From assembly GCF_032930845.1 (NCBI RefSeq), contig NZ_CP136758.1, positions 2,185,001 through 2,249,000 on the forward strand: DNA of 64,000 nt. The letters run 5' to 3'. The notes below the pieces were generated by a model. That model made no database searches, was not told the origin of the DNA, and was given only the letters and a program-made list of their open reading frames with translations. Numbering within the stretch: position 1 is the first letter of the stretch; each line of letters starts with the position of its first letter. Shown piece after piece: positions 1 through 64,000 of this stretch. Source of the stretch: Parvularcula sp. LCG005 (GTDB lineage: Bacteria > Pseudomonadota > Alphaproteobacteria > Caulobacterales > Parvularculaceae). Both the position numbers and the translations under genes were made by a program.

Positions 1-255
1 ACAATTGCGCGTTTCGGTGTCGATGAACTGGCAGATCGTTTCGAAATGCTCATCGGACTGGTGACGCAGGACGCGCGGCGTGTCCTTGTCGCCTTTCTTG
101 GTATATTTCTTTTTGGCTGCCGCGAATGACAGGCCGAAATATTCTGCCAGACGCGTGACGTCCTCGTCCGTTGCCGGAATATGCGCGTAAGAGCAGCAAT
201 AGGCCGGACATTTCAGACAGTCGTACTTCTTGCGGCTTCGCTTTTTTTCGGCCAT
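1..255 (-). CDS. YkgJ-family cysteine-cluster protein (partial, 3' end outside window)
   Basis: An open frame runs from an ATG at 255 leftwards off the window edge, giving 85 residues with no stop. A basic N-terminus (MAEKKRSRKKYD) is followed by a cysteine cluster of the form CxxCxxxCC and then TDEDVTRLAEYFGLS. That layout is typical of the UPF0153/YkgJ zinc- or iron-chelating domain proteins. The family is widespread and its role is poorly known; metal binding is inferred from the cysteines. It is divergent from purB, with about 80 bases between the two starts. Later cysteines of the domain would lie outside the window. Confidence 0.7.
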   Translation of the reverse strand, partial: MAEKKRSRKKYDCLKCPAYCCSYAHIPATDEDVTRLAEYFGLSFAAAKKKYTKKGDKDTPRVLRHQSDEHFETICQFIDTETRNC

Positions 256-335
256 CAGACAGCGCTTTCAAAATTTCGTCCTGCAGGACTGCGCGTGTCC
301 TGCACGGCTACGCCGCCACTGACAAGGTTCACATC

Positions 336-1646
336 ATGATTCCACGCTATGCCCGCCCCGAGATGACAACGATCTGGAGCCAGGAAACCAAGTACCGGAT
401 CTGGTTCGAAATCGAAGCGCATGCAGCGACGGCCATGGCGCGGCTCGGCGTCATTCCCGAAGAGGCGGCAAGAACCATTTGGGAAAAAGGCAAGGACGCC
501 CAGTTCGACCCGGACCGGATCGACGAGATCGAGCGGGAGACAAAGCATGACGTCATCGCCTTCCTGACCCATCTGGCCGAGCTGATCGGCGATGAAGCCC
601 GCTTTGTCCATCAGGGCCTCACCTCCTCTGACGTTCTGGATACGTGTCTGTCGGTCCAGCTCGTTCGCGCAACGGATATTCTGATCGCCGGCAATGACCG
701 GGTGCTGGCCGCACTGAAAAAGCGCGCCTTTGAACACAAGATGACGCCGATGGTCGGCCGCAGCCACGGCATTCATGCCGAGCCAATCACCTTTGGCCTG
801 AAACTCGCGGGCTTCTATGCGGAGTTCGAACGTAACCGTCAGCGCCTGCTGGCAGCGCGTGAGGAAATCGCCGTCTGCGCGCTGTCAGGCGCCGTCGGCA
901 CCTTCGCCAATGTGGACCCTTCAGTGGAAGTCTATGTCGGCGAGCAGATGGGCCTGGCGCCTGAGCCCATGTCGACCCAAGTGATCGCCCGAGACCGCCA
1001 CGCCGCCTATTTCGCTGCCCTCGGCGTCGTCGCCTCCTCGATCGAACGCCTCGCTGTTGAAATCAGGCATCTACAGCGTACGGAAGTTCGTGAGGCGGAA
1101 GAATTCTTTGCGAAAGGCCAGAAGGGCTCGTCGGCAATGCCGCACAAGCGCAATCCGGTCCTGACCGAAAACCTCACCGGCCTTGCGCGTCTGGTGCGGA
1201 TGGCTGTGGTGCCGGCGATGGAGAATGTGGCCCTGTGGCATGAGCGCGACATCAGCCATTCTTCCGTGGAGCGCGGCATCGCCCCCGATTCGACCATCCA
1301 CCTCGACTTTGCCCTGCATCGTCTGGCCAATGTCGTCGAGAATCTGACGGTCTACGACGACAACATGCAGAAGAATCTCGATCAGCTCGGCGGCCTTGTG
1401 AATTCCCAGCGCGTTCTTCTGGCCCTCACTCAGGCTGGCGTCAGCCGCGAGGATTCCTATCGCCTCGTCCAGCGCAATGCGATGCGCGTCTGGGCGGAAA
1501 ATCGTCCGCTTCTGGACTTTCTCCTCGAAGATGACGAAGTGAAGGCGGCACTGTCGGAAGACCATCTGCGCTCGCTCTTCGACATCGGCTATCACACCAA
1601 GCGGGTCGACGTGATCTTCGACCGGGTTTTCGGCGCGACAGAATAA
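336..1646 (+). CDS. purB: Adenylosuccinate lyase
   Basis: This fumarase-superfamily lyase acts twice in purine synthesis: it releases fumarate from SAICAR to give AICAR and from adenylosuccinate to give AMP. The 436-residue product starts at the ATG at 336 (MIPRYARPEMTTIW), which matches the usual N-terminus; the frame stays open upstream but that part resembles no PurB. Visible landmarks are TSSDVLDT near residue 92, GRSHGIHAEP near 143 and the superfamily signature GSSAMPHKRNP near 264, whose mobile loop carries the catalytic serine. It lies in the same direction as purC and purS about 1 kb downstream, so the window keeps a dispersed purine cluster. Length and motifs are complete. Confidence 0.97.
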   Translation: MIPRYARPEMTTIWSQETKYRIWFEIEAHAATAMARLGVIPEEAARTIWEKGKDAQFDPDRIDEIERETKHDVIAFLTHLAELIGDEARFVHQGLTSSDVLDTCLSVQLVRATDILIAGNDRVLAALKKRAFEHKMTPMVGRSHGIHAEPITFGLKLAGFYAEFERNRQRLLAAREEIAVCALSGAVGTFANVDPSVEVYVGEQMGLAPEPMSTQVIARDRHAAYFAALGVVASSIERLAVEIRHLQRTEVREAEEFFAKGQKGSSAMPHKRNPVLTENLTGLARLVRMAVVPAMENVALWHERDISHSSVERGIAPDSTIHLDFALHRLANVVENLTVYDDNMQKNLDQLGGLVNSQRVLLALTQAGVSREDSYRLVQRNAMRVWAENRPLLDFLLEDDEVKAALSEDHLRSLFDIGYHTKRVDVIFDRVFGATE

Positions 1647-1740
1647 GTCATAATAATTTAGGTTAGCGCGCGAGCCTCATGAAACAGGCAAGGCTGCTCT
1701 TTTGAGAGCGGTCCGCCACGTTTGGGCCAAGGGGTATGAT

Positions 1741-2154
1741 GTGAAACGACTGATCTACGTGAGCTCAGCCAGCTCAACAATTGAGCTGTCCGACCTCGAA
1801 TCCATCCTGGAAGTGTCGCAGAAACGAAATGCCGAAAAGGGCGTGACCGGCGTCCTTCTCTATAATGGCCTGAACTTTCTGCAGGTCCTTGAGGGCGAAG
1901 CTGCCGCCGTCGACGAACTCTATAAAATGATCGCCCGCGACGATCAGCATTCCGGCGTGGTCACCATCTATCTGGAAGAGATCCCGCATCAGGCATTCGA
2001 CGGCTGGTCGATGAAAGTCCGCATGGGCAGCGTCGACGAAAGCGATACCCCTGAGGGCGCGGAGCGTGTTCAGAATTTCGTGACGGGCCTGCCCGCCACT
2101 CTGCCTGAGCCTGTCAGGAAAATTCTCGCCAGCTTCAATACGCTCAAGAGCTGA
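1741..2154 (+). CDS. BLUF-domain blue-light sensor protein
   Basis: This is a 137-residue stand-alone BLUF domain, a flavin-binding blue-light receptor. Family landmarks are RLIYVSSAS at the N-terminus with the photoactive tyrosine, NAEKGVTGVLLY with the flavin-contacting asparagine, FLQVLEGE with the conserved glutamine, and FDGWSMKVRMG near the end of the fold. A GTG start at 1741 is preferred because AAGGGG sits six bases upstream; a TTG at 1702 would add 13 residues that do not resemble the family. No output domain is attached, so the protein probably signals by protein-protein contact with an unknown partner. It sits alone between purB and a convergent DUF1476 gene. Confidence 0.9.
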   Translation: MKRLIYVSSASSTIELSDLESILEVSQKRNAEKGVTGVLLYNGLNFLQVLEGEAAAVDELYKMIARDDQHSGVVTIYLEEIPHQAFDGWSMKVRMGSVDESDTPEGAERVQNFVTGLPATLPEPVRKILASFNTLKS

Positions 2155-2168
2155 GACGAACAGGTCGA

Positions 2169-2206
2169 GATCCGCAGCCCTGACACAACGGTCCGGCCTG
2201 CGGATC
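2169..2206. terminator. Inverted repeat between convergent genes
   Basis: A perfect 9-base inverted repeat, GATCCGCAG at 2169-2177 and CTGCGGATC at 2198-2206, lies between the stops of the BLUF gene and the DUF1476 gene. There is no clear T-run, so a terminator role is inferred from position only. Confidence 0.4.
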
Positions 2207-2215
2207 AGCTGAATA

Positions 2216-2533
2216 TTATGGGCGGACGGCGTTCATGGCCGCATCGAGATATTCAGCCATTTTGGCGCGAATTTCCTCATCGCTGACTTTCTTAGCGGAT
2301 TTGTCGAGATCAGCGCGGACTTTCCGGAAGACATCGTCGTCGCCGGGCTCTTCAAGATCGGCGCGCACAACTGAGCGCGCATACTCGTCGGCGTCGGCAC
2401 CCGACAGGCCCAGCTTTGCAGCAACCCAGGCGCCAAGAAGCTTGTCGCGCTTGGCTTCCACCTTGAAGCGCAGTTCCGCATCAAGAACGAAACCTGTTTC
2501 AAATCGCTTTTCCCGGTCATCAAAGGTGGTCAT
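2216..2533 (-). CDS. DUF1476 protein, F1-ATPase inhibitor zeta-like
   Basis: The 105-residue protein begins MTTFDDREKRFE, the hallmark start of DUF1476, an alphaproteobacterial family. The Paracoccus member is the zeta subunit, which inhibits ATP hydrolysis by the F1-ATPase; an equivalent role here is inferred from family membership. The sequence is highly charged and predicted largely helical. It ends with SDEEIRAKMAEYLDAAM and has no signal peptide or membrane segment, in line with a soluble regulator. It is a single gene transcribed towards the BLUF gene, and its upstream region also serves the divergent purC. Confidence 0.85.
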   Translation of the reverse strand: MTTFDDREKRFETGFVLDAELRFKVEAKRDKLLGAWVAAKLGLSGADADEYARSVVRADLEEPGDDDVFRKVRADLDKSAKKVSDEEIRAKMAEYLDAAMNAVRP

Positions 2534-2704
2534 AGGGTACCTTTCTCAGTATATACACAGCCTCGTTCTAAGGCCTGCGGCCGCCGATGCAATCGACTTT
2601 GCGCCAACTAGCCTCTGATGCTAGCTGCAAAGCGCTTTGAAATGTAGGGGCGGTGAGCGCAATATAGGCCCGAACTCGGCCTCCTAGAGTTTGAAAGGCT
2701 CCTC

Positions 2705-3493
2705 ATGGCACGCGGCAAACCAATTTATGAAGGCAAAGCCAAGATCCTGTATGAAGGTCCCGAACCGGGTACCCTCATTCAGTTCTTCAAGGACGACGCC
2801 ACGGCTTTCAACGGTGAGCGCCACGCCATTCTTGAAGGCAAGGGTGTGCTGAACAATCGGATCTCGGAATTTATCATGACCGAGATCGAGCGGATCGGCA
2901 TCCCGACGCACTTTATCAAGCGGATCAATATGCGCGAGCAGCTGATCCGCGCCGTCGAGATCGTACCTCTGGAGGTTGTGGTCCGGAATGTCGCTGCAGG
3001 ATCGCTGTGCAAGCGGTTTGGCCTGACCGAGGGTGAGGCCCTGCCCCGCTCTATCGTCGAATTCTACCTGAAGGATGACAAGCTCGGCGACCCCATGGTG
3101 TCCGAGGACCACATCACAGCATTCAGCTGGGCAAATCCGCAGGAAATCGACGACATGATGGCCTATGCCCTGCGGGTGAATGATTTCCTGTCCGGCCTGT
3201 TCTCAGCCGTCGGCATCCGTCTGATCGACTTCAAGCTCGAGTTTGGACGCCAGTATGAAGGCGAAATGATGCGGCTCATTCTGGCCGATGAAATCAGCCC
3301 GGATAATTGTCGCCTGTGGGATAGCAAGACCAACGAAATCATGGATAAGGACCGCTTCCGCAAGGATCTGGGCGGTGTTGTCGAGGGTTATCGCGAAGTG
3401 GCGAAGCGGCTCGGCATCTGGCGCGACAGTGACGAGCGTTCTGATACTAATGGCCCCGTTCTCGTGGCCTCAAATGATGGAAATAATCGGTGA
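2705..3493 (+). CDS. purC: Phosphoribosylaminoimidazole-succinocarboxamide synthase (SAICAR synthetase)
   Basis: PurC joins CAIR and aspartate with ATP to make SAICAR, the substrate of PurB encoded upstream. The 262-residue product starts at ATG 2705 ([18 protein letters not shown]), the usual SAICAR-synthetase N-terminus with its ATP-binding segment. [15 protein letters not shown] and the C-terminal DFKLEFGRQ and [10 protein letters not shown] blocks are family signatures. A tail of about 20 residues ([12 protein letters not shown]...) is longer than needed for the fold. The stop overlaps the GTG start of purS by four bases, showing translational coupling within an operon. Confidence 0.97.
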
Positions 3494-3732
3494 AGGCGAA
3501 AATCCACGTATCCCTGAAAACCGGCGTTCTGGACCCCCAGGGCAAGGCAATCGAAACGTCGCTGCACAGCCTGGGCTTTGATGGCGCACAGAATGTTCGC
3601 CAGGGCAAGCTGATCGAAATCGATCTGCCAACAGACGATCAGGCCGAGGCCCAGAAACTCGTTGACGAGATGTGCAGCAAACTGCTCGCCAATCCTGTCA
3701 TGGAAAAATACACCGTCGAGTTTGTCAGCTGA
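3490..3732 (+). CDS. purS: Phosphoribosylformylglycinamidine synthase subunit PurS
   Basis: PurS is the small structural subunit of the three-part FGAM synthase (PurS, PurL, PurQ), bridging glutaminase and synthetase and helping ammonia transfer. The 80-residue product starts with GTG at 3490, overlapping the purC stop (GTGA), and has the expected pattern [24 protein letters not shown] and KLIEIDL. In many alphaproteobacteria purQ and purL follow directly; here the next gene is an unrelated unknown, so those subunits must lie elsewhere. Confidence 0.95.
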
Positions 3733-3755
3733 ATTAATGAAAGGATGGGCGGTCG

Positions 3756-4397
3756 ATGTTTGACGTCGGCGCTCTTGCGCAATTTGCTACCGCCTATCCC
3801 GCCCAACCCGCGGTTCTCGCTCATTCAGCGAATGAGCACCCTCTTTTTTCGCTGCCGCGCCTGACCATTCTGGCGGGTAGCCTGCCGCGCCGCTGTGTTG
3901 AGCTGAGATCAGCCGATACGGGCGCCGAGGAAAAGGACCCGACCCCCCCCGCCCTTCTGGTTCAGGCGCTGTCCGCCCGTGATGATGTCATGAGCCTGCG
4001 CGAAATCGGTCACGACGAGGAATACGCGCAATGGCTATCCGAAACGGTTCGGCCATTCGTGCCGTTCCTGCGCGGTGTAACGGGCGCCAATGTCAGTGTG
4101 GACGGCGAAATTGTTCTGTGTTCGCCCGATGTGGCGACCCAATGGCCCAGTGAAGGCGAAGGCCGCATCTGGATGCAGTGTCGGGGGCAGTCCACGGCAG
4201 CACTTGGCACACGGACATTTGAGCTGGGTGAAGGCGAAGCCATCTTTGCGCCCAAGGGTGAGGATCTGACCGTGACGGCCGGTAATCAGCTGGGCATCGC
4301 TGTCGTACTGAGCTGGCCCGATGACGAGGCCGAAGGTGCGCCCGGCCATGGCAGCCTGCTGTCGCTGCTCTGGCGGAAAATCAAATCGAAACGCTAG
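3756..4397 (+). CDS. Conserved hypothetical protein behind purS
   Basis: This 213-residue protein belongs to no family I recognise with confidence. It starts at ATG 3756 (MFDVGALAQFATAYPAQP), 23 bases after purS and in the same direction, so it is probably co-transcribed. The C-terminal half (residues about 145-195) has short strands with glycine turns, including TFELGEGEAIFAPKGEDLTV and NQLGIAVVLSW, a pattern seen in cupin-like barrels; this is only a fold impression. The C-terminus is basic (WRKIKSKR). No signal peptide or membrane segment is evident. It stops just before the convergent bamD. Confidence 0.6.
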   Translation: MFDVGALAQFATAYPAQPAVLAHSANEHPLFSLPRLTILAGSLPRRCVELRSADTGAEEKDPTPPALLVQALSARDDVMSLREIGHDEEYAQWLSETVRPFVPFLRGVTGANVSVDGEIVLCSPDVATQWPSEGEGRIWMQCRGQSTAALGTRTFELGEGEAIFAPKGEDLTVTAGNQLGIAVVLSWPDDEAEGAPGHGSLLSLLWRKIKSKR

Positions 4398-4408
4398 TCA
4401 GGCGGAAA

Positions 4409-5242
4409 TCAGTTAGCGCTGCTTGGCGTCTGGGCTGGCAGCTCTGCCTTGGCGGTTGACGTCTTAGACTCCGCAGGCACGCCGTACTTGTTGAACAGCT
4501 TGTACGTGTCCTTGTACCAATCCGAGTTCGGATAGTTATAGCCTAACATCGCCGCATGGCGACGCGCCTCAGGCACGAGCCCCAGTTCCAGATAGGCCTC
4601 AACCAGCCGGTGCAGGGCTTCCGGCACCTGGCTTGTGGTCTGGTAACTCGTCAGAACAACGTTGAACCGGTTGATGGCGGAGACGTGCTGACCTTTTTTC
4701 AAGTACCAGCGGCCAACGTCCATCTCCTTACCCGCAAGGTGATCGCGGGTCAGGTCAAGTTTGAGACGCGCATCCCGAGCATATTCGGAATCCGGATAAC
4801 GACGAACAACGTCTTCGAGAGCCGCGAGCGCATTGCGGGTAATATCCTGGTCCCGGCCCACATCGCGGATCCGCTCGTAATGGTTCATCGCCTTCAGATA
4901 GTAGGCGTATGGCGCGTCCTTGTTGCCGGGGTGAATGGCCAGGAACTGTTCGATGCTGGCGATCGAGTCCTCGTAGTCATTCATCAGATATTGCGAGTAC
5001 GCCGTCATCAGCATCGCCCGGCGCGCCCATGGCGAGTAAGGGTGCTGCCGCTCGACTTCCTCAAAATAGGCGATTGCGTCTTCATAACGACGCTTGGACA
5101 GGCGCTCGGTTCCCTCGGTGTAGAGCTTTTCGACAGGCTCCTCCACATAGGCGAATTTGCTGTCTTTCTTGCCATTGGAGGCGCAGGCGCCCAGCGCGAG
5201 GACAAGTGCACTGGTCAACAGAAGCGGCAAATGACGAACCAT
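4409..5242 (-). CDS. bamD: Outer membrane protein assembly factor BamD
   Basis: BamD is the essential lipoprotein of the BAM complex that inserts beta-barrel proteins into the outer membrane. The 277-residue product has a lipoprotein signal (VLALGACAS, lipidation at about Cys20) and TPR-like repeats: LSKRRYEDAIAYFEEVERQHPYSPWARRA, then the NDYEDSIASIEQFLAIHPGNKDAPYAYYL block and the EDVVRRYPDSEYARDARLK block. The tail (AESKTSTAKAELPAQTPSSAN) is low-complexity. It lies downstream of lpxC in the same direction, an order common in alphaproteobacteria, though more than 100 bases and hairpins separate them. Confidence 0.95.
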   Translation of the reverse strand: MVRHLPLLLTSALVLALGACASNGKKDSKFAYVEEPVEKLYTEGTERLSKRRYEDAIAYFEEVERQHPYSPWARRAMLMTAYSQYLMNDYEDSIASIEQFLAIHPGNKDAPYAYYLKAMNHYERIRDVGRDQDITRNALAALEDVVRRYPDSEYARDARLKLDLTRDHLAGKEMDVGRWYLKKGQHVSAINRFNVVLTSYQTTSQVPEALHRLVEAYLELGLVPEARRHAAMLGYNYPNSDWYKDTYKLFNKYGVPAESKTSTAKAELPAQTPSSAN

Positions 5243-5330
5243 GGAAACCTCTCTACGCGCCCGAAACTAGCCGATGGTCGGCCGGGAGTTGGTCAACGTT
5301 GTATGAAGCGTAGCCGCCGCGGTCAAACAC

Positions 5331-5360
5331 CCTGACGCCTGTCAGGCCAATAAATATTGG
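5331..5360 (-). terminator. Tandem palindromes after lpxC
   Basis: Two adjacent perfect inverted repeats lie just beyond the lpxC stop: CCTGAC/GTCAGG with a four-base loop (5331-5346) and CCAATA/TATTGG with a two-base loop (5347-5360). Their place between lpxC and bamD suggests transcript end formation or RNA processing; no long T-run follows. Confidence 0.4.
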
Positions 5361-5368
5361 ACAGATGG

Positions 5369-6343
5369 TCAGGCGCGAGCGCGCTGGTCGCTGGCATCAC
5401 CTGCAGGGACCATTTCAATGCTCGCAGCGCCCTGCTCGATCACTGCACGAGCAAACCGCGTATTGAGATCATGACCCGGCTTCACTGCCTTGATCCGCGC
5501 CGCGAGAGGCGCGCCCAGCAGGTAGAGATCGCCGATCAGGTCGAGCGCCTTGTGCCGCACGAACTCGCCATCAAACCGCAGACCGCCTTCATTCAGCACC
5601 TGTCCGTCAGACACCACAATGGCGTTATCCAGCGAGCCGCCGAGGGCAAGGCCCTGAGCCCGCATCATTTCAACGTCCTTGAGATCACAGAAGGTGCGCG
5701 CGGCAGCGATGGCCGAACGGAAGTCAGCGGCATGCCCGTCAATCCGCAAATGCTGGCGACCAATGGCCGGATCGTTGAACGCCACAGTGACGTCAATCTC
5801 TGTCGTGGATGGCTCGTCCAGACCCAGCGGCACTGCTTCGATGACGCTGTCGCCTTTTTCCACAATTACCGGAGCGTTCAGGCGCCAGACAACACGTGAA
5901 GTGGCCAGCGGGCGCAGCCCCACACTGTCGATCATGGCGACGAAAGGTTCGGCGCTGCCGTCCATGATGGGAATTTCAGGACCGTCAAGTTCAACGATGG
6001 CGTGGTCAACACCGCAGCCCGCAAACGCGGCCATGATGTGCTCAACCGTCGAAACACTGACGCCATGGCGGTTCGAGATGACCGTGCCCAGGGTTGTGGC
6101 GGTCACCGCCATCGGGGTCGCCTTGATGGAGATACGCTCAAGATCTGTCATCTGCGTTGCCGCAGTGCCATTGGCCAGCAAATCGCGGCGACGGAACAGA
6201 ATGCCCGTTCCGGCTGGTGCCGGCATGATTGTCATGGAGACAGAACGCCCCGTGTGCAGCCCGATGCTGTCGCACGAAACCGACGTCCGGACGGTCATGG
6301 CGCGTGCGCCGGCCGACATGTCTTCAGTCATATCAAACATCAA
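5369..6343 (-). CDS. lpxC: UDP-3-O-acyl-N-acetylglucosamine deacetylase
   Basis: LpxC is the zinc-dependent deacetylase at the committed step of lipid A synthesis. The 324-residue product shows both duplicated halves. Zinc ligands are visible as His102 in VEHIMAAFAGCGVDH and His264/Asp268 in RHKALDLIGDLYLLG; a catalytic His lies in KPGHDLNTRF (about 291). An N-terminal extension of about 15 residues before MTVRTSVSC is unusual, and the Met at residue 16 is an alternative start. Its substrate derives from UDP-GlcNAc, made by GlmU encoded 4 kb away. ftsZ, a frequent neighbour, is not here. Confidence 0.96.
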   Translation of the reverse strand: MMFDMTEDMSAGARAMTVRTSVSCDSIGLHTGRSVSMTIMPAPAGTGILFRRRDLLANGTAATQMTDLERISIKATPMAVTATTLGTVISNRHGVSVSTVEHIMAAFAGCGVDHAIVELDGPEIPIMDGSAEPFVAMIDSVGLRPLATSRVVWRLNAPVIVEKGDSVIEAVPLGLDEPSTTEIDVTVAFNDPAIGRQHLRIDGHAADFRSAIAAARTFCDLKDVEMMRAQGLALGGSLDNAIVVSDGQVLNEGGLRFDGEFVRHKALDLIGDLYLLGAPLAARIKAVKPGHDLNTRFARAVIEQGAASIEMVPAGDASDQRARA

Positions 6344-6561
6344 CTATTACCCTGTTCGCCACAGATGCCGACGGCACCGTGGTCGCCTACCCACTGAATT
6401 ATGGTGTCCGGGACCGGGAAGTTGAAATAACGCTGTGTTACGGCGTGTTGCGTTGCGGCGTGAGGTCATGGCGCAAGGCATGCCGACATCGGGGCAAAAA
6501 TCTTTGAAACCCGCATGAAACAAGGCTCGCCGGGCGATCGCCACCGCCCTACATCCCCGTC
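6344..6561. promoter_or_regulatory. Divergent intergenic region lpxC / trypsin-like protease
   Basis: About 218 bases separate two divergent starts. Open frames in it look like chance products of high GC. It must hold both promoters, but I see no clear operator or RNA element. Confidence 0.35.
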
Positions 6562-7293
6562 ATGATCGACACACTTCTTCTCACGACCGTGCGTGTTTCC
6601 ACCTATATTGGCGATACCGCGCTCTCTACCGCCACCTGCTTTTTCTTCGAACGCGACGGGCGGCTGTTCCTCGTGACGTCAAACCACGTGGTTTTCGATG
6701 AGCCCAGCGGTCACAAACCGGACCGACTGGTGATCGACCTGCACACCGATATCAGCAATATCGCGCAGGCCACCAATTTCTCGATCCCGCTTTACCGCAA
6801 CGGGAAAAGTATCTGGCGGGGCGCCAAGGATTCGGGGGGCGCCATCGATGTCGCCGTCGTTGAAATCGAGCGCAGCAAACTGCCCGCCGGCACCGTGATT
6901 GAGGCGTTCACATTGGCCAGCCTGGTGCCAAACGATGATGACGTCGAGATCGGCGCCACGCTCCTGACGGTTGGATACCCGATGGGCTTCCACGATGAAC
7001 TGCATCACCTGCCTGTGGTGCGGCAGGCCGCCCTGTCTTCCTCTTTCGGGCTGCGGTTTCAGGGGATGGGCTATTTTCTGGTCGATGCCCGAACGCACCG
7101 TGGGATCAGCGGCGCACCCGTCGTCATGCGCGTGCCGCAGGACAGCAATATGCCTGACAGGCTGCCGTGGAAACTGCTCGGCATTCACTCGGCGCGCCTG
7201 GAATCGCCGACACGCGACCCCAATCTCGACGACCTGCTCGGCTTGAACGCGGTCTGGTATGCCGACGTCCTGACGACGCTTACCGAGAACTGA
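6562..7293 (+). CDS. Trypsin-like serine peptidase domain protein
   Basis: The 243-residue product has a chymotrypsin-fold triad in order: His42 in LVTSNHVVF, Asp96 in GGAIDVAVVEIE and Ser183 in HRGISGAPVVMR, the GxSGxP form of the Trypsin_2/S1C-like families. Spacing is normal. There is no signal peptide, membrane anchor or PDZ domain, so it appears to be a stand-alone, probably cytoplasmic, peptidase; targets are unknown. ATG 6562 places the first strand (LLLTTVRVSTYIG) at the very N-terminus, so no pro-segment is evident. Its stop abuts the stop of convergent glmS. Confidence 0.75.
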   Translation: MIDTLLLTTVRVSTYIGDTALSTATCFFFERDGRLFLVTSNHVVFDEPSGHKPDRLVIDLHTDISNIAQATNFSIPLYRNGKSIWRGAKDSGGAIDVAVVEIERSKLPAGTVIEAFTLASLVPNDDDVEIGATLLTVGYPMGFHDELHHLPVVRQAALSSSFGLRFQGMGYFLVDARTHRGISGAPVVMRVPQDSNMPDRLPWKLLGIHSARLESPTRDPNLDDLLGLNAVWYADVLTTLTEN

Positions 7294-9123
7294 TCATTCC
7301 ACCGTGACGGATTTGGCGAGGTTTCGCGGCTGATCCACATCCGTCCCCTTGGCCACCGCCGCGTGATAGGCGAGCAGCTGGACCGGCACAGCATAGACCA
7401 TGGGCGACAGGAGCGGATCAGAATCCGGCACCGGGATCTGCGCCCACAGCGCGCCCCCCTTCTCAGCCGAAGCCAGCCCCTCAACCGTTGAGATGAGGCA
7501 GCATTTACCGCCCCGCGCCATCACTTCCTGCATGTTGGAGACTGTCTTCTCGAAGAGCGGGCCTGGCGGTGAAATCACGATCACCGGCACATCGTCGTCA
7601 ATCAGCGCGATGGGGCCGTGCTTGAGCTCTCCCGCAGCATACCCCTCCGCATGGATATAGCTGATCTCCTTGAGCTTCAGCGCGCCTTCCATCGCCAGCG
7701 GGAAATTCACGCCGCGACCGAGGTAGAGAACGTCCCTTGCCTGAGCCAGATTGCTGGCGAGATCTTTCAGCGCCTCATCCATGTGCAGCGCCTCCGCCAT
7801 GTGGCGGGGAATTTCGAGAAGCGCCGTCAGCAGTTCCTGTTCGCGCCGTTCATCGATGAAGCCGCGTTGCACACCTGCGGCGATCGCGAGGCAGGCCAGC
7901 GTTGCCAGCTGGCAGGTAAACGCCTTGGTCGAGGCCACCCCAATCTCAGGGCCCGCATGGGTTGGGTAAAGAGCATCCGCCTCCCGTGCGATGGTGGATT
8001 CCGGCACGTTGACGATGGCGCCGATCTTCTGGCCCGCATCTTTTGCCGCCCGCAGCGCCGCCAGCGTATCCGCTGTTTCACCGGATTGAGAGATAAACAG
8101 GGCCGCCCCGCCAGGCCGATAGGGCACATCGCGATACCGTAGCTCAGAAGCAATATCATGCTCGACAGGCAGGCGGGCAAAGGTTTCAAACCAGTATTTG
8201 GCGATCTGCGCGGCATAATAGGCTGTACCGCATGCTGACAATGTCAGTGAGTTGATCGCCTTGAAGTCAATACCATCGGCTGGCAGACGAATGGTTCGTG
8301 CCACAGGATCGATATAGGCCGACAGCGTATGACCGATCACCTCCGGCTGTTCATGAATTTCCTTGGCCATGAAATGGCGGTGCTCGCCTTTGTCCACCAG
8401 TGCAGCAGACGCATCTGAAATTTTCTCGGGCCGCTCCACAGGCGTATCGTCGGCCTCGAATATTTCGACGCCCGATCGGCTGACCACGGCCCAGTCACCA
8501 TCGGCCAGATAAGTCACGCGGTTGGTGAAAGGGGCAAGCGCGTAGGCGTCCGAGCCAATGAACATCTCCCCATCGCCCCGCCCGATCGCCAGTGGACTGC
8601 CGCGACGGGCCGCGTACAGCATGTCGGGTTCGTCATCGACCAGCACCGCAAGAGCAAAGGCACCCTCGAGCCGTTTCAGCGTCGCAGCAAACGCGTCACG
8701 CGGTGATGCGCCTTCATTCATCAGATGACTGATCAGCTTGGCAATGGTCTCGGTATCCGTCTGGGATTCAAAGGTGATACCGTGCGCCATCAACTCTTCG
8801 CGCAAGTCGGCAAAATTCTCGATAATGCCGTTGTGGACCACGGCCACATGGGCCCCGGCATGGGGATGCGCATTGGCGGTGGTCGGCGCCCCGTGGGTTG
8901 CCCACCGTGTATGACCGATCCCGGTGGTCCCGGGCAGCGGGTCGTCATCGAGGACCGTTTGCAGCGCGGCAAGCTTGCCCACCGCGCGACGCCGGTCGAT
9001 GCGCCCGTTATTGATCGTCGCCACACCCGCGGAATCATAACCGCGATATTCAAGACGCCGCAGCCCCTCCACCAGCGAGACCGTAACGTCCTGCTTTCCG
9101 ATAATACCTACAATACCGCACAT
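7294..9123 (-). CDS. glmS: Glutamine--fructose-6-phosphate aminotransferase (isomerizing)
   Basis: GlmS makes glucosamine-6-phosphate from fructose-6-phosphate and glutamine, the entry step to amino sugars. The 609-residue protein begins MCGIVGIIGKQ, with Cys2 as the glutaminase nucleophile after Met removal. RWATHGAPTTANAHPH and HNGIIENF are class II glutaminase blocks. The C-terminal half carries two SIS sugar-isomerase domains (SACGTAYYAAQIAKYW; SQSGETADTLAALR) and ends with the canonical PRNLAKSVTVE. It follows glmU by 17 bases in the same direction, so both steps flanking GlcN-6-P use are encoded together. No glmS ribozyme is visible. Confidence 0.98.
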   Translation of the reverse strand: MCGIVGIIGKQDVTVSLVEGLRRLEYRGYDSAGVATINNGRIDRRRAVGKLAALQTVLDDDPLPGTTGIGHTRWATHGAPTTANAHPHAGAHVAVVHNGIIENFADLREELMAHGITFESQTDTETIAKLISHLMNEGASPRDAFAATLKRLEGAFALAVLVDDEPDMLYAARRGSPLAIGRGDGEMFIGSDAYALAPFTNRVTYLADGDWAVVSRSGVEIFEADDTPVERPEKISDASAALVDKGEHRHFMAKEIHEQPEVIGHTLSAYIDPVARTIRLPADGIDFKAINSLTLSACGTAYYAAQIAKYWFETFARLPVEHDIASELRYRDVPYRPGGAALFISQSGETADTLAALRAAKDAGQKIGAIVNVPESTIAREADALYPTHAGPEIGVASTKAFTCQLATLACLAIAAGVQRGFIDERREQELLTALLEIPRHMAEALHMDEALKDLASNLAQARDVLYLGRGVNFPLAMEGALKLKEISYIHAEGYAAGELKHGPIALIDDDVPVIVISPPGPLFEKTVSNMQEVMARGGKCCLISTVEGLASAEKGGALWAQIPVPDSDPLLSPMVYAVPVQLLAYHAAVAKGTDVDQPRNLAKSVTVE

Positions 9124-9140
9124 GATTATATACTCTCGAT

Positions 9141-10484
9141 CTATTCGTCTTTAGTCTGATGGCGTTGGCGGAAAGATTGGGCCCATCCCGGCTTCTCAAC
9201 CTGCCGCCCCCGGCCGAGTGCGAGAGCGTCATCGGCCACATCCTCTGTTACAACAGAGCCTGATCCGACAATCGCACCGCGGCCAATCTTGACTGGCGCG
9301 ACAAGAGCGGAGTTCGAGCCTATAAAGGCATTCTCACCAATCGTTGTCTTGTATTTTCCGTAGCCGTCATAGTTGCACGTGATCGTCCCGGCACCGATAT
9401 TCGCGCCGGCGCCGACCGTGGCATCGCCAATATAGCTAAGGTGATTGACCTTGGCGCCGGCCCCCAGAGTAGCCTTCTTCATTTCAACGAAATTGCCGAC
9501 ACGCGCGCCCTTCCCGACATCACTACCCGGACGCAGGCGCGCATAGGGGCCAATGGTGGCGCCACTGGCCACATGGCAATCTTCCAGATGGCTGAAGGCT
9601 TCAATACGCACATTGGCGTCAATAACCACACCGGGACCGAAAACGACGTTCTGCGCCACGACCGTGTCGGCACCAATTTTGGTATCAGCAGCAAAATAAA
9701 CCGTTGACGGATCAAGAAGGGTCACCCCCTCCCGCATGGCATCACCGCGGACGCGCGTCTGAAAGATATTTTCAGCCACAGCCAGTTCAACGCGATCATT
9801 GACGCCGTATACTTCATCGGCGGAGCCGGTAACAATATCCGCACGCCCCCCATTGCTGGTCACAAGGCCGGCAAGGTCTGTCAGATAGTACTCACCCTTG
9901 GCATTGCGATTGTCGATTTGCGGCAGGTAGCGGCGCAGCGCGTCACTGCTGACCGCCATCACGCCAGAATTGCATAGGCGGACGGCCAGCTCGGCGGCGC
10001 TCGCTTCTTTTGCTTCAACAATCCGGTCAAGGCCACCATCAACGTTCTTGATGAGACGCCCATAGGCGCCAGGCTCATCGGGCTCGAACCCGAGAACCGC
10101 CAGAGTCGCCCCGGCGGTGATGGCACCTATCATGGCGCGCAGAGTTTGCTCCGTCACCAAGGGCGTGTCGGCATAAAGGACGAGGACGACGCCGTCGAAA
10201 CCCTCAAGCGACGGCATGGCCGCTGTCACTGCATCGGCCGTGCCCTGAGGAGGATCCTGCACCGCCACATGAGCATCGCCGTCAAAGTGTCTTGCCGCTT
10301 CGCCCACCTGCGGGGCCTGACTGCCGATCACCACGACCTGCCGGCGCGCGCCGAGTTGCGCCGCCGACGCCATCACGTGGTGCAGCATCGGGCGCCGGCC
10401 CACCTCGTGCAGGACTTTTGGCAGCGCGGACCGCATCCGCGTGCCATGACCGGCGGCAAGAATGACACTGGCAATTTGGGTCAT
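9141..10484 (-). CDS. glmU: Bifunctional GlmU: GlcN-1-P acetyltransferase / GlcNAc-1-P uridyltransferase
   Basis: GlmU performs the last two steps to UDP-GlcNAc, the shared precursor of peptidoglycan and lipid A. ATG 10484 (MTQIASVILAAGHGTRM) gives 447 residues and places the nucleotidyltransferase signature at the N-terminus; an upstream in-frame ATG would add 21 unrelated residues. The N-terminal Rossmann domain shows PKVLHEVGRRPML and GTADAVTAAM. The C-terminal left-handed beta-helix has repeated hexapeptides (VGAGANIGAGTITCNYDG) and the acetyl-CoA site region AFIGSNSALVAPVKIG. Directly upstream of glmS, likely one transcript. Confidence 0.97.
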   Translation of the reverse strand: MTQIASVILAAGHGTRMRSALPKVLHEVGRRPMLHHVMASAAQLGARRQVVVIGSQAPQVGEAARHFDGDAHVAVQDPPQGTADAVTAAMPSLEGFDGVVLVLYADTPLVTEQTLRAMIGAITAGATLAVLGFEPDEPGAYGRLIKNVDGGLDRIVEAKEASAAELAVRLCNSGVMAVSSDALRRYLPQIDNRNAKGEYYLTDLAGLVTSNGGRADIVTGSADEVYGVNDRVELAVAENIFQTRVRGDAMREGVTLLDPSTVYFAADTKIGADTVVAQNVVFGPGVVIDANVRIEAFSHLEDCHVASGATIGPYARLRPGSDVGKGARVGNFVEMKKATLGAGAKVNHLSYIGDATVGAGANIGAGTITCNYDGYGKYKTTIGENAFIGSNSALVAPVKIGRGAIVGSGSVVTEDVADDALALGRGRQVEKPGWAQSFRQRHQTKDE

Positions 10485-10659
10485 GGGGCTCAATACTCGT
10501 TTCGCTGAACTGACGGCTACAGGCTGTGCCCCCTGACCGGAACACAATTTTTGTTGTTTAGTATAACATCAGGGTCGGGTCACGGCGGACGGGGGTTTTC
10601 AACGCCCCTTGTCGTCACCACATAGCCGCCACGGCCACGAGGCCATCGAGGAGATAAAA

Positions 10660-11106
10660 ATGCGCAAATCCTTCGTCTGGCTCACGCCGCTGGCCCTCAT
10701 CATGTCCGGTTGTACCGCCGAAGAAGAGCGATCCAAGGAGCAGACCGAGCAGATGGACAAAGTCGCTTCCTCCTGCCCCATCATGAAAAGTCGTGACTGG
10801 CAGGCCTGGGTCGACGCCGTACCGGGGGCTGAGGCTCAACGCACTTTGCGCATTTCGGGCCAGGTTGATCTGCCGACACCTGGTTACAGCTGGTCCTTCA
10901 AGGAAGGCGTCGCCGACCGCAGCGCCACCCCGCGCCAGACCCTCATGCTGGAGCTGACCCCGCCGGACGGCATGGTCACCCAAGTCGTGACCACTGAACA
11001 GATCGACTATAGCGGGCCGGCGCTGGCCCCGTCCTACCGCGCCATTGTGATCACCTGTCAGGGCGAGACCATCGCCGAAGTGACAGATGTGAGCGAAACG
11101 CAGTAA
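10660..11106 (+). CDS. Putative lipoprotein, unknown function
   Basis: This 148-residue protein has a lipoprotein signal: basic MRKSF, a hydrophobic stretch and the lipobox IMSGC with the modified Cys near residue 19. A charged linker (EEERSKEQTEQMDK) follows, then a small domain containing SSCPIMKSRDWQAWV and a later TCQGE, so two cysteines may form a disulfide. ATG 10660 is supported by GAGGAG six bases upstream. I do not recognise the domain; proteins of this shape are common in Hyphomonadaceae-like genomes. It is divergent from glmU and upstream of the HAD phosphatase gene. Confidence 0.7.
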   Translation: MRKSFVWLTPLALIMSGCTAEEERSKEQTEQMDKVASSCPIMKSRDWQAWVDAVPGAEAQRTLRISGQVDLPTPGYSWSFKEGVADRSATPRQTLMLELTPPDGMVTQVVTTEQIDYSGPALAPSYRAIVITCQGETIAEVTDVSETQ

Positions 11107-11142
11107 CCGACACCCGCCTTTAACATCAGAGGGACGGCGATC

Positions 11143-11826
11143 ATGTCAGCGCTAAAGGACGTGGTGACCATTCTCGACCTCGACGGGACGCTCGTCGACA
11201 GCGCACCTGATCTCTGCGCCACGCTAAATATTGTTCTGGAAAGTCAGGGTCTGGAACCAGTGCCCCTCGACGGGGTGCGGGCGCTTGTTGGCGAAGGCGC
11301 AGTCGCGATGATGAAAAAGGGGTTCGCGCTACAGGGCCGGTCTTTTCCCGACGGCGACGAAGGCAACGCCCTGCGCCAGCAATTTTTTGATTACTACGAA
11401 ACACACAGTACGGATCATTCCACCGTCTTCGAGGGTGTCTTCGATGCCCTGGAGGGGTTGCAAGCCGAAGGGGCCGCCCTCGCTATCTGCACCAACAAGA
11501 TTGAGCGGCTGTCCCACCCCCTGTTGGAGAAGCTCGGCCTGACACCCTATTTTGACGAAATTATCTGTCGCGACACGCTTCCAGAACACAAGCCATCCGG
11601 CCTGCCTCTACGCATCATTCGTGAGCGGACAGAAAAGATGAAGGGAGTGATGGTTGGCGACACGATGACGGATCTGAATGCCGCTCGCGCCGCAGGCATG
11701 CCATGTGCCTGGGCTACGTTTGGCTATGGCAGCCTGCCCGACGATCTGGGGCCGGAAGAATTGTGTTTTGACCATTACGGTGAGCTGGTCGCGATGGTCA
11801 AAACACTCAGTGGGCTGTCAGTCTAG
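11143..11826 (+). CDS. gph: HAD-family hydrolase, phosphoglycolate phosphatase-like
   Basis: The 227-residue protein carries HAD motif I as ILDLDGTLVDSAPDL (nucleophile and acid/base Asp), motif II around ICTNK, a motif III Lys in EHKPSGLPL and motif IV in GVMVGDTMTDLNAARAAG. The alpha-helical cap after motif I (LGLEPVPLDGVRALVGEGA-like order) fits the Gph branch, which hydrolyses 2-phosphoglycolate; substrate identity is inferred. In rhizobia gph lies next to glmU-glmS, and the same neighbourhood is kept here, which supports the name. The stop is 20 bases from the convergent small gene. Confidence 0.8.
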   Translation: MSALKDVVTILDLDGTLVDSAPDLCATLNIVLESQGLEPVPLDGVRALVGEGAVAMMKKGFALQGRSFPDGDEGNALRQQFFDYYETHSTDHSTVFEGVFDALEGLQAEGAALAICTNKIERLSHPLLEKLGLTPYFDEIICRDTLPEHKPSGLPLRIIRERTEKMKGVMVGDTMTDLNAARAAGMPCAWATFGYGSLPDDLGPEELCFDHYGELVAMVKTLSGLSV

Positions 11827-11845
11827 TGGGATGGGTATCGTACGC

Positions 11846-12046
11846 TTAATGGGACTTGGACAGTTCGTTCCGACGCGGCATGCCATTGACCATGTCGCTG
11901 CGGATATCAAATCGGGATGAACGCATGGTCGAAACAAACCCTTCATGGATCAGCTCGATATCTACGTCATAACCCTTCTTACGCCAGTAATCCTGGATGG
12001 CTAACTGAAGACGCGATGCGCCATCGCTGGAACAGTAATCAGACAT
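11846..12046 (-). CDS. Small conserved hypothetical protein (66 aa)
   Basis: This short gene is convincing because a near-perfect Shine-Dalgarno (AAGGAGG) lies six bases before ATG 12046. The product has a helix-like first half (LQLAIQDYWRKKGYDVDIEL) and a basic C-terminus with IRSDMVNGMPRR. Function is unknown; size and charge could fit a small DNA- or protein-binding regulator. It is divergent from the XRE-type regulator at 12220, sharing an AT-rich 173-base intergenic region. Confidence 0.6.
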   Translation of the reverse strand: MSDYCSSDGASRLQLAIQDYWRKKGYDVDIELIHEGFVSTMRSSRFDIRSDMVNGMPRRNELSKSH

Positions 12047-12219
12047 AAACTACCTCCTTCGCGAGGATTAAACTGTAACCGGCGCAAAATATTTTTGTCC
12101 ATAGGCTGAGCATCGTGATTTGAAAAAAACAGAGAATAAAAGGCAAAAAAATCGTTAACAGCCCAACAAAGACGACCAATAGTGGTGTAACGATATAAAA
12201 TAACTACGGTTTTTCGAAA

Positions 12220-12864
12220 ATGACCCGCGATCTCGACAGTCTTTCTCCTCATGTTACTGAGGATATTATAACAATTGGCCAGCGGATTCGCGCCGCCCGC
12301 AAAACCCGCAACCTCAATCAGGAGGCACTGGCCAACCGGCTCGGGGTCACCCAGCCGACGGTGGCCAATTGGGAGGCCGACGTTCACAGCCCCCGACAGA
12401 TGATGCTTGCGCGCCTCGCAGAAGCGCTCGACGTTTCTCTGGGCTGGCTGGCGGGTGGCGAGACCGTGACGCCCGGCGCAGGCACCAATGCGGGCCACGG
12501 CTATCTGAATCGCGGCATGTATCATGTGCCGGTCCTGCCGCTGGCCCAACTGACGGGCCGTGATCGGCTGAGCGACCGGACCACCCGGGCGGCGGCCATT
12601 GATTACATTCCCATCAGTGCGCGCGACGGCGACTATTTCGCGACGTTTCTCACACCAGCACCCTATGAAGACGTCTTTCCCGGCGAAGCGCTGTTCGTGT
12701 TTGATGCACGACGAATAGCGATGGTGCCCGGCTGCTATGCCCTCATCGTCGGGCCAGCCGGTCCGCACCTGCACTATTGGCCCGCTAGCGCCCAGACCGG
12801 TGCGCCGTCGAAAGCGCTGGGCGAAGTGCTTGGCACCCTCGCCGTCACCGTCCGCTTCTTCTGA
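12220..12864 (+). CDS. XRE-type regulator with degenerate S24-like C-terminal domain
   Basis: Residues about 17-80 form a Cro/CI helix-turn-helix (IGQRIRAARKTRNLNQEALANRLGV, then TQPTVANWE), followed by a C-terminal domain laid out like the S24/LexA-CI family. Where active members have a Ser-Met pair, this protein reads RDGDYFATFLTPAPYEDVFPGEALFVFD, and no Lys of a Ser-Lys dyad is apparent. It is probably a non-cleaving regulator rather than an SOS-type self-cleaving repressor. It lies upstream of murL with 34 bases between them and could regulate or merely share transcription with murL-murD2. The upstream region is AT-rich. Confidence 0.75.
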   Translation: MTRDLDSLSPHVTEDIITIGQRIRAARKTRNLNQEALANRLGVTQPTVANWEADVHSPRQMMLARLAEALDVSLGWLAGGETVTPGAGTNAGHGYLNRGMYHVPVLPLAQLTGRDRLSDRTTRAAAIDYIPISARDGDYFATFLTPAPYEDVFPGEALFVFDARRIAMVPGCYALIVGPAGPHLHYWPASAQTGAPSKALGEVLGTLAVTVRFF

Positions 12865-12898
12865 AGCCTTGCCCCCAAGGGCGCATGGGGCCTAGAGC

Positions 12899-14248
12899 AT
12901 GAGCATGCCACAGGTTCGGTCTTCGCGTTTCACATTCACAAGCTGGCAGGTCCTCGACGGACAAGCTTCAGTCGCCTTCTCGTTCCATTGCGACCAGTTC
13001 GGTGACTTCACCGAAACGGTGTCCTGGCCCGTCGCCCCGGAGGAGCTGGCGCAGTATTTCGAGGGCGGCGGCCGTGCGATAGGCGATCTTTTGTGGGTGG
13101 CTCTGGGTGTCAGCTACTACAAGGCCGGCGCTGCACGTCATATTGACCTGCCGCCGCTGCCCGCCGCGGGCCGCGCCATGGCGGAGGCCCTGTACACCGA
13201 AGGCTTGGCGGAGTTCTTTGTGCGGGCCGAGCTGCCCTACCCGGCGGATATCGAATTTTCCGGCCCCGTTACCGATGACACTCTGAGACGACCCGACCGC
13301 GTCGAGCCCGGCGCCGCGCTGGTCGCGTTTGGCGGCGGCAAGGATTCCTATGTGGCACGCGCCATCCTGCAACAGGCGGGTGAGGATATGCGACTTGTCA
13401 GCGCCACATTGTCTGGCGCGGTGCAGTCAGTATTGAGGGCCACGGCGCCGGACGAAATCACCTTTATCGAACGGGCACTGGACGCCTCCCTTGCTGGCGC
13501 ATCAGCGGCAGGGTTCAACGGCCATGTGCCGATCACGGCGATCAACATGCTTCTTCTGTCCGTGCTCGGCGCAATCAAAGGCTATCCGCAGGTGGTCTTC
13601 GCGAACGAACGATCCGCCGACGAGCCGACAATGAAGATGGGGACCGTCGTCGCCAATCATCAGTTCTCGAAATCCGGGCCTTTCGAGACCCACCTGCGCC
13701 AGGCCATGCTGGCAGCCGACCCGGACACACCCCGCCCCTATTCGATCCTGCGGCCCTATTCAGAAGCGTGGATTGGTCGGGCCTTCGCGCGCCTCAAGGC
13801 AGCGCATCCCAAATTCACAAGCTGCAATCGCAATTTCCGTCTGGCCGGGGATGCCGAGAAACGCTGGTGCGGCCGCTGTGCCAAATGCGCCTTCACGTCC
13901 TTGATCCTCGCCCCCTATCTCAATCGCCAAGAGGCCAAAGTTGCATTCGGCGCCGCGTTTCTTGACGCACCAGAATTACTGTCCTTTTACGAAGAACTCT
14001 GTGGGCTGACAGATCATAAACCCTGGGACTGCGTCGGGACGATTGACGAATGCAGGGCGTCCCTCTGGCGCGCAAGCCAGTCAGCGGACTGGCAGGACAG
14101 CCTTGCTGTCACCCAATTGTTGCCCAAGGTGTCGCGCATATTAAATGATGAGGAGTTGGAGTCGATCTGGCTGCGAGCGCTTGAGCCCGACGATGGCACA
14201 TTGGTGCCAGCAACCTATTTAAGAGCAGGCGAGGATTTGTCGCGATGA
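12899..14248 (+). CDS. murL: UDP-MurNAc-L-Ala-L-Glu epimerase MurL
   Basis: MurL inverts the terminal L-Glu of UDP-MurNAc-L-Ala-L-Glu to D-Glu using ATP, a route first described in Xanthomonas as an alternative to glutamate racemase plus MurD. The 449-residue product has a PP-loop-like ATP site, ALVAFGGGKDSYVARAIL at about residues 140-157, and a cysteine-rich C-terminal segment, CNRNF...RWCGRCAKCAFTSLILAPYL near 309-340, both characteristic of the family. The decisive context is the ATGA overlap with a MurD-like ligase, the invariant MurL partner. Start ATG 12899 has only a weak ribosome site; ATG 12905 is possible. Confidence 0.88.
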   Translation: MSMPQVRSSRFTFTSWQVLDGQASVAFSFHCDQFGDFTETVSWPVAPEELAQYFEGGGRAIGDLLWVALGVSYYKAGAARHIDLPPLPAAGRAMAEALYTEGLAEFFVRAELPYPADIEFSGPVTDDTLRRPDRVEPGAALVAFGGGKDSYVARAILQQAGEDMRLVSATLSGAVQSVLRATAPDEITFIERALDASLAGASAAGFNGHVPITAINMLLLSVLGAIKGYPQVVFANERSADEPTMKMGTVVANHQFSKSGPFETHLRQAMLAADPDTPRPYSILRPYSEAWIGRAFARLKAAHPKFTSCNRNFRLAGDAEKRWCGRCAKCAFTSLILAPYLNRQEAKVAFGAAFLDAPELLSFYEELCGLTDHKPWDCVGTIDECRASLWRASQSADWQDSLAVTQLLPKVSRILNDEELESIWLRALEPDDGTLVPATYLRAGEDLSR

Positions 14249-15558
14249 CGGACACTTTGATACTCGGCCTTGGCGTGGAAGGCGCAGCGGCGGCAGGATA
14301 TTTCCTTCAGCACAGCGAGGGTCATGTCTACGCCACCGATGTCCGTCCCGAAAACGATGCGGTGCCTGTCGCGCTGCAGTTCAACAACCGTTTCACCTTC
14401 CTCTCTGCGAAAGACGCGGAGGCCCTCCTCGACCGCCAGCCACTTTTCCTGCGGTCCCCCGGCATCTCACCCAACCATCCCCTTGTCATCGCGGCAACCA
14501 CGCGCGGACTGCCCGTCACAACGCCCACCGGCTACTGGCTCGAACATCTCGCCCCACCGCATACGGTGACGGTCACCGGTACGAAGGGTAAAAGCACGAC
14601 TGTATCGCTGATTGCCTTTATTCTCAGTGCACTGGGTAAGGGCAGTGCCGCGATGGGGAATATCGGCCAACCCCCTCTCGGTCCCGCCATGGCATGGCCG
14701 GACTATCCCGTGCTCGAGCTGTCGTCGTACATGATGCATGACCTGCCAGCCGGTCAATATACCCACATTGTGACGAGTCTGTACAAGGAACATACAACCT
14801 GGCACGGATCGGAAGAGTCCTATCGCGCGGCAAAGCTGCGGCCATTCCGGTTCGATCCCCCCGCCCCCGGCTTTGCACCTCGGAACGTCATTGATCAGGA
14901 AAACCTCCCAAACAGTGTCGTTGCCCTTGAGGAACGATTGCCAATCAACGGTGACCAGCTGCTGCTCGGCGATACACCGTTCGTCCCGGCCTCGTTGAAC
15001 GCGGCTTTCTCCGTCGGACCCAGCCTCTATGCCCTGCGTGCAGCCTGCTGCGTGGCCCTTCAACACACCGATCCCGATACGCTCCGCAGCGCGCTGGAAG
15101 CAGCCCTGCCGGTCTATGCCGGCCTGCCGTCACGGCAGGAGATCATTCCGTCGACCGATGATCGGGTCTGGGTCAACGATGCTCTGGCCACGGTCCCCGA
15201 AGCGGTGGCGTTTGCCCTTGGCCGTTGGCGCCAACCGCCGGTGACTCTGATCATTGGCGGCGCTGATCGCGGGCAACGTTTCACGGGGCTGGCCGAGGCG
15301 GTCAGAAGTCACGGCGAAGTCCTGCCCATTCTCTTTGGCTCCATCGAACCTATCGCCCGCGCTGACTTCAGCGCAGCCGGCGTCGAGGCCGTCAGTGTCG
15401 ACAGCTATGCTGCGGCCCTCGACTTCGCCAAAGCCCATACAGTGCCTGGCGGCGTCGTCCTTTTCTCACCAGCTGCCGCCACTGAAGAGCCGTACAAGGA
15501 TTACAAGGAAAGGGCTGCCCTGTTCCGCCTGGCCGCGACGGCGGGCTCGCCTGACTAA
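14245..15558 (+). CDS. murD2: UDP-MurNAc-L-Ala:L-glutamate ligase MurD2
   Basis: This Mur ligase family member is 437 residues long. It has an N-terminal Rossmann-like domain (LILGLGVEGAAAAGYFL), the ATP-binding P-loop VTGTKGKSTT near residues 110-119, a central AMGNIGQPPL / VLELSSYMMHDL region and a C-terminal domain with TLIIGGADRG. Standard MurD adds D-Glu; the MurD2 group, encoded beside MurL, adds L-Glu, which MurL then epimerises. Specificity is inferred from the partnership. It overlaps murL by four bases, and its stop overlaps the stop of the opposing CAP-domain gene by four bases. Confidence 0.87.
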   Translation: MTDTLILGLGVEGAAAAGYFLQHSEGHVYATDVRPENDAVPVALQFNNRFTFLSAKDAEALLDRQPLFLRSPGISPNHPLVIAATTRGLPVTTPTGYWLEHLAPPHTVTVTGTKGKSTTVSLIAFILSALGKGSAAMGNIGQPPLGPAMAWPDYPVLELSSYMMHDLPAGQYTHIVTSLYKEHTTWHGSEESYRAAKLRPFRFDPPAPGFAPRNVIDQENLPNSVVALEERLPINGDQLLLGDTPFVPASLNAAFSVGPSLYALRAACCVALQHTDPDTLRSALEAALPVYAGLPSRQEIIPSTDDRVWVNDALATVPEAVAFALGRWRQPPVTLIIGGADRGQRFTGLAEAVRSHGEVLPILFGSIEPIARADFSAAGVEAVSVDSYAAALDFAKAHTVPGGVVLFSPAAATEEPYKDYKERAALFRLAATAGSPD

Positions 15559-16403
15559 TGACCGGCGACGATCACTTCAATATAGGCGTAGTAACGCGAT
15601 GTTGGGTCGGTGACCCTCGCCACGCCAATATCTGAGGCATGGCGCAGCAACAGGCGACTGAATTCGACTTTATTTGACCGCCAACTGTCAAAAGCGTCCA
15701 TATAATCCGCATACCCGCCCGCGACCAAGCTGCCCGCAACGTTAGGCAGGTAGTCATGGCGCAACAGCCGCTGACCAATGCCGCGCCCATTGGCATCTTC
15801 AGACGTCACATCCTGGATATGGGCAAGGTAGGCCACGTGGCCCGTGGCAATACCACTCAAGGCGGCACTATAGGTCAGAGGGGGAAAGCCCAGCGCATCA
15901 CGTTCCTCGTTCACCTGCGCAATGAACGCTTCAATGGCGGTGCGCTCCTCCACGCCCAGTGTTTCGAGGGGGACCGGACTGGCGTCAGCCGTGAAATCTA
16001 ATGGCGCTGTCTGGGGGGGCACCGCCGTCATGTCTGCGTTGGTCGCGGTGACCGGAACCGCCGGGGTGAAGGTCGTCGGCGCGACAATAAGCTGGGTCTC
16101 ATCTTTCAGGTCGACAGGGTTATCCTCTGCCACCGGTGCAGCCTCTCCGAATATTGTACCCGGTTTGGGCTGGCGCTGTCGCAAGGGGGGCGACATCGGC
16201 GCTCTTGCCCGGGGTGACGGATCGACCGTGGGGTTGGATGCTGCCAGCAGTTCCGCAGGCAGGACCGTTTCGTCCTCACCGGACGCTGCGATAATGTCGC
16301 TTGGCGGTGCCTGATACCGGCCGTCATCCTCAGGGAGCGGCAGCTGACTCGCGCAGCCCATCATGCCGACGCTGAGGGCAGCAAGAAGCAGAGTGCGGGT
16401 CAT
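15555..16403 (-). CDS. CAP/SCP-domain lipoprotein
   Basis: A 282-residue exported protein with a lipoprotein signal (VGMMGCAS, lipidation near Cys17), a long Pro/Ala/Thr-rich linker of about 130 residues and a C-terminal CAP (cysteine-rich secretory protein-like) domain. CAP landmarks are AFIAQVNEERDALGFPPLTYSAALSGIATGHVAYLA in the first helix pair, then FDSWRSNKVEFSRLLLRHASDIGVAR and YYAYIEVIVAGH at the end. Bacterial CAP proteins act in the envelope, but their activities are mostly undefined. The linker suggests a tether reaching across the periplasm. It converges on murD2 with a four-base stop overlap. Confidence 0.8.
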   Translation of the reverse strand: MTRTLLLAALSVGMMGCASQLPLPEDDGRYQAPPSDIIAASGEDETVLPAELLAASNPTVDPSPRARAPMSPPLRQRQPKPGTIFGEAAPVAEDNPVDLKDETQLIVAPTTFTPAVPVTATNADMTAVPPQTAPLDFTADASPVPLETLGVEERTAIEAFIAQVNEERDALGFPPLTYSAALSGIATGHVAYLAHIQDVTSEDANGRGIGQRLLRHDYLPNVAGSLVAGGYADYMDAFDSWRSNKVEFSRLLLRHASDIGVARVTDPTSRYYAYIEVIVAGH

Positions 16404-16487
16404 CTGGTGTTTCTCCCCGGATAGACGACTTCACAGGTGCAAAATCCGGACCGGACAGGCATAACTGGCCTTGATTTCTGACACCTG

Positions 16488-16943
16488 ATGGTAGGCCAGA
16501 AAACAGATTTTACCAAATGGATCAGTTCATTGCCGCAACCCCAGCCGCCCACGCCGCCTGACTATTTCTTTTTCTATGGCACGCTCATGAAGGGGCGCAG
16601 CGCGCTGTCCCGTTCTCTGGCAGGCAAATTGCGGCTCGTAGGCATGGGCACCACGCCGGGTAAGGTCGTCACGATCGAGACGCCGACCCTGAGCTATCCC
16701 GGGCTGGTCGAGGTCGGCCACCGCCTCTCGAAAGTCAGCGGCCAGGTCATGGCGCCCACCCGGTTGTTTCGAGACGAGGACTTCAAGGCGATCAATGCGT
16801 GGGAGGATTATGATCCTGCCTCGCCCACGACATCGCTCTATCGGCTGGAAATGCTGCCGGTGGCCCTGTCACTGGGCGGCACGGTCACAGCGGCAACATA
16901 CGTCTACCAAGGGCCGATGCCGGCGCGGCGTCCGATGCTTTAG
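16488..16943 (+). CDS. Gamma-glutamylcyclotransferase (AIG2-like) family protein
   Basis: The 151-residue product has the diagnostic YFFFYGTLMKG motif (about residues 25-36) of the GGCT fold, whose YGTL loop binds the glutamyl group. The N-terminal 24 residues before this motif (KTDFTKWISSLPQPQPPTPPD) are proline-rich and unusual. The expected acidic catalytic residue may be in INAWEDYDPASPTTSLYRLE, where family members have E-GY-P; here the GY is altered. Substrate is not predictable; relatives act on gamma-glutamyl peptides or amines. Its stop overlaps that of the opposing DUF1499 gene. Confidence 0.75.
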   Translation: MVGQKTDFTKWISSLPQPQPPTPPDYFFFYGTLMKGRSALSRSLAGKLRLVGMGTTPGKVVTIETPTLSYPGLVEVGHRLSKVSGQVMAPTRLFRDEDFKAINAWEDYDPASPTTSLYRLEMLPVALSLGGTVTAATYVYQGPMPARRPML

Positions 16944-17398
16944 GCTTTGCCCGCCCCGATCCCGGGATCCTTGGCGGTAACGCCACCCTCTCCCTCAGCG
17001 AGCACGCGGGTCTTGCGCAGATCCGCAATCAGGCCATGGACCCGCTTCTTGTTCTTCCCGAAATCCCCCTTGCCGACGCGGGATCGCGAGTAGATGGCAA
17101 CTGTGGACCCGGCCGCACCCGGCAATACGGCGATATCGACATCGTCCTTGAACTTGAAGAACGAGGTCACCGATACGAAGGAGAGGCGCCGGGCGCTTTC
17201 GTCCACCTCGATATCCTGCACATTGTCCTTCGACCGGACCATCTGGACGATATTCATGAACATGGCATCCGGATCGTCACGAAACTCGGGCGCATCTTCA
17301 TCGGGAGTGGTTGACTGGCAAAGTCCCTCTGGCGCCACGAGATAGTGGTTCGGGGCCTTCGGGCGTTCCAGCGAGGCAAAATCGATAAAATCTGTCAT
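16940..17398 (-). CDS. DUF1499 domain protein
   Basis: The 152-residue product matches DUF1499 over most of its length: an early PNHYLVAPEGLC segment, then DPDAMFMNIVQMV, DESARRLSFVSVTSFFKFKDDVDIAV and the closing YSRSRVGKGDFGKNKKRV block, which is the most recognisable feature. There is no signal peptide, although some relatives are membrane-linked. Function is unknown. A final tail (ILAEGEGGVTAKDPGIGAGKA-like) is outside the domain. It probably shares a direction-dependent transcript with none of its neighbours; arsC starts about 380 bases upstream on the same strand but ends 42 bases before this gene starts. Confidence 0.8.
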   Translation of the reverse strand: MTDFIDFASLERPKAPNHYLVAPEGLCQSTTPDEDAPEFRDDPDAMFMNIVQMVRSKDNVQDIEVDESARRLSFVSVTSFFKFKDDVDIAVLPGAAGSTVAIYSRSRVGKGDFGKNKKRVHGLIADLRKTRVLAEGEGGVTAKDPGIGAGKA

Positions 17399-17440
17399 GG
17401 CTGTGATATGGCGTGAAATCGCGCCCAGGCACGTCAGCGC

Positions 17441-17776
17441 CTATAAAATGTCGAGCACCTGTTCAGGGGGGCGACCGATAACCGCCCGGTCTCCGTTCAC
17501 GAGGATCGGACGCTCCATCAGGACCGGGTTCTCGGCCATGGCGGTGAACAGGGCATCATCATCGGCATCCTTCAAGGAAAGCTCCTTATAGGTGACCTCC
17601 TTGACCCGCATCATGTCCCGGGGCGACATGCCCAGCTTCCCGGCCACCTCGCGCAGCGCGGCCTCATCAAGCGGCGCGTCGAGATAGCGGATGACCTCCA
17701 CATCGACCTCCCGCTCCTCGAGCAGTTTAAGGGCTTCGCGGGATTTGGTGCAGCGGGGATTGTGATAAAGGATCAT
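17441..17776 (-). CDS. arsC: ArsC-family arsenate reductase (glutaredoxin type)
   Basis: This thioredoxin-fold enzyme of 111 residues begins MILYHNPRCTKSREAL with the catalytic Cys at position 9, matching the ArsC HNPxCxxSR motif. The glutaredoxin-dependent arsenate reductase family also contains members of uncertain substrate. NPVLMERPILVNGDRAVIGRPPEQVL carries the conserved arginine and cis-proline region (RPI) needed for catalysis. No arsR, arsB or arsH is nearby, so an arsenic role is by family only. It may be co-transcribed with the membrane-anchored protein upstream (26-base gap) and DUF1499 downstream. Confidence 0.88.
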   Translation of the reverse strand: MILYHNPRCTKSREALKLLEEREVDVEVIRYLDAPLDEAALREVAGKLGMSPRDMMRVKEVTYKELSLKDADDDALFTAMAENPVLMERPILVNGDRAVIGRPPEQVLDIL

Positions 17777-17802
17777 GGTCGAAGAATTAGGTCGCGCCGC
17801 CC

Positions 17803-18525
17803 CTAACGGCGAGCCAAATATTTCGTCGTGTCGCGGCGACGCCCGGCGGACCAGGACTGGATGTCCCCGCCGGTCTTGATGTTGAACTTGTGGATCTGCT
17901 CGCGGACGCGGTCGCTCAGCCCCTCATCCGCAAGGGTGTACAGCGCCTCGAAGGCCTGGGTGATCTGAGACCACAGGTCGGTATGCTTCGCCGTCTTTTT
18001 CGTCGTCGCGTCATCGGACAGACTGTCGACAAGAGCATGAACTCTATCCGCATAGCTGGCGAAGGCCTCACGCAGGGGCCGGTCCTTCATGATCTGCACG
18101 CTGACGGACAGGCTTTTAAGGTCGTCCAGCATGGGTGCGACATGGTCGGCCGTGATCTCCGGCGCAGGGTAGGACAGCACATTGGCGAGCCGCTTGTGAA
18201 AATCGCGCAGGTCACTGACGATATTGCCAAGATAGAGGGCGCGATCTTCGCCGGACAGCTCCGCCTCCCCCTCTTCGCCGCCCGCCGCCTCCAGCGCCCG
18301 GCTGGCCCGCGCCGACGCATCGGCTGCGATGATCTTGAGATCGCGGACCTGCGCTTCGAGTGAGGCCAGTTTGGTCGCCATGTTGCCCGCGCCCTTCACC
18401 TGCTCGTCCCGCACAAAATTGGTGATGGTCTGGATCCGCTTCCAGATGAAGCCGCCGAAACCAGCCGCCAGCGCGGCCACGGCAGCACTGGAAAAGACCC
18501 CCAGATATTCGGTGAAAAATTCCAT
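17803..18525 (-). CDS. Membrane-anchored helical protein of unknown function
   Basis: From ATG 18525 (MEFFTEYLGVFSSAAVAALAAG) the product has 240 residues; a GGGAGCG-type ribosome site supports this over an upstream start. Residues about 8-27 form one hydrophobic segment, followed by IWKRIQTITNF and a long helical region with probable coiled coil (MATKLASLEAQVRDLKIIAAD). An acidic linker (AAGGEEGEAELSGED) separates it from a second helical domain. I do not recognise the family. Topology suggests a cytoplasmic coiled-coil domain tethered to the inner membrane. Confidence 0.55.
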   Translation of the reverse strand: MEFFTEYLGVFSSAAVAALAAGFGGFIWKRIQTITNFVRDEQVKGAGNMATKLASLEAQVRDLKIIAADASARASRALEAAGGEEGEAELSGEDRALYLGNIVSDLRDFHKRLANVLSYPAPEITADHVAPMLDDLKSLSVSVQIMKDRPLREAFASYADRVHALVDSLSDDATTKKTAKHTDLWSQITQAFEALYTLADEGLSDRVREQIHKFNIKTGGDIQSWSAGRRRDTTKYLARR

Positions 18526-18638
18526 GACACGCTCCCCTGTCCCGCCCGCTGCGGTGGCCTTGGGAGACGTTAGGCAGGTTAACACCGGGCGGCAAGGTCA
18601 ATTGGCGGTTTGAAAGGAAAACAGGCACAGAGGATAAA

Positions 18639-18691
18639 TGTCACCTTGACGTTACATTCCAGCTCGTACAATATGTCACCTAGAGGTAACA
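18639..18691. promoter_or_regulatory. Two-copy operator upstream of membrane protein/XRE pair
   Basis: Two related 18-base elements lie 35 bases apart (start to start): TGTCACCTTGACGTTACA at 18639-18656 and TGTCACCTAGAGGTAACA at 18674-18691. The second is a near-perfect palindrome (TGTNACCT-AG-AGGTNACA). The downstream copy abuts the ribosome-binding site, an ideal repressor position. The small XRE protein encoded two genes on is the likely binder. Confidence 0.6.
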
Positions 18692-18710
18692 TTCAAGGAG
18701 GGTGATGAGG

Positions 18711-19106
18711 ATGACCAGCGATCTGGGCGCATTCGGGCGCAGGCTGATGTTGATGATCGGCGCGGCGGGCTTTCTGACCGCGCAACTGGCGCTACAGGAT
18801 AAGGACTGGGGAATCGGCACCCTGCCCGACCGTGCGGCGATTGTCGGCATGGCCCTGTGGGGGATCGGCCTCCTCCTGATCCTTGGGCCGTGGCTGTGGC
18901 GCATGATGGGCAACGGCCTGAACGATGAGCGGGTGGAGATTGTCCGCCTGCGGGCCTTTTTCTGGGGCTACCTCTTGACCATGGCTGCCGCAGCCGTCCT
19001 GTTCGTCATGGGGGTGCAGGGCATGATCGGGGTTGAGGAAGCCGTGCACCTGATCCTGTCCGTCGGGATCGCCGCGCCCATGTTCGCCTTCGCGTTTCTG
19101 GAGTAG
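18711..19106 (+). CDS. Four-helix inner membrane protein paired with XRE regulator
   Basis: About 131 residues with four hydrophobic segments: LMLMIGAAGFLTAQLAL, AAIVGMALWGIGLLLILGPWL, FFWGYLLTMAAAAVLFVMGV and LILSVGIAAPMFAFAF. ATG 18711 is chosen because AAGGAGG (18695-18701) is nine bases upstream; ATG 18705 is closer than ideal. Small membrane proteins of this layout (DUF2178-like) are often encoded with a tiny XRE repressor, as here, six bases before the regulator's start. Function is unknown; membrane-stress sensing through the partner is a possibility only. Confidence 0.65.
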   Translation: MTSDLGAFGRRLMLMIGAAGFLTAQLALQDKDWGIGTLPDRAAIVGMALWGIGLLLILGPWLWRMMGNGLNDERVEIVRLRAFFWGYLLTMAAAAVLFVMGVQGMIGVEEAVHLILSVGIAAPMFAFAFLE

Positions 19107-19112
19107 CGCGGT

Positions 19113-19325
19113 TTGGCCAAGGCCCCTGCCCTGATCGTGCACCTGAAAGAAGCCCGGCTAGATGCCGGGCTGACCCAAGCGGAGCTGGCCCGCGCGGCGG
19201 GCGTCAGCCGCAAGACCATCAATACGGTGGAGAACGGCGTCTTTATTCCGTCAACGGTGCTTTCCCTGACCCTCGCGCGGATTCTGAACCGATCAGTGGA
19301 GACGCTGTTTGAGCTGCCGGGGTGA
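19113..19325 (+). CDS. Small XRE-family transcriptional regulator
   Basis: A 70-residue protein that is little more than one Cro/CI helix-turn-helix: LKEARLDAGLTQAELARAAGVSRKTINTVE, then NGVFIPSTVLSLTLARILNRSVETLFEL. This matches the compact YgzD/Cro-like regulators typically encoded with a membrane protein. The start is TTG at 19113, with GGAG nine bases upstream. It probably represses its own operon through the paired sites at 18639-18691. No effector domain is present, so any signal must come from a partner, possibly the co-encoded membrane protein. Confidence 0.85.
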   Translation: MAKAPALIVHLKEARLDAGLTQAELARAAGVSRKTINTVENGVFIPSTVLSLTLARILNRSVETLFELPG

Positions 19326-19383
19326 CGATGGAGAGAGGGAGTGTCAGGCACGCCAAATTGTCCGCCCAAGTCGGTTCTGATGC

Positions 19384-19444
19384 GCGCTGAAGCAGCGAAG
19401 CGATAGCGCATCTCACATGCGCTCAAGTAGCGAAGCGATAGCGC
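19384..19444. repeat. Two 26-base intergenic repeats with internal dyad
   Basis: Units at 19384-19409 and 19419-19444 differ at two bases (GCGCTNAAGN, then AGCGAAGCGATAGCGC) and start 35 bases apart. Each begins GCGCT and ends AGCGC, so each can fold. Only two copies are present, which argues against CRISPR. Confidence 0.7.
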
Positions 19445-19445
19445 C

Positions 19446-19996
19446 ACTTGAAAGTGGGAACCCGCGTGCGGCGTTGCCACGCGAAAGGGTTTAGTGATTG
19501 GAGCATGGCACAAGCCGGTCCCACCCGGTCCGCCACACGCGGCTCGCGTCTCACACCTCCGGCCTATAAAGCTCACGGAGGGAGCATCGTCTGTCGGACG
19601 AATATCCGACCACTGACCTGGCCCACCTGTGACCCTGTCAGCAACACGACACGAGACAGTTCAGCGACAAAGCGACGGTACCTGGTCGTCCCGACCCGAA
19701 CTGCGTGGGGGTGTTATAGGGAGTGTAGGGAGCGTAAGGATAAATCTCCGACATCCGTTTGTCCCCGCGACGGCGGGAATCCGTCCTGTTCAACAGACTC
19801 CCGCCTGCGCGGGAGTGAGCGGAAAGAACCGGCTGTCATCCCGGCTGGAGCGCAGCGAAACGCCGGGATCCATGAACGGACCTCACGACCACCACCGCCT
19901 TCTGGACCCCGGCGTTCGCCCTTCGGGCTTGCCGGGGTGACACGGCGGCAAAATTATACTTAATATGCGTACACGGATCATCCAACTCTGCGAAGT
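19446..19996. repeat. Non-coding region with clustered GC-rich palindromic repeat elements
   Basis: I see no convincing gene here. Several imperfect palindromes of the alphaproteobacterial intergenic type occur: around 19762-19780 (CCCCGCGACGGCGGG), 19799-19818 (ACTCCCGCCTGCGCGGGAGT), 19842-19871 (CCCGGCTGGAGCGCAGCG...CCGGGATCC) and 19905-19940 (ACCCCGGCGTTCGCCC...GCCGGGGTGA). They resemble the dispersed repeats often seen between genes in these bacteria, and the spread suggests repeated insertion or copying. Confidence 0.6.
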
Positions 19997-20773
19997 TCAA
20001 GTCTCTGACGAATGGGAATCAATCGAATTTACAGAACGGATGAAACGCCGAAGAGCCGCGCGATCCCTTGGCGACGCCATCAAATCGGTTGTAGCGAGAT
20101 CGTCGACACGCTCCCCAGACCAACGACGTTCGTCGATGCATTCTTTCAGAACGTACAACGCAGGATTTATCCTTCGAGGAGGCCAACCCATCGCCTCTTG
20201 AAATCCATAGACATCTAGATAGTATTGTTGATCCTCGAGCAACAAAGCGGCCATTTTTGCTGCATCTCTATGAACATTTCTATTCTCAAAAAGCAGTGGG
20301 TCCTGAGATGTGAGCAGTAAAGGGCACGGCGAAACTGAATAAATCTCTTGTCCTATTGTAGCGTCAGTCGTTACTAAATCGCGATATTCAAGCTCACCAA
20401 GCAACTCCACCATTTCTCTTCCGCTAAACTGTGGGCATAGCTCCGACAGATTTTCGTATAGAAAGTACTCTCCCGTGGCATTCGTTAAGTCTCCTGCTAA
20501 CGCGATTGCTACTTGAGAGGCTTCTTGAGGCATATCGACAATAGGTTCAAAGTCGCGACCATAGCGGGCAACAGTAGCGACTATTGATTCGAGATCATTC
20601 ACCCTGCCAATTAATTCGTGTTGCAACTCTCTTCCAGCCTGCTCTGCAATCCCCGGATGGGTGAGTGCAAAGGACCCCACAAGAAATGGCCCAATGAACG
20701 GTAACTGAACCACAAAGCTCTCGGCCAACATTCGACCATATCGACGTCTAAATTCAGGCTCAGATTTTTTCAC
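19997..20773 (-). CDS. Unknown protein encoded directly behind clpA
   Basis: Starting at GTG 20773 (VKKSEPEFRRRYGRMLAESF), ten bases after the clpA stop with a purine-rich ribosome site, the product is 258 residues. The longer frame would read into clpA and is rejected. I do not recognise the family. A hydrophobic stretch at about residues 20-38 (VVQLPFIGPFLVGSFAL) is short for a membrane span. The block EMVELLGELEYRDLVTTDATIGQEI resembles a winged-helix unit. Base composition is visibly lower in GC than clpA, suggesting later acquisition, and tight spacing suggests co-transcription. Confidence 0.55.
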   Translation of the reverse strand: MKKSEPEFRRRYGRMLAESFVVQLPFIGPFLVGSFALTHPGIAEQAGRELQHELIGRVNDLESIVATVARYGRDFEPIVDMPQEASQVAIALAGDLTNATGEYFLYENLSELCPQFSGREMVELLGELEYRDLVTTDATIGQEIYSVSPCPLLLTSQDPLLFENRNVHRDAAKMAALLLEDQQYYLDVYGFQEAMGWPPRRINPALYVLKECIDERRWSGERVDDLATTDLMASPRDRAALRRFIRSVNSIDSHSSET

Positions 20774-20783
20774 ACTCGCCCCC

Positions 20784-23114
20784 CTACCGCTCGACCTTCG
20801 CTTCTTCCTCGTCGGCCTTGGCCTCTTCAGGATCCAGCTTGTTGGGATCTTCGGGCAGGAATTCAAAGCGCAGCTTCTCTTCCCCGGCCTTGTGATCCAC
20901 ACGGACAATCCCGCCTTCGCGCAAGGAACCGAAGAGGATTTCGTCCGCAATCGGCTTTTTGATGTGTTCCTGGATCGTCCGGCTGAGCGGCCGTGCGCCC
21001 ATATCCTCATCGAAGCCGTGCTCTGACAGCCAGCGGGTCGCGCCTTCGGTCAGTTCGAACGTCACATTGCGGTCGGCCAGCTGGGCCTCCAGCTGCAGCA
21101 CGAACTTGGCGACGATGCGGTCGACAATCGGCTTGGACAGACCGGCGAACTGGATGATCGCATCAAGGCGGTTACGGAATTCCGGCGTGAACAGCTTGGT
21201 GATGGCCTCGTCGCGCAGGCTTTCCGCCTTGCCACGACCAAAGCCGATCTCGTTGCGGTTCGCATCCGCCGCGCCCGCATTGGTGGTCATGATGATGATC
21301 ACATTGCGGAAGTCGATCTTCTTGCCGTGGGTGTCGGTCAGGGCACCATTGTCCATGACCTGCAACAGGATGTTGAAGATCTCAGGGTGCGCCTTTTCGA
21401 TTTCGTCGAGCAGGACAACCGCGTGCGGGTTCTGATCGACCGCATCGGTCAGAAGGCCCCCGCCCTGGTCAAAGCCGACATAGCCGGGAGGCGCACCGAT
21501 CAGACGACTGACGGTATGACGCTCCATATATTCGGACATGTCAAAGCGCAGGAGCTCCACCCCCATCATGCGGGAGAGCTGCTTGGCGACTTCGGTCTTG
21601 CCCACGCCGGTCGGGCCCGCAAACAGGTAGGAGCCGATCGGCTTGTCCGGCTCGCGCAGGCCCGCGCGCGACAGCTTGATGGCTGCCGTGAGCTGGTCGA
21701 TCGCCCCATCCTGTCCATAGACGACCCGCTTGAGGTCGCCCGCCATATTGCGCAGGCGTTCGGTGTCAGATTTGCTGACGGATTTGGTCGGGATCCGCGC
21801 CATCTGGGCGATGATCTCTTCCACTTCCTTCACGCCGATTTCCTTCAGGCGGACATCGTCCTTGAACAGGCGCTGGCGCGCGCCCGCCTCGTCGATGACG
21901 TCGATGGCCTTATCCGGCAGGCGGCGGTCGGCCATGTATTTGGCTGACAGCTCCACGGCCGCCTTGATGGCATCATCCGTGTAGGAGAGCTTGTGGTGCT
22001 CTTCGAACGCGGGGCGCAGGCCACGCAAGATTTCGATTGTGTCGGGCACGGACGGCTCAGGCACATCGATTTTCTGGAACCGGCGGCTGAGGGCGCGGTC
22101 CTTTTCGAAATGCTGCTTGTATTCCTTGAACGTCGTCGAGCCCATGCATTTCAGCGTCCCCTGCTGCAGCGCAGGCTTCAGCAGGTTGGATGCATCCATC
22201 GCGCCGCCGGACGTGGCGCCCGCGCCGATGATGGTGTGGATCTCGTCGATGAACAGGATCGCGTGGTCGTGGTTCTCGATCTCTTTCAGCACCGCTTTCA
22301 GGCGCTCCTCGAAATCACCGCGATAGCGCGTGCCCGCGAGCAGCGAGCCCATGTCGAGGGAATAGATCGTGGCGTCTGCCAGAACTTCCGGCACTTCCTC
22401 ATCCACGATGCGGCGGGCCAGACCTTCGGCAATGGCGGTCTTGCCCACGCCGGGATCACCGACGAAGAGCGGGTTGTTCTTCCGGCGCCGGCACAGGACC
22501 TGGATGGCGCGCTCAACTTCCTTGTCGCGGCCGATCAGCAGGTCGATGCGCCCGGTCCGGGCCTTTTCGTTCAGATTGACGGTGTAGGATTCAAGCGCCG
22601 CCGGGCCCTGCTTGCCGCTGGCCTCCTCCTCGTCCTCCTGCACACCGCGGGGCACGCGGGGCTGGCTCATGGACGGGTTCTTGGACAGGCCATGGGAGAT
22701 GTAATTGACGGCGTCATAGCGCGTCATGTCCTGGGCATGCAGGAAATAGGCAGCGTGGCTCTCCCGCTCCGCGAAAAGCGCGACGATGATATTGGCGCCA
22801 GTGACTTCATTGCGACCGGAGGTCTCGACATGGATCAGCGCGCGCTGGACGACGCGGTGGAAGCCCGCCGTCGGCTTAGCCTCGTCACTGTCGTCAACGA
22901 TCAGCTTCTCAAGGTCATCCTCGATATATTCGAGGAGCTGGTCACGCAGCTCGTCAATATTGACGTTGCAGGCCATCAGCACGGCCTTGGCGTCTTCATC
23001 ATCGGTCAGCGCGTACAGCAGGTGCTCGAGCGTGGCGAGTTCGTGCTTGCGCTCCGTCGCGAGGGCAATCGCCCGGTGGATCGACCGTTCAAGGTTCTCT
23101 GAAAACGCAGCCAT
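20784..23114 (-). CDS. clpA: ATP-dependent Clp protease ATP-binding subunit ClpA
   Basis: ClpA is the AAA+ unfoldase that feeds substrates, including N-degron proteins delivered by ClpS, into ClpP. The 776-residue product from ATG 23114 ([19 protein letters not shown]) has the Clp N-domain repeat, AAA module 1 with [15 protein letters not shown] near 218 and [14 protein letters not shown], and module 2 with [14 protein letters not shown] near 502 and [22 protein letters not shown]-terminal acidic tail ([16 protein letters not shown]) is longer than usual. The start overlaps the clpS stop by one base (TAATG), so adaptor and unfoldase are translationally linked. Confidence 0.97.
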
Positions 23115-23485
23115 TACTCTCGCTCCATTGTACATTGCAGGGGATGCTCGTTCCGGCGCGCCAGCTCGAGCACTTGTGCAACTTTGGTCTCCGCAACCTC
23201 ATAGGTGTAGACGCCACACACCCCGACACCATGCACATGTACATGCATCATAATGTCCGTCGCCTGGTCCCGGCTCTTGTGGAAAATCGCTTCCAGCAAC
23301 CACACAACGAAATCCTGCGGTGTGTAATCGTCGTTCAGTAGAAGGACCTTGTAAAGCGACGGGCGCTTTGTTTTCGGCGCAGTCTTGGTAATCGTCCCCG
23401 TATCGTTCTCACGATCAGGGTCACGATTGTCATCGTCGCTCAAGCGAACCGGAGACAGGGTGAGTGAATAGGACAATTCGGTCAC
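23114..23485 (-). CDS. clpS: ClpS, N-degron adaptor of ClpAP
   Basis: ClpS binds destabilising N-terminal residues and the ClpA N-domain. Conserved features are [27 protein letters not shown], with the binding-pocket asparagine and aspartates, and the tail [28 protein letters not shown] start at 23485 gives 123 residues, including a long acidic N-terminal extension ([16 protein letters not shown]) that helps regulate ClpA in this family. An upstream in-frame start would add 27 residues without family support; the start is uncertain. It is linked to clpA by a TAATG junction. Confidence 0.93.
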
Positions 23486-23630
23486 GGACTCATTATTTGG
23501 TGTTTTCAGGACAGGCCGCAAGCGCCGCGGCACGGCCGTACGGAAAAATCGGTGAATGCAGAACACGGGCGGTAACCGGCATCATTCTGTGCCGTGATCT
23601 GCGTCATCGTCAAATAGGGTTACTGCAGAC

Positions 23631-23668
23631 AAAGAAAAACCCCGCCGGGCGAACCGACGGGGTTTTAT
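23631..23668 (-). terminator. Rho-independent terminator of phasin gene
   Basis: The stem is ACCCCGTCGG/CCGGCGGGGT on the minus strand (23639-23663) with a short loop, followed by a T-rich run. It lies about 30 bases beyond the phasin stop. The opposite strand also has TTTT after the stem, so it may act in both directions. Confidence 0.85.
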
Positions 23669-23694
23669 AAGCCACAAAATGTCGCGGCAGGCGT

Positions 23695-24126
23695 TTAGCG
23701 CTGCTGCATCATTTCGACCATGGCCGAGTAGCGCTTGGACAGCGGCTGGGCGGCGTCACGGGCGGTCGACATCCACATGTCAGAGACTTTGTTCATCTGA
23801 CCGATGTGAGATTCCATCGAGGTGCGGAGAAGGTCATTCTGCGCTTCGAAAAATTCTTGTGGTGTTTTTGCCTTGGACAGCGCCTGGAAACGGTCTGTGC
23901 CGGTTTCCATCTGCTTCTTGGCGTAGGTTGCGTTTTCGTTGGCGATTTTCTCAAAGCCTTTGGCAACCGTCGTGGCGCATTCGATCATCGCTTCGATGTT
24001 CTCTTGGCCAAAGCTGCCGAACTGGGTCAGGCCCTGGGTCATGCGCTCGATACCGTCGTTCATTGCTGCATTCGCCGTGTTCGTTGCTTCTTCTGCAGTG
24101 GCGCGGGCTTTGCGGGTAGTGCTCAT
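23695..24126 (-). CDS. Phasin family protein
   Basis: Phasins coat polyhydroxyalkanoate granules and control their size. The 143-residue helical protein shows the phasin_2 pattern: NAAMNDGIERMTQGLTQFGSFGQENIEAMIECATTVAKGFEKIANE, followed by the SKAKTPQEFFEAQNDLLRTSMESHIGQ block. The start at 24126 is supported by GGAGAG eight bases upstream. It is monocistronic, with a strong terminator behind and palindromic sites in its upstream region. No PHA synthase is in the window, so a granule role is from family knowledge. Confidence 0.88.
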   Translation of the reverse strand: MSTTRKARATAEEATNTANAAMNDGIERMTQGLTQFGSFGQENIEAMIECATTVAKGFEKIANENATYAKKQMETGTDRFQALSKAKTPQEFFEAQNDLLRTSMESHIGQMNKVSDMWMSTARDAAQPLSKRYSAMVEMMQQR

Positions 24127-24470
24127 CAGGTGTCTCTCCGTTTCGGAATGTAGATCGTTGATTTACGCGAACTGGCCCCGCGATGATCGTCGTCACCCGA
24201 GGCTTTCCGAGTCAGCATTCTACAACTGAACCGGGTTATTGCAACGCAACATATGCCGTTTCATGGGAGCCGTCAACAGTCATTGTGCACTGCACAATAA
24301 TTTATTTCTGCTGAGAAACGGCTTTTGCCGCAAACCGGCCCTATTCGTTAACCCGCCTTAAGGATTTGGTGAGGTATCACCTGTATTCATGGTAACCGCT
24401 TTGACAGGTGCAAATTCCCTCAAAGTATTGTATCACAAGCACGAATGGGATTTCGAAAAGGTTGGGCAAT
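24127..24470. promoter_or_regulatory. Divergent phasin / dac region with two dyad motifs
   Basis: A perfect 17-base palindrome, ATTGTGCACTGCACAAT, lies at 24282-24298, and a related TTGCAACGCAA dyad lies near 24239-24249, nearer the phasin gene. PhaR repressors of PHA metabolism bind TGC-rich dyads upstream of phasin genes, so these are candidate PhaR sites. The rest of this 344-base gap holds no gene. Confidence 0.5.
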
Positions 24471-25817
24471 ATGGGCGGTATCAGTCGCGCTGGCGTAACA
24501 TTTTTTAGCGTGATGGCAGCGTTGGTTTTCAGCGCCCTCAGTGTCGCACACGCCAATCCCAAATATGCTGCCTACGTTATTCACGCCGAAACCGGCGACG
24601 TTCTTTTCGACCGGTATTCCAACGAAGACCGCTATCCTGCTTCCCTCACCAAGATGATGACTCTCTACCTCCTCTTCGAGGCGATCGAAGACGGTACGGT
24701 GAAGATGGATGATGAGATGACCGTCTCGAAGCGGGCCTCATTGCAGCCTGCCTCTCACTTGGGTCTGGAGCGCGGCACCAAGATCGATGTGGATACGGCC
24801 ATTCAGGCCCTCGTCATCCGCTCCGCCAACGATGTGGCCACGGTCGTGGCCGAGCATCTGGGCGGCACCGAACTGAAATTCGCTGGCATGATGACCGAGA
24901 AGGCCCATGATCTGGGGATGCGCCGGACAACGTTCCGCAATGCCTCCGGCCTGCCGGATCGCCGCCAGACCACGACAGCGCGCGACATGGCGATTCTGTC
25001 CCAGCGTCTGACCCAGGATTTCCCGAAATATTTCCACTATTTCGACCAGAACAGCTTCACGTGGCAGGGCCGGACCTACCGCTCCCACAACCGGGTGGCC
25101 ATGACGCTTGACGGCGCCGACGGCCTCAAGACCGGCTACACGCGGGCGTCAGGGTTCAACCTCGCCACCACCGCAGCGCGCGGCGACCATCGCCTGATCG
25201 GCGTTGTCCTTGGCGGTCGCAGCACCGCGACCCGCGACCGGCACATGATCCAGATCCTTGAGACCGCCTTTGCCGATATCAAGAAGAAGCCATCCCTGAT
25301 CGCATCGGTCCACAGCATCCGTCCGGTCCCTTCCCTGCGTCCTGACCGTGCCCGCGGCATCCCCGCACAGGTTCTTGCCGCCGCGCCGGCACCAAGCGAT
25401 TCCGTTCCGATGCCATCGGCCAAGAGCCTGCCGTCCGAGAATGGCGCCATCCAGATGGCAGCGCTCGACATGGCGTCGCTGGAGATGGCGATTGCTGACA
25501 GCAGCGTGACCGAAAACGACATCGCCTCCGCGCCCATTGGCGAAGGGGATGCAGAACTCAGCGGTGTCCGTGACTGGATCATTCAGGTCGGCGCCTATCG
25601 GGAGCAGCCTCTCGCCATCAAACGGATCCGCGACACACAGGACACGGTCCGCGCGATCTCTGCCGAAGCTGGCCGGGAAGTGAACATTGCCGAGAAAGGC
25701 GCCCAGGCCGTCTATCGCGCGCGCTTCACCCGCATGACGGAGATCGAGGCGGCTGACAGCTGCAGCGCGCTGATCTCTAAAGGCGATGACTGCATCGCCC
25801 TGCACGTCTCGAAATAA
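24471..25817 (+). CDS. D-alanyl-D-alanine carboxypeptidase (PBP5-type) with SPOR domain
   Basis: A periplasmic S11-family peptidase that trims the terminal D-Ala of peptidoglycan stem peptides. ATG 24471 gives 448 residues with a signal peptide (VTFFSVMAALVFSALSVAHA). The three catalytic motifs are intact: S58-LT-K61, S118-A-N120 and K220-TG in GLKTGYTRASG. A proline/alanine-rich linker leads to a C-terminal SPOR domain (DWIIQVGAYREQPLAIKRI, about 365-448), which binds denuded glycan at division sites. This suggests recruitment to the septum. The fused SPOR form is common in alphaproteobacteria. Confidence 0.93.
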   Translation: MGGISRAGVTFFSVMAALVFSALSVAHANPKYAAYVIHAETGDVLFDRYSNEDRYPASLTKMMTLYLLFEAIEDGTVKMDDEMTVSKRASLQPASHLGLERGTKIDVDTAIQALVIRSANDVATVVAEHLGGTELKFAGMMTEKAHDLGMRRTTFRNASGLPDRRQTTTARDMAILSQRLTQDFPKYFHYFDQNSFTWQGRTYRSHNRVAMTLDGADGLKTGYTRASGFNLATTAARGDHRLIGVVLGGRSTATRDRHMIQILETAFADIKKKPSLIASVHSIRPVPSLRPDRARGIPAQVLAAAPAPSDSVPMPSAKSLPSENGAIQMAALDMASLEMAIADSSVTENDIASAPIGEGDAELSGVRDWIIQVGAYREQPLAIKRIRDTQDTVRAISAEAGREVNIAEKGAQAVYRARFTRMTEIEAADSCSALISKGDDCIALHVSK

Positions 25818-25833
25818 GCGGTCATCCGCCCCC

Positions 25834-25865
25834 AAAAAAAGGCGCCCCGAGAGGCGCCTTTTTCG
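25834..25865. terminator. Bidirectional rho-independent terminator
   Basis: The stem AGGCGCC/GGCGCCT (25840-25859) with a CCGA-type loop is flanked by an A-run on the left and a T-run on the right. It can end both the carboxypeptidase transcript and the opposing ohr transcript. Confidence 0.88.
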
Positions 25866-25885
25866 TTTTGGATGGGTCAGCGCTG

Positions 25886-26311
25886 TCAGACGACGCTCAG
25901 GCCCACATCGATATTGTTGCGGGTTGCGTTGGAATACGGACAGACCTTGTGCGCTTCCTCCACCAGCTTCTGCGCGTCGGCCTTGTCGACGCCCGGCAGG
26001 GAAACTGCCAGATCCACCGTCAGGCCAAAACCGCCCTCGGACCGTGGACCGATACCAACATTGGCTTTCACCTCTGTCGTATCCGGCACAGCCACGCCGA
26101 CCGATTTCGACACCGCCTTCATCGCGCCAAGGAAACAGGCCGAATAGCCCGCCGCGAACAGCTGCTCAGGATTATTCCCCTCGCCGCCAGCGCCGCCCAG
26201 TTCCTTTGGTGTGCTCAGCTTGACGGCGAAAGTGCCATCTTCCGTTTTCGCCTTGCCGTCACGACCGCCGGTGGCTGTGGCGGACGTCTTGTATTTTACA
26301 TCTACGGACAT
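25886..26311 (-). CDS. ohr: Organic hydroperoxide resistance protein (Ohr)
   Basis: Ohr is a thiol peroxidase of the OsmC fold that reduces organic hydroperoxides with lipoyl-linked reductants. The 141-residue product from ATG 26311 has a strong GGAGGAA ribosome site. Catalytic Cys59 is in PEQLFAAGYSACF and resolving Cys124 in VCPYSNATRNNIDV; both match Ohr rather than OsmC. It follows katA in the same direction with a 62-base gap, forming an oxidative-stress pair. No OhrR regulator gene is adjacent. Confidence 0.94.
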   Translation of the reverse strand: MSVDVKYKTSATATGGRDGKAKTEDGTFAVKLSTPKELGGAGGEGNNPEQLFAAGYSACFLGAMKAVSKSVGVAVPDTTEVKANVGIGPRSEGGFGLTVDLAVSLPGVDKADAQKLVEEAHKVCPYSNATRNNIDVGLSVV

Positions 26312-26373
26312 TGTGTTCCTCCGAGAAAAAAGGGCGGCCCAATGCCGCCCTCGTCTGGTCATGACGCCGCTGA

Positions 26374-27867
26374 TCAGCCGTCCACATCCTGTTGGCGAGC
26401 GGCGTCCGCTGCCATGGATTTGGACAGGCGCGCACGGGCAGCGCGGATCCCATTCCCGTACTCGACGGAAATCTGATCATAGTGCTCGAGCGCGCGGTCG
26501 ATGATGGCGTCATCTACGCCATACATAGCTTCGGCCGTGTTCTCGTAAAGGCGCAGCTTCTGGGCCGCGTCGAAAATGTCGAACAGCGCCCGGGGTTGGC
26601 TGTAGTCATCATTGCCCTCCCGATGATTGTAGCGGTCTGCATCGCCCGAGATTTTCAGCGGGGGTTCGGCATAGGCCGGGCTTTCCGTCGCGCCGCCCAT
26701 GGAGTTCGGCTCGTAATAGGCATCGCGCGCACCGGTCATCTGGCCCATCACATTCATCGCGCCGTCCTTGTGGTAGTGATGTACGGGACATTTCGGCTGG
26801 TTCACCGGCAGCTGCTCATAATGGGTGCCGATCCGGTAGCGGTGGGCATCGGCATAGGCAAAGATCCGCGCCTGCAGCACCTTGTCGGGGCTGAAGCCAA
26901 TGCCGGGGACGATGTTGGACGGGCTGTACGCCGCCGTCTCGATCTCGGCGAAATAATTGTCCGCGTTGCGGTTCAGCTCCATCACGCCGACATCGATCAG
27001 CGGATATTCGTCATGGGGCCAGACCTTGGTCAGATCGAAGGGGTTGTAGGACGTCTTGTCGGCATCCTCCTCCGGCATGATCTGGACCTTTACGTCCCAT
27101 TTCGGATAGCGCCCCTCTTCGATCGCGTCGAACAGGGCTTCCTGATAGCCCTCACGGGTCTTGCCGATCAGCTCGGCGGCCTGCGCATTGGTGTAGAAGT
27201 CATGACCCTGACGGGTCTTGAAGTGGAACTTCACCCAGAACCGCTCATTGTCCGCATTGATGAAGCTGAACGTGTGGGAGCCATAGCCGTTCATGTGCAT
27301 TGGCGTTTTCGGGCAGCCGCGATCGGACATCAGGATCGTCACCTGGTGCAGCGCCTCGGGGCTCTGACTCCAGTAATCCCACATGGCTGTGGCTGAGCGC
27401 AGGTTCGTGCGCGGATGACGTTTCTGGGTGTGGATGAAATCCGGGAACTTGTACGGATCGCGCAGGAAGAAGACCGGCGTGTTGTTGCCGACGAGATCCC
27501 AATTGCCTTCTTCCGTATAGAACTTCACGGCAAAGCCGCGCACGTCGCGCTCATTATCGGCCGCGCCGAGCTCACCGGCCACGGTAGAGAAACGGGAGAT
27601 GAGCGGCGTCTGCTTGCCCACCTCGCTGAAGATCTTCGCGCGGGTGTATTTCGTGATGTCGTTCGTCACGGTGAAGGTGCCGTGGGCGCCCCACCCCTTG
27701 GCGTGGACCACGCGCTCAGGAATCCGCTCGCGGTTCTGGTGGGCCAGCTTCTCGATCAGCTGGTAGTCCTGCATCAGAAGCGGACCGCGCGGCCCCGCCG
27801 TCTGGGAATTCTGGTTGTCGGCAATCGGGTTGCCGGCGGTCGTCGTCATGCGGGGCGTCTTGGCCAT
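26374..27867 (-). CDS. katA: Catalase (small-subunit, clade 3-like)
   Basis: A mono-functional haem catalase of 497 residues that breaks down hydrogen peroxide. The distal His is His55 in [14 protein letters not shown], the essential Asn lies in [13 protein letters not shown] near 128, and the proximal haem-ligand Tyr is in [14 protein letters not shown] near 340. Length is normal for small-subunit catalases, and no C-terminal flavodoxin-like domain is present. Its ribosome-binding site lies in a hairpin (27872-27895), so translation may be controlled. Paired with ohr downstream. Confidence 0.97.
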
Positions 27868-27895
27868 GGGCTTCTCCTCGAAGTGTTGAGGAGAA
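27868..27895 (-). promoter_or_regulatory. Hairpin sequestering the katA ribosome-binding site
   Basis: On the mRNA strand TTCTCCTC and GAGGAGAA form a perfect 8-base stem with an 8-base loop (27872-27895), and the AGGAG of the ribosome-binding site is inside the 3' arm a few bases before ATG 27867. The stem could mask initiation unless opened. Confidence 0.55.
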
Positions 27896-27960
27896 ACTAG
27901 GCAGTACTGGATGATCGATCCAACAGATAATCTAAATCAGGGCCATCGGAAAATTCGAAG

Positions 27961-28617
27961 CTAGCGCAGTGCCGCCTTCAAGGCATCGCGGGTGTCGGCC
28001 ACGGGCTTTTCAAACCGCCGCTGCATCACGGGGTCGCTGGCCGCCTGCTCCCGATTGAACCGCACGGGCGGTTCGGGGTCATATTCAAGGGCATTGGCGA
28101 TGCTCTGGACCAGCGGCTCTCCCACGATCAGGCGCGCCAGCGCGAGGCCGAAATCGATGCCCGCTGTCACCCCGCCACCGGTCATCAGCTTGCCGTGCTG
28201 CACATAGCGGCCCTGGGTCGGGATCGCGCCTGCGTCCGCCAGCAGGTCGTGATAGGCCCAGTGGGTGGTGGCACGCCGCCCCTCAAGGCACCCCGCCGCG
28301 CCGAGCACCAGTGCGCCGGTGCAGACAGAGGTGATATAATTCGCCCCCGCCGCAATCCGCCGGACAAAGGACAGGCTCTCCGGGTCCGCCATCACATCGA
28401 CAATGCCAAAGCCGCCGGGGATGCAGAGAACATCCGCCTGCTGAATGGCGTCGAATGTAGCGGTGGGGAGAATGGAGAAGCCGCTGTCCGTCGGCACCGG
28501 GTCATGCGTCTTCGCCACATAGCTCACGCTCGCCCCCGGCAGACGCGACAACACCTGCGCCGGACCGGTCATGTCCAGCTGGGTGACATTGGGAAACACG
28601 AGAAAGACGATGTGCAT
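27961..28617 (-). CDS. DJ-1/PfpI family protein, isonitrile hydratase-like
   Basis: The 218-residue product has the DJ-1 fold with the nucleophile elbow ITSVCTGALVLGAAG (Cys99) and an acidic residue at Asp15 in VTQLDMTGP. This Cys/Asp pair and the GRRATTHWAYHDLLADAGA block match the isonitrile (cyclohexyl-isocyanide) hydratase branch; the real substrate is not established. A long C-terminal region (YDPEPPVRFNREQAASDP) is shared with that branch. There is no AraC-type regulatory domain. It lies alone between katA and gapR on the minus strand. Confidence 0.82.
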   Translation of the reverse strand: MHIVFLVFPNVTQLDMTGPAQVLSRLPGASVSYVAKTHDPVPTDSGFSILPTATFDAIQQADVLCIPGGFGIVDVMADPESLSFVRRIAAGANYITSVCTGALVLGAAGCLEGRRATTHWAYHDLLADAGAIPTQGRYVQHGKLMTGGGVTAGIDFGLALARLIVGEPLVQSIANALEYDPEPPVRFNREQAASDPVMQRRFEKPVADTRDALKAALR

Positions 28618-28673
28618 GGCGGGCCTCCACCGGCCCCATACGTCATCCGTTCACGGCGCGCCAGCGCGCCCGA

Positions 28674-28952
28674 TCAGACCTCGCCGAGGGCCGCGAGATA
28701 GAGCTCAAGAATCGCTTCCATCTCCTGACGCTCATGACGTTCCATTTTGCGCAGGCGGATCACCTGGCGCATGATCTTGGTGTCATAGCCCTCGCCCTTG
28801 GCCTCGGCGTAGACTTCCTTGATGTCTTCCATCACGGCCTTTTTGTCTTCTTCGAGGCGCTCCACCCGCTCAATGAACAGGCGCAGTTTATCCGCCGCCA
28901 CCGCATCGCTGCGCGCGGGGGTATCGTCAAAGCTTTGGGTACCGTCGGCCAT
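28674..28952 (-). CDS. gapR: GapR nucleoid-associated protein (DUF2312)
   Basis: GapR binds AT-rich, overtwisted DNA ahead of replication and transcription and is essential in Caulobacter. The 92-residue product has the family core [51 protein letters not shown], a coiled-coil helix followed by a basic DNA-contact helix, and ends [12 protein letters not shown]. This family is confined mostly to alphaproteobacteria and is one of the better taxonomic clues in the window. Single gene, divergent from the DUF427-DUF924 gene. Confidence 0.95.
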
Positions 28953-29053
28953 GGGGACTATCCTGGATCGAAAAAGAGCGGCTAACAGGCCACGGCGAGC
29001 CTATATGCGCAACAGTGCGTTTTCCCCAATCGTCCCGATGCCCAAGGAGTCCC

Positions 29054-29893
29054 ATGAGCAAGCCTGCAATTACCATCACCCCCATTGACGGCCTGACCAT
29101 CGCCCGCCGCGGCACGGCCATTCTCGCCGCCAGCCAGAACGCCCTGTCCCTGCATGAAGGGGATCTGTCGCCGGTCACCTATTTCCCGCGGGCGAATATC
29201 TGGGCCGGGCTGCACCTGCCCACGACTTCCCGCACCCATTGCCCGCACAAGGGCGACGCGGCCTATTTCGATGCCGCGGGCGAGCATGACGGCGCGTGGA
29301 TCTATTACGACCCCAAGGACAAGGTGGCGGCGATCGCCGATCACGTTGCCTATGTGCGGGAGGTTGCGGCGGTCGAGACCATCGCCCTGCCCGAGCTCGA
29401 TCCGGACGCAAAGGCGATCATCGATTACTGGTTCGATGAGATCCCGCCCGCCAAGCAGTTCCAGGAAGACGCCACGATCGATGCAACGATCAAGGAGCGG
29501 TTCGGCGCCCATCACGCCCGGGCGGCCGGTGGGCATCTCAGCCGCTGGCAGAACCATCCGGTGGGGGCCCTCGCCCTCCTGATCCTGCTCGACCAGTTCT
29601 CCCGCAACCTCAATCGCGGATCAGAGAAAGCGTTTGCCCATGACGCCCAGGCCCGCAAGATCGCCGGGCTGATGATCCAGCGCGGCTTTGACCTCGCCCT
29701 GCCCGCCGCACAGCGCGCCTTTGTCTATATCCCGTTCATGCATTCCGAGGAGCTGGACGACCAGAACACCGCCGTCAGCCTGTTCGAGGACCGCCTGCCG
29801 GGCAGTCCCAACATGGCCTATGCCCTGTCCCACCGGCACGACATCCACCGACATGGCCGCTTTCCCTATCGCGACGAAGCCTTGGGGCGGTAG
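29054..29893 (+). CDS. DUF427-DUF924 fusion protein, short C-terminus
   Basis: ATG 29054, with AAGGAG five bases upstream, gives 279 residues. Residues about 10-105 match DUF427 (VTYFPRANIWAGLHLPT, YYDPKDKVAAIADHVAYV); about 113-279 match DUF924 (IIDYWFDEIPP, ALALLILLDQFSRNLNRGSEKAFAHD, FVYIPFMHSEELDDQ, HGRFPYRDEALGR). Most DUF924 proteins continue about 15-25 residues past this point; here a TAG follows LGR, about 130 bases before the tRNA. Reading on in frame gives no clear family tail. Function is unknown for both domains; the fusion implies linked roles. Confidence 0.8.
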   Translation: MSKPAITITPIDGLTIARRGTAILAASQNALSLHEGDLSPVTYFPRANIWAGLHLPTTSRTHCPHKGDAAYFDAAGEHDGAWIYYDPKDKVAAIADHVAYVREVAAVETIALPELDPDAKAIIDYWFDEIPPAKQFQEDATIDATIKERFGAHHARAAGGHLSRWQNHPVGALALLILLDQFSRNLNRGSEKAFAHDAQARKIAGLMIQRGFDLALPAAQRAFVYIPFMHSEELDDQNTAVSLFEDRLPGSPNMAYALSHRHDIHRHGRFPYRDEALGR

Positions 29894-29933
29894 ACCCGAA
29901 ACGGCGACCGGGAATGGCAGAATTCTGGAGATT

Positions 29934-31658
29934 TCACGCGGAGAATGGGGCCCCGCGATTTTTTCCACTTCTGCGACATTCCCGGGTTGCATCCTCGCAA
30001 AGCCTCCGGCATAAGCCCGCTTCCACGCACCCGTAGCTCAGCTGGATAGAGCACCAGACTACGAATCTGGGGGTCAGAGGTTCGAATCCTTTCGGGTGCG
30101 CCATCTTCTCAAATAGCATATTTCCACCTTTCGGATTCGAGTTAAGCCCTTGAATTAGTTGGAAAGGAACGGCTGGACAGGCCGTTCGAAAACCTTCGTT
30201 TCTTTTGTACGGAATTCGGTCCTGAAACCCCAATCTGAGGACCAGTCTGCGCTGTTCCAGATTGCCAGAATGCCAGAGTTTCTGCGGGCTTCCGAGGAAC
30301 AGCATAGCCGTTCGAAAACATTCGCCAAAGGGTCTGGCAGGCTTGCCGCTGTCGCGCAGTTTTTCGTTCAGAATGAGCTTTTCCTCTTCAAGCTGATGAA
30401 TGCGTTTTTCGTACGCATTGACCACGGAGGGCGTGGACGCGCTCACGATCCTGTCCAGGAAACCGGCAATCTGGGCATCGACGCGGGCGATGCTCTGCTT
30501 GAAGCTTGTCGCTGCAAACTTCGCCTGGCTGATCCGGTGATCCCAGATATCCTTGAAGACGTGCCCGCACAGGTCGACGAGATCGCGGCTAGGCTGCATG
30601 TCACCGAGCAGTTCGTCGAACTCGGTTTCCATGTCATCGCGGCGAATGGATTTGCGGTAGCTGGGGCAACCTTTGCCGAAGCACATATAGTAAGGATGCT
30701 TCACGCCCTTGTATCCCGTCGACCAGCATGAGGTCATGGGCTTGCCGCAATCACCGCAGGTCACGAAGCCGCGCAAGGGGAAGTCATCGCGCAGGTCCTT
30801 ACGGTACGGCGCTTTCTTGCCGTCGATCAGTCGTTGCTGAATGCGCTTGAAGGTCTGGTAGTCGATCAGGCCTTCGTGGCGGCCTTCCCGAAGCCCAACA
30901 TTCCAACTGGGGACCTCGACATAGCCTGCGTAAAGCGAGCGCGTGAGGATGTTGGTGACACGCTGGACGCAGACCTCGCCGGTCGGACGGTCTTTGGGAA
31001 AGCATGGCTGTTCTTCCAAAAAGCGCTTCACTTCCGTCTGGGTCTCGAAGCGGCCAGAGGCAAAGCCTTCGAGAGCCTCCTGGACGACTGAGGCGAGCGG
31101 TTCATTGCGGACCAAAACCTTGCCTTCACCAGAGCGCCGCTCAAACTTGTAGCCGTACGGAGGATGAAACACCCAATAACCATTCATGGCGCGGGCGCGC
31201 ATCCGGTTCTTGGTCTGCTCAGCGTTCTTCTGGCGCTGATGCTGTGACACGCTGGCCAGCAGGTTCTCGACCAGCTGGGAGTCACTGTCCTCGCCAAACT
31301 CGATGGATGGGCTTTGCAGCACCCCGCCCGCTGTCTGGATAGCGGCGCGCAGCTGCAAATGAGCTTCCAGCCCGCGCGCGAGACGTGAGATGTCATCGAC
31401 GATGACCGCATGTTGCTTGTTGCGATGAGAGCGCAGAAAGCTGAGCATCGCCACCATGCCGGGCCGCGTGGTGAGACTCCCGGACATATCGTCAGTGAAG
31501 ACTTCCACCACGTCGAGGCCGCGATACTTGGCGTATTCGCGGCAGCGCGTTTCCTGTGACTTGAGGCCGGAGCCTTGTGTCGTCTGTTTGACGTTGGAAA
31601 CGCGCGCATAGATCACGGCCTTGGTCAGCTTGGTCGCAAGTTCTTGTTTCTCCATCAT
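29934..31658 (-). CDS. Large serine recombinase reading antisense through tRNA-Arg
   Basis: The 574-residue product from ATG 31658 (AAGGAG ten bases upstream) has an N-terminal resolvase domain (AVIYARVSNVKQ with the catalytic Ser near residue 21; VDDISRLARG), a recombinase domain (YGYKFERRSGEGKVLV, NILTRSLYAGYVEVP), a zinc ribbon (VTCGDCGKPMTSCW...GKGCPSY) and a coiled coil. The last part, from about residue 519, is the reverse complement of tRNA-Arg (AHPKGFEPLTPRFVVWC), so the natural C-terminus is replaced or extended by host sequence. The frame could start at 31715, where it overlaps the upstream stop. It is the likely integrase of the element. Confidence 0.88.
   Translation of the reverse strand: MMEKQELATKLTKAVIYARVSNVKQTTQGSGLKSQETRCREYAKYRGLDVVEVFTDDMSGSLTTRPGMVAMLSFLRSHRNKQHAVIVDDISRLARGLEAHLQLRAAIQTAGGVLQSPSIEFGEDSDSQLVENLLASVSQHQRQKNAEQTKNRMRARAMNGYWVFHPPYGYKFERRSGEGKVLVRNEPLASVVQEALEGFASGRFETQTEVKRFLEEQPCFPKDRPTGEVCVQRVTNILTRSLYAGYVEVPSWNVGLREGRHEGLIDYQTFKRIQQRLIDGKKAPYRKDLRDDFPLRGFVTCGDCGKPMTSCWSTGYKGVKHPYYMCFGKGCPSYRKSIRRDDMETEFDELLGDMQPSRDLVDLCGHVFKDIWDHRISQAKFAATSFKQSIARVDAQIAGFLDRIVSASTPSVVNAYEKRIHQLEEEKLILNEKLRDSGKPARPFGECFRTAMLFLGSPQKLWHSGNLEQRRLVLRLGFQDRIPYKRNEGFRTACPAVPFQLIQGLNSNPKGGNMLFEKMAHPKGFEPLTPRFVVWCSIQLSYGCVEAGLCRRLCEDATRECRRSGKNRGAPFSA
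30027..30103 (+). tRNA. tRNA-Arg (anticodon ACG)
   Basis: A complete cloverleaf: acceptor GCACCCG/CGGGTGC, D-arm GCTCAGCTGGATAGAGC, anticodon arm CCAGACTACGAATCTGG with anticodon ACG, T-arm with GGTTCGAATCC, discriminator G and encoded CCA at 30101-30103. It is intact and is the apparent integration neighbour of the element to its right. Confidence 0.97.
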
Positions 31659-31711
31659 ATGCGTCGGTCTCCTTGTCATTGGTCGGGGCGGAGTATGCCT
31701 TCCGCCTTTGG

Positions 31712-32002
31712 TCATGTTGATTTTGGTGATTGTCTATAGTTTACATCATCAGCACCCGGATGTGTTTGTTTTGTTGCTGCTTGTTCAGAGAAATGTTGCA
31801 CAAGGCGGCTGGCATCAGGCCGAAAACCCAGATCGACAAAGCCGACCATGAGATTCCAGATGATTGTCAGAAACTCATGTTTTTCATCCTCGCTGATGTC
31901 CCAGTCTTCCAGGTGATGCATGTAGCGCTGCGCATCCATACGCAGTGCGCCGGGGCCGGTATCGGAAGAGTCTGGGCTGTGAGAGTCAGGTGGTCCAGTC
32001 AT
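31712..32002 (-). CDS. Hypothetical protein upstream of recombinase
   Basis: A 96-residue acidic protein (MTGPPDSHSPDSSD...) with a helical middle (QRYMHHLEDWDISEDEKHEFLTIIWNLMVGFVDLGF). An AGGAGG ribosome site precedes ATG 32002 by 11 bases. Its TGA overlaps a possible ATG of the recombinase frame (ATGA), so the two are likely translationally coupled and this may be an accessory or directionality factor. I do not recognise a family. Confidence 0.6.
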   Translation of the reverse strand: MTGPPDSHSPDSSDTGPGALRMDAQRYMHHLEDWDISEDEKHEFLTIIWNLMVGFVDLGFRPDASRLVQHFSEQAATKQTHPGADDVNYRQSPKST

Positions 32003-32022
32003 AGTTTGAAGATCCTCCTGGC

Positions 32023-32304
32023 TCAGCGGCTCGGGCCGTCGTCGAGATTGTCACCAGCCTGCGCGCCCCTGGCTTCCTTCATCAGCTTGCGGCTGCGGGC
32101 ATAGGCCCCGCGCGCCAGCTCGGCTGCCCGCAGCAGGTCCGTGCCGACCAGGCTGTTCGTCTCCTTGGGATTGCCAGCGGCATCACGATAGGTACGCGTG
32201 ATAGTGGTGGCGAAGTACGGGCCGTTGTCCCCTTCATTGCGCCAGATAGTGGCCTTGATTGCGCCGTCCTGGATGGTGGCTTCAGGCAATTGTTTCTTGC
32301 TCAT
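32023..32304 (-). CDS. Small hypothetical protein of the recombinase cassette
   Basis: From ATG 32304 (MSKKQLPEATIQDGAIKATIW) the product is 93 residues. The first half is beta-rich (IKATIWRNEGDNGPYFATTITRTYRD) and the second helical and basic (LLRAAELARGAYARSRKLMKEA). Such small proteins are seen next to recombinases and in plasmid backbones, but function is unknown. It lies 20 bases upstream of the next gene, the first of a three-gene minus-strand cassette ending in the recombinase. Confidence 0.6.
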   Translation of the reverse strand: MSKKQLPEATIQDGAIKATIWRNEGDNGPYFATTITRTYRDAAGNPKETNSLVGTDLLRAAELARGAYARSRKLMKEARGAQAGDNLDDGPSR

Positions 32305-32640
32305 GGTCTTTCTTCTTTCGTTTTGGAGTTGAAAAAAAACACACAGAACCGTCCGGGCACTGCTGAAATGTCCGGCTGCAAATTGCATATGTTCTGTGTT
32401 TGTTCTACAGTAACATATTCAACCAACCGATTGGAAGGAATTATTTCCTGTACGGAGGATAAGTCGGGTCCTCCGGCTTCCAGAGCCAGGGGTGGCGGGT
32501 ATGCGCACAGGAACACGGCGCACCGTATCCGCCCTCGCAGTCCGGGCAGAAGGGATTTGAGCTGATGACATTTGATGACATGGCGGGAGCCTCTCCTTTT
32601 AAGCTATGACACAGATGCGACGCTAAACGGAGAGAGATCG

Positions 32641-33504
32641 ATGTTCACGGCAATGAATGTCATCGGCAAGGACAGAAGCCAGGCAAGGGCTGTGAGCGAA
32701 AGCTTGGTGGCTAGACCGGAAGAGAGCTACTCGGCCTTTTACAAGCGCCAGCTTTATCTCGCCGTGCTGGATGATTTTGCTGCCTTTTCCGGAGGCGTCC
32801 ACAAATACGCTGATGACATCATCCGCCAGCTGATCCGTGCTGAAAGCCACGGTCTTATTACCGGGCTGGAGCGGTCATGGTTCGAGTCCCCTGACGATGC
32901 CTCGCATCCTTTTCATGGACGCAATCTGCGCAACTTCCTCGCGGGAAAGGACTCATCTTTTGCGATCTGGGCCGTTCTCGATCTCTACGTGAAGGCCAAG
33001 CATCCCATCATTGCCAGAGGCTTCCGTCTCGACGGTTACCTGGAGAGGCTGGGACACACGCTTTCCGAGTTTATTGGCAGCCATGCGCTCGACCGGGCTG
33101 CGGCCATCCCGGACGCGCTCTACCGGTTCGATGGATTGCCGGACTTACCGGACGGTTTCTTGGCTTTCCTCTCCGTGCAGCCTTTGACGCAAAGACGCTT
33201 TGGTATCTGCCACATGATTATCCGGGCGGGTGAAGCCAACCTTGGTGGTGGCCTCACCGATAGGCGCTGCGCCGTGCGCCCCGGCGTGGTTATTCCGGGT
33301 AAATCATCGCAGGCTTTTTGCCTCCTTGATCCCCGCACGGATAATCCCGTTTTAGGGACGCTTCGATTGAGCGGGGATGCGCCAGATGCTTCCATTGTTG
33401 TGGAAGGCTCTATCTGCGCCACCGCTTTGCTGGAAATATCAAATAAAGACGAGATATCCACGCTTAGGCAGGTAACGGCGTTTTGCGCGGGAGATGCGCC
33501 ATGA
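32641..33504 (+). CDS. Unknown protein paired with ankyrin-repeat protein
   Basis: ATG 32641 with AGAGAG upstream gives 287 residues. No known domain is recognised. Features include a helical N-terminal half (YSAFYKRQLYLAVLDDFAAFSGGVHKYADDIIRQLIRAES) and a beta-rich C-terminal half (FGICHMIIRAGEANLGGGLTDRR, ASIVVEGSICATALLEIS). It overlaps the next gene by four bases (ATGA), so the two products are probably made together. It may be a toxin or effector with an ankyrin partner, but that is speculation. Confidence 0.6.
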   Translation: MFTAMNVIGKDRSQARAVSESLVARPEESYSAFYKRQLYLAVLDDFAAFSGGVHKYADDIIRQLIRAESHGLITGLERSWFESPDDASHPFHGRNLRNFLAGKDSSFAIWAVLDLYVKAKHPIIARGFRLDGYLERLGHTLSEFIGSHALDRAAAIPDALYRFDGLPDLPDGFLAFLSVQPLTQRRFGICHMIIRAGEANLGGGLTDRRCAVRPGVVIPGKSSQAFCLLDPRTDNPVLGTLRLSGDAPDASIVVEGSICATALLEISNKDEISTLRQVTAFCAGDAP

Positions 33505-33905
33505 AGGAACTCTTCGATGCCGCTCGGAATGGCGATCTGGAAGCCATTCGGAAGATCCACGCCAAAAGTCCGAAATCCATTAATGCGCAGTCAAAAGAGT
33601 GCGGCTCAACCGCGCTGCATGAGGCAGCGCGCTACGGCAATGCGCTGACTGCCTACGTGCTCCTAAGTGAGGCTGGCGCAAATCCCCACTTGCGCGATCA
33701 CCATAACCACCGGCCACTCGATATTGCTCAGTGGTCAGATGCAGCCACGCAGCGAGTGCTCAGGGAGGCGACGCATGCACGTCTCTATGCAGAAGCGTCA
33801 GTGAGGAGCGCTCCAGTATTTAAACCGGAGATCTTTTCAACCAAGAAAATAAGGCACTTAGCCAAAGCCTACAAAAATCGATATTTCTCCGAAGATTTAG
33901 GATAG
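33501..33905 (+). CDS. Ankyrin-repeat protein
   Basis: The 134-residue product carries about three ankyrin units: MKELFDAARNGDLEAIRKIHAKSP, CGSTALHEAARYGNALTAYVLLSEAGANPHLRD and HHNHRPLDIAQWSD. Ankyrin repeats mediate protein-protein contact; no enzymatic domain is attached. The C-terminus (KKIRHLAKAYKNRYF) is basic. It is translationally coupled to the preceding unknown gene and converges on a two-membrane-span gene. Confidence 0.75.
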   Translation: MKELFDAARNGDLEAIRKIHAKSPKSINAQSKECGSTALHEAARYGNALTAYVLLSEAGANPHLRDHHNHRPLDIAQWSDAATQRVLREATHARLYAEASVRSAPVFKPEIFSTKKIRHLAKAYKNRYFSEDLG

Positions 33906-33906
33906 C

Positions 33907-34734
33907 TCAGGCGCTATCTTGCTTAGGGATGAGGTCGAGAAGTTTTTTCTCAAGGTCTTCAAAATTTTCGACGTCAAACGAGGCGGTAGACTTCCGACAC
34001 AACGCCCTATGATAGGATTCGAACATTCCAATCAGGTATTCACTGCGAGTGCGGAAGACGTAGCCATTGGGTTCTTCTGATTGAAGTCCCCAACCGAAGT
34101 AAACCTCACGCTCGGAGTCTTGGCCGTCAAACTGCAGGATCACGAAATTTAAGACACTTGACTCAGAAACAAAATTGGCGCGGTACGTCCCGGGTCTGTT
34201 TTTGGAAGGACCGATCGCTTTCGAAACAGACTTTGCTCGATCTTGTCCTGCGTTATTAGTACTCAAAACGTCCTGCCAGTGTGCACCAGGTTTTTTGAGA
34301 ACCGTAACATAACGATCCTCAATACCTTCCACATACTTCGGAATGCCGTCATCAATCACATATACGTTGCGAACAAAAATGGCTTGCTCCGCCCTGTCAG
34401 CGACAATTTTTGCCGCTGAATGAGCATATCCGACTCTCTCAATGAACGATCCTGTTCTCGCCAGAATATCTGATTGTTTTAGTGCAAACTCCACTAAGTT
34501 ACTCATCGCGATACGTGCTTGACCAGTTATCAAGTAAGCATTCGCGATGAGCTGCAATGCCACCGTTACAAGAGCTATGATAATGGATATTTCTTGACCG
34601 TACTTTATTGAATCCTTCAATAAATATATTGTCAAAGATGATATCAAGCCAAACCCCGATACAGCAGTAGATATATATTGAATTAAAGATAATACTTTAC
34701 TTTTATCAATTACTTCTTTACGAAGATTATCCAT
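33907..34734 (-). CDS. Two-transmembrane protein with unknown C-terminal domain
   Basis: A 275-residue product in an AT-rich stretch. Two adjacent hydrophobic segments (about residues 18-38, ISTAVSGFGLISSLTIYLL; and about 47-69, ISIIIALVTVALQLIANAYLI) form a hairpin, followed by a soluble region of about 190 residues. The end has NFVILQFDGQDSEREVYFGWG and VFRTRSEYLIGMFESYHRALC. The layout, membrane hairpin plus cytoplasmic domain, resembles membrane-acting effectors of defence systems, but I cannot assign a family. ATG 34734 is preferred over 34740 on start context only. Confidence 0.6.
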   Translation of the reverse strand: MDNLRKEVIDKSKVLSLIQYISTAVSGFGLISSLTIYLLKDSIKYGQEISIIIALVTVALQLIANAYLITGQARIAMSNLVEFALKQSDILARTGSFIERVGYAHSAAKIVADRAEQAIFVRNVYVIDDGIPKYVEGIEDRYVTVLKKPGAHWQDVLSTNNAGQDRAKSVSKAIGPSKNRPGTYRANFVSESSVLNFVILQFDGQDSEREVYFGWGLQSEEPNGYVFRTRSEYLIGMFESYHRALCRKSTASFDVENFEDLEKKLLDLIPKQDSA

Positions 34735-34960
34735 GAGCATAAGGAAATTCCTCTCAAATGAGAATGAGGCTCGAGAGCCAGTAATAGCTTTGTTTGCTTT
34801 AGCTGCGATATTTTATTCGGCAGTTGGCCTTGCATACTTTATAAAAACTGAAGGTATGCTACCGAATTCTGAGGCAGAAATCAGTGAAGATGGTTCCGAG
34901 AGCTGTGAGCGAATAGATCAGGCTTCGTCCGTCGATCATTCATCTTCACCTAAGCCATAG
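34733..34960 (+). CDS. Possible small single-span membrane protein
   Basis: A 75-residue frame with one hydrophobic segment (EPVIALFALAAIFYSAVGLAYFI) and an acidic, serine-rich tail. Its start overlaps the start of the divergent two-span gene, and no clear ribosome site is visible, so it may be spurious. If real, the head-to-head overlap makes it hard for both to be expressed independently. Confidence 0.28.
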   Translation: MSIRKFLSNENEAREPVIALFALAAIFYSAVGLAYFIKTEGMLPNSEAEISEDGSESCERIDQASSVDHSSSPKP

Positions 34961-34992
34961 CAAACCGATTCGTTTAACGTTTTCCAAATTTT

Positions 34993-35433
34993 TTAGGTTT
35001 CAACAAATCTCTTGGGCCTGCCGCCCACGCGGCCCCGCGCTCTGGCGGCGGCCAGACCGGCCAGCGTTCTCTCCCTGATAATTTCCCGCTCAAACTCCGT
35101 CAGTGCCGACATGATGTGAAAGATCAACTTGCCCTGACTGGTGGTGAGATCGATTGGCTCCTGTAGCGCGCGGAAGCCCACCTCGCGCGCCTCCAGATCG
35201 GTGACGATGTCGGTGAGATGCCGCAGGGACCGCGCCAGGCGGTCCAGCTTCCAGACAACCAGCACATCACCTGCGCCCAGAGCCGCCAAAGCGCGCTTGA
35301 GCTCAGGCCGCTTCTTGTCAGCCCCTGAACCCGTTTCCCGGAAAATGCGGGTGCAGCCCGCCGCCTTCAGCGCGTCGATTTGAAGGTTTAGCGACTGGTC
35401 TGCGGTCGACTTGCGGGCATAGCCGACAAGCAT
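34993..35433 (-). CDS. Small serine resolvase/invertase
   Basis: From ATG 35433 (AGGAGG ribosome site) the product is 146 residues: MLVGYARKSTADQSLNLQIDALKAAG with the catalytic serine in the KST position, WKLDRLARSLRHLTDIV, and SALTEFEREIIRERTLAGLAAARARGRVGGRPKRF. The protein ends soon after GGRPKRF, so the usual C-terminal helix-turn-helix is cut short. It may act with the paired palindromes just upstream or have lost normal DNA binding. Plasmid-type resolvases of this kind stabilise or invert DNA. Confidence 0.88.
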   Translation of the reverse strand: MLVGYARKSTADQSLNLQIDALKAAGCTRIFRETGSGADKKRPELKRALAALGAGDVLVVWKLDRLARSLRHLTDIVTDLEAREVGFRALQEPIDLTTSQGKLIFHIMSALTEFEREIIRERTLAGLAAARARGRVGGRPKRFVET

Positions 35434-35488
35434 GGCGATCCTCCTGGTTGTCCGTTGAGCGGGGCTGAAGGCCGGAACGCCATTGCGG

Positions 35489-35613
35489 GAAAACGATCGT
35501 TTTCGTGATGGCCGTTTTCGCTGAGGCGTCTGGTCTCTCAAAGCCTTTAAACAACTTACTTCGTGCCTTCTTTAAGTCAATCGAAATAGTGAGCCTTTAA
35601 AACGATCGTTTTA
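35489..35613. repeat. Paired perfect palindromes AAAACGATCGTTTT
   Basis: GAAAACGATCGTTTTC (35489-35504) and TAAAACGATCGTTTTA (35598-35613) are perfect 16-base palindromes with an identical 14-base core, centres 109 bases apart. A further half site, CCGTTTTCG, lies at about 35512-35520. They sit directly upstream of the resolvase gene, a position typical of a res/inversion site or operator. Confidence 0.7.
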
Positions 35614-35691
35614 GATTCGACAATATTTCGTGATTATTGTATAGTGCCGAGCATAATTGAGGTGTCCCATTATATGAGGGACGAGAGTATT

Positions 35692-36384
35692 ATGCGTCAT
35701 TCTGCTACTTCCCGCGCTGCCAAAAGCGCCGCCGTTGCCCTCTTCGCCGGATTGAGCGGCCTGGGCACGCAGGCCAATGCTCAGGACAAACTGGCCGGTG
35801 ATGCCGGCGCTGTCATGGCAGAGCTGACCGGCAATCGCGGACAAATCGTCCTCATGGCCGCTGACCGCGTTACACCCAAAGGCCGCCTCGCAACCTATTT
35901 CACCTGCAGCGCAGATGGCTCTGAGGGATATGTCGTGGAGACCAACGCCTCCTTGCGCCATCAGCCTACCAAGGCGGCTGTGCGCGATGTGGTCACAGAC
36001 TGCAGCTTTCATGATGTCGAGTTTGAAGATGTGGACCCGCCGCGTCTCAGCTTCAACAAGGATGCAGCCTACAAGGACTGTGAACGTCTGATGGCAACCA
36101 AGCCGGATTTCAATCGGTGTGGTTACGTCGATGACGCGATGACATACACCAGAGAAGATAAGTTTCGTATCGCCTATATGGGGCGCACGGAACAGAAGGA
36201 AGGCGGCAAGCTGGTACTTTTCGTTGTTCGCCCGGAGGATGGAGAGGGTCAGATGGAATACGTCACCCGCTCAGGGGCGACATTTGACTTTGATTTTGCC
36301 GGATATGACCGCTTTGCCTATAATCCGGCCATTCAGGACAAGCTGGACGCACGGCGTCGTCAGGCCTCACTTCAACTCGATTAG
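35692..36384 (+). CDS. Exported hypothetical protein
   Basis: ATG 35692 gives 230 residues with a signal peptide (SAAVALFAGLSGLGTQANA-QDK). The mature protein is mixed alpha/beta with several cysteines (TCSADGSEG, TDCSFHD, KDCERL, NRCGYVDDA) that could form disulfides, as expected for a periplasmic protein. No domain is recognised. It may belong to the element's transfer or surface functions. The stop overlaps the stop of the opposing gene by four bases. Confidence 0.6.
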   Translation: MRHSATSRAAKSAAVALFAGLSGLGTQANAQDKLAGDAGAVMAELTGNRGQIVLMAADRVTPKGRLATYFTCSADGSEGYVVETNASLRHQPTKAAVRDVVTDCSFHDVEFEDVDPPRLSFNKDAAYKDCERLMATKPDFNRCGYVDDAMTYTREDKFRIAYMGRTEQKEGGKLVLFVVRPEDGEGQMEYVTRSGATFDFDFAGYDRFAYNPAIQDKLDARRRQASLQLD

Positions 36385-37151
36385 GCCGGTCCACCGAAAA
36401 ACGCTGGCGAAGACGTGCTGGCCAGCTCTTCCACCGGCTCATCCAGCTCCACAGCACTTTCAACTGCCCCGTCGCGATTTGGATTGTCTTGGAATGACAT
36501 CTTCGTTCCAAAATTTCGGTCGCTGTTTCGCTCAACCTCTTTCTGAGCAGCCTCGATCACATCAGGATTTTCCTGCGCGATTTCTTCAAGGCGCGCCATG
36601 TCGGCCGCATCAGGTTCCTGTCCCTGATCTCTTGCGCTTCTGACCCTCGCCATAATCTCGAATGTTTCGATAAGGACGACTTCCGCGCGGTCGCGGTCCA
36701 TGCCAGGGTTTTCGGCAACGACGTTATCCAGAAACGCCTTGCGCTTGGCGGGATCACTCAGAAACTCTTCGCCGATTTCTGCCCAGGCATCCACATCGAA
36801 CTCGAACCCGCCGACATTCAGTATGCGGTTCAGCGTTTTCTTAGCCTCATCGGCCATCATATCGAGGCTTACCTCTTCAGCATCCTTCTTCTTTTCGCGG
36901 TCTCTCTCAAAGAAGACCTCGCTGCCGCCCTGCGGCGCGATATAGCCCTTGGCTTCCAGCTCATCCTCGCGGTGCTCCTGCATCACGTTGGAGGCGGTAA
37001 TCTCCTGATTGGCATAGACGTTATGCCCTGGTGATGTTTCTTCAGAGGTGACATCAGCCAATAGAGCCGAGGCCTCAAGCTTCGGTGACCTGTCGAGCAG
37101 CTTTCCGTTCTGGCCGCTGCTCTCATTAAATGTCTCTACAAGGAAGCTCAT
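36381..37151 (-). CDS. Acidic hypothetical protein of the element
   Basis: The 256-residue product starts at ATG 37151, overlapping the upstream gene's stop (ATGA), which decides the start over 37160. It is strongly acidic and helical (EEVSLDMMADEAKKTLNRILNVGGFEFDVDAWAEIGEEFLSDPAKRKAFLDN), and the N- and C-terminal thirds look disordered. No family is recognised. The pair 37534-36381 forms a small operon inside the mobile element. Confidence 0.55.
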   Translation of the reverse strand: MSFLVETFNESSGQNGKLLDRSPKLEASALLADVTSEETSPGHNVYANQEITASNVMQEHREDELEAKGYIAPQGGSEVFFERDREKKKDAEEVSLDMMADEAKKTLNRILNVGGFEFDVDAWAEIGEEFLSDPAKRKAFLDNVVAENPGMDRDRAEVVLIETFEIMARVRSARDQGQEPDAADMARLEEIAQENPDVIEAAQKEVERNSDRNFGTKMSFQDNPNRDGAVESAVELDEPVEELASTSSPAFFGGPA

Positions 37152-37534
37152 GCCATGCACTCCTGCGCCATTGCTTCAGCTTCAGCCAGACGGCGGTGAA
37201 GGATTTCAAGGCTGAGACGGATGTGCTTCCTCATCACGCGATGCGCTGCAGCGCCGTGCGCGCCCGCGTCCCTGAAAGGCTCCAGATAATAGGATTGCAG
37301 ATCGGGACAGCCCAGAATGAGATTGTCGAGGATATGCCAGTGATGATTGCTGAGACGCAGGCGTACGAGGCTTTTGGTCTTTTGGCACAGCACGGCGCGC
37401 TCGCTGATCCGCCAATCTTCAGATGTGCCTGGCTTGCTTTCCAGCAGGTCGACCATGCCCCGCATAACATCGATACGCTGAGGCAAAGGCAGTCTGCCCA
37501 GGAATTCCGTTTCGCGCTGTGTCTCCGTTGTCAT
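37148..37534 (-). CDS. Hypothetical helical protein of the element
   Basis: A 128-residue product (MTTETQRETEFLGRLPLPQRIDVMRGMVDLLESKPG) with a Trp/His-rich middle (LSNHHWHILDNLILGCPDLQSYYLEPF) and a C-terminal helix. It is coupled by ATGA to the acidic protein gene. I recognise no domain. Confidence 0.55.
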   Translation of the reverse strand: MTTETQRETEFLGRLPLPQRIDVMRGMVDLLESKPGTSEDWRISERAVLCQKTKSLVRLRLSNHHWHILDNLILGCPDLQSYYLEPFRDAGAHGAAAHRVMRKHIRLSLEILHRRLAEAEAMAQECMA

Positions 37535-37884
37535 TTCACAACAGTATACACGCCGAAGCTTAAAGAATTATGAAAAATACCGTGTACGAATTAAACGTGC
37601 GCCGAAGCTGCTTGGACGGATTGTGAGCTGAGCTTCCAAATCTAGGCCAAGGTAGCGCTTTCAGCCGATGGCGCGGCCACTCCGGACCATCACTTGAACC
37701 TTGCCTGACCGAGGGCTGAGTTTGCAACCCCGGCCCGCGCCAGCCTTTGCCTCTGGCAGGGAGGGCCCAGGCAAAGGCCCGTGTAGGGGTTTCCCGGCTT
37801 CGCCGGTGCAATCACGCCCGTATCGGCCAGGCCTTTTCGGTTCAATGGTCGGAATGAACCGGCCACGAACTGAAAGGCATCACC
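37535..37884. promoter_or_regulatory. Intergenic region upstream of DUF3768 gene
   Basis: No gene is supported here. A direct repeat CGCCGAAGCT occurs at 37551-37560 and 37600-37609, and an inverted repeat CGGTTCA/TGAACCG at 37838-37861 precedes the DUF3768 start. These could be regulatory sites; no promoter is assigned. Confidence 0.35.
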
Positions 37885-38277
37885 ATGCAAAACGAAGAAA
37901 GCCGCGCTTCAACCCACGCCCAGAAAGCTCAGGCGATCGCAACACTCAATGACCGGTTCCGGTCCCGGCTTCATATTCCCGTATTCGGCAGACCCGATGT
38001 TCCGGGGACGTTTCTGCTGACCTCCGGCATCACACAACTCTCACCACTGGCTCAAGTCGACATACTGGCCAGGGTACGCGGATTTGACAGTTTTACGGAG
38101 GATAATGATCCATATGGCGAGCACGATTTTGGCTCTCTGGATCATGCGGAAGCCGGGAAAGTGTTCTGGAAGATCGACTACTATGCCGATGACAGCTGCA
38201 TGTATGGCAGCGAGCATCCGGAAGACCCGAGCAGCTCGTACCGGGTCCTAACCATCATGCTAGCAAGTGAATATTGA
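37885..38277 (+). CDS. DUF3768 protein
   Basis: The 130-residue protein fits DUF3768, a family found largely on plasmids and integrative elements of alphaproteobacteria: IATLNDRFR, LTSGITQLSPLAQVDIL, FDSFTEDNDPYGEHDFGSL, VFWKIDYYADD and the C-terminal YRVLTIMLASEY. Function is unknown. Its presence supports a mobile origin of this region. The start ATG 37885 has GAAAGG upstream. Confidence 0.88.
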   Translation: MQNEESRASTHAQKAQAIATLNDRFRSRLHIPVFGRPDVPGTFLLTSGITQLSPLAQVDILARVRGFDSFTEDNDPYGEHDFGSLDHAEAGKVFWKIDYYADDSCMYGSEHPEDPSSSYRVLTIMLASEY

Positions 38278-38303
38278 GCTGCTTTCGATCCTCATCGGAC
38301 GAT

Positions 38304-38960
38304 TCAACGAAGGCGCACTATCATCGGTCCTAAAGATGACGGTGCGCTATTGCTTGTTGCCCCATACCCAAAAGTGTTTGGACTTGGCTTTCCATCGGGA
38401 CCATGCGACTGGTTAATATCTGGGGCGAATTCGGAATCGTCAGTTTCAACGCCCTCCAAGATGGCCTCTTTAAAATCTCCCAGATGCTCAATTGATTCTA
38501 GTACGTTGTGCATGTCTTTTTTGGTAGAATTATAGTCCTTCCAAAATCCGTCCCGATTTCTTGCCTTTGTATGATACCACCTTTCGGCGAAGACCGAGAT
38601 ACTCTCGCGATACTTTTCTATCCGCCTACGGATTACAGGCGATAATGCCCCGTTTTCACAAACTCGAATGGCATCTTCCAGCCGTTTGTCGATACCTTCG
38701 AATATGGAAAGTTTAGCCCACTGAGGTTTGTCCACACTCCACTTAATGTCAGTTCCCAGCCCATCAAACGAAATAGCAGCTAAGCGCGCTTGGACACCAA
38801 CCACAGTTTTTGCGATTTGGTCTTTAGCTTTTCGGGCCTTGTCAGCGTTATCGATGTGCCTTCTCAGCAAGTAACCAGCGACTCCTCCCAACGGTCCTCC
38901 CCATATCGCCGGATCGCCTACGTACTGTAGGACATTACCAAAATCGATTTCCATCTCCAC
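38304..38960 (-). CDS. Hypothetical protein, AT-rich gene
   Basis: The 218-residue product has a short apolar N-terminal segment (AIWGGPLGGVAGYLLRRHID) that could anchor it, then a helical region (NADKARKAKDQIAKTVVGVQARLAA; RRRIEKYRESISVFAERWYHTK). The C-terminus is Ser/Pro/Gly-rich. I do not recognise it. Base composition is clearly lower in GC than core genes, suggesting separate acquisition within the element. Confidence 0.5.
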   Translation of the reverse strand: MEMEIDFGNVLQYVGDPAIWGGPLGGVAGYLLRRHIDNADKARKAKDQIAKTVVGVQARLAAISFDGLGTDIKWSVDKPQWAKLSIFEGIDKRLEDAIRVCENGALSPVIRRRIEKYRESISVFAERWYHTKARNRDGFWKDYNSTKKDMHNVLESIEHLGDFKEAILEGVETDDSEFAPDINQSHGPDGKPSPNTFGYGATSNSAPSSLGPMIVRLR

Positions 38961-39063
38961 CTCTCTAGAAGTACGTCCCCGAAGTCATGTTAGACTGGGA
39001 ATTACCAGATGATCAATTGCTGCCAATTTGAGAAACTCGATTTTTAAGCGCTGATTTTTTTCA

Positions 39064-39405
39064 TCAATCCAATGGCCTATGCTGAAAATAAGCCTCTTCT
39101 CTTATTGACGCATCCGTCAACGCAACCTGATGCTCAAATAGTTCCAATAGAAATTCTCTGAATGCCCAGCGCAATGCGGGCTCAAAATATTCCGGCTGAG
39201 CTGTCCGTGCGGTCTCTACGGCTGCATCCATCAGGCAATGCATCGTCAACAGACCATGATGCTTCAGATAATAAAAATACGACCACTCTTTTCGCGTAAG
39301 CGTGAATGTTCGTGCCACTCCATCCGGACACTGCAGGAGGTAGGTCTTTTTCTGAGACCAGTGAGTTAAATTTGAAAAGTCCGGATCAGCGAGAGATTTT
39401 GTCAT
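39064..39405 (-). CDS. Hypothetical protein, tail of tra operon
   Basis: From ATG 39405 (MTKSLADPDFSNLTHWSQKKTYLLQ) the product is 113 residues. The start lies inside the end of the upstream gene, consistent with coupling. The middle (WSYFYYLKHHGLLTMHCLMDAAVETA) is rich in aromatic residues and helical. No family recognised; it is the last gene of the minus-strand tra-type operon. Confidence 0.5.
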   Translation of the reverse strand: MTKSLADPDFSNLTHWSQKKTYLLQCPDGVARTFTLTRKEWSYFYYLKHHGLLTMHCLMDAAVETARTAQPEYFEPALRWAFREFLLELFEHQVALTDASIREEAYFQHRPLD

Positions 39406-39715
39406 CGTCCTTGAGTTTACTCCGCGCACCTGATGCGGAGGAAATATTGTTCGTAAGCTTTTTATTTCTCTCGATATTTTTCGCATCAAGCCTGCCTTCC
39501 TCGGCCCTTAATCTGTCGGCAAACACCTTTCTGTCCACCTGGTTCGCCATCTCTCCAAGCGCCCCGCCCGGGCGCGGCGCGCGCTGAGGGCGTGGTGCCA
39601 AGGCATCAGTGCTCGATGACTTTTCAGTATGATCTTCGGGCTCCCTTGCAGCCTTAAATGACTTCACAAGCGAGCCCGTGAGCTTCGGGTGAAAATCTCC
39701 ATACTTTCCCGACAT
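39386..39715 (-). CDS. Small basic hypothetical protein of tra operon
   Basis: A 109-residue basic, low-complexity protein (APRPQRAPRPGGALGEMANQVDRKVFADRLRAEEGRL) with an AGGAGA ribosome site seven bases before ATG 39715. It lies 15 bases behind the coupling-protein gene. It may be a DNA-binding or relaxosome accessory protein by charge and context only. Confidence 0.5.
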   Translation of the reverse strand: MSGKYGDFHPKLTGSLVKSFKAAREPEDHTEKSSSTDALAPRPQRAPRPGGALGEMANQVDRKVFADRLRAEEGRLDAKNIERNKKLTNNISSASGARSKLKDDDKISR

Positions 39716-39730
39716 CTTAGCTTCTCCTGT

Positions 39731-41308
39731 TTAGGCAAGGGGCGTGGCACGAGAGCGAAACGGCTCATCGGCGAAGTAACGGAGTTTTTGAAGCCGCATG
39801 GGGCGCAGGCCCGCTGGCAGGCAGAGGGCGTAATCCGACTCCGGATGATTGCGCCGCCCAAAATACCGGGCAATTTCATCGGGCAGCATCAGGCGGCTGC
39901 GGACCAGTTCAGGAGAATAGGAATTCTGTGCGCCGCCGCCGGTCTGGTGCGACTCTGCCCCGAACATAGGCATACTGCCGGACTTGTCAGCGCCAACGCT
40001 TGCCAGAAGCTTTGCCAGTCCGGCATGGGTGTCAGCTGTCGTGATGGAGACATTCACGGACTCACGCACCCGCAAGACTTCGGTGTCATCCAGCTTTTCA
40101 GAGAGATATTTGAGCGTAGTAAGGTCCGTATTGGCGAAGGCTGTCACCATCCCGGCATTGCCGATAAAGGTCTCCCAGCGTTTGGGGTATATGTCCTTGA
40201 GCTGACCCAGATCCTGCAGGATTGACCACAGCTTCACCTTGAACCCGGCGATGTAAGAGGCAGCCCGCTCGATCGCCTGGAGCTTTCCCAGCGTTGCAAA
40301 CTCATCCATCAGAAACAGGACCGGTAGGCTTTCATCTGAAGCGGGCGTGCGCTGCAAGGTCTGCAGACTGAGCGTTATCATCAGGCGCAGCCAGCGGGCG
40401 TGAGCAGCCAAGCGCCATTCAGGGAGGACGAGGTAGATCGTCATCCCTTGAGGTAAGCGCAGGTCTTTCAGATCGAATGTCGAGCCTGAAAGACACACAG
40501 CCATCGGGCCTGTCTGAAGGAACTCGACATTGCGGCGCGCAGTGGAAAGGACCGAGCCTCTCTCACGCTCTCCCATATCAATCATCATGGTCGCAATCGA
40601 GGAGACCGCCCCGCCAAAGCCTTCTTCTGCCGCCATATAATCAAGCAGCAGGTCGAGAGACGGCTGCTGACCTTCGCTTTCAGCCAGCCCTCTGAACGCC
40701 AGATCCTGCAGGTGGAACGGCGTGCGGTATTGATCTGGCGCGCTCGAGGCGATCCACAGGATGAGCGCTTTCAGGTAAGCCCGGGCAGTTTCGTGCCAAT
40801 GGGCATCGCGCTCATCCGTGTTGACCATAAAGGCGTCGGCCAGGCCGCTGGCGTCATCAACAACTTCAGGATCGTCGGGATCAATATAGCCAAAGAAGTT
40901 CAGCCTTCCGCGAAGCTCTTCAGGCACATGCGCAACCCGGAAGGGATCGAGGACGACGACTTTTTGCCCTAAAACTTTCGCGCGAAAGCGCGCCGTGATG
41001 CTGGCATTCTCCCCCTTGGGATCAATCACGACAGCCGAGCCGCCGTAATGCAGCAGGTTAGGGATGATCTGCGAGACGCCTTTACCGGAGCGCGATCCCG
41101 CCAAAGTCACCAGATGGCGATCATCCGTATAACCGATAATGCGGTTGCCGCTCCTGCCCAGAATGATGCGGTCGCGGGCATCATCCAGATTTGTGATGCC
41201 GAACGCCCGCTGCGCCACGGACGAGGCCAGAAACCCCGCCGTGGCAAGAGCCTCCTGGCCATCACTCGGATCGTCAGGATCGACACGCGGCAGAAGCGGA
41301 AAACTCAT
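39731..41308 (-). CDS. VirD4/TraG-family conjugative coupling ATPase
   Basis: Coupling proteins bring the relaxosome to a type IV secretion channel. The 525-residue product has Walker A LAGSRSGKGVSQIIPNLL (about 69-86), VIDPKGENASITARFR, Walker B VLFLMDEFATLGKLQAIERA and the TraG block LWSILQDLGQLKDIYPKRWETFIGNAG. The usual two N-terminal membrane spans are missing; the protein starts directly before the ATPase domain, so it may be soluble or recruited by a partner such as the upstream lipoprotein or single-span protein. ATGA overlap with the lipoprotein gene. Confidence 0.93.
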   Translation of the reverse strand: MSFPLLPRVDPDDPSDGQEALATAGFLASSVAQRAFGITNLDDARDRIILGRSGNRIIGYTDDRHLVTLAGSRSGKGVSQIIPNLLHYGGSAVVIDPKGENASITARFRAKVLGQKVVVLDPFRVAHVPEELRGRLNFFGYIDPDDPEVVDDASGLADAFMVNTDERDAHWHETARAYLKALILWIASSAPDQYRTPFHLQDLAFRGLAESEGQQPSLDLLLDYMAAEEGFGGAVSSIATMMIDMGERERGSVLSTARRNVEFLQTGPMAVCLSGSTFDLKDLRLPQGMTIYLVLPEWRLAAHARWLRLMITLSLQTLQRTPASDESLPVLFLMDEFATLGKLQAIERAASYIAGFKVKLWSILQDLGQLKDIYPKRWETFIGNAGMVTAFANTDLTTLKYLSEKLDDTEVLRVRESVNVSITTADTHAGLAKLLASVGADKSGSMPMFGAESHQTGGGAQNSYSPELVRSRLMLPDEIARYFGRRNHPESDYALCLPAGLRPMRLQKLRYFADEPFRSRATPLA

Positions 41309-42684
41309 GGCCTAGCATTGGCCATGACGTTCTCGCTCGCACCGCACCGCAGGGCCGCTGCATCCGCATAACCATCGCCCTGTGAGTACAGAGCATTGAG
41401 CGAGCGCTGCTTGTTCTCCTGCGTCGCTTCAGCGGCGGATTGGAAGATGGGTAGTTTCTCGGTCAGCTCTTTCAACTCGGCCTGCATTTGTGTGCAGTCC
41501 GAATAGGCTCTGCGGGGCTCAGCAATAATGGCATCGCGCTGCCGCTCCCATTCGCTTTGCTTCGCATTGCAGGCATTCGTCGCTCGCGAAAGGCATTTTC
41601 CGTAGAGTTCATCGACCTCCCGGACGAACGCAACCCTGCCGATCACCAGACTCTGCAGCTTGGCCCTTGCACCAGCCTCGAAGGCTTCCTCGTCTGTAAT
41701 CTGATTGAGACCGCAGGCTTTCTTGTAATCCCCATTCTTGTGCCAGTGATCCCACATTTCGATCTCTTCGTAGCGGCCACGACGGGTGAAAACTTCCGAG
41801 CCTTCTGACTGGCTGAAGCGCGTGTAAATCTGGTCGACGCAGGCAGCCGTCGCCTGATACTCGACTTCCTCCGGACTCAGCACATTCGTAGGCCTCGGAG
41901 GAATGGCTCTCTGCTCCGGCATTTTGCAGGAGCCGCCCATGTTGGCCTTGTTGAACTGCAGGCTGTAGCGCAGGTCCCCAATCCGCTTTTCGACATTGGA
42001 AAGTCTGGATGCGATATCCTCATCGCGAGCGACAGCCTGCGCTGCAGTCAGGTAAGTGTTGGCATACGGATTTGCGAAACGATACGGATCGCTCGTATCA
42101 GCGCGCACAGGGATCGGCTTGCCTGTATAGTCGTGCAGCACGAGACAAGAGCGCCCCTGAGCCAGCTCGGCAAAATCAGCCGTTGGGAACGTCACTACGT
42201 TGTTGATGAACTTGCCGCCAGCCAGGTGCTCCGCCGCCTGGGGCGGCAGCCCGGGATCAGTGCTTGCCAGGATCACCGGATTGACTTCATAGGCACGCGC
42301 TTGCTGAGTGCAGGCCTTATAGCTTCGCGTCAGTTCGTTCCGATAGGGCTGCAGATTGGCAACCTGTTGCTGGGGCGTGCCCGTGATCATTTCAAAGCCA
42401 CGAACCTGACCAGCTAGACCATACACACCTCGCCAATTGCTCTGAAGCTGGCGGATATGCGCATCAACGCGGTCGATCTCTGACTTGAGGTCATCACATC
42501 GCACCGGCGTTCGGTCCGTGACCTTCGTTCGGTACACAACGATCTGATCGGGCGAGACCTGGGCCACGACTTCGCCGGGACGCGGCGCGACGTATTCAGG
42601 TTCAACAACGTGGAATTTTGGACCAGTCGCAGATGCGGCGCAGCCGCCAGCCAACAGGCAGGCTGCCAAAGCACGGGTTTTCAT
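41305..42684 (-). CDS. Transfer-associated lipoprotein
   Basis: The 459-residue product has a lipobox at its N-terminus (ACLLAGGCAAS, Cys near residue 15) and long helical, cysteine-containing segments (DDLKSEIDRVDAHIRQLQSNWRGVYGLAG; AACVDQIYTRFSQSEG). It overlaps the coupling-protein gene by four bases and follows a single-span membrane protein by two, so the three are one operon. A role in connecting the coupling ATPase to the envelope is inferred from context. Confidence 0.65.
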   Translation of the reverse strand: MKTRALAACLLAGGCAASATGPKFHVVEPEYVAPRPGEVVAQVSPDQIVVYRTKVTDRTPVRCDDLKSEIDRVDAHIRQLQSNWRGVYGLAGQVRGFEMITGTPQQQVANLQPYRNELTRSYKACTQQARAYEVNPVILASTDPGLPPQAAEHLAGGKFINNVVTFPTADFAELAQGRSCLVLHDYTGKPIPVRADTSDPYRFANPYANTYLTAAQAVARDEDIASRLSNVEKRIGDLRYSLQFNKANMGGSCKMPEQRAIPPRPTNVLSPEEVEYQATAACVDQIYTRFSQSEGSEVFTRRGRYEEIEMWDHWHKNGDYKKACGLNQITDEEAFEAGARAKLQSLVIGRVAFVREVDELYGKCLSRATNACNAKQSEWERQRDAIIAEPRRAYSDCTQMQAELKELTEKLPIFQSAAEATQENKQRSLNALYSQGDGYADAAALRCGASENVMANARP

Positions 42685-42686
42685 GA

Positions 42687-43316
42687 TCAGCCTCCGGAAT
42701 TTTGGATATCAGCGAACTCTTCACAGGGAGCAGATGCCGCCATCTTCGCCCGCACAGAGCACTCGGACCACCGGCCTGTTTGAGCCATGCAGCTGGCCTG
42801 TACATCCTGAACAATTTGGGTTCGCTGCACTTCGCAGGCCTGAGCAGCGGCAATCCGCGCACGCTGCGTCTCCGTCTGGCGGATGAATTCGGTTTCTGCA
42901 GGGGCAATGGTCAGTCTGGCCTGTGCCTGGCCTTCCGCTTCGATAGCGGCGGCATCGCTTTTGCCGTGCGCCTGCGTGACGATAGCATCGCGCTCACCCT
43001 CGGCCTGTATGCGCCTCGCATCGGCTAGACCTGGCGCAGCGACCAGCTCTCTTTTTGCAGTGGTCGTCCCCACTTTTTCTGCCACAACCGTGGAGGCCTT
43101 CAACGGCTCCGGCAGCACGAATTCTCCCACGAACAGGTAGATGAGTGCCAGCGTGCCGCCGTAAGTGCTGACACGCTTCATCACTGCGTCCATCACTTGA
43201 ATGATTTTCGGCGTACCACCCGAGCGATGCTCGGCAAGCTGATGATGTTGTGTCATTGTTGGTGCAGCCGAGCGCCTCGCGCGCACGACTGTTCCGTATA
43301 CGTCTTCTTGAGACAT
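42687..43316 (-). CDS. Single-span membrane protein of tra operon
   Basis: The 209-residue product has a cytoplasmic N-terminus, one membrane span (YGGTLALIYLFVGEFVL, about residues 52-70) and an alanine-rich helical region (AEGERDAIVTQAHGKSDAAAIEAEGQAQARL) like the coiled coils of stomatin-type proteins. A pair of cysteines near the C-terminus may form a disulfide. It is the first gene of the operon leading to the coupling ATPase. Confidence 0.55.
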   Translation of the reverse strand: MSQEDVYGTVVRARRSAAPTMTQHHQLAEHRSGGTPKIIQVMDAVMKRVSTYGGTLALIYLFVGEFVLPEPLKASTVVAEKVGTTTAKRELVAAPGLADARRIQAEGERDAIVTQAHGKSDAAAIEAEGQAQARLTIAPAETEFIRQTETQRARIAAAQACEVQRTQIVQDVQASCMAQTGRWSECSVRAKMAASAPCEEFADIQNSGG

Positions 43317-43866
43317 ATCCCCCGTAACCTCTGTCCATTCCCAGGAACAATTTTAATCCGAAAAATTTCGCGGCTGGCAACCCATAATTGTGGGAGCGCT
43401 ACCGAGATCGCCAGTCAACGAATGTCATCACGAGTCCTTTTCAGCACCGTTTCGGATGCGGAAATTGTTCGCTCTGAGCGACAGGCGTTGGTCCTACAAT
43501 TGAGATCAGCGGATTTAGCGTTGTACGCAAGATGTGCGTGGTAATACCACGCGATCTTGGCAAGGGGGCCCGCTGCGCGCCCCCGTTGCATCCCCCCCGG
43601 CTGTGGCGACTGTCAGGCATTGAGCCTTCATCCGCCATGCCATCGTATCGTCGATGGATCTCTCGTCAGGGTAATGGGCCGAGGGCACCCGCCAATCAGG
43701 GGAGCGTTCCGGCTGCCCCCGATACTCCCATGACCAACGCTTTCGTGCGTTGGATCACGACCAAAGAGCCTGCCCGTGCTCTTTGGAAACATGGGCCAAC
43801 CCTCTCGCGGGTTGGATGCGCGTCAGCTTTACCGCTCTGAACCCGGTGAAAAAATGCTCGCGATAT
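43317..43866. other. Long divergent intergenic region with possible oriT
   Basis: Between the starts of the tra operon (minus) and the defence operon (plus) lie about 550 bases without a supported gene. The main structure is a pair of strong inverted repeats at 43528-43588, described separately. Confidence 0.4.
43528..43588. other. Candidate origin of transfer: two adjacent inverted repeats
   Basis: The first repeat has arms CAAGATGTGCGTGGT (43528-43542) and ACCACGCGATCTTG (43546-43559) with a three-base loop. The second has CAAGGGGGC/GCCCCCGTTG arms at 43561-43588. Because they lie between divergent starts they are unlikely to be terminators; relaxase and coupling genes are in the same element, so oriT is plausible. 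Confidence 0.4.
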
Positions 43867-43885
43867 GTGTATCCGTTGGGTACAC
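43867..43885 (+). promoter_or_regulatory. Palindrome upstream of RHH regulator
   Basis: GTGTATCCGTTGGGTACAC is a 19-base inverted repeat (GTGTANCC/GGNTACAC) ending nine bases before the RHH gene start. The spacing fits an operator through which the RHH protein represses the operon. Confidence 0.55.
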
Positions 43886-43893
43886 TCATCTTC

Positions 43894-44085
43894 ATGAAAG
43901 ATTCGGGCCTTCGCATTCGCATTGAGCGTGACCTCCGGGAGCGCTTCCTAGAGACATGCCGACGACAAGACCGGCCAGCGGCTCAGGTCATTCGCGAGTT
44001 CATGCGCGACTACATCGACGCCCATCCGAATCTCGAAAAGCCCACCGAGCGTGCTCCAAAATCCGATGTGAGGCGCAAGGCATGA
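43894..44085 (+). CDS. Ribbon-helix-helix regulator heading the defence operon
   Basis: From ATG 43894 the product is 63 residues: a short strand (GLRIRIERDLRERFLET), then two helices (CRRQDRPAAQVIREFMRDYIDAH), matching Arc/MetJ-type ribbon-helix-helix DNA-binding proteins; the tail is basic. An upstream start would add 48 residues read from non-coding sequence. It overlaps the helicase gene by four bases (ATGA). With a palindrome directly upstream, it is the likely autorepressor of the whole operon. Confidence 0.75.
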   Translation: MKDSGLRIRIERDLRERFLETCRRQDRPAAQVIREFMRDYIDAHPNLEKPTERAPKSDVRRKA

Positions 44086-47000
44086 GAGTCATCGACAATA
44101 TCACCACGCTGCTTGGCGAAGACCTGCGCCAAACGATAGGTCGCGGCGACCGGTTGAAAATTGCCGCCTCCTGCTTCTCAATTTACGCGTTCGAAGCCTT
44201 GAAATCCGAGCTGCAAAAGGTCGACGGTGTGGATTTCATTTTCACAGCACCGACGTTCGTGCCTGAGGGAGTGACCGATAAGCTACGAAAAGAACGGCGT
44301 GAATTTTTCATTCCGCGCGCTGAGCGAGAACGCAGTCTGTACGGCTCGGAGTTCGAAATTCAGCTTCGTAACAAGCTCACGCAGCGGGCGATTGCCCGCG
44401 AATGCGCGGATTGGATTCGTAAGAAAGCGCGCTTCAAATCGAACAAAACCCGCTCGGCGATGCAGCAATTTATGTGCGTGGACGGGCAGAAGGAGCCAGC
44501 TGCATACATGCCCATAAACGGCTTCACCGCTGTCGATCTTGGGTATCAGAAGGGCGACGCTGTTTCGAACATCGTCAATCGGTTCAACGCCGCGCCGTAC
44601 ACCGACACCTACCTGGATTTGTTCGACCAAATTTGGGCCGATTCAGAGAAGCTGGAAGATGTGACGGAAGCGATCTGCGCACATATTGAGTCCGTGTACC
44701 AAGAGAATTCGCCGGAGAGGATATATTTCCTAATCCTCTACAACCTCTTTCGAGAATTCCTCGAACAGGTCGATGAGGACGTTCTTCCAAACGATTTGAC
44801 CGGTTATCAGGACAGCGTCGTCTGGAATAAGCTATTCAATTATCAACGGGATGCCGCGACAGGCATCATCAATAAGCTGGAGACCTATAATGGGTGCATT
44901 CTTGCCGATAGCGTCGGCCTTGGAAAGACATTCACTGCTCTCGCGGTCATCAAATATTATGAGCTGCGCAACCGTGCGGTTCTGGTCTTGTGCCCTAAGA
45001 AACTCGCCGACAACTGGCTGAATTTCAATACAAACTTGAAAACCAACATCTTCTCGAAAGACCGCTTCAATTATGATGTGTTGTGTCACACGGATTTGTC
45101 GCGCACTACCGGCGACTCTTTCGGGATACCGCTAAACCGCGTGAACTGGGGCAACTACGATCTCGTTGTGATTGATGAATCTCACAATTTCCGCAACAAT
45201 GATATCTACAAGGACAAAGAGACCAGATATCAAAAACTGATGAACCAGGTTATCCGCGAGGGCGTGAAAACCAAAGTTTTGATGCTCTCTGCGACGCCGG
45301 TGAACAATCGCTTCACAGACCTACGAAATCAGCTGGCACTCGCATATGAGGGTCAATCTGAAAGTCTGAGTAAGAAGCTCAAGTCCCAAAGCAGTGTGGA
45401 AGAGATTTTTCGCCGAGCGCAGACGGCCTTCAACACCTGGTCGAAACTTCCGATTGAGGAGCGAACTGCCCCATCAATTCTCAAGATGCTCGACTTCGAC
45501 TTCTTCGAGCTTCTCGATAGCGTGACGATCGCAAGGTCGCGAAAGCACATCGAAACCTTCTATGACACGTCGGACATCGGAAAATTTCCCGAGCGTCGGA
45601 AGCCACTTTCGTTCCATTGCCCACTTACGACGCGAAAAGACGTCATGAGCCTGAACGAGATCGTTGCCCAACTCGGTATGCTCAAGCTCGCAGTCTACGC
45701 GCCCCTTAGCTATATCCTCCCCAGCCGGATCAAGAAATACGAAGAGTTATACGATACCGAAGTCGAGGGCGGTAAAGGGGCTTTGAAGCAAGCCGACCGG
45801 GAGCGGAGCCTTCAGGCTCTGATGACCACCAACCTTCTCAAGCGCTTAGAGAGTTCGGTCGAGGCGTTCCGCCTGACACTACGGTCGTTGAGGGCAAACC
45901 TAAACGGAACGCTCGATGCCATCGCTGACTTTGAGCGATCCGGCGGCATGTTTGAGGTTTCTGACTACAGCGAAGACGCAGCGAATTTCGATCCTGACGA
46001 TGACGATCTATCCGGCCTGGGCGAATTTACAGTTGGTAAAAAAATTCAGATCAGCCTTGCCGACATGGACGTGCAGTCCTGGACCCACGACCTAAAGGGA
46101 GACCTCGCGCTCATTGATGCCCTGCTCGCATCGATGGATCTCATTCGGCCTGAAGACGACGCGAAGCTCCAGCATCTTAAGAAGCACGTTCGCGATAAGA
46201 TCAACGCGCCGATCAATCCCGGCAACAAGAAGGTCCTGATTTTCACGGCCTTTGCCGACACGGCGAATTATCTTTACCAACACATCGCTAGCGACCTAGC
46301 GAAAACTGCAGGTCTAGACTCTGGGCGGGTCACAGGCTCCGACGCGCCAAAGACCACGCTCAAAAAGGGCTACGACTTCCAGTCCATCCTCACGCTCTTC
46401 TCGCCGCGCTCGAAGGACAAGCACCTCGTGCTCCCAAACGAGGATGCGGAGATCGACATACTGATTGCGACGGACTGCATCTCCGAAGGTCAAAACCTTC
46501 AGGACTGTGACTATCTAATCAACTACGACATCCACTGGAACCCCGTGCGGATCATCCAGCGTTTTGGTCGGATCGACCGGATCGGCTCCCCGAACGCTGA
46601 AATCCAGCTGGTGAACTACTGGCCCGACATCACGCTAGACGAATACATCAACCTGAAGGAGCGGGTCGAGAACCGAATGATGATCGCCGACGTCACCGCA
46701 ACCGGCGACGACAACGTCCTCACCGCCAAATCAAGCGAGATCGCCTATCGCAAGGATCAGCTGCGACGCCTCCAAGAGGAAGTCATCGAGCTCGAGGACG
46801 TGAAGACCGGAGTTTCGATCACGGACCTTGGCCTCAACGATTTTCGCATGGACCTACTCAACTATGTGAAGGAGCATGACGACCTGGAGAAGATGCCGAA
46901 CGGCCTGCATGCGGTTGTCCCGGCAGATCCAACGCTCGGGTTGGAGCCCGGGGTCATCTTCGCCCTTCGCAACATCCATGACGGCGTGAACATCAACCAG

Positions 47001-47354
47001 CAAAACCGGCTGCACCCGTACTATCTCGTCTACATCTCGAACGACGGCGAGATCGTTGCGGACCATACCGAGGTGAAGAAGCTGCTCGATTTGATGCGGG
47101 CCAGCTGCAAGGGCGAAGGCCAGCCGATCCAAGCGGTCTGCCGCCTCTTCAATGACCAGACCGACGACGGGCGGAATATGAACCGCCAGTCGGAGCTGTT
47201 GAGTGAAGCCATCCGATCCATGATCGACGTGAAGGAGGAGAAGGACATTGAGAGCCTGTTCTCCCCCGGTCGCACATCGGCGCTCGTGAACACCATCGCA
47301 GGGCTGGATGACTTCGAGCTAATCGCGTTCCTGGTGGTGCAGGAGGCTGCATGA
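44082..47354 (+). CDS. SNF2-type helicase with N-terminal PLD-like region
   Basis: The 1090-residue product starts at ATG 44082, decided by the ATGA overlap. Residues 1 to about 210 resemble the PLD-like region of such helicases (LKIAASCFSIYAFEALKSELQ), but no intact HxK motif is visible. The helicase core has Walker A ILADSVGLGKTFTALAV (near 278), DESH (near 365), MLSATPVNNRF (near 403) and the C-terminal lobe IATDCISEGQNLQDCDYLINYD...RIIQRFGRIDRIGS (about 797-836). It is SF2/SNF2-like and may translocate on DNA as the sensor or motor of the system; DrmD of DISARM is a functional comparison only. Confidence 0.88.
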   Translation: MRVIDNITTLLGEDLRQTIGRGDRLKIAASCFSIYAFEALKSELQKVDGVDFIFTAPTFVPEGVTDKLRKERREFFIPRAERERSLYGSEFEIQLRNKLTQRAIARECADWIRKKARFKSNKTRSAMQQFMCVDGQKEPAAYMPINGFTAVDLGYQKGDAVSNIVNRFNAAPYTDTYLDLFDQIWADSEKLEDVTEAICAHIESVYQENSPERIYFLILYNLFREFLEQVDEDVLPNDLTGYQDSVVWNKLFNYQRDAATGIINKLETYNGCILADSVGLGKTFTALAVIKYYELRNRAVLVLCPKKLADNWLNFNTNLKTNIFSKDRFNYDVLCHTDLSRTTGDSFGIPLNRVNWGNYDLVVIDESHNFRNNDIYKDKETRYQKLMNQVIREGVKTKVLMLSATPVNNRFTDLRNQLALAYEGQSESLSKKLKSQSSVEEIFRRAQTAFNTWSKLPIEERTAPSILKMLDFDFFELLDSVTIARSRKHIETFYDTSDIGKFPERRKPLSFHCPLTTRKDVMSLNEIVAQLGMLKLAVYAPLSYILPSRIKKYEELYDTEVEGGKGALKQADRERSLQALMTTNLLKRLESSVEAFRLTLRSLRANLNGTLDAIADFERSGGMFEVSDYSEDAANFDPDDDDLSGLGEFTVGKKIQISLADMDVQSWTHDLKGDLALIDALLASMDLIRPEDDAKLQHLKKHVRDKINAPINPGNKKVLIFTAFADTANYLYQHIASDLAKTAGLDSGRVTGSDAPKTTLKKGYDFQSILTLFSPRSKDKHLVLPNEDAEIDILIATDCISEGQNLQDCDYLINYDIHWNPVRIIQRFGRIDRIGSPNAEIQLVNYWPDITLDEYINLKERVENRMMIADVTATGDDNVLTAKSSEIAYRKDQLRRLQEEVIELEDVKTGVSITDLGLNDFRMDLLNYVKEHDDLEKMPNGLHAVVPADPTLGLEPGVIFALRNIHDGVNINQQNRLHPYYLVYISNDGEIVADHTEVKKLLDLMRASCKGEGQPIQAVCRLFNDQTDDGRNMNRQSELLSEAIRSMIDVKEEKDIESLFSPGRTSALVNTIAGLDDFELIAFLVVQEAA

Positions 47355-48019
47355 CCGCCTGCTATGACTACCCAAAGGCGGCCCGATTTGGGCGCATGGT
47401 CCCGAAGACCAAAATCTACGATGCAGCGCGCGCGCCTGAAAAGCTTCGCCAGCTCTTTGTGGACCAAGTGGACCGCATCACGTGGGCGTACAAGGTGGCG
47501 CCGGAGACGATCAATCTAAATGCCGTGCCGGGCGTGCCTGAGATACAGGTGTTCGAGGTGCGCCTCCGGGCTGCCACGCTTGAGCATGCCGTACTCGCGG
47601 CTATCGATAAGGCGGTAGCTTACCCGATCCTCTTTGAGCTGATCAAAGGAGGAGAGCGGCAGATGATCGCTGCCTACAAGCGCCCGAGCGAAGCAGACAG
47701 CGCAAGGTGGGTGGTCAGCGAGTATTTCGCAGCGGGCTGGGAGCCTGTGGATAACCCACGCAAACCCATCCCTCGCGTCCTCGACCTCGGCGCGCTCTAT
47801 GATAGGGTTTTATCTGAATTGATGCCCGTGCGTCCGCTTCAGGGTGAAAAGCTGCCCGACCGTGTTGCGCGGATCGAGGCGATTTGGGCGACAGAACGCG
47901 ACGTCGCGCGGATTAAGGCGCGGCTCGCCCGCGAAAAGCAATTCAACAAAAGGATCGTGATTAACGCCGAGCTAAGGCGCGCTCTGGGGATGTTAGAAGC
48001 CCTTCGGAATGAACAATGA
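47351..48019 (+). CDS. DUF4391 protein of the defence operon
   Basis: The 222-residue product fits DUF4391 (KLRQLFVDQVDRITWAYKVAPETINLNAV, IQVFEVRLRA, VLAAIDKAVAYPILFEL, QMIAAYKRP). This family is commonly encoded beside helicase and methyltransferase genes, and its biochemical function is unknown. The C-terminal third is helical (ATERDVARIKARLAREKQFNKRIVINAELRRA). It overlaps the helicase stop by four bases, so stoichiometric synthesis is likely. Confidence 0.82.
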   Translation: MTACYDYPKAARFGRMVPKTKIYDAARAPEKLRQLFVDQVDRITWAYKVAPETINLNAVPGVPEIQVFEVRLRAATLEHAVLAAIDKAVAYPILFELIKGGERQMIAAYKRPSEADSARWVVSEYFAAGWEPVDNPRKPIPRVLDLGALYDRVLSELMPVRPLQGEKLPDRVARIEAIWATERDVARIKARLAREKQFNKRIVINAELRRALGMLEALRNEQ

Positions 48020-48040
48020 TACGCGCGCGGGAAACGATAT

Positions 48041-48970
48041 ATGAAAATTGATCGACTATATACGCACCCAGACGCAGATTTGCTGAAAACTATCGTCGAT
48101 TCACCAAATTTACGCGTAGCCTCTCCTTACTATTCAGAGGTTGCCCTGCGGGTGATAGATGAAAATACAGTACGCGATATGGTTTTTATTACTCGTTTGC
48201 CTTACGAATTTAATAGACCACCCGCCTTTATTGAAAACGACCCAGCTCCAATTATATCTTTATATAAACGAATTCAAAGATTCACGCTCTATGCGCTTCC
48301 CACATTGCATGCAAAAATTTATATAAACTATCGCTGTGCTTGGATTGGGAGCTCAAATTTTTCAACGAACGGCTTTTCCAGTCAAGAGGAGATAATCGCC
48401 GAAATTCCCCAACCCGCGAATGAGATAGTTAATGCGTTTGATTCGTACATCGGTGTTTCGAGACCTATTAAATTGACCGAAGTCCAACAGCTCGCACACT
48501 GGATTGATGCGGGCTTGACCAAGGTTCTAAACGCACAAACCTCCCAAATAAGTGAGCGAGGAAGCGTCCATCCACCGTACTCCATTGAAGATTTTGAAGT
48601 TTGGCTCCAAGAACCGACTGCACCCCACTCCGAGATCAGACGCACGATACTCAACCAATTGCACGGCAAGAACCAAATGAGTGGTCATGTGAAACATGCA
48701 TTTAATGGCGTTCTTTCCTTCTTTCGAATATATCCCAGCAATTTATCATCAGTGAAGTGCTCGGATTATGAAAATATTCCAGACAGGACCATAAATCAAT
48801 TACGAGATTTCATAATTGAGTATGGCGATGAATACAGGGGTATAAATGGTGGGTATTGGAGAAATTATCTTTCCTCTAATATTGGCGGTATGCAGAATGG
48901 CGGAGGTGCCGGAGATGCTGTGGTTAAGCGATGCCTTGTTCTAATGCCGCACTATATTGATCACAAGTAA
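48041..48970 (+). CDS. PLD-family nuclease-like protein with one HKD motif
   Basis: The 309-residue protein carries one phospholipase-D-type motif: LPTLHAKIYINYRCAWIGSSNFSTNGFSSQEEI (His near 90, Lys near 92, Asn near 107). Single-motif members dimerise to form an active site, as in Nuc and the restriction enzyme BfiI, so DNA cleavage is plausible. The C-terminal half has no recognised domain. The gene is much more AT-rich than the helicase before it and lies 21 bases after DUF4391, suggesting later insertion into the operon. Confidence 0.78.
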   Translation: MKIDRLYTHPDADLLKTIVDSPNLRVASPYYSEVALRVIDENTVRDMVFITRLPYEFNRPPAFIENDPAPIISLYKRIQRFTLYALPTLHAKIYINYRCAWIGSSNFSTNGFSSQEEIIAEIPQPANEIVNAFDSYIGVSRPIKLTEVQQLAHWIDAGLTKVLNAQTSQISERGSVHPPYSIEDFEVWLQEPTAPHSEIRRTILNQLHGKNQMSGHVKHAFNGVLSFFRIYPSNLSSVKCSDYENIPDRTINQLRDFIIEYGDEYRGINGGYWRNYLSSNIGGMQNGGGAGDAVVKRCLVLMPHYIDHK

Positions 48971-48985
48971 TAGAGGATTCGCAAA

Positions 48986-50896
48986 GTGGGTAAAAAAATG
49001 AAGATGCATAGCCCGAACCTGGCTGACGAGAACATCGCGAAAATTTACGAGCTGTTTCCGGGCTGCGTGACGGAAGCAACGGATGAGAGCGGCAAACTTT
49101 TTTTTGCGGTCGACTTCGACCAGCTTCGCCAGGAATTATCCAATTGCATCGTCGAGGGGCCTCAGGAGCGCTACCGGCTTGATTGGCCTGGGAAGAAGGA
49201 AGCAATTTTGACGGCCAATACGCCGATAGCCAAAACCCTCCGCCCTAAAAGGTCAGACAGCGTAAATTTCGAAGAGACGGGAAACCTCTTCATCGAGGGG
49301 GATAATCTAGAAGCATTGAAGCTAATCCAAGAATCGTTTCTTGGCCGCGTCGACATGATCTACATAGACCCACCTTACAACACGGGCCGAAACCTAATAT
49401 ACAAAAATGATTATAGTGAGACTGTTTCAGATTTTCTTGAGCGGTCGAACCAAAAATCTGAAGAAAAAGACAAACTTGTCGCTAATCCGGAGACTAGCGG
49501 GAGATTTCATTCCGAGTGGCTTTCAATGATGTATCCACGTTTGAGGGTGGCAAAAAATATTCTCAAACGAGACGGTGTTCTCGTATGCGCTATTGATGAA
49601 AATGAATTCGGCACTCTTTCTGTTCTCCTAAAAGAAGTTTTCAGCGGCTCTGCCTGGGAGCACGCCTATGTGTCTGTGGTTCACAATCCAAGAGGACAAC
49701 AAGGGGCGAATTTCTCGTATGTGAATGAGTACTTGATTTTTATATATCCCTCGGGGGTGAAAGCGATTGGCGATAGGCAGATCAGAGAAGAAGATGTTAG
49801 TTGGTCCCAGTTCCGCAATTGGGGCGGTGAATCAGAGCGCAGGGATGCCAAAAATTGCTTTTATCCGGTTATGGTGAAAGGCGACGAGATCGTCGGATTT
49901 GGCGATGTTGTACCTGATCATGTTCATCCTGCTCAGACTGAGTGGGACGGCGATATTGCTTACGTTTATCCGATCGACAACCAAGGCATAGAAAGAAAGT
50001 GGCGGTATGCTCGCCAAAGTGTTGACGAAATCTCAATGATGCTGCGTGCCCGCAAAGATGCTAACGGTTACCAAATTGAGATTGGAAAGACATTTGGGCG
50101 ATACAAGAGTGTTTGGACAGATAAGCGCTATGATTCAAACGAATACGGAACAAAACTGATCAATAATCTCGTCGAAGGATCAGGCTTCACGTTCCCGAAG
50201 AGTCTATGGGCGGTCTATGATCCAATCGAAGCGGTTACGCGAAACAACAAAGACGCAATCATACTGGATTTTTTCGCGGGCTCCGCGACGACCGCACACG
50301 CGGTTATGCAGTTAAATGCTAATGATGACGGAAACCGAAAATTCATCATGGTCCAGGTTCCCGAGCCTATTCCTGAAGATTCGCCACCATTCAAAAATGG
50401 TTTTCATACGATCGCTGAAATTTCGAAAGAACGCATTCGTCAGGCCGGAAAGCAACTTGCGACTACCTCGACAAGCATCGATATGGGGATGCGGGTTCTC
50501 AAGGTTGATAGTTCAAATATGTCTTCAACCTACTATTCCGCCGAAGAACTGACTCAAGGCGCGCTACTAGACGCAGTCGAAAACGTAAAACCGGACCGGA
50601 CAGACCCCGAGGATTTGCTCTTCCAGGTGCTCGTCGATTGGGGCGTCGATTTGACTCTGCCGATCCGCCGAGAAACGATCAGTGATAAGACCGTCTTCTT
50701 CGTCAACCATGAGCCCTATGACCTGATCGCGTGCTTCGACTATGGCGTGACCGAAGAGCTGGTGAAGGAGCTCGCCAAGCATGAGCCAGCTCGCGTTGTG
50801 TTTCGCGACAATGGTTTCGTCTCCGATGCCGTGAAGATCAATGTGGAGCAAATTTTCAAGCAGCTCTCCCCCTCCACCGACGTGAAGTCGATCTAA
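48986..50896 (+). CDS. mod: Type III restriction-modification methyltransferase (Mod)
   Basis: This beta-class adenine-N6 methyltransferase has 636 residues from a GTG start at 48986 with GAGGA upstream. Motif IV is IDPPYNTG (about 126-133) and motif I follows much later as [18 protein letters not shown] (about 427-444), the type III order. Between them the sequence is AT-rich and variable, as expected of the target-recognition domain; the ends are GC-rich. It should methylate one strand of an asymmetric site and give Res its specificity. Its product is 13 bases before res. Confidence 0.93.
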
Positions 50897-50909
50897 GGGC
50901 GGGTGCGGC

Positions 50910-53900
50910 ATGAAGCTCAAATTCAAAACCCAAGCCTATCAGACCGCCGCCGTTGAGGCGGTGATCGATTGCTTTGAGGGCCAGCCCAAGTCCAATCCGC
51001 TCAGCTATCGGATTGATCCCGGCAAGCGCACCGACGTGCGACTGGAGCTGGAAGCCGGGTTCAAGAACGAGGACATCCTGCTTGGGGATGCCGCGCTTCT
51101 GAGTAACATCCAGGCCGTCCAAAAGCGCCAAAACCTGCCTCTATCAAAATCGCTGACCGACTTCTCCATGCTTGACGCGAAGGGTGCGCGGAAGCCCGTC
51201 AAAGGCGGCTACAAGCCCGGCGCGAAGATCAATCTCGATATCGAGATGGAAACCGGTACCGGAAAGACCTATTGCTACATCAAGACCATGTTCGAGATGC
51301 ACAAGCGTTTCGGCTGGTCGAAATTCATCGTCATGGTGCCGAGCATCGCCATCCGCGAAGGCGTCCAAAAATCCTTCCAGATCACGGCGGATCACTTCGC
51401 GGAAACCTACGGCAAAAAGGCGCGGTTCTTCACCTACAATTCCAAGCGCCTGCACGAGCTGGAGAGCTTCTCCAGCGACGCCGGGATCAATGTGATGATC
51501 ATCAACATCCAGGCGTTTAATGCCAAGGGTGCTGACAATCGCCGAATCTACGACGAGCTGGACGACTTCCAGTCCCGCCGCCCGATCGATGTGATCAGCG
51601 CGAACCGTCCGATCCTGATCCTCGATGAACCTCAAAAAATGGAAGGCAAGGCAACACTCGACGCGCTCCCAAAATTCAATCCGCTGATGATCTTGCGGTA
51701 CTCCGCGACCCACAAGACGCAGCATAATAAGGTGCACCGGCTCGACGCCCTCGACGCGTACAACCAGAAGCTCGTGAAGAAGATTGCCGTGCGCGGTATC
51801 CAGACACGCGGCCTCGCAGGGACAAACGCCTACCTCTATCTCGAAGGCATCGACATCTCGACCAAAGCGCCCGTGGCCCGGATCGAGATGGAGGTGAAGC
51901 TCAAATCCGGTGAGATCAAACGCCAGCTGAAGCGGCTCGAATTCAAGGATGATCTTTATACGGCGTCAGGTGATCTCGATCAGTATCGCGGCTATGTCAT
52001 CTCACAGATCGACGCCAATCAGGACGTGATCGAATTCACGAACGGCGAGAGCCTTATCGCCGGTGAAGCCCAAGGCGACGTGAACGAAAACGACATCCGC
52101 CGCATCCAAATTCGCGAAACGATCAAGGCGCATTTCGACAAGGAAAAGCAGCTCTTCGCTCAGGGCATCAAGGTCCTCTCACTCTTCTTCATCGACGAGG
52201 TGAAGAAGTATCGCGACTACGACCAGGACGACGAGAAAGGCGAATATGCCCGCGTGTTCGAGCGCGAGTATGCAACCCTCAAAGAGGAATATCTCTCGGA
52301 GTTGGCGATCGATAATGACGAGTACCGTGCCTATCTCGGCGAGATTGATCCGGGCAAAACGCACAACGGTTATTTCTCGATCGACAAGAAGAACCGCATG
52401 GTCGATCCGAGCATGAAAAAGACGGGTGAGGATAAGGGGCTCTCGGACGACGAGACCGCCTACGATCTAATCCTGAAAGACAAAGAGCGACTGCTATCGT
52501 TCGAAGAGCCGACGCGCTTCATCTTCTCACACTCTGCGCTTCGTGAGGGCTGGGACAACCCGAATGTCTTCGTCATGTGCATGCTGAAGCACAGCGACAA
52601 CACGATATCCCGCCGTCAGGAAGTTGGCCGTGGTCTTCGTCTGTCCGTCGATCGCCACGGAGAGCGGATCGACCACCCATCGCTTGTGCATGAGATTAAC
52701 GTCCTGACCGTCGTCGCGAGCGAGAGCTATAAGGACTTCGTCAAAGGTCTCCAGACCGAGATAGCGGAGACGCTTTCCGCGCGTCCGCGCAAAGCTGACG
52801 AAGACTACTTCACCGGTAAGGTTCTCCAAACCGAGGATGGTCCGGTCGAGGTGACGCCCGCGATGGCGAAACAGATCTACCGCTATCTGCTGAAGAATGA
52901 CTTCACGGACGATTCCGACGGGATAACGGACGCATATCATCAAGCAAAAGAAGCTGGCGAACTGCCAGGCTTTGCCGAGGAGCTTGAACCCTACCGTCAC
53001 CAGATCATCGACCTGATCGACAGCGTCTTTGACGACAGCAAGCTGCCCCGCATCGAAGATGGCCGAAAGCCGAAGACCAACCCGCTGAACGCCAATTTCA
53101 AAAAGAAGGAATTCCAGGAACTTTGGGCACGGATCAATCGCAAGGCCGTCTATCGCGTCGAATTTGATTCCCAAGAACTGATCGCCAAAGCAATCAAGGC
53201 ACTCGATAGCGAACTTCGAGTGACGCCGCTGCAGTACACCGTTCAGCGTGGTGAGCAGGCCGCTGCGTTGACCGATGAGCAGCTGAGAACGGGCGATGGC
53301 TTCAAGCTATCTGAAACCTCCACCGAGAAGGGTGGGTTCGTTTATTCGGACGTGACCTATGACCTTGTCGGAAAGGTCGCCGAAAACACACAGCTAACGC
53401 GCCGCACGGTCGCGCACATTTTAACTGGCGTCCAACCACTGATTTTCGACCAGTTCAAGTCGAACCCGGAACATTTCATTGCCGAAGCCTCACGTCTCAT
53501 AAAGGAGCAGAAGGCAACGGCGGTCATCGAGAAACTCCAGTACGATGAAGTTGAAGACCGCTATGAGACAGACATCTTCACCGCCGCTCAGAGTGGGCAA
53601 GACTTCTCTCGCGCGACCGAGAAGCTGAAAAGGCACATCTACGATTACTGTGTGGTCGATTCCAGCCAAGAACGCCGCTTCGTGGACGAATTGGATACAA
53701 GCGATGAGGTGGTGGTCTACGCCAAACTTCCAAGAGGCTTTCTAATCCCAACCCCGGTCGGCGACTACAATCCAGATTGGGCAATTTCGTTCACTCGAGG
53801 GTGCGTGAAACACATTTACTTTTTGGCCGAGACCAAAGGTTCCATGTCATCGATGGCGCTTCGCGAAATTGAACGCACCAAGATCAAATGCGCGCGCAAA

Positions 53901-54005
53901 TTCTTCAACGAGATCAATCAACGGATCGAGGCCGACAAGGTCAAGTACGACGTCGTGACCGATTTCGGTAAACTGATGGACATGGTCAGCGGGGTGGCTG
54001 CGTGA
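50910..54005 (+). CDS. res: Type III restriction enzyme subunit (Res)
   Basis: A 1031-residue SF2 translocase-nuclease. Walker A is [17 protein letters not shown] (near 113-121), motif II is ILDEPQ (near 238), motif [11 protein letters not shown], and the C-terminal lobe has [18 protein letters not shown] and [12 protein letters not shown] (about 541-575). The PD-(D/E)xK endonuclease is at the end: [12 protein letters not shown] (about 953) and FLAETKGS (about 974). All catalytic elements are intact. With Mod it forms a complete type III core; no frameshift is seen. Confidence 0.95.
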
Positions 54006-54015
54006 GGCTGGTAGA

Positions 54016-55206
54016 ATGGTAAAGCGCAATTCCGCCGGTGCATTAACATCCGAAGAGAAGCCGATTGTTAAAGCGCTCCTCAAGAAGGGCTGGCGGAATC
54101 AAGATATTCAACATCTATTGAATAAGGGCCGCGTTGCAACGATCAATGCCGCCCGCATAACCGAGGTAAAGTCCGATCAATCAATCAAATCTTCCCGTGA
54201 GGAAGACGTCGATTTCTTTATTCGAAAGAAAGATTCATACGATCCTGTCACCGGATTGAATCTATATGACGACGAGCGATTAATACGTGCACGTGAAGCT
54301 ATGATACTTGCAGTCCAAAGCTTTAATAGCCCGACGCTGCGTTTCAAAGCGGAACAATTTGCGGTTCAATCAAACATAGCTTGGACCTACCTTCTCCACG
54401 AATACTACAACCGGGAGGGGGTCAAGATCGTCGGAAAGGATGGGCGGTCGTTGTTGCTGTCGCAAATGATAAAACGCCACGATTTCCCTCTATCTGCCGG
54501 GGTTGCCAATAATATCCGTGATATGATCGATATCCGTGATACGGTGGAGCATAATCTACTGCGACGCTCAGACGTCAAATTCTTTGGTTTGTTTCAAGCA
54601 AGCTGTTTGAATTTTGACAAAGCGATATGTCAGCTGTTTGGAGATAGGGTATCTCTTAGATCGGATTTATCGATTGCCCTACAGTTTACCAAGGTGAATT
54701 TCTCTCAGCTGATCGAATTGCAGAAGTTCGATATTCCTGAGCATATCGAGGCGCTGGACGCCCGAATAGATCAAAGGTTATCAAAGGAAGAAAAGGCCGA
54801 CTTGGATTATCGATTCAGGGTGGTTTATATGTTGGAGGCGAGCTCCAAGTCGAAATCGCATTTCCAGTTTATTCAGCCTGGATCGGACGAAGGCAAGGAG
54901 ATCCACAACATACTCGAGAAAAGAGTAATTGCTGATGATGACTACCCATATAAGCCTAGTCAGGCTGCGAAATTAATCCGGGAACGCTCTGGAAAGAAAT
55001 TTAGCTCACACAATCACACTCAAGCTTGGAAGCGATACAGAGTCCGACCAGCGTCAAATGCTAAATCTAGAGATCAGACCGATAAAGAATTCTGCATATT
55101 TCATAAAACGCATGGAGATTATACCTACAACGATGCCTGGGTGGACTTCATTGCCGAAAAGATTTCTGACGAAGCTGAGTTCGACCGACTGAAGTCTACT
55201 AAATAA
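54016..55206 (+). CDS. DUF3644 protein closing the defence operon
   Basis: The 396-residue product has a DUF3644 core (RFKAEQFAVQSNIAWTYLLHEYYNREGV, NIRDMIDIRDTVEHNLLRRSD, FFGLFQASCLNFDKAICQLFGDR). The N-terminus (EEKPIVKALLKKGWRNQDIQHLLNKGRVATINAARI) looks like a helix-turn-helix, and the C-terminus (YKPSQAAKLIRERSGKKFSSHNHTQAWKRYRV) may be a second DNA-binding unit. DUF3644 proteins are often found in defence islands, without assigned activity. It lies 10 bases after res in an AT-rich stretch. Confidence 0.8.
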   Translation: MVKRNSAGALTSEEKPIVKALLKKGWRNQDIQHLLNKGRVATINAARITEVKSDQSIKSSREEDVDFFIRKKDSYDPVTGLNLYDDERLIRAREAMILAVQSFNSPTLRFKAEQFAVQSNIAWTYLLHEYYNREGVKIVGKDGRSLLLSQMIKRHDFPLSAGVANNIRDMIDIRDTVEHNLLRRSDVKFFGLFQASCLNFDKAICQLFGDRVSLRSDLSIALQFTKVNFSQLIELQKFDIPEHIEALDARIDQRLSKEEKADLDYRFRVVYMLEASSKSKSHFQFIQPGSDEGKEIHNILEKRVIADDDYPYKPSQAAKLIRERSGKKFSSHNHTQAWKRYRVRPASNAKSRDQTDKEFCIFHKTHGDYTYNDAWVDFIAEKISDEAEFDRLKSTK

Positions 55207-55352
55207 TACCTACGCGTAGGCGCTTTGCCCCTCGCGTGGGCAAGGTATCGGAACGTATCCACACCTTGCGGGCGGAGCCTCGTTCGGAACCTCCTTGCCC
55301 TCGCTACCCCCATTCTTGGCCAGAATGGGAGAGGGTTGCAGGGTAACCCTTG
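55207..55352. terminator. Hairpin-rich region between convergent genes
   Basis: Several palindromes are packed here: CCTACGCGTAGG (55209-55220), TTGCCC/GGGCAA (55225-55243) and CCCATTCT/AGAATGGG (55309-55329). They lie between the DUF3644 stop and the relaxase stop, so transcript ends are likely; an oriT role cannot be excluded. Confidence 0.45.
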
Positions 55353-56702
55353 TCAACGAGATATAGATGGACCTTGAGGCTTGCGCCTATACGTTCCGGT
55401 TTCGGGAGCTTTGCCTCGACGGCCACTATATTCCGTCTTCCGATTTTTTCGGCTCCGTTTGATCTCCGAGGCTACAAGTCGAGGCGAAACCTCTCGACCT
55501 TCTTTTCGATACCGCGCCAGCTCCCGGTGGATCTCCGCCAGGAGTTTTGTGTGCCGCTGGCGTTCCCATTTGATCGGCTTTTGCGGCATCCGCCGTTGTT
55601 GAAGCTGTGTCTTCACGAGAGCGTGGCGTTCTTGGCTATCGCGCAGCTTGGCGGCTTCCGCCTCGCGCAAGTTCTCCGCAATGATCTTATCTCTCTTACC
55701 GCTCACCCGCTGCCAGAGGCCGCGCCAGCCTGTTGATAGGCGCGCGGCTCTGGCAAGCGCATCCTGCTTTGCTTGTACGGTCAATTTCTGATCGAGCGTC
55801 GCGCGTTCTTGGCGGTGCCGTGCCGTCATCTCGGTTTTCTTCCGAAGGTGCGGTTCCATCTGCCGCCGATGCTGCTCGTCTGCCTGCCGCAGATAACCGC
55901 GCATGACCGGGGTCATTTCCTGCGCCATCTGGCGCTTCGTTTCCTCGATAGAGGGCGATTCTTTTGGAGAACCCAGACGAGATTCCATGTCCTTTTTTGT
56001 CACGCCGAGATACCGAGATAGCGAGAGCACTTCACCGTCATAGGGCACCGCGACAAATCCTCGGCGGTCGCCACGAGCGAGCTTGAACCCGCGTTCCTGT
56101 AGCGCTGCTTCAAACCCGGCACGGCTGTCCGAGATAGCCCAGGCATCCAGCATCGTCTGTTTGAGGTCGCGGGCGTTGCGGCCCATCCGTTTGGCTTGCT
56201 GCCATTCGGCCAGTGTGAAGTTGCGGGGATCGGATTGACCGTGCTGAGCCAGTCCCCGTGGCATCTTCCATCCATGCTCCAGATACAGCTCCCGTGAGAC
56301 CTCCTGCATTTTGCTCTTCGAGAAGGAAAGCGGAATGGCTTTCATTTCCTGGGCATCGATCCGAGACCACACGGCGTGGCAATGTCGACGGCCTTCCTTT
56401 TCATGAAAGACGATGGCGCGCGGCTGGCCTGTCAGGCCGAGCTTTTCTTCAACCTTGCTAATAGCACTATCAAACTCTTCCTCGCTGACCTCTGCATCTT
56501 CGGGCGGATTCAGCGACAGGGAGAAGAGAAACTGCTGGCACCTGGTGCCACGAGAGATTGCATAGGCTTCGTTGAAAGCACCCTGAAGCGTTTCCGACGC
56601 GAAGCCTGAAATCTCATGCACATGAACGTGCTCGTTTTCCGGCGACAGAAGATGCAGGGCGAGGTTTTGGGCCCCGCCGCGCTGATTACCAACCAGGATC
56701 AT
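55353..56702 (-). CDS. Relaxase/mobilization nuclease (MobA/VirD2-like)
   Basis: The 449-residue product from ATG 56702, four bases after mobC, has HVHVHEISGF at residues 25-34 and the metal-binding histidine motif FHEKEGRRHCHAVWSRID (His100, 107 and 109), typical of relaxases that nick at oriT and lead DNA into a recipient. The C-terminal half is helical and highly basic (QLQQRRMPQKPIKWERQRHTKLL; ASEIKRSRKNRKTEYS). No helicase or primase domain is attached. Together with MobC and the coupling protein it makes the element mobilizable. Confidence 0.88.
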   Translation of the reverse strand: MILVGNQRGGAQNLALHLLSPENEHVHVHEISGFASETLQGAFNEAYAISRGTRCQQFLFSLSLNPPEDAEVSEEEFDSAISKVEEKLGLTGQPRAIVFHEKEGRRHCHAVWSRIDAQEMKAIPLSFSKSKMQEVSRELYLEHGWKMPRGLAQHGQSDPRNFTLAEWQQAKRMGRNARDLKQTMLDAWAISDSRAGFEAALQERGFKLARGDRRGFVAVPYDGEVLSLSRYLGVTKKDMESRLGSPKESPSIEETKRQMAQEMTPVMRGYLRQADEQHRRQMEPHLRKKTEMTARHRQERATLDQKLTVQAKQDALARAARLSTGWRGLWQRVSGKRDKIIAENLREAEAAKLRDSQERHALVKTQLQQRRMPQKPIKWERQRHTKLLAEIHRELARYRKEGREVSPRLVASEIKRSRKNRKTEYSGRRGKAPETGTYRRKPQGPSISR

Positions 56703-56706
56703 GGAG

Positions 56707-57114
56707 CTAACCCTTGGACGTGAGGCCGAGTGCAAAGATCAACGCATCCCGCATTTGCCGGATATCTGCGCAGGCCGATTGGAGTTCTGACACCAGATCG
56801 GTTGTCACCGGCAGAGTGCCAATATTTGCCGCCTTGGCGATCTGGTTCAGGTTTGAGGCGAGATGCGATTGCCCTAGTACGGCTAGCGCCTGGGAAATGG
56901 CCGCATCGTCGGTTTGCGGCCTGCGATAGCTGCGCCGAGGTGAAGCGTCATCGCCAAAGACCTTTTGCCGGATATAGGCATTTACCGAGCGCCGTCCGGC
57001 CCGTTCCTTGAGAAGGGCTCGCTCTTCTTCCGTCACTCGCAAGGAAATGGGCGCGGGACGTTTTTTCTTCGGCTTGGCGGCTTTGTTGAATTTGGCTACT
57101 TGCCCGCCGCTCAT
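56707..57114 (-). CDS. mobC: MobC relaxosome accessory protein
   Basis: The 135-residue basic protein matches MobC: KKKRPAPISLRVTEEERALLKERAGRRSVNAYIRQKVFG is ribbon-helix-helix-like, and LAVLGQSHLASNLNQIAKAANIGTLPV is the family signature. MobC helps to open oriT for the relaxase, whose gene follows four bases later. Its ATG overlaps the stop of an upstream small gene (ATGA). Confidence 0.9.
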   Translation of the reverse strand: MSGGQVAKFNKAAKPKKKRPAPISLRVTEEERALLKERAGRRSVNAYIRQKVFGDDASPRRSYRRPQTDDAAISQALAVLGQSHLASNLNQIAKAANIGTLPVTTDLVSELQSACADIRQMRDALIFALGLTSKG

Positions 57115-57323
57115 GGCTTCGGCCCATCAAAGTCGATGTCAGCCTTGCGGAGCTGAGCTTCCCAGTCTGCCAAAACCTCGAATAATTCATTCGAAATCTC
57201 TGGCCCGCTGTGCGCCATTTTTCCAAGCTGTTGAATAGCAAGAATAATTGCGGTTTTGAGACGCCTTGTTCTCAGCGCGCTCAAGGGCTTGCGATCAAGT
57301 TCGTGACCGCGCGGCGGCTTCAA
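57111..57323 (-). CDS. Small hypothetical protein upstream of mobC
   Basis: A 70-residue basic protein (LSALRTRRLKTAIILAIQQLGKMAHSGPEISNELFEVLADWEAQLRKADIDFDGP) coupled to mobC by ATGA. Its 5' end overlaps the 3' end of the chromosomal 79-residue gene by 29 bases, so the element boundary may lie here. Function unknown, possibly relaxosome-related. Confidence 0.5.
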   Translation of the reverse strand: MKPPRGHELDRKPLSALRTRRLKTAIILAIQQLGKMAHSGPEISNELFEVLADWEAQLRKADIDFDGPKP

Positions 57324-57534
57324 ATCTCGAAGGCTCTTGATGGGCCGCGCGCCAGAGGGCCCAGGGAATGGCGGCGAGTGGTGTTGTCAGCAACAGCCAC
57401 GACAACAGATGCGCGGGGCCATCGCCAACCAGAGCGGCAATCAGCCCGATAGAGGTCATCACACCGAAAAGACCCGGGATCAGAAACGTACGCTCAAGCC
57501 AGGTCGCGCGGCGCCGATTGACGAGCGGGCTCAT
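57295..57534 (-). CDS. Small membrane protein of iron-uptake operon
   Basis: A 79-residue protein with two hydrophobic segments (FLIPGLFGVMTSIGLIAALVG and LLSWLLLTTPLAAIPWALW). Its ATG overlaps the stop of the PepSY gene (ATGA), linking it to the TonB-receptor operon. Small proteins like this (DUF3649-type) are seen beside PepSY proteins. Its last residues (RFEAAARSRT) may be altered by insertion of the mobile element. Confidence 0.6.
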   Translation of the reverse strand: MSPLVNRRRATWLERTFLIPGLFGVMTSIGLIAALVGDGPAHLLSWLLLTTPLAAIPWALWRAAHQEPSRFEAAARSRT

Positions 57535-58643
57535 ACCTCCCGCCTTCCGCGGCGGCGGCGTTCGAAAAACAGATAAATCCCGGTGATCAGCACAATGATC
57601 GTCACAAGATCAAACAGAAACCACAGGATTTTCAGCGGCAGCCCGCCATAATCACCGAAATGAAGCGGGCGCGATAGCGACAGGGCCTTCGATGTCCACG
57701 GCATCTCACGCTTGCCTGCGACGTCACCAGTGACAGCATCCACCAGAACCGGCGTAATCAGCTGTTCTGTCAATGGTGTGTTGCCGTGGAGGAAGATCGC
57801 AAAATGATGGTCGGTCGAGTAATCCGTTCCCGGAAAGGCCACGAACTGCAATGTCATCCCCGGCGCTTCTGCCACAGCCGCGCTGATGGCTTCGTCCAGT
57901 GAAGCCAGCGATGTGGGGACATCCCGCCCCTCATAGGGCGCGATCAGATCCGCCAGGGCGTGGTCCCGCCACTGATCATTGATCGGTTTTTCAAGCGTGT
58001 TCACCACGCCTGTCACGCCGACGGCACTGGCCCACATCACGGTGACGATGCCGAGGAGATTGTGAAGGTCGAGCCAGCGCGCGCGCCGCGAACGGGCAAG
58101 GCGGACCATGCCAAACTCGTGCTTGCGCATGAAGGGGGCATAAAGAACAACGCCAGACACAATGGCCAGGGTGAAGGCGGCGCCCATGGCCCCTAGAAAA
58201 AGCATGCCTGGCAGGCCCAGAAACATGTCCGTATGCAGCTGCAACAGAAAGTCCATGATGCCGCCTGCGGGCGCCTCTACGGGCACCGCGTCACCGCTTG
58301 TCCGGTCAATGGGCGCAAAATGCATGGCGGAACCCGGTGCATCGGGCGTTGGTCCAGAGGTGACATTCACCACGGGGCGATCAATGTCGAAGCTCATATA
58401 GAGGGGGACTTCGTCCTGACGGCGCGACAACGCAGCTTCAAGCACGTCGTCATAGGAGAGCAGCGGGCCGTCGGGGTTGGCCGGAGACCAGCTTTGTGTG
58501 CTCAGCGCGTTTTCGATCTCATCGTGAAAGATCAGCGGAAGACCCGTGACGCACAGCATCAGGAGAAAGACCGTACACACTAGGCTGGACCATGTATGCA
58601 CGACACTCCATCGTCTGACGGCGGAACGGGTCATCCTGTTCAT
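57531..58643 (-). CDS. PepSY-associated transmembrane protein (siderophore utilisation)
   Basis: The 370-residue product has the PepSY_TM layout: a first membrane helix near the N-terminus (VVHTWSSLVCTVFLLMLCVTGLPLIF), a periplasmic PepSY-like region, two central helices (GMLFLGAMGAAFTLAIVSGVVLYAP; LGIVTVMWASAVGVTGVV) and a final helix (ILWFLFDLVTIIVLITGIYLFF). Conserved histidines (RWSVVHTW; LLQLHTDMF; WLDLHNLLG) may bind haem or iron; relatives act in ferric-siderophore reduction at the inner membrane. ATG 58643 is preferred over TTG 58646. Directly behind the TonB receptor gene. Confidence 0.88.
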   Translation of the reverse strand: MNRMTRSAVRRWSVVHTWSSLVCTVFLLMLCVTGLPLIFHDEIENALSTQSWSPANPDGPLLSYDDVLEAALSRRQDEVPLYMSFDIDRPVVNVTSGPTPDAPGSAMHFAPIDRTSGDAVPVEAPAGGIMDFLLQLHTDMFLGLPGMLFLGAMGAAFTLAIVSGVVLYAPFMRKHEFGMVRLARSRRARWLDLHNLLGIVTVMWASAVGVTGVVNTLEKPINDQWRDHALADLIAPYEGRDVPTSLASLDEAISAAVAEAPGMTLQFVAFPGTDYSTDHHFAIFLHGNTPLTEQLITPVLVDAVTGDVAGKREMPWTSKALSLSRPLHFGDYGGLPLKILWFLFDLVTIIVLITGIYLFFERRRRGRREV

Positions 58644-58646
58644 CAA

Positions 58647-60794
58647 CTAGAGCCCGACGGACAGGCTGATGAGGTAGGTCCGCGGGTCACCCTGCACCAG
58701 ATAGTTGGCCCCCGGGAAGCCGCCCGTAGACGACCAATAGTTTTTGTTCAGAACGTTCTCAGCCCTTGCGCGCAAGGTCAGCTCATTCTCTGAAACCGTC
58801 CAGCTATAGGCGGCGCCAATGTCGAGGCGCGTCCATGAATCGATTGCAACACTATTGGCTGTGTTCGTGTACTGTTCACCTGTGTACATAATTCGACTGT
58901 CCAGCGACAGGCCGGGCACCGATGCAACAGCGTATTGCGCCGACAGGTTGGCCTGAAACTCCGGCACGCCGATCGGGCGATTGCCTTCATTCAGGCCACC
59001 ATCGGTTGTCTCTAGCTCCGCATCCAGCCAGGTAAACCCGCCGATCAGCTGCAGGTCCGTCACAGGTTCCCCATAGGCGACAGCTTCAAGGCCGCTCACC
59101 CGCACTTCGCCGCCATCTGTAAAGACGCCATCGTCTACAATCGACTGGGGCTGGTTGAGCGTGAAGACACTGACGGTCCCGCCATAGCTACCCTGATCAA
59201 ATTTGACGCCAGCCTCCAGCTGTTCGCCGCGGAAGGGGTCGAGGATTTCGCCAGCATTGCTGATAGGTGTACCACCGCTGGTCGCAGGGGCAATGGCCCC
59301 GGGGCGCAGGTTTTCGGCATAGTTCCCGAAGACGGAAATACCATCGGTCGCGCGATAGACAACGCCAACCGTCGGGGTGACCGCGTCCGCGCTGTAGGAT
59401 GAAAGTTCTGCGCCGGTGTTGTAATCAAATGACGTCGTTTCGATGTCCTGAAAACGCAGGCCCAGCGTCGCCTGTAGCCTGCCGTCAATGAAAGACAGCG
59501 TGTCGGCCAGAGCGTAGCTCGTGTTTGTCGTTTCTTCCGTGGTCAGCGGATTGTCGAGCTCTCCGCCCGTGAAGAAGTCATTGGCGGGAATTGCTGCGCT
59601 GTTGATTTCATACAGATTGCCCGGGATGGTGTTGATGAAATCTGACAGAGCGTAGGCGTTTTTCGATTCAAGATCGATGACGGATGCCGATGCGACGAAG
59701 CGGTGGTCAATGCTTCCCGTCGCCACTGTCCAGCTGATACCCGTGTCGGCAGAGACGACATTGTCCTCCCGCGTATTGTCAAAGCGGTAGGCGGTGGTCA
59801 GGCCTTCGGCGGTGGCATTGGGGTTGGCAAGGACGTTCTGTTCCTCCCCCGTGCGTCCCCCAACGGCCAGCCAGGCTGTCACCGCAGTTGTCAGATCAAC
59901 CTCGCCGCGGAAAGCGCCGAAAAGCTGCTGTTCGTCCGTATAGGTCCATGGCTGACCATAATTCGCGTCGGTGCCGGGGACTTCTGGCACATCGCCAAGG
60001 GGGGTGACCTGTGGACGGGGGCGGTCGATGCGATGATCCTGATAGCCCATGTCAAAGGTGAAGCGGACGCGCTCCCCCCGATAGTCGGTGCCAAGGGAGA
60101 GAACGGTCAGGTCCCTCTCCTGTCCTTCAATCGCCGTTTCACCGTCCCGCTTGACGGCATTGATACGGATGCCGAACTCATCATCAGTGCCAAAGCGCCG
60201 ACCGGCGTCGGCGGCCAGCGACAAATGGCCCTGTCCAACGAGGCCAGCGGTGAGCCGTGTTACCGGCTCTTCGCCTGCGCGCTTGGGCACGATATTCACG
60301 AGGCCGCCGGATGCGCTGCCGCCGGGGGCTGCCCCGTTCAGGAAGGCGTTCGCGCCGCGGAAGACCTCGACCCGCTCAATCAGTTCCGCTGCCACAAACT
60401 GCCGCGGAAGAATGCCGTAGACACCGTTATAGGTCATGTCATCGGAATAGACGGGGAAGCCGCGGATGATGAAGACTTCCTGGAAGTTGCCAAACCCTTT
60501 GGCGAGCCGGACGGTGGGGTCATTTCGCACAGCATCGCCGACGCTGATGGCCTGCTGCTGGCGCAGAAGGTCCTCGGTATAGCCAATACTGGAGAAGGGC
60601 TGTTCCATATAATCGAGATTGCCCAGAAGGCCCGCGCGCGCGCCGCGGCTGACCTGATCGCCATCATAGGTCCCGCCTAGCACCACCTGCGATCCGGTCA
60701 CGATAATCATGTCCTCATCGGCGGTTTCCTGGGCGAACGCCGAGGCGGAAAGGGCGGCAAGGACGCTGGCTGAACTGACAAGCCACTGTTTCAT
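58647..60794 (-). CDS. TonB-dependent siderophore receptor
   Basis: A 715-residue outer-membrane receptor: signal peptide (VSSASVLAALSASAFAQE), TonB-box-like DMIIVTG, plug domain (VGDAVRNDPTVRLAKGF, IIRGFPVYSDDMTYNG, ERVEVFRGANAFLNG) and a 22-strand-type barrel ending RTYLISLSVGL, a terminal aromatic-containing strand. The plug fits ferric hydroxamate-type receptors; the ligand is not predictable. It heads an operon with the PepSY membrane protein, and a Fur-like site lies about 50 bases upstream. Confidence 0.92.
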   Translation of the reverse strand: MKQWLVSSASVLAALSASAFAQETADEDMIIVTGSQVVLGGTYDGDQVSRGARAGLLGNLDYMEQPFSSIGYTEDLLRQQQAISVGDAVRNDPTVRLAKGFGNFQEVFIIRGFPVYSDDMTYNGVYGILPRQFVAAELIERVEVFRGANAFLNGAAPGGSASGGLVNIVPKRAGEEPVTRLTAGLVGQGHLSLAADAGRRFGTDDEFGIRINAVKRDGETAIEGQERDLTVLSLGTDYRGERVRFTFDMGYQDHRIDRPRPQVTPLGDVPEVPGTDANYGQPWTYTDEQQLFGAFRGEVDLTTAVTAWLAVGGRTGEEQNVLANPNATAEGLTTAYRFDNTREDNVVSADTGISWTVATGSIDHRFVASASVIDLESKNAYALSDFINTIPGNLYEINSAAIPANDFFTGGELDNPLTTEETTNTSYALADTLSFIDGRLQATLGLRFQDIETTSFDYNTGAELSSYSADAVTPTVGVVYRATDGISVFGNYAENLRPGAIAPATSGGTPISNAGEILDPFRGEQLEAGVKFDQGSYGGTVSVFTLNQPQSIVDDGVFTDGGEVRVSGLEAVAYGEPVTDLQLIGGFTWLDAELETTDGGLNEGNRPIGVPEFQANLSAQYAVASVPGLSLDSRIMYTGEQYTNTANSVAIDSWTRLDIGAAYSWTVSENELTLRARAENVLNKNYWSSTGGFPGANYLVQGDPRTYLISLSVGL

Positions 60795-60842
60795 GAGGGC
60801 ATTCCTTCAAACGGTATCTGGTGATAGCGCTCCTGCCACAAC

Positions 60843-60859
60843 TTGCAATCAATTCGCAA
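60843..60859 (-). promoter_or_regulatory. Fur-like operator upstream of TonB receptor
   Basis: TTGCAATCAATTCGCAA is an imperfect palindrome of the TGC-N9-GCA type described for alphaproteobacterial Fur/Mur sites, and another GCAATCGC follows. It lies 49-65 bases before the receptor start, a normal operator position for iron-repressed genes. Confidence 0.5.
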
Positions 60860-60888
60860 TAGCAATCGCGGATTACTGCCCGCGTCGA

Positions 60889-60915
60889 AAAAGGCGCCCC
60901 TCTCAGGAGCGCCTC
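60889..60915 (-). terminator. Terminator-like hairpin upstream of TonB receptor
   Basis: AGGCGCCCCT/AGGAGCGCCT form a stem with one mismatch (about 60892-60914) and, on the minus strand, run into TTTTT. No gene ends here on that strand, so it may insulate or attenuate the receptor promoter, or end an unannotated short RNA. Confidence 0.45.
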
Positions 60916-61053
60916 TAGAAGTGATAGGGTCGGACAAGCGCAGACGAACGCTCTGATCGCATCTTGGGAAATATCTGAGCATGACGACTCACTGTCCCAC
61001 GCGCGCAATATGTCATACGATGTTTTCTGTGAAGTCGCTGTAGAAGGCATACC

Positions 61054-61491
61054 ATGCCGACATCGCTTTCGCTGCTTGCCCTGACCTTGGGGTCGATGGC
61101 AGCGGACCTTTCCGCTTCGGACGCTGTCGGCGCCTGCCGATTTGAGGACGACATCTACAGCCCGGCATTAAACCTGTCTCTGGACGGGCCATATCGCGAT
61201 CGTCAGGAGGCGGACTGCACGCTGACGGGCCGCCTTTCCTATACAGGAATGCCCTTCGGCCTTCTCTTTGAACTGAAACGTGATGGAACGAGCAATAAAA
61301 TCTGCATCGCTCGGAATGGAATTGCCGCGACAAAGCTAAAACAGCGGGCCGGAGCGGTAGTCGAACTCACCGGGCACTTTGAAAAGCTGACGGAATCCGA
61401 GGATTGTGCAGCGCTCAAATATGGTGAGTCCCTCATTCCCTGCGGCTATTGTGGCGAGAACGTGTTTGTCGCCTCGTCAATAAAGCGCTGA
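61054..61491 (+). CDS. Exported hypothetical protein
   Basis: The 145-residue product has a short signal-like N-terminus (SLSLLALTLGSMAADLSA) and a small domain with five cysteines (GACRFEDD, ADCTLTG, KICIARN, EDCAAL, PCGYC), consistent with a periplasmic disulfide-containing protein. No family is recognised. It is divergent from the iron-uptake operon and precedes another small exported protein gene. Confidence 0.55.
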   Translation: MPTSLSLLALTLGSMAADLSASDAVGACRFEDDIYSPALNLSLDGPYRDRQEADCTLTGRLSYTGMPFGLLFELKRDGTSNKICIARNGIAATKLKQRAGAVVELTGHFEKLTESEDCAALKYGESLIPCGYCGENVFVASSIKR

Positions 61492-61563
61492 CATTATTGC
61501 CCGTCTCTGTCGATGGTCGTAGAAACAGCTGTGGATCGAATTGCCCCAAACGGAACCACGTGA

Positions 61564-61974
61564 ATGTCACGCAGCAAGGTGATCAAGGGCGTCTGTTACG
61601 CGCTACTCGCTGTAGCAGCGCTATGGTCCTGTAGACCATTTTCTGAACGGCCCGTGAAAAATCCGTACGGATGCTATATCACGGTCGAAAAGGACAGAAA
61701 ACTGTGCCTTCACGAAGACCAGTCCTATTCACAACATTCCCTGAATATAAATTTTGAAATGACTCTCGAACACGCTGGGAGATGGAGGTCATTTTCCAAT
61801 ACCGATCCCTCTACTGGACAGGTATTCTCTTCATTCGTCCTGTACGATTATCTGCTGGACAATGAATATATCGAGCTGGACATTCGCCCCGTTCAAGTAG
61901 ACCTCGGCAAGCCGGAGCTAGGCGTTTTTGGACGTCGGTATGTGATGCCAAGAGATGAGACGCACGGAAATTGA
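61564..61974 (+). CDS. Putative lipoprotein, unknown
   Basis: The 136-residue protein begins MSRSKVIKGVCYALLAVAALWSC, which reads as a lipoprotein signal with lipidation near Cys23. The mature part is beta-rich (CYITVEKDRKLCLHED, LNINFEMTLEHAGRW, SSFVLYDYLLDNEYIELDIRPV). No known domain. It is 72 bases behind another small exported protein gene and followed by a terminator-like hairpin. Confidence 0.55.
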   Translation: MSRSKVIKGVCYALLAVAALWSCRPFSERPVKNPYGCYITVEKDRKLCLHEDQSYSQHSLNINFEMTLEHAGRWRSFSNTDPSTGQVFSSFVLYDYLLDNEYIELDIRPVQVDLGKPELGVFGRRYVMPRDETHGN

Positions 61975-62026
61975 ACGCCGGCATCTTGGCCTTTTACAAT
62001 CAGCACAATACAAAACTTCAAGAACG

Positions 62027-62067
62027 ATGCCCCCCCGCAAAAACAATGAAGCGCAGGGGCATTAGTT
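62027..62067 (+). terminator. Terminator-like hairpin
   Basis: ATGCCCC (62027-62033) and GGGGCAT (62056-62062) pair, followed by TAGTTTTA. It lies between the lipoprotein stop and the convergent GH43 stop; the loop is long, so strength is uncertain. Confidence 0.5.
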
Positions 62068-63822
62068 TTAAGGCGCGTCTTTCTCCGCATACATGCCGAT
62101 GACCGCGCCCGTGAAGCCACCGGCGACAGCCGTCGTCAGGACGCTCGCATCGGCATCATTCAGCATGGTGGTGTAGGTTTCACCATCGAGGCTGTAGGCG
62201 AAATCAAGGTCCGCCTTGTCGATCGACATGCGCAGGAAAATCGGCGCCCCCTCTGCCAGGTCAATATCCAGCGTCGTGATGACATCTCCTGCTTCAGCAC
62301 TGTCTGCACCCTTCCGACGGCGGACGATCAGCTGAGAGGTGTCACCTTCCTGCGAGACGCCGAACTTGTAGAAATGCTCGGAGTTCTGGATCGCGGCCAT
62401 ACCCGCCTCCTCCCCAGCCGATGGACTGAAAAGCATTTTTGTGGTCGCACTGGCGGTCATATGCTGCACCCGGCGGCCCACGAAAGAGGGCTGCTGCTTC
62501 ATGCCCATCTTTTCTGGGCGCGGCGTGATTGAGAGCGTGCCCTCGTTCATGGACCACCATTCATCATGTGGCGTACGAACGAAGAGCCATTCAGGGCCAA
62601 GCGCCTCTCCATCAAACTCGTCCCGGACAGTGAAGTTGCCAGTCAGCGGACGAGAGCCCAGCTTCACCTCGGGCAGATTTGGTTTCTTTACGGCATAGGG
62701 TACAGCCTCATCCGTCATGATGAGCGGCCAGCCATCCTGCCATGTCACGGGCAGCATGAACGTTTCCCGCCCAGTGTGGAAACGTCCCGGGTCCTGGGGC
62801 GGCGTTGCAAGATCATATGGCCGGGCGGCAAGGAAGACGGCCCACCAGTCACCGGCCGCATCCTGAAAAATGTCAGCGTGACCGGTTGCCGTGACCGGGT
62901 TCGGACGGTCGTCTGGCAGGCCCAGTTGGGTCAGGATCGGATTGCCCTCATAAGGTGTGTACGGTCCAAAAACATCATCCGCAGCATAGACCAGCTGCTT
63001 GTGCTTGTACCCGGTGCCGCCTTCCGGCGCGGAGAGAATGTAACGCCCGTCGTGCTTATAGATGTGAGGCCCCTCATTATATTCCTGCGGATCATCCGGG
63101 TCTGCCCCACCATCAACCAGCATGACATCCTCTGACAAAGGCGCGAAGGTGACGGGGTCCACCTGCATCACCCAGAGCGCCGTGTTCGCTTCGTATTGCT
63201 TGTCGGCGGGATCGCCGTGATGCACGATGAAGACGCGCCCGTCATCGTCAAAGAAGAAGGATGGGTCGATACCGGGAATATGAGGAAGCCAAATGGGATC
63301 AGACCACGGCCCCGCCGGATCGTCTGCCGTCAGCACAAAATTCCCGCCGCAGGCCACGCAGGTATTGGCAATGTAGAACGTGCCATCGTTATGGTCGATC
63401 GTTGCGGCGTACACCCCGTTATACCCCAGATGTAGCCCGTCGAACGGCATCATGTCCGGCCGGTCAATCGCATTGCCCAGCTGTTCCCAGTGGACGAGGT
63501 CCTGACTATGAAACACAGGGATGCCGGGATAGAAGCCAAACGTCGAATTGACCATGTAGTAGTCATCGCCGACCGCAACGACACTGGGATCGGGATAGTA
63601 CCCCGCCAGAATGGGGTTACGATATTCGTCCGGACCAAGAGCCGTCTCAAACACGGCATCGTTCCCCTGATACTCAAACCATTCGAAAAGAGGCCCAGCC
63701 GCTTCTGTCTGCGCCACCACCGCATCAGGGCTGACAGCACCATCCATCGGCTCGGCCGACTGATCAGTGCAACCGGCAATTAATCCGATTGCTGACATTA
63801 AAAAGACGCGCGACAGTAGCAT
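62068..63822 (-). CDS. GH43-family glycoside hydrolase lipoprotein
   Basis: The 584-residue protein has a lipoprotein signal (IGLIAGCTD, Cys near 18) and a GH43 beta-propeller: NPILAGYYPDPSVVAVGDDYYMVNS (catalytic base Asp), IPGIDPSFFFDDDGR (pKa-modulating Asp) and EYNEGPHIYKHDG (catalytic acid Glu). A C-terminal beta-sandwich (from about residue 395, FTVRDEFDGEALGPEWLFVRTP) is typical of GH43 xylosidases and arabinofuranosidases. It likely trims xylan- or arabinan-type oligosaccharides at the cell envelope; exact substrate unknown. A candidate LacI-type half-site lies upstream. Confidence 0.9.
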   Translation of the reverse strand: MLLSRVFLMSAIGLIAGCTDQSAEPMDGAVSPDAVVAQTEAAGPLFEWFEYQGNDAVFETALGPDEYRNPILAGYYPDPSVVAVGDDYYMVNSTFGFYPGIPVFHSQDLVHWEQLGNAIDRPDMMPFDGLHLGYNGVYAATIDHNDGTFYIANTCVACGGNFVLTADDPAGPWSDPIWLPHIPGIDPSFFFDDDGRVFIVHHGDPADKQYEANTALWVMQVDPVTFAPLSEDVMLVDGGADPDDPQEYNEGPHIYKHDGRYILSAPEGGTGYKHKQLVYAADDVFGPYTPYEGNPILTQLGLPDDRPNPVTATGHADIFQDAAGDWWAVFLAARPYDLATPPQDPGRFHTGRETFMLPVTWQDGWPLIMTDEAVPYAVKKPNLPEVKLGSRPLTGNFTVRDEFDGEALGPEWLFVRTPHDEWWSMNEGTLSITPRPEKMGMKQQPSFVGRRVQHMTASATTKMLFSPSAGEEAGMAAIQNSEHFYKFGVSQEGDTSQLIVRRRKGADSAEAGDVITTLDIDLAEGAPIFLRMSIDKADLDFAYSLDGETYTTMLNDADASVLTTAVAGGFTGAVIGMYAEKDAP

Positions 63823-63887
63823 TCTGTAGACCTCCCAAATTTGTTGGGCGCAGGATATTCAGAGCCAGTCTTGAAGTCCATTGAAAA

Positions 63888-63900
63888 GAAAACGGTTTCA
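63888..63900 (-). promoter_or_regulatory. Possible LacI-family operator upstream of GH43 gene
   Basis: On the minus strand TGAAACCGTTTTC is a CG-centred near-palindrome like LacI-family sites (TGAAACCGGTTTCA type), about 65 bases before the gene start. Only one copy is seen. Confidence 0.35.
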
Positions 63901-63996
63901 TGAACGCGCCCCCGCCTGTCGTTTCACATATTGCATAGCCGTCCCATTAAGTGCGTCGTATGCAAAACGAGACACAAATCGCTCAGGGAGACATCC

Positions 63997-64000
63997 ATGC
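63997..64000 (+). CDS. Probable start of a further gene at window edge
   Basis: An ATG at 63997 follows GGGAGA by seven bases, suggesting a gene that continues beyond the window. Only the start codon and one base are present, so nothing can be said about its product; divergence from the GH43 gene suggests sugar uptake or regulation as a guess. Confidence 0.3.

Follow-up and report, generated by a model that had tools for sequence, protein, structure and literature searches.

In teaching and annotation alike, type III restriction counts as a system of two genes, mod and res. Class 1 DISARM consists of DrmD, DrmMI, DrmA, DrmB and DrmC, DrmD being a partner of methyltransferases, and the PLD-helicase restriction enzyme SauUSI belongs to the type IV class. 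For the DUF499-centred, BREX-related Hma systems, PMC12839542 presents HmaA as the partner of a methyltransferase and reports auxiliary HEPN, Schlafen, OLD, HKD and GmrSD nucleases nearby.

The locus studied here lies on the + strand at 43894-55206 of the window, by which we mean the whole 64,000-nt stretch of DNA analysed. Coordinates and profile matches bear out the seven genes that the sequence-only reading had listed, in the order RHH, SNF2 helicase, DUF4391, PLD, Mod, Res and DUF3644 (Table 1). The junctions are also as it described them: there are two ATGA overlaps (RHH/helicase and helicase/DUF4391), and the remaining gaps are at most 21 bases long, measuring 21, 15, 13 and 10 bases in order from the end of DUF4391 onward. 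The longest ORF of the helicase starts at 43956, and the start that agrees with its relatives is 44082. Predictions of sigma-70-type promoters (9 versus 9.0 in shuffled sequences) and of terminators (13 versus 12.5) gave no excess. The operon is probably carried on a mobilizable element.

Table 1. Positions of the operon's genes and of a candidate operator in the window
Feature	Position	Strand	Evidence
Candidate RHH operator, GTGTATCC-N5-GTACAC, just 5' of the RHH start codon	43867..43885	+	16/19 bases shared with the equivalent place in L050
Ribbon-helix-helix regulator (accessory)	43894..44085	+	RHH_9 24.8 bits vs cut-off 23.4; ATGA overlap with helicase
SNF2-type helicase, N-terminal pseudo-PLD domain (core)	44082..47354	+	SNF2-rel_dom and Helicase_C over cut-off; PADLOC C3a139
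DUF4391 protein, C-terminal helical hairpin (core)	47351..48019	+	PF14335 175.5 bits; 4-nt overlap with helicase
PLD-family (HKD) nuclease, DUF4391/Mod slot (accessory)	48041..48970	+	HAKIYINYRCAWIGSSN motif (HxK...GSSN)
Type III Mod, N6-adenine methyltransferase by family (core)	48986..50896	+	PADLOC MTase_III 608.6 bits; N6_N4_Mtase
Type III Res, SF2 motor and PD-(D/E)XK nuclease (core)	50910..54005	+	PADLOC REase_III 1141.6 bits; RE_endonuc, ResIII
DUF3644 (HEPN superfamily), Rx4H RNase motif, downstream slot (accessory)	54016..55206	+	PF12358 127.9 bits; PADLOC PDC-S19

Comparison of gene neighbourhoods shows that, at the level of sequence, the helicase, DUF4391, Mod and Res form one conserved unit. 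All four genes are present in one order and on one strand at 85 of 104 DUF4391 loci (window included); among the 19 incomplete loci, 18 run off the end of a contig and one is a true exception. Every core ORF is near full length in 77 of the 85 complete loci, a core ORF being shortened or split in the other eight, and conservation on this scale excludes chance for the core. At 76 of the 98 junctions between the helicase and DUF4391 genes the overlap is exactly 4 nt, and at 94 the spacing is 30 nt or less. The sequence-only reading had made its proposal depend on linkage of the extra genes to Mod and Res elsewhere. Such linkage holds for the helicase and DUF4391, so that its claim of a system exceeding two-gene type III stands, but its view of all seven genes as one system does not, because PLD, DUF3644 and RHH are variable. 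A seven-gene unit was rejected on the grounds that the PLD family adjoins the core in only three of 104 loci (the window, L106 and L122) and was found beside the core in none of 239 other genomes of the class that were searched. In the relatives L050 and L051, RHH and the core are present and PLD is absent. The nearest relative, whose Res is 93% identical, retains RHH and the core and has neither PLD nor DUF3644.

The same linkage is seen when the search starts from the other genes. Among 398 genomes of the window's phylum, 38 strong Res places were found, with DUF4391 adjoining at 19, absent at 8 and undecidable at 11; thus, it adjoins 19 of 27 decidable places, and the helicase does so too wherever the contig extends far enough. 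Strong helicase places (at least 347 bits, the next score below this group being 185) fell in DUF4391-positive genomes in 20 of 21 cases. Both surveys scored at most two candidates per genome, and two of the 26 places listed in the search behind these counts, on short contigs of G153, were left out. The unit also occurs in distant hosts, namely on two E. coli chromosomes, on E. coli, Mycolicibacterium and Acinetobacter plasmids, and on two phage-labelled gut contigs; examination covered two of 88 E. coli genomes and four of 39 plasmid records. A literature search on the E. coli site of the unit found nothing, and one on CRISPR accessory lists yielded nothing of use.

As had been proposed, the motifs of Mod and Res are intact, and those of Res are kept in relatives. 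In Mod, DPPY at residue 128 is followed by FFAGS at residue 429, which is the type III order. Based on the conservation profile of 81 Mods, residues from about 226 to 425 constitute a variable target recognition region, with conservation of 0.29-0.48 in six of eight blocks of 25 residues. Res has the SF2 motor motifs GTGKT and DEPQ, later QEVGRGLRL, and the C-terminal PD-(D/E)XK nuclease motif NPDW...ETKG that characterise a type III Res, all conserved among 72 sequences. Mod-Res can probably work alone, because eight of the 27 decidable Res loci lack the helicase-DUF4391 module, including L198, which falls within the window's own Res clade. The module-linked loci do not form one clade in the Res tree (53/96 Res rows).

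The PADLOC model C3a139 ('HKD+Snf2') matches residues 179-1087 of the helicase with 425.6 bits. In a fold search, residues 1-250 resemble the PLD folds of SauUSI and NgoAVII R, SauUSI being the top match (E 6e-5, TM 0.46 by query). HxK, the mark of a PLD/HKD nuclease, is missing from 92 of 93 helicase homologues; it is present at residues 112-165 in one (L052), and GSxN is present there in none. The N-terminal domain of the helicase is a PLD fold from which HxK has been lost. The helicase also cross-matches the models DrmD (120.8 bits), DrmA (70.8 bits), HmaA and BrxH, and profile searches relate it to the DrmD, PLD-helicase and HmaA models. The DUF4391 protein of the window matches no PADLOC model at E <= 0.01 and no PDB fold at E <= 0.001. 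Its identification as a PD-(D/E)XK nuclease was rejected on the latter result and because the invariant K110 is not preceded, two residues before, by an acidic residue (A108 in the window). The AF2 model (mean pLDDT 94.1) has a helical hairpin, taken from one AlphaFold job, with the conserved tip EKQFN. Since DUF4391 has no fold match, an adaptor role is only a guess; in the literature searched, the family is named in one paper, as a table label.

Co-variation analysis shows that the helicase, DUF4391, Res and the C-terminus of Mod evolve together, and that the catalytic and target-recognition parts of Mod are exchanged. Within the window's clade (71 loci), distances correlate at 0.88 between helicase and DUF4391, at 0.87 between helicase and Res (a value reached by none of 1000 permutations), and at 0.88 between Res and the Mod C-terminus. 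The target region of Mod, on the other hand, correlates with helicase, DUF4391 and Res at only 0.11-0.13, and Mod residues 1-215 likewise show no correlation with the rest. A second alignment gave the same result. The decoupling is a feature of the window's clade: when both clades are pooled (77 loci), whole Mod correlates with the others at 0.74-0.76. Co-variation of neighbours can also stem from joint transfer combined with short exchanges inside mod.

The remaining genes behave as exchangeable cargo, which varies among close relatives. Among the 103 other loci, RHH homologues are present only in L050 and L051; most loci have other genes at that place, and a WYL regulator lies ahead of the module in 22 of 92 loci with room. 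The putative RHH operator is a weak candidate: the sequence has no other occurrence in the window, and an inverted-repeat search there found nothing at its length limit. The gene at 48041 does have the HxK...GSxN arrangement of PLD/HKD nucleases, and its Pfam scores (25.6 and 21.3 bits) are slightly under the curated cut-offs (27 and 23.8). Its relatives occupy the same slot in L106 (42% identity) and in L122 (99% alike to that of L106). The sequence-only reading suggested that a helicase may sense DNA while a PLD enzyme adds cleavage; as most loci of the unit are without PLD, this enzyme cannot be essential to the unit. DUF3644 is listed as a HEPN family in PMC3710099, and its Rx4-6H motif, that of a predicted RNase, is RDTVEH; about 0.85 Rx4H matches are expected by chance per such protein, and the motif is at the same place in six of six aligned plasmid relatives from four phyla or classes. 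PLD and DUF3644 have a lower GC content than helicase, DUF4391 and Res, that of PLD being 0.426 against 0.517 for the operon. After seven loci without room and the Res fragments L080 and L121 had been set aside (44 of 46 left), about 24 of 44 co-directional first genes in the downstream slot belonged to PADLOC families (L100 and L113 by cluster membership). We rejected this as proof of coupling, since up to 10 of 35 opposite-strand or distant first genes do so too (among 25 of 121 families listed). This indicates that the loci are also defence islands and that any enrichment is modest.

The reading we prefer, although we consider the case for it evenly balanced, is an extended type III restriction-modification system with a four-protein core (helicase with dead PLD, DUF4391, Mod and Res) and slots for accessory effectors. 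The helicase and DUF4391 would form a tight sub-complex, which DUF4391 may dock onto Res and the Mod C-terminus through the EKQFN hairpin tip. The SNF2 motor would translocate on unmodified DNA and in this way either render restriction productive or reduce its need for paired sites; Mod would mark self DNA. The cargo slots would hold exchangeable back-up effectors, PLD cleaving DNA and DUF3644 acting as a HEPN RNase, probably for last-resort cell arrest; RHH would repress the operon. This reading is supported by the gene order, the 4-nt overlaps, the presence of nearly all strong helicase places in DUF4391-positive genomes, the co-variation with Res and the pseudo-PLD fold, and by the agreement among distant hosts, the differing cargo of close relatives and the lower GC of PLD and DUF3644. 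Against it stand the Res loci without module, the scatter of linked loci over the Res tree, the correlation of whole Mod over both clades and the possibility of joint transfer. If the extra genes were passengers of an ordinary two-gene type III system, which we regard as very improbable, the intact Mod and Res motifs and the loci without module would be accounted for, and PLD, DUF3644 and RHH do fit that role; the fixed order, the overlap and the co-variation with Res, even on an actinobacterial plasmid and in E. coli, would be unexpected. A divergent DISARM, Hma/DUF499 or BREX system, suggested by the cross-matches to DrmD, HmaA and BrxH, is largely refuted: the NCBIfam DISARM_DrmD score is 152 bits versus a cut-off of 610, only the helicase cross-matches, and among the PADLOC (up to 25 each for the helicase and Mod), Pfam and NCBIfam matches listed for ten proteins (seven of the operon and three flanking) there is no DrmB, no DUF499 AAA+ ATPase/HmaC, and no PglZ or BrxC.

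It is possible, though not probable, that the helicase and DUF4391 constitute a second defence arm, independent of Res but using the same Mod as self/non-self marker. There would then be two restriction modules with one methyltransferase, by analogy with DISARM or DUF499-centred systems, in which an SNF2 helicase is coupled to a methyltransferase. Besides its relationship to the DrmD, PLD-helicase and HmaA models, a relative of the helicase in G071 (L203) adjoins an Eco57I-type methyltransferase, and four weaker relatives have neighbouring ORFs of 1111-1215 aa; both of those tested are large methyltransferases, and Res was found at none of the five places. Moreover, plasmid pHRM2a has helicase-DUF4391-Mod with Res merely a remnant. 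Such an arm would miss a cutting effector unless cargo supplied one, given the absence of HxK and of a DUF4391 fold match, and the helicase distances closely follow those of Res and the C-terminal part of Mod but not those of the remainder of Mod. An unlikely variant of the type III reading is that the module makes the enzyme a sensing hub, in which failed or blocked Mod-Res (e.g., by anti-restriction proteins) would release a suicide effector from the cargo slot: the HEPN DUF3644 in the window and, at other loci, SIR2-HerA, Gabija, Schlafen, OLD-TOPRIM, Fic or still others. Many exchangeable death effectors would then depend on a single conserved detector. We think it rather improbable that the module is a safety or assembly factor controlling Res, for example by holding restriction back until all sites are methylated or by clearing stalled Mod-Res from host DNA after replication. 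The frequent regulators ahead of the module would fit this, as would the location of some operons on mobile elements or plasmids, where delayed restriction would aid establishment, and delayed translation of Res is reported for EcoP15I in PMC12707154. However, the eight sampled loci without module and P1 EcoP1 do without such a factor, and a 1090-aa motor would be a costly regulator.

An apparent two-gene cluster proves to be a unit of four genes that recurs and carries interchangeable additional genes. The frequency of DUF4391 at decidable Res places suggests that many "plain type III" entries may be incomplete descriptions, and the presence of the unit in E. coli makes its parts testable in laboratory strains.

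The claim that the locus matches no named system holds for the definitions of DISARM, BREX and also Hma/DUF499 (for Zorya and Druantia, the analysis covered the PADLOC matches listed), and the unit was not found described in the literature searched (bioRxiv, REBASE and DefenseFinder lay outside its scope); PADLOC C3a139, matched by the helicase, covers one gene only. Like DISARM class 1, the locus has a DrmD-related SNF2 helicase, an adenine methyltransferase and a PLD protein; unlike it, it has no DrmB among the matches listed, its restriction subunit is a type III Res, and PLD is optional. With the Hma systems, as described in PMC12839542, it shares an SNF2 helicase with an N6 methyltransferase and the same kinds of cargo as their auxiliary nucleases, but it has no DUF499 ATPase among the matches listed, its methyltransferase is a type III Mod, and a separate Res is present. 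The PLD-fold domain is shared with SauUSI, whereas here the PLD motif is lost and the helicase stands beside Mod-Res and DUF4391. The closest likeness in motifs, mod-res order and variable central Mod region is to the type III systems EcoP15I and EcoP1I, and the best solved relatives include EcoP15I Mod (4zcf_A, E 1.3e-44) and Res (4zcf_C, E 1.1e-67). Unlike in those systems, an SNF2 helicase and DUF4391, both conserved, precede mod, while the P1 (EcoP1) record has at that place only res and an IS5-split mod. Mod and res alone are not the conserved set at DUF4391 loci, and because two further genes are conserved with them, we file the locus as a type III variant and not as a plain member.

All seven genes that the sequence-only reading had reported at 43894-55206 are present in the window, and its two ATGA overlaps are those joining RHH to helicase and helicase to DUF4391, the remaining intergenic gaps being 21, 15, 13 and 10 bases. 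The window occupies positions 2185001-2249000 of one 3.08-Mb contig. The helicase start should be 44082, not the longest-ORF start at 43956, because only the former gives an ATGA overlap with the RHH gene and a relative-like N-terminus.

As the operon's least known part, DUF4391 served as bait for the search. PF14335 was present in 23 of the 398 genomes of the window's phylum, at 26 listed places, whose neighbourhoods gave 22 stretches (two short-contig places in genome G153 were left out). Adding one viral contig and, from at least 463 relatives in named genomes, the 80 best brought the total to 104 loci, the window included. The order helicase-DUF4391-Mod-Res on one strand was found in 85 of them; every core ORF was near full length in 77 of these 85, and one or two were shortened or split in the other 8. 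In 18 of the 19 incomplete loci the contig ends on the side where genes are missing, and the single true exception, locus L034, lacks Mod over 9.6 kb downstream; it is also the only place where helicase-DUF4391 was seen without an adjoining Mod, and its helicase side is cut off. Since the loci were selected by DUF4391 alone, the core linkage is not built into the sample, and the conserved core is these four genes. The earlier proposal that the extra genes belong with Mod/Res thus stood for the helicase and DUF4391 and fell for the PLD gene, relatives of which adjoin the core, besides in the window, only in L106 and L122, two loci 99% alike, in the same slot and at 42% identity.

The core order was repeated in eight loci outside this set: two E. 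coli chromosomes, plasmids of E. coli, Mycolicibacterium, Acinetobacter and Desulforapulum, and two phage-labelled gut contigs. Res is reduced to a remnant on the Desulforapulum plasmid, mod is interrupted by an IS in one E. coli locus and in Acinetobacter, and 815 bases separate helicase from DUF4391 on one gut contig. A Yersinia rohdei helicase-DUF4391 DNA query matched 88 of 5426 complete E. coli genomes, with at least 80% of the query covered in 54; core order was inspected in two of the 88. The 115-kb IncFIB plasmid pEC21Z137-115K (L209) also carries dnaE and a homing endonuclease gene, and is perhaps a phage-plasmid.

Coordinates of the features discussed (window positions unless a locus is named)
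Feature	Position	Strand	Remark
Coupling protein, conjugation (type IV)	39731-41308	-	flanks operon on one side
RHH	43894-44085	+	accessory
SNF2 helicase	44082-47354	+	core
DUF4391	47351-48019	+	core
PLD	48041-48970	+	accessory
Mod	48986-50896	+	core
Res	50910-54005	+	core
DUF3644	54016-55206	+	accessory, downstream slot
Relaxase and NikA/MobC-like gene	55353-57114	-	flank operon on other side
TonB siderophore receptor with PepSY membrane protein	57531-60794	-	ordinary neighbours
GH43 glycosidase	62068-63822	-	ordinary neighbour
Second downstream gene	L001:15527-16831
Type III locus	L199:5205-9961		different SNF2 helicase directly upstream of Mod; DUF4391 absent
Type III locus	L201:4950-9998		as L199
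Helicase relative, 234-aa gene, Eco57I/TaqI-type methyltransferase	L203:6954-14237		DUF4391 and type III Mod-Res absent
Full core	L209:3254-12300		near repA

Linkage was also followed in reverse, with at most two candidates per genome scored. The helicase model reached at least 347 bits at 21 places in the 398 genomes, the score then dropping to 185, and 20 of these places lie in DUF4391-positive genomes; in the exception, L203 of genome G071, an Eco57I-type methyltransferase and a 234-aa gene replace Mod-Res. More distant helicase relatives (L204-L207) each adjoin an ORF of 1111-1215 aa, and the two such ORFs tested (L204, L205) are type ISP or Eco57I methyltransferases. REase_III (PDLC03647) reached at least 600 bits at 38 places, sorted by hand against DUF4391 places and neighbourhoods: DUF4391 lies upstream of Res at 19 (in 3 of them the sequence ends before the helicase is complete), 11 are truncated or divided over contigs, and 8 (L190, L191, L195, L198-L202) have neither DUF4391 nor this helicase. 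Therefore, Mod-Res can exist without helicase-DUF4391. In a FastTree Res tree (53 of 96 rows) the linked loci do not form a single clade, and at least four changes are needed to account for the 7 unlinked rows. The phage P1 record holds res and an IS5-split mod, and such extra genes are absent there. L199 and L201 may represent a second helicase-bearing type III variant.

Around this core, the gene content varies. Helicase and DUF4391 lie no more than 30 bases apart in 94 of 98 loci; gaps above 300 bases occur between DUF4391 and Mod in 27/101 loci and between Mod and Res in 20/88. These inner slots hold 53 same-strand ORFs of at least 90 aa in 21 clusters, where a single representative gave each family its name: Schlafen-AlbA_2 with an ATPase domain (9 loci), DUF1016/YhcG nucleases (5), DUF2130 (4), OLD-like AAA-TOPRIM, UvrD-like helicases and ORF6N (3 each), further Fic, GmrSD, Bro-N and a transposase, and a 6-locus family whose representative gave no Pfam match. 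After Res, among 81 loci with room, a same-strand gene follows within 60 bases in 38 and within 200 in 8, the next gene is further off in 15, and it is on the opposite strand in 20. Families in this slot include SIR2 (6 loci; the single pair scanned includes a HerA partner), PDC-S14 (6), GajA (4), PDC-S11, Mokosh-like and HEC-05. DUF3644 occupies it in the window, its Rx4H motif kept in 6 of 6 plasmid relatives aligned. The L001 second downstream protein resembles it only over about 80 N-terminal residues (40% identical), possibly a common adaptor domain. Neither a search of the plasmid collection (E 1e-5) nor one of 239 other genomes of the class found PLD relatives. The position before the helicase varies as well: of 92 loci with room, 22 have a WYL protein gene there, and the window, L050 and L051 have RHH.

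The closest relatives of the operon are alphaproteobacterial; in Hyphobacterium indicum (L051), Res is 93% identical over 1027 columns. PLD (0.426) and DUF3644 (0.450) are GC outliers against helicase (0.537), DUF4391 (0.593) and Res (0.547); Mod is at 0.484. Given the flanking coupling protein and relaxase and NikA/MobC-like genes, a mobilizable element probably carries the operon as cargo.

Across 93 helicases, the motifs of the SNF2 motor hardly vary. For residues 1-250, the structure model (mean pLDDT 71.5, poor in places) shows a PLD fold, matching SauUSI and the NgoAVII restriction protein at E <= 0.001 with modest TM-scores (0.45-0.46 by query). As catalytic HxK is absent from 92/93 and GSxN from 93/93, this is a pseudo-nuclease domain. 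The DUF4391 model is confident (mean pLDDT 94.1), and the fold search found no solved relative. Its well-conserved EKQFN (195-199; E195 invariant in 18 sequences, EKQF in 10) lies at the turn joining two long C-terminal helices, which we read as a putative docking tip. Mod and Res are type III, with EcoP15I as solved relative, plus 6k0w and Mbo45V for Mod. Mod conservation is 0.29-0.48 in six of eight blocks at residues 226-425, the usual sign of what would be exchanged specificity.

Composition and linkage are shown by the sequences; for the way the unit works, we favour one machine, in which Mod would mark self DNA, Mod-Res would locate unmodified sites, helicase-DUF4391 would dock onto Mod-Res and contribute a second motor, and cargo effectors would serve as back-up. 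The main rival is two arms sharing one Mod. Within the window's clade (71 loci), the correlation of pairwise distances is 0.88 for helicase-DUF4391, 0.87 for helicase-Res (0 of 1000 permutations reach this; maximum 0.26) and 0.83 for DUF4391-Res; the Mod C-terminus (500-636) correlates at 0.88 with Res and 0.81 with helicase, and the Mod target region at only 0.11-0.13 with helicase, DUF4391 and Res. When the comparison was rerun on 70 loci, using rank correlation and a different alignment of Mod, the outcome was concordant, and no tested part of Mod 20-499 showed correlation; exchange thus spans most of mod, not the target region alone. With both clades pooled (77 loci), the whole of Mod correlates (0.74-0.76), so the exchange is within clade. 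A simple reading would be a common chassis that carries an exchangeable specificity head. Joint transfer combined with short exchanges within mod would give the same pattern; the co-variation therefore supports, and does not prove, the shared machine.

No account of the four-gene unit turned up in term searches of the literature, and in the passages retrieved DUF4391 appears as a table label only. A Cronobacter element listed with a type III endonuclease, Mod, DNA helicase IV and an SNF2 helicase, which its authors do not join in the part consulted (PMC12757443), is probably the same unit. WYL regulators occur with islands containing type III systems (PMC9122601), and DUF3644 has been named a HEPN family, its Pfam model taking in some AbiJ sequences (PMC3710099). 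According to a 2026 BREX survey (PMC12839542), HEPN, Schlafen, OLD, HKD and GmrSD nucleases serve BREX and DUF499 systems as auxiliary or back-up effectors; those systems thus resemble the present operon in their kinds of cargo, but their core is different.
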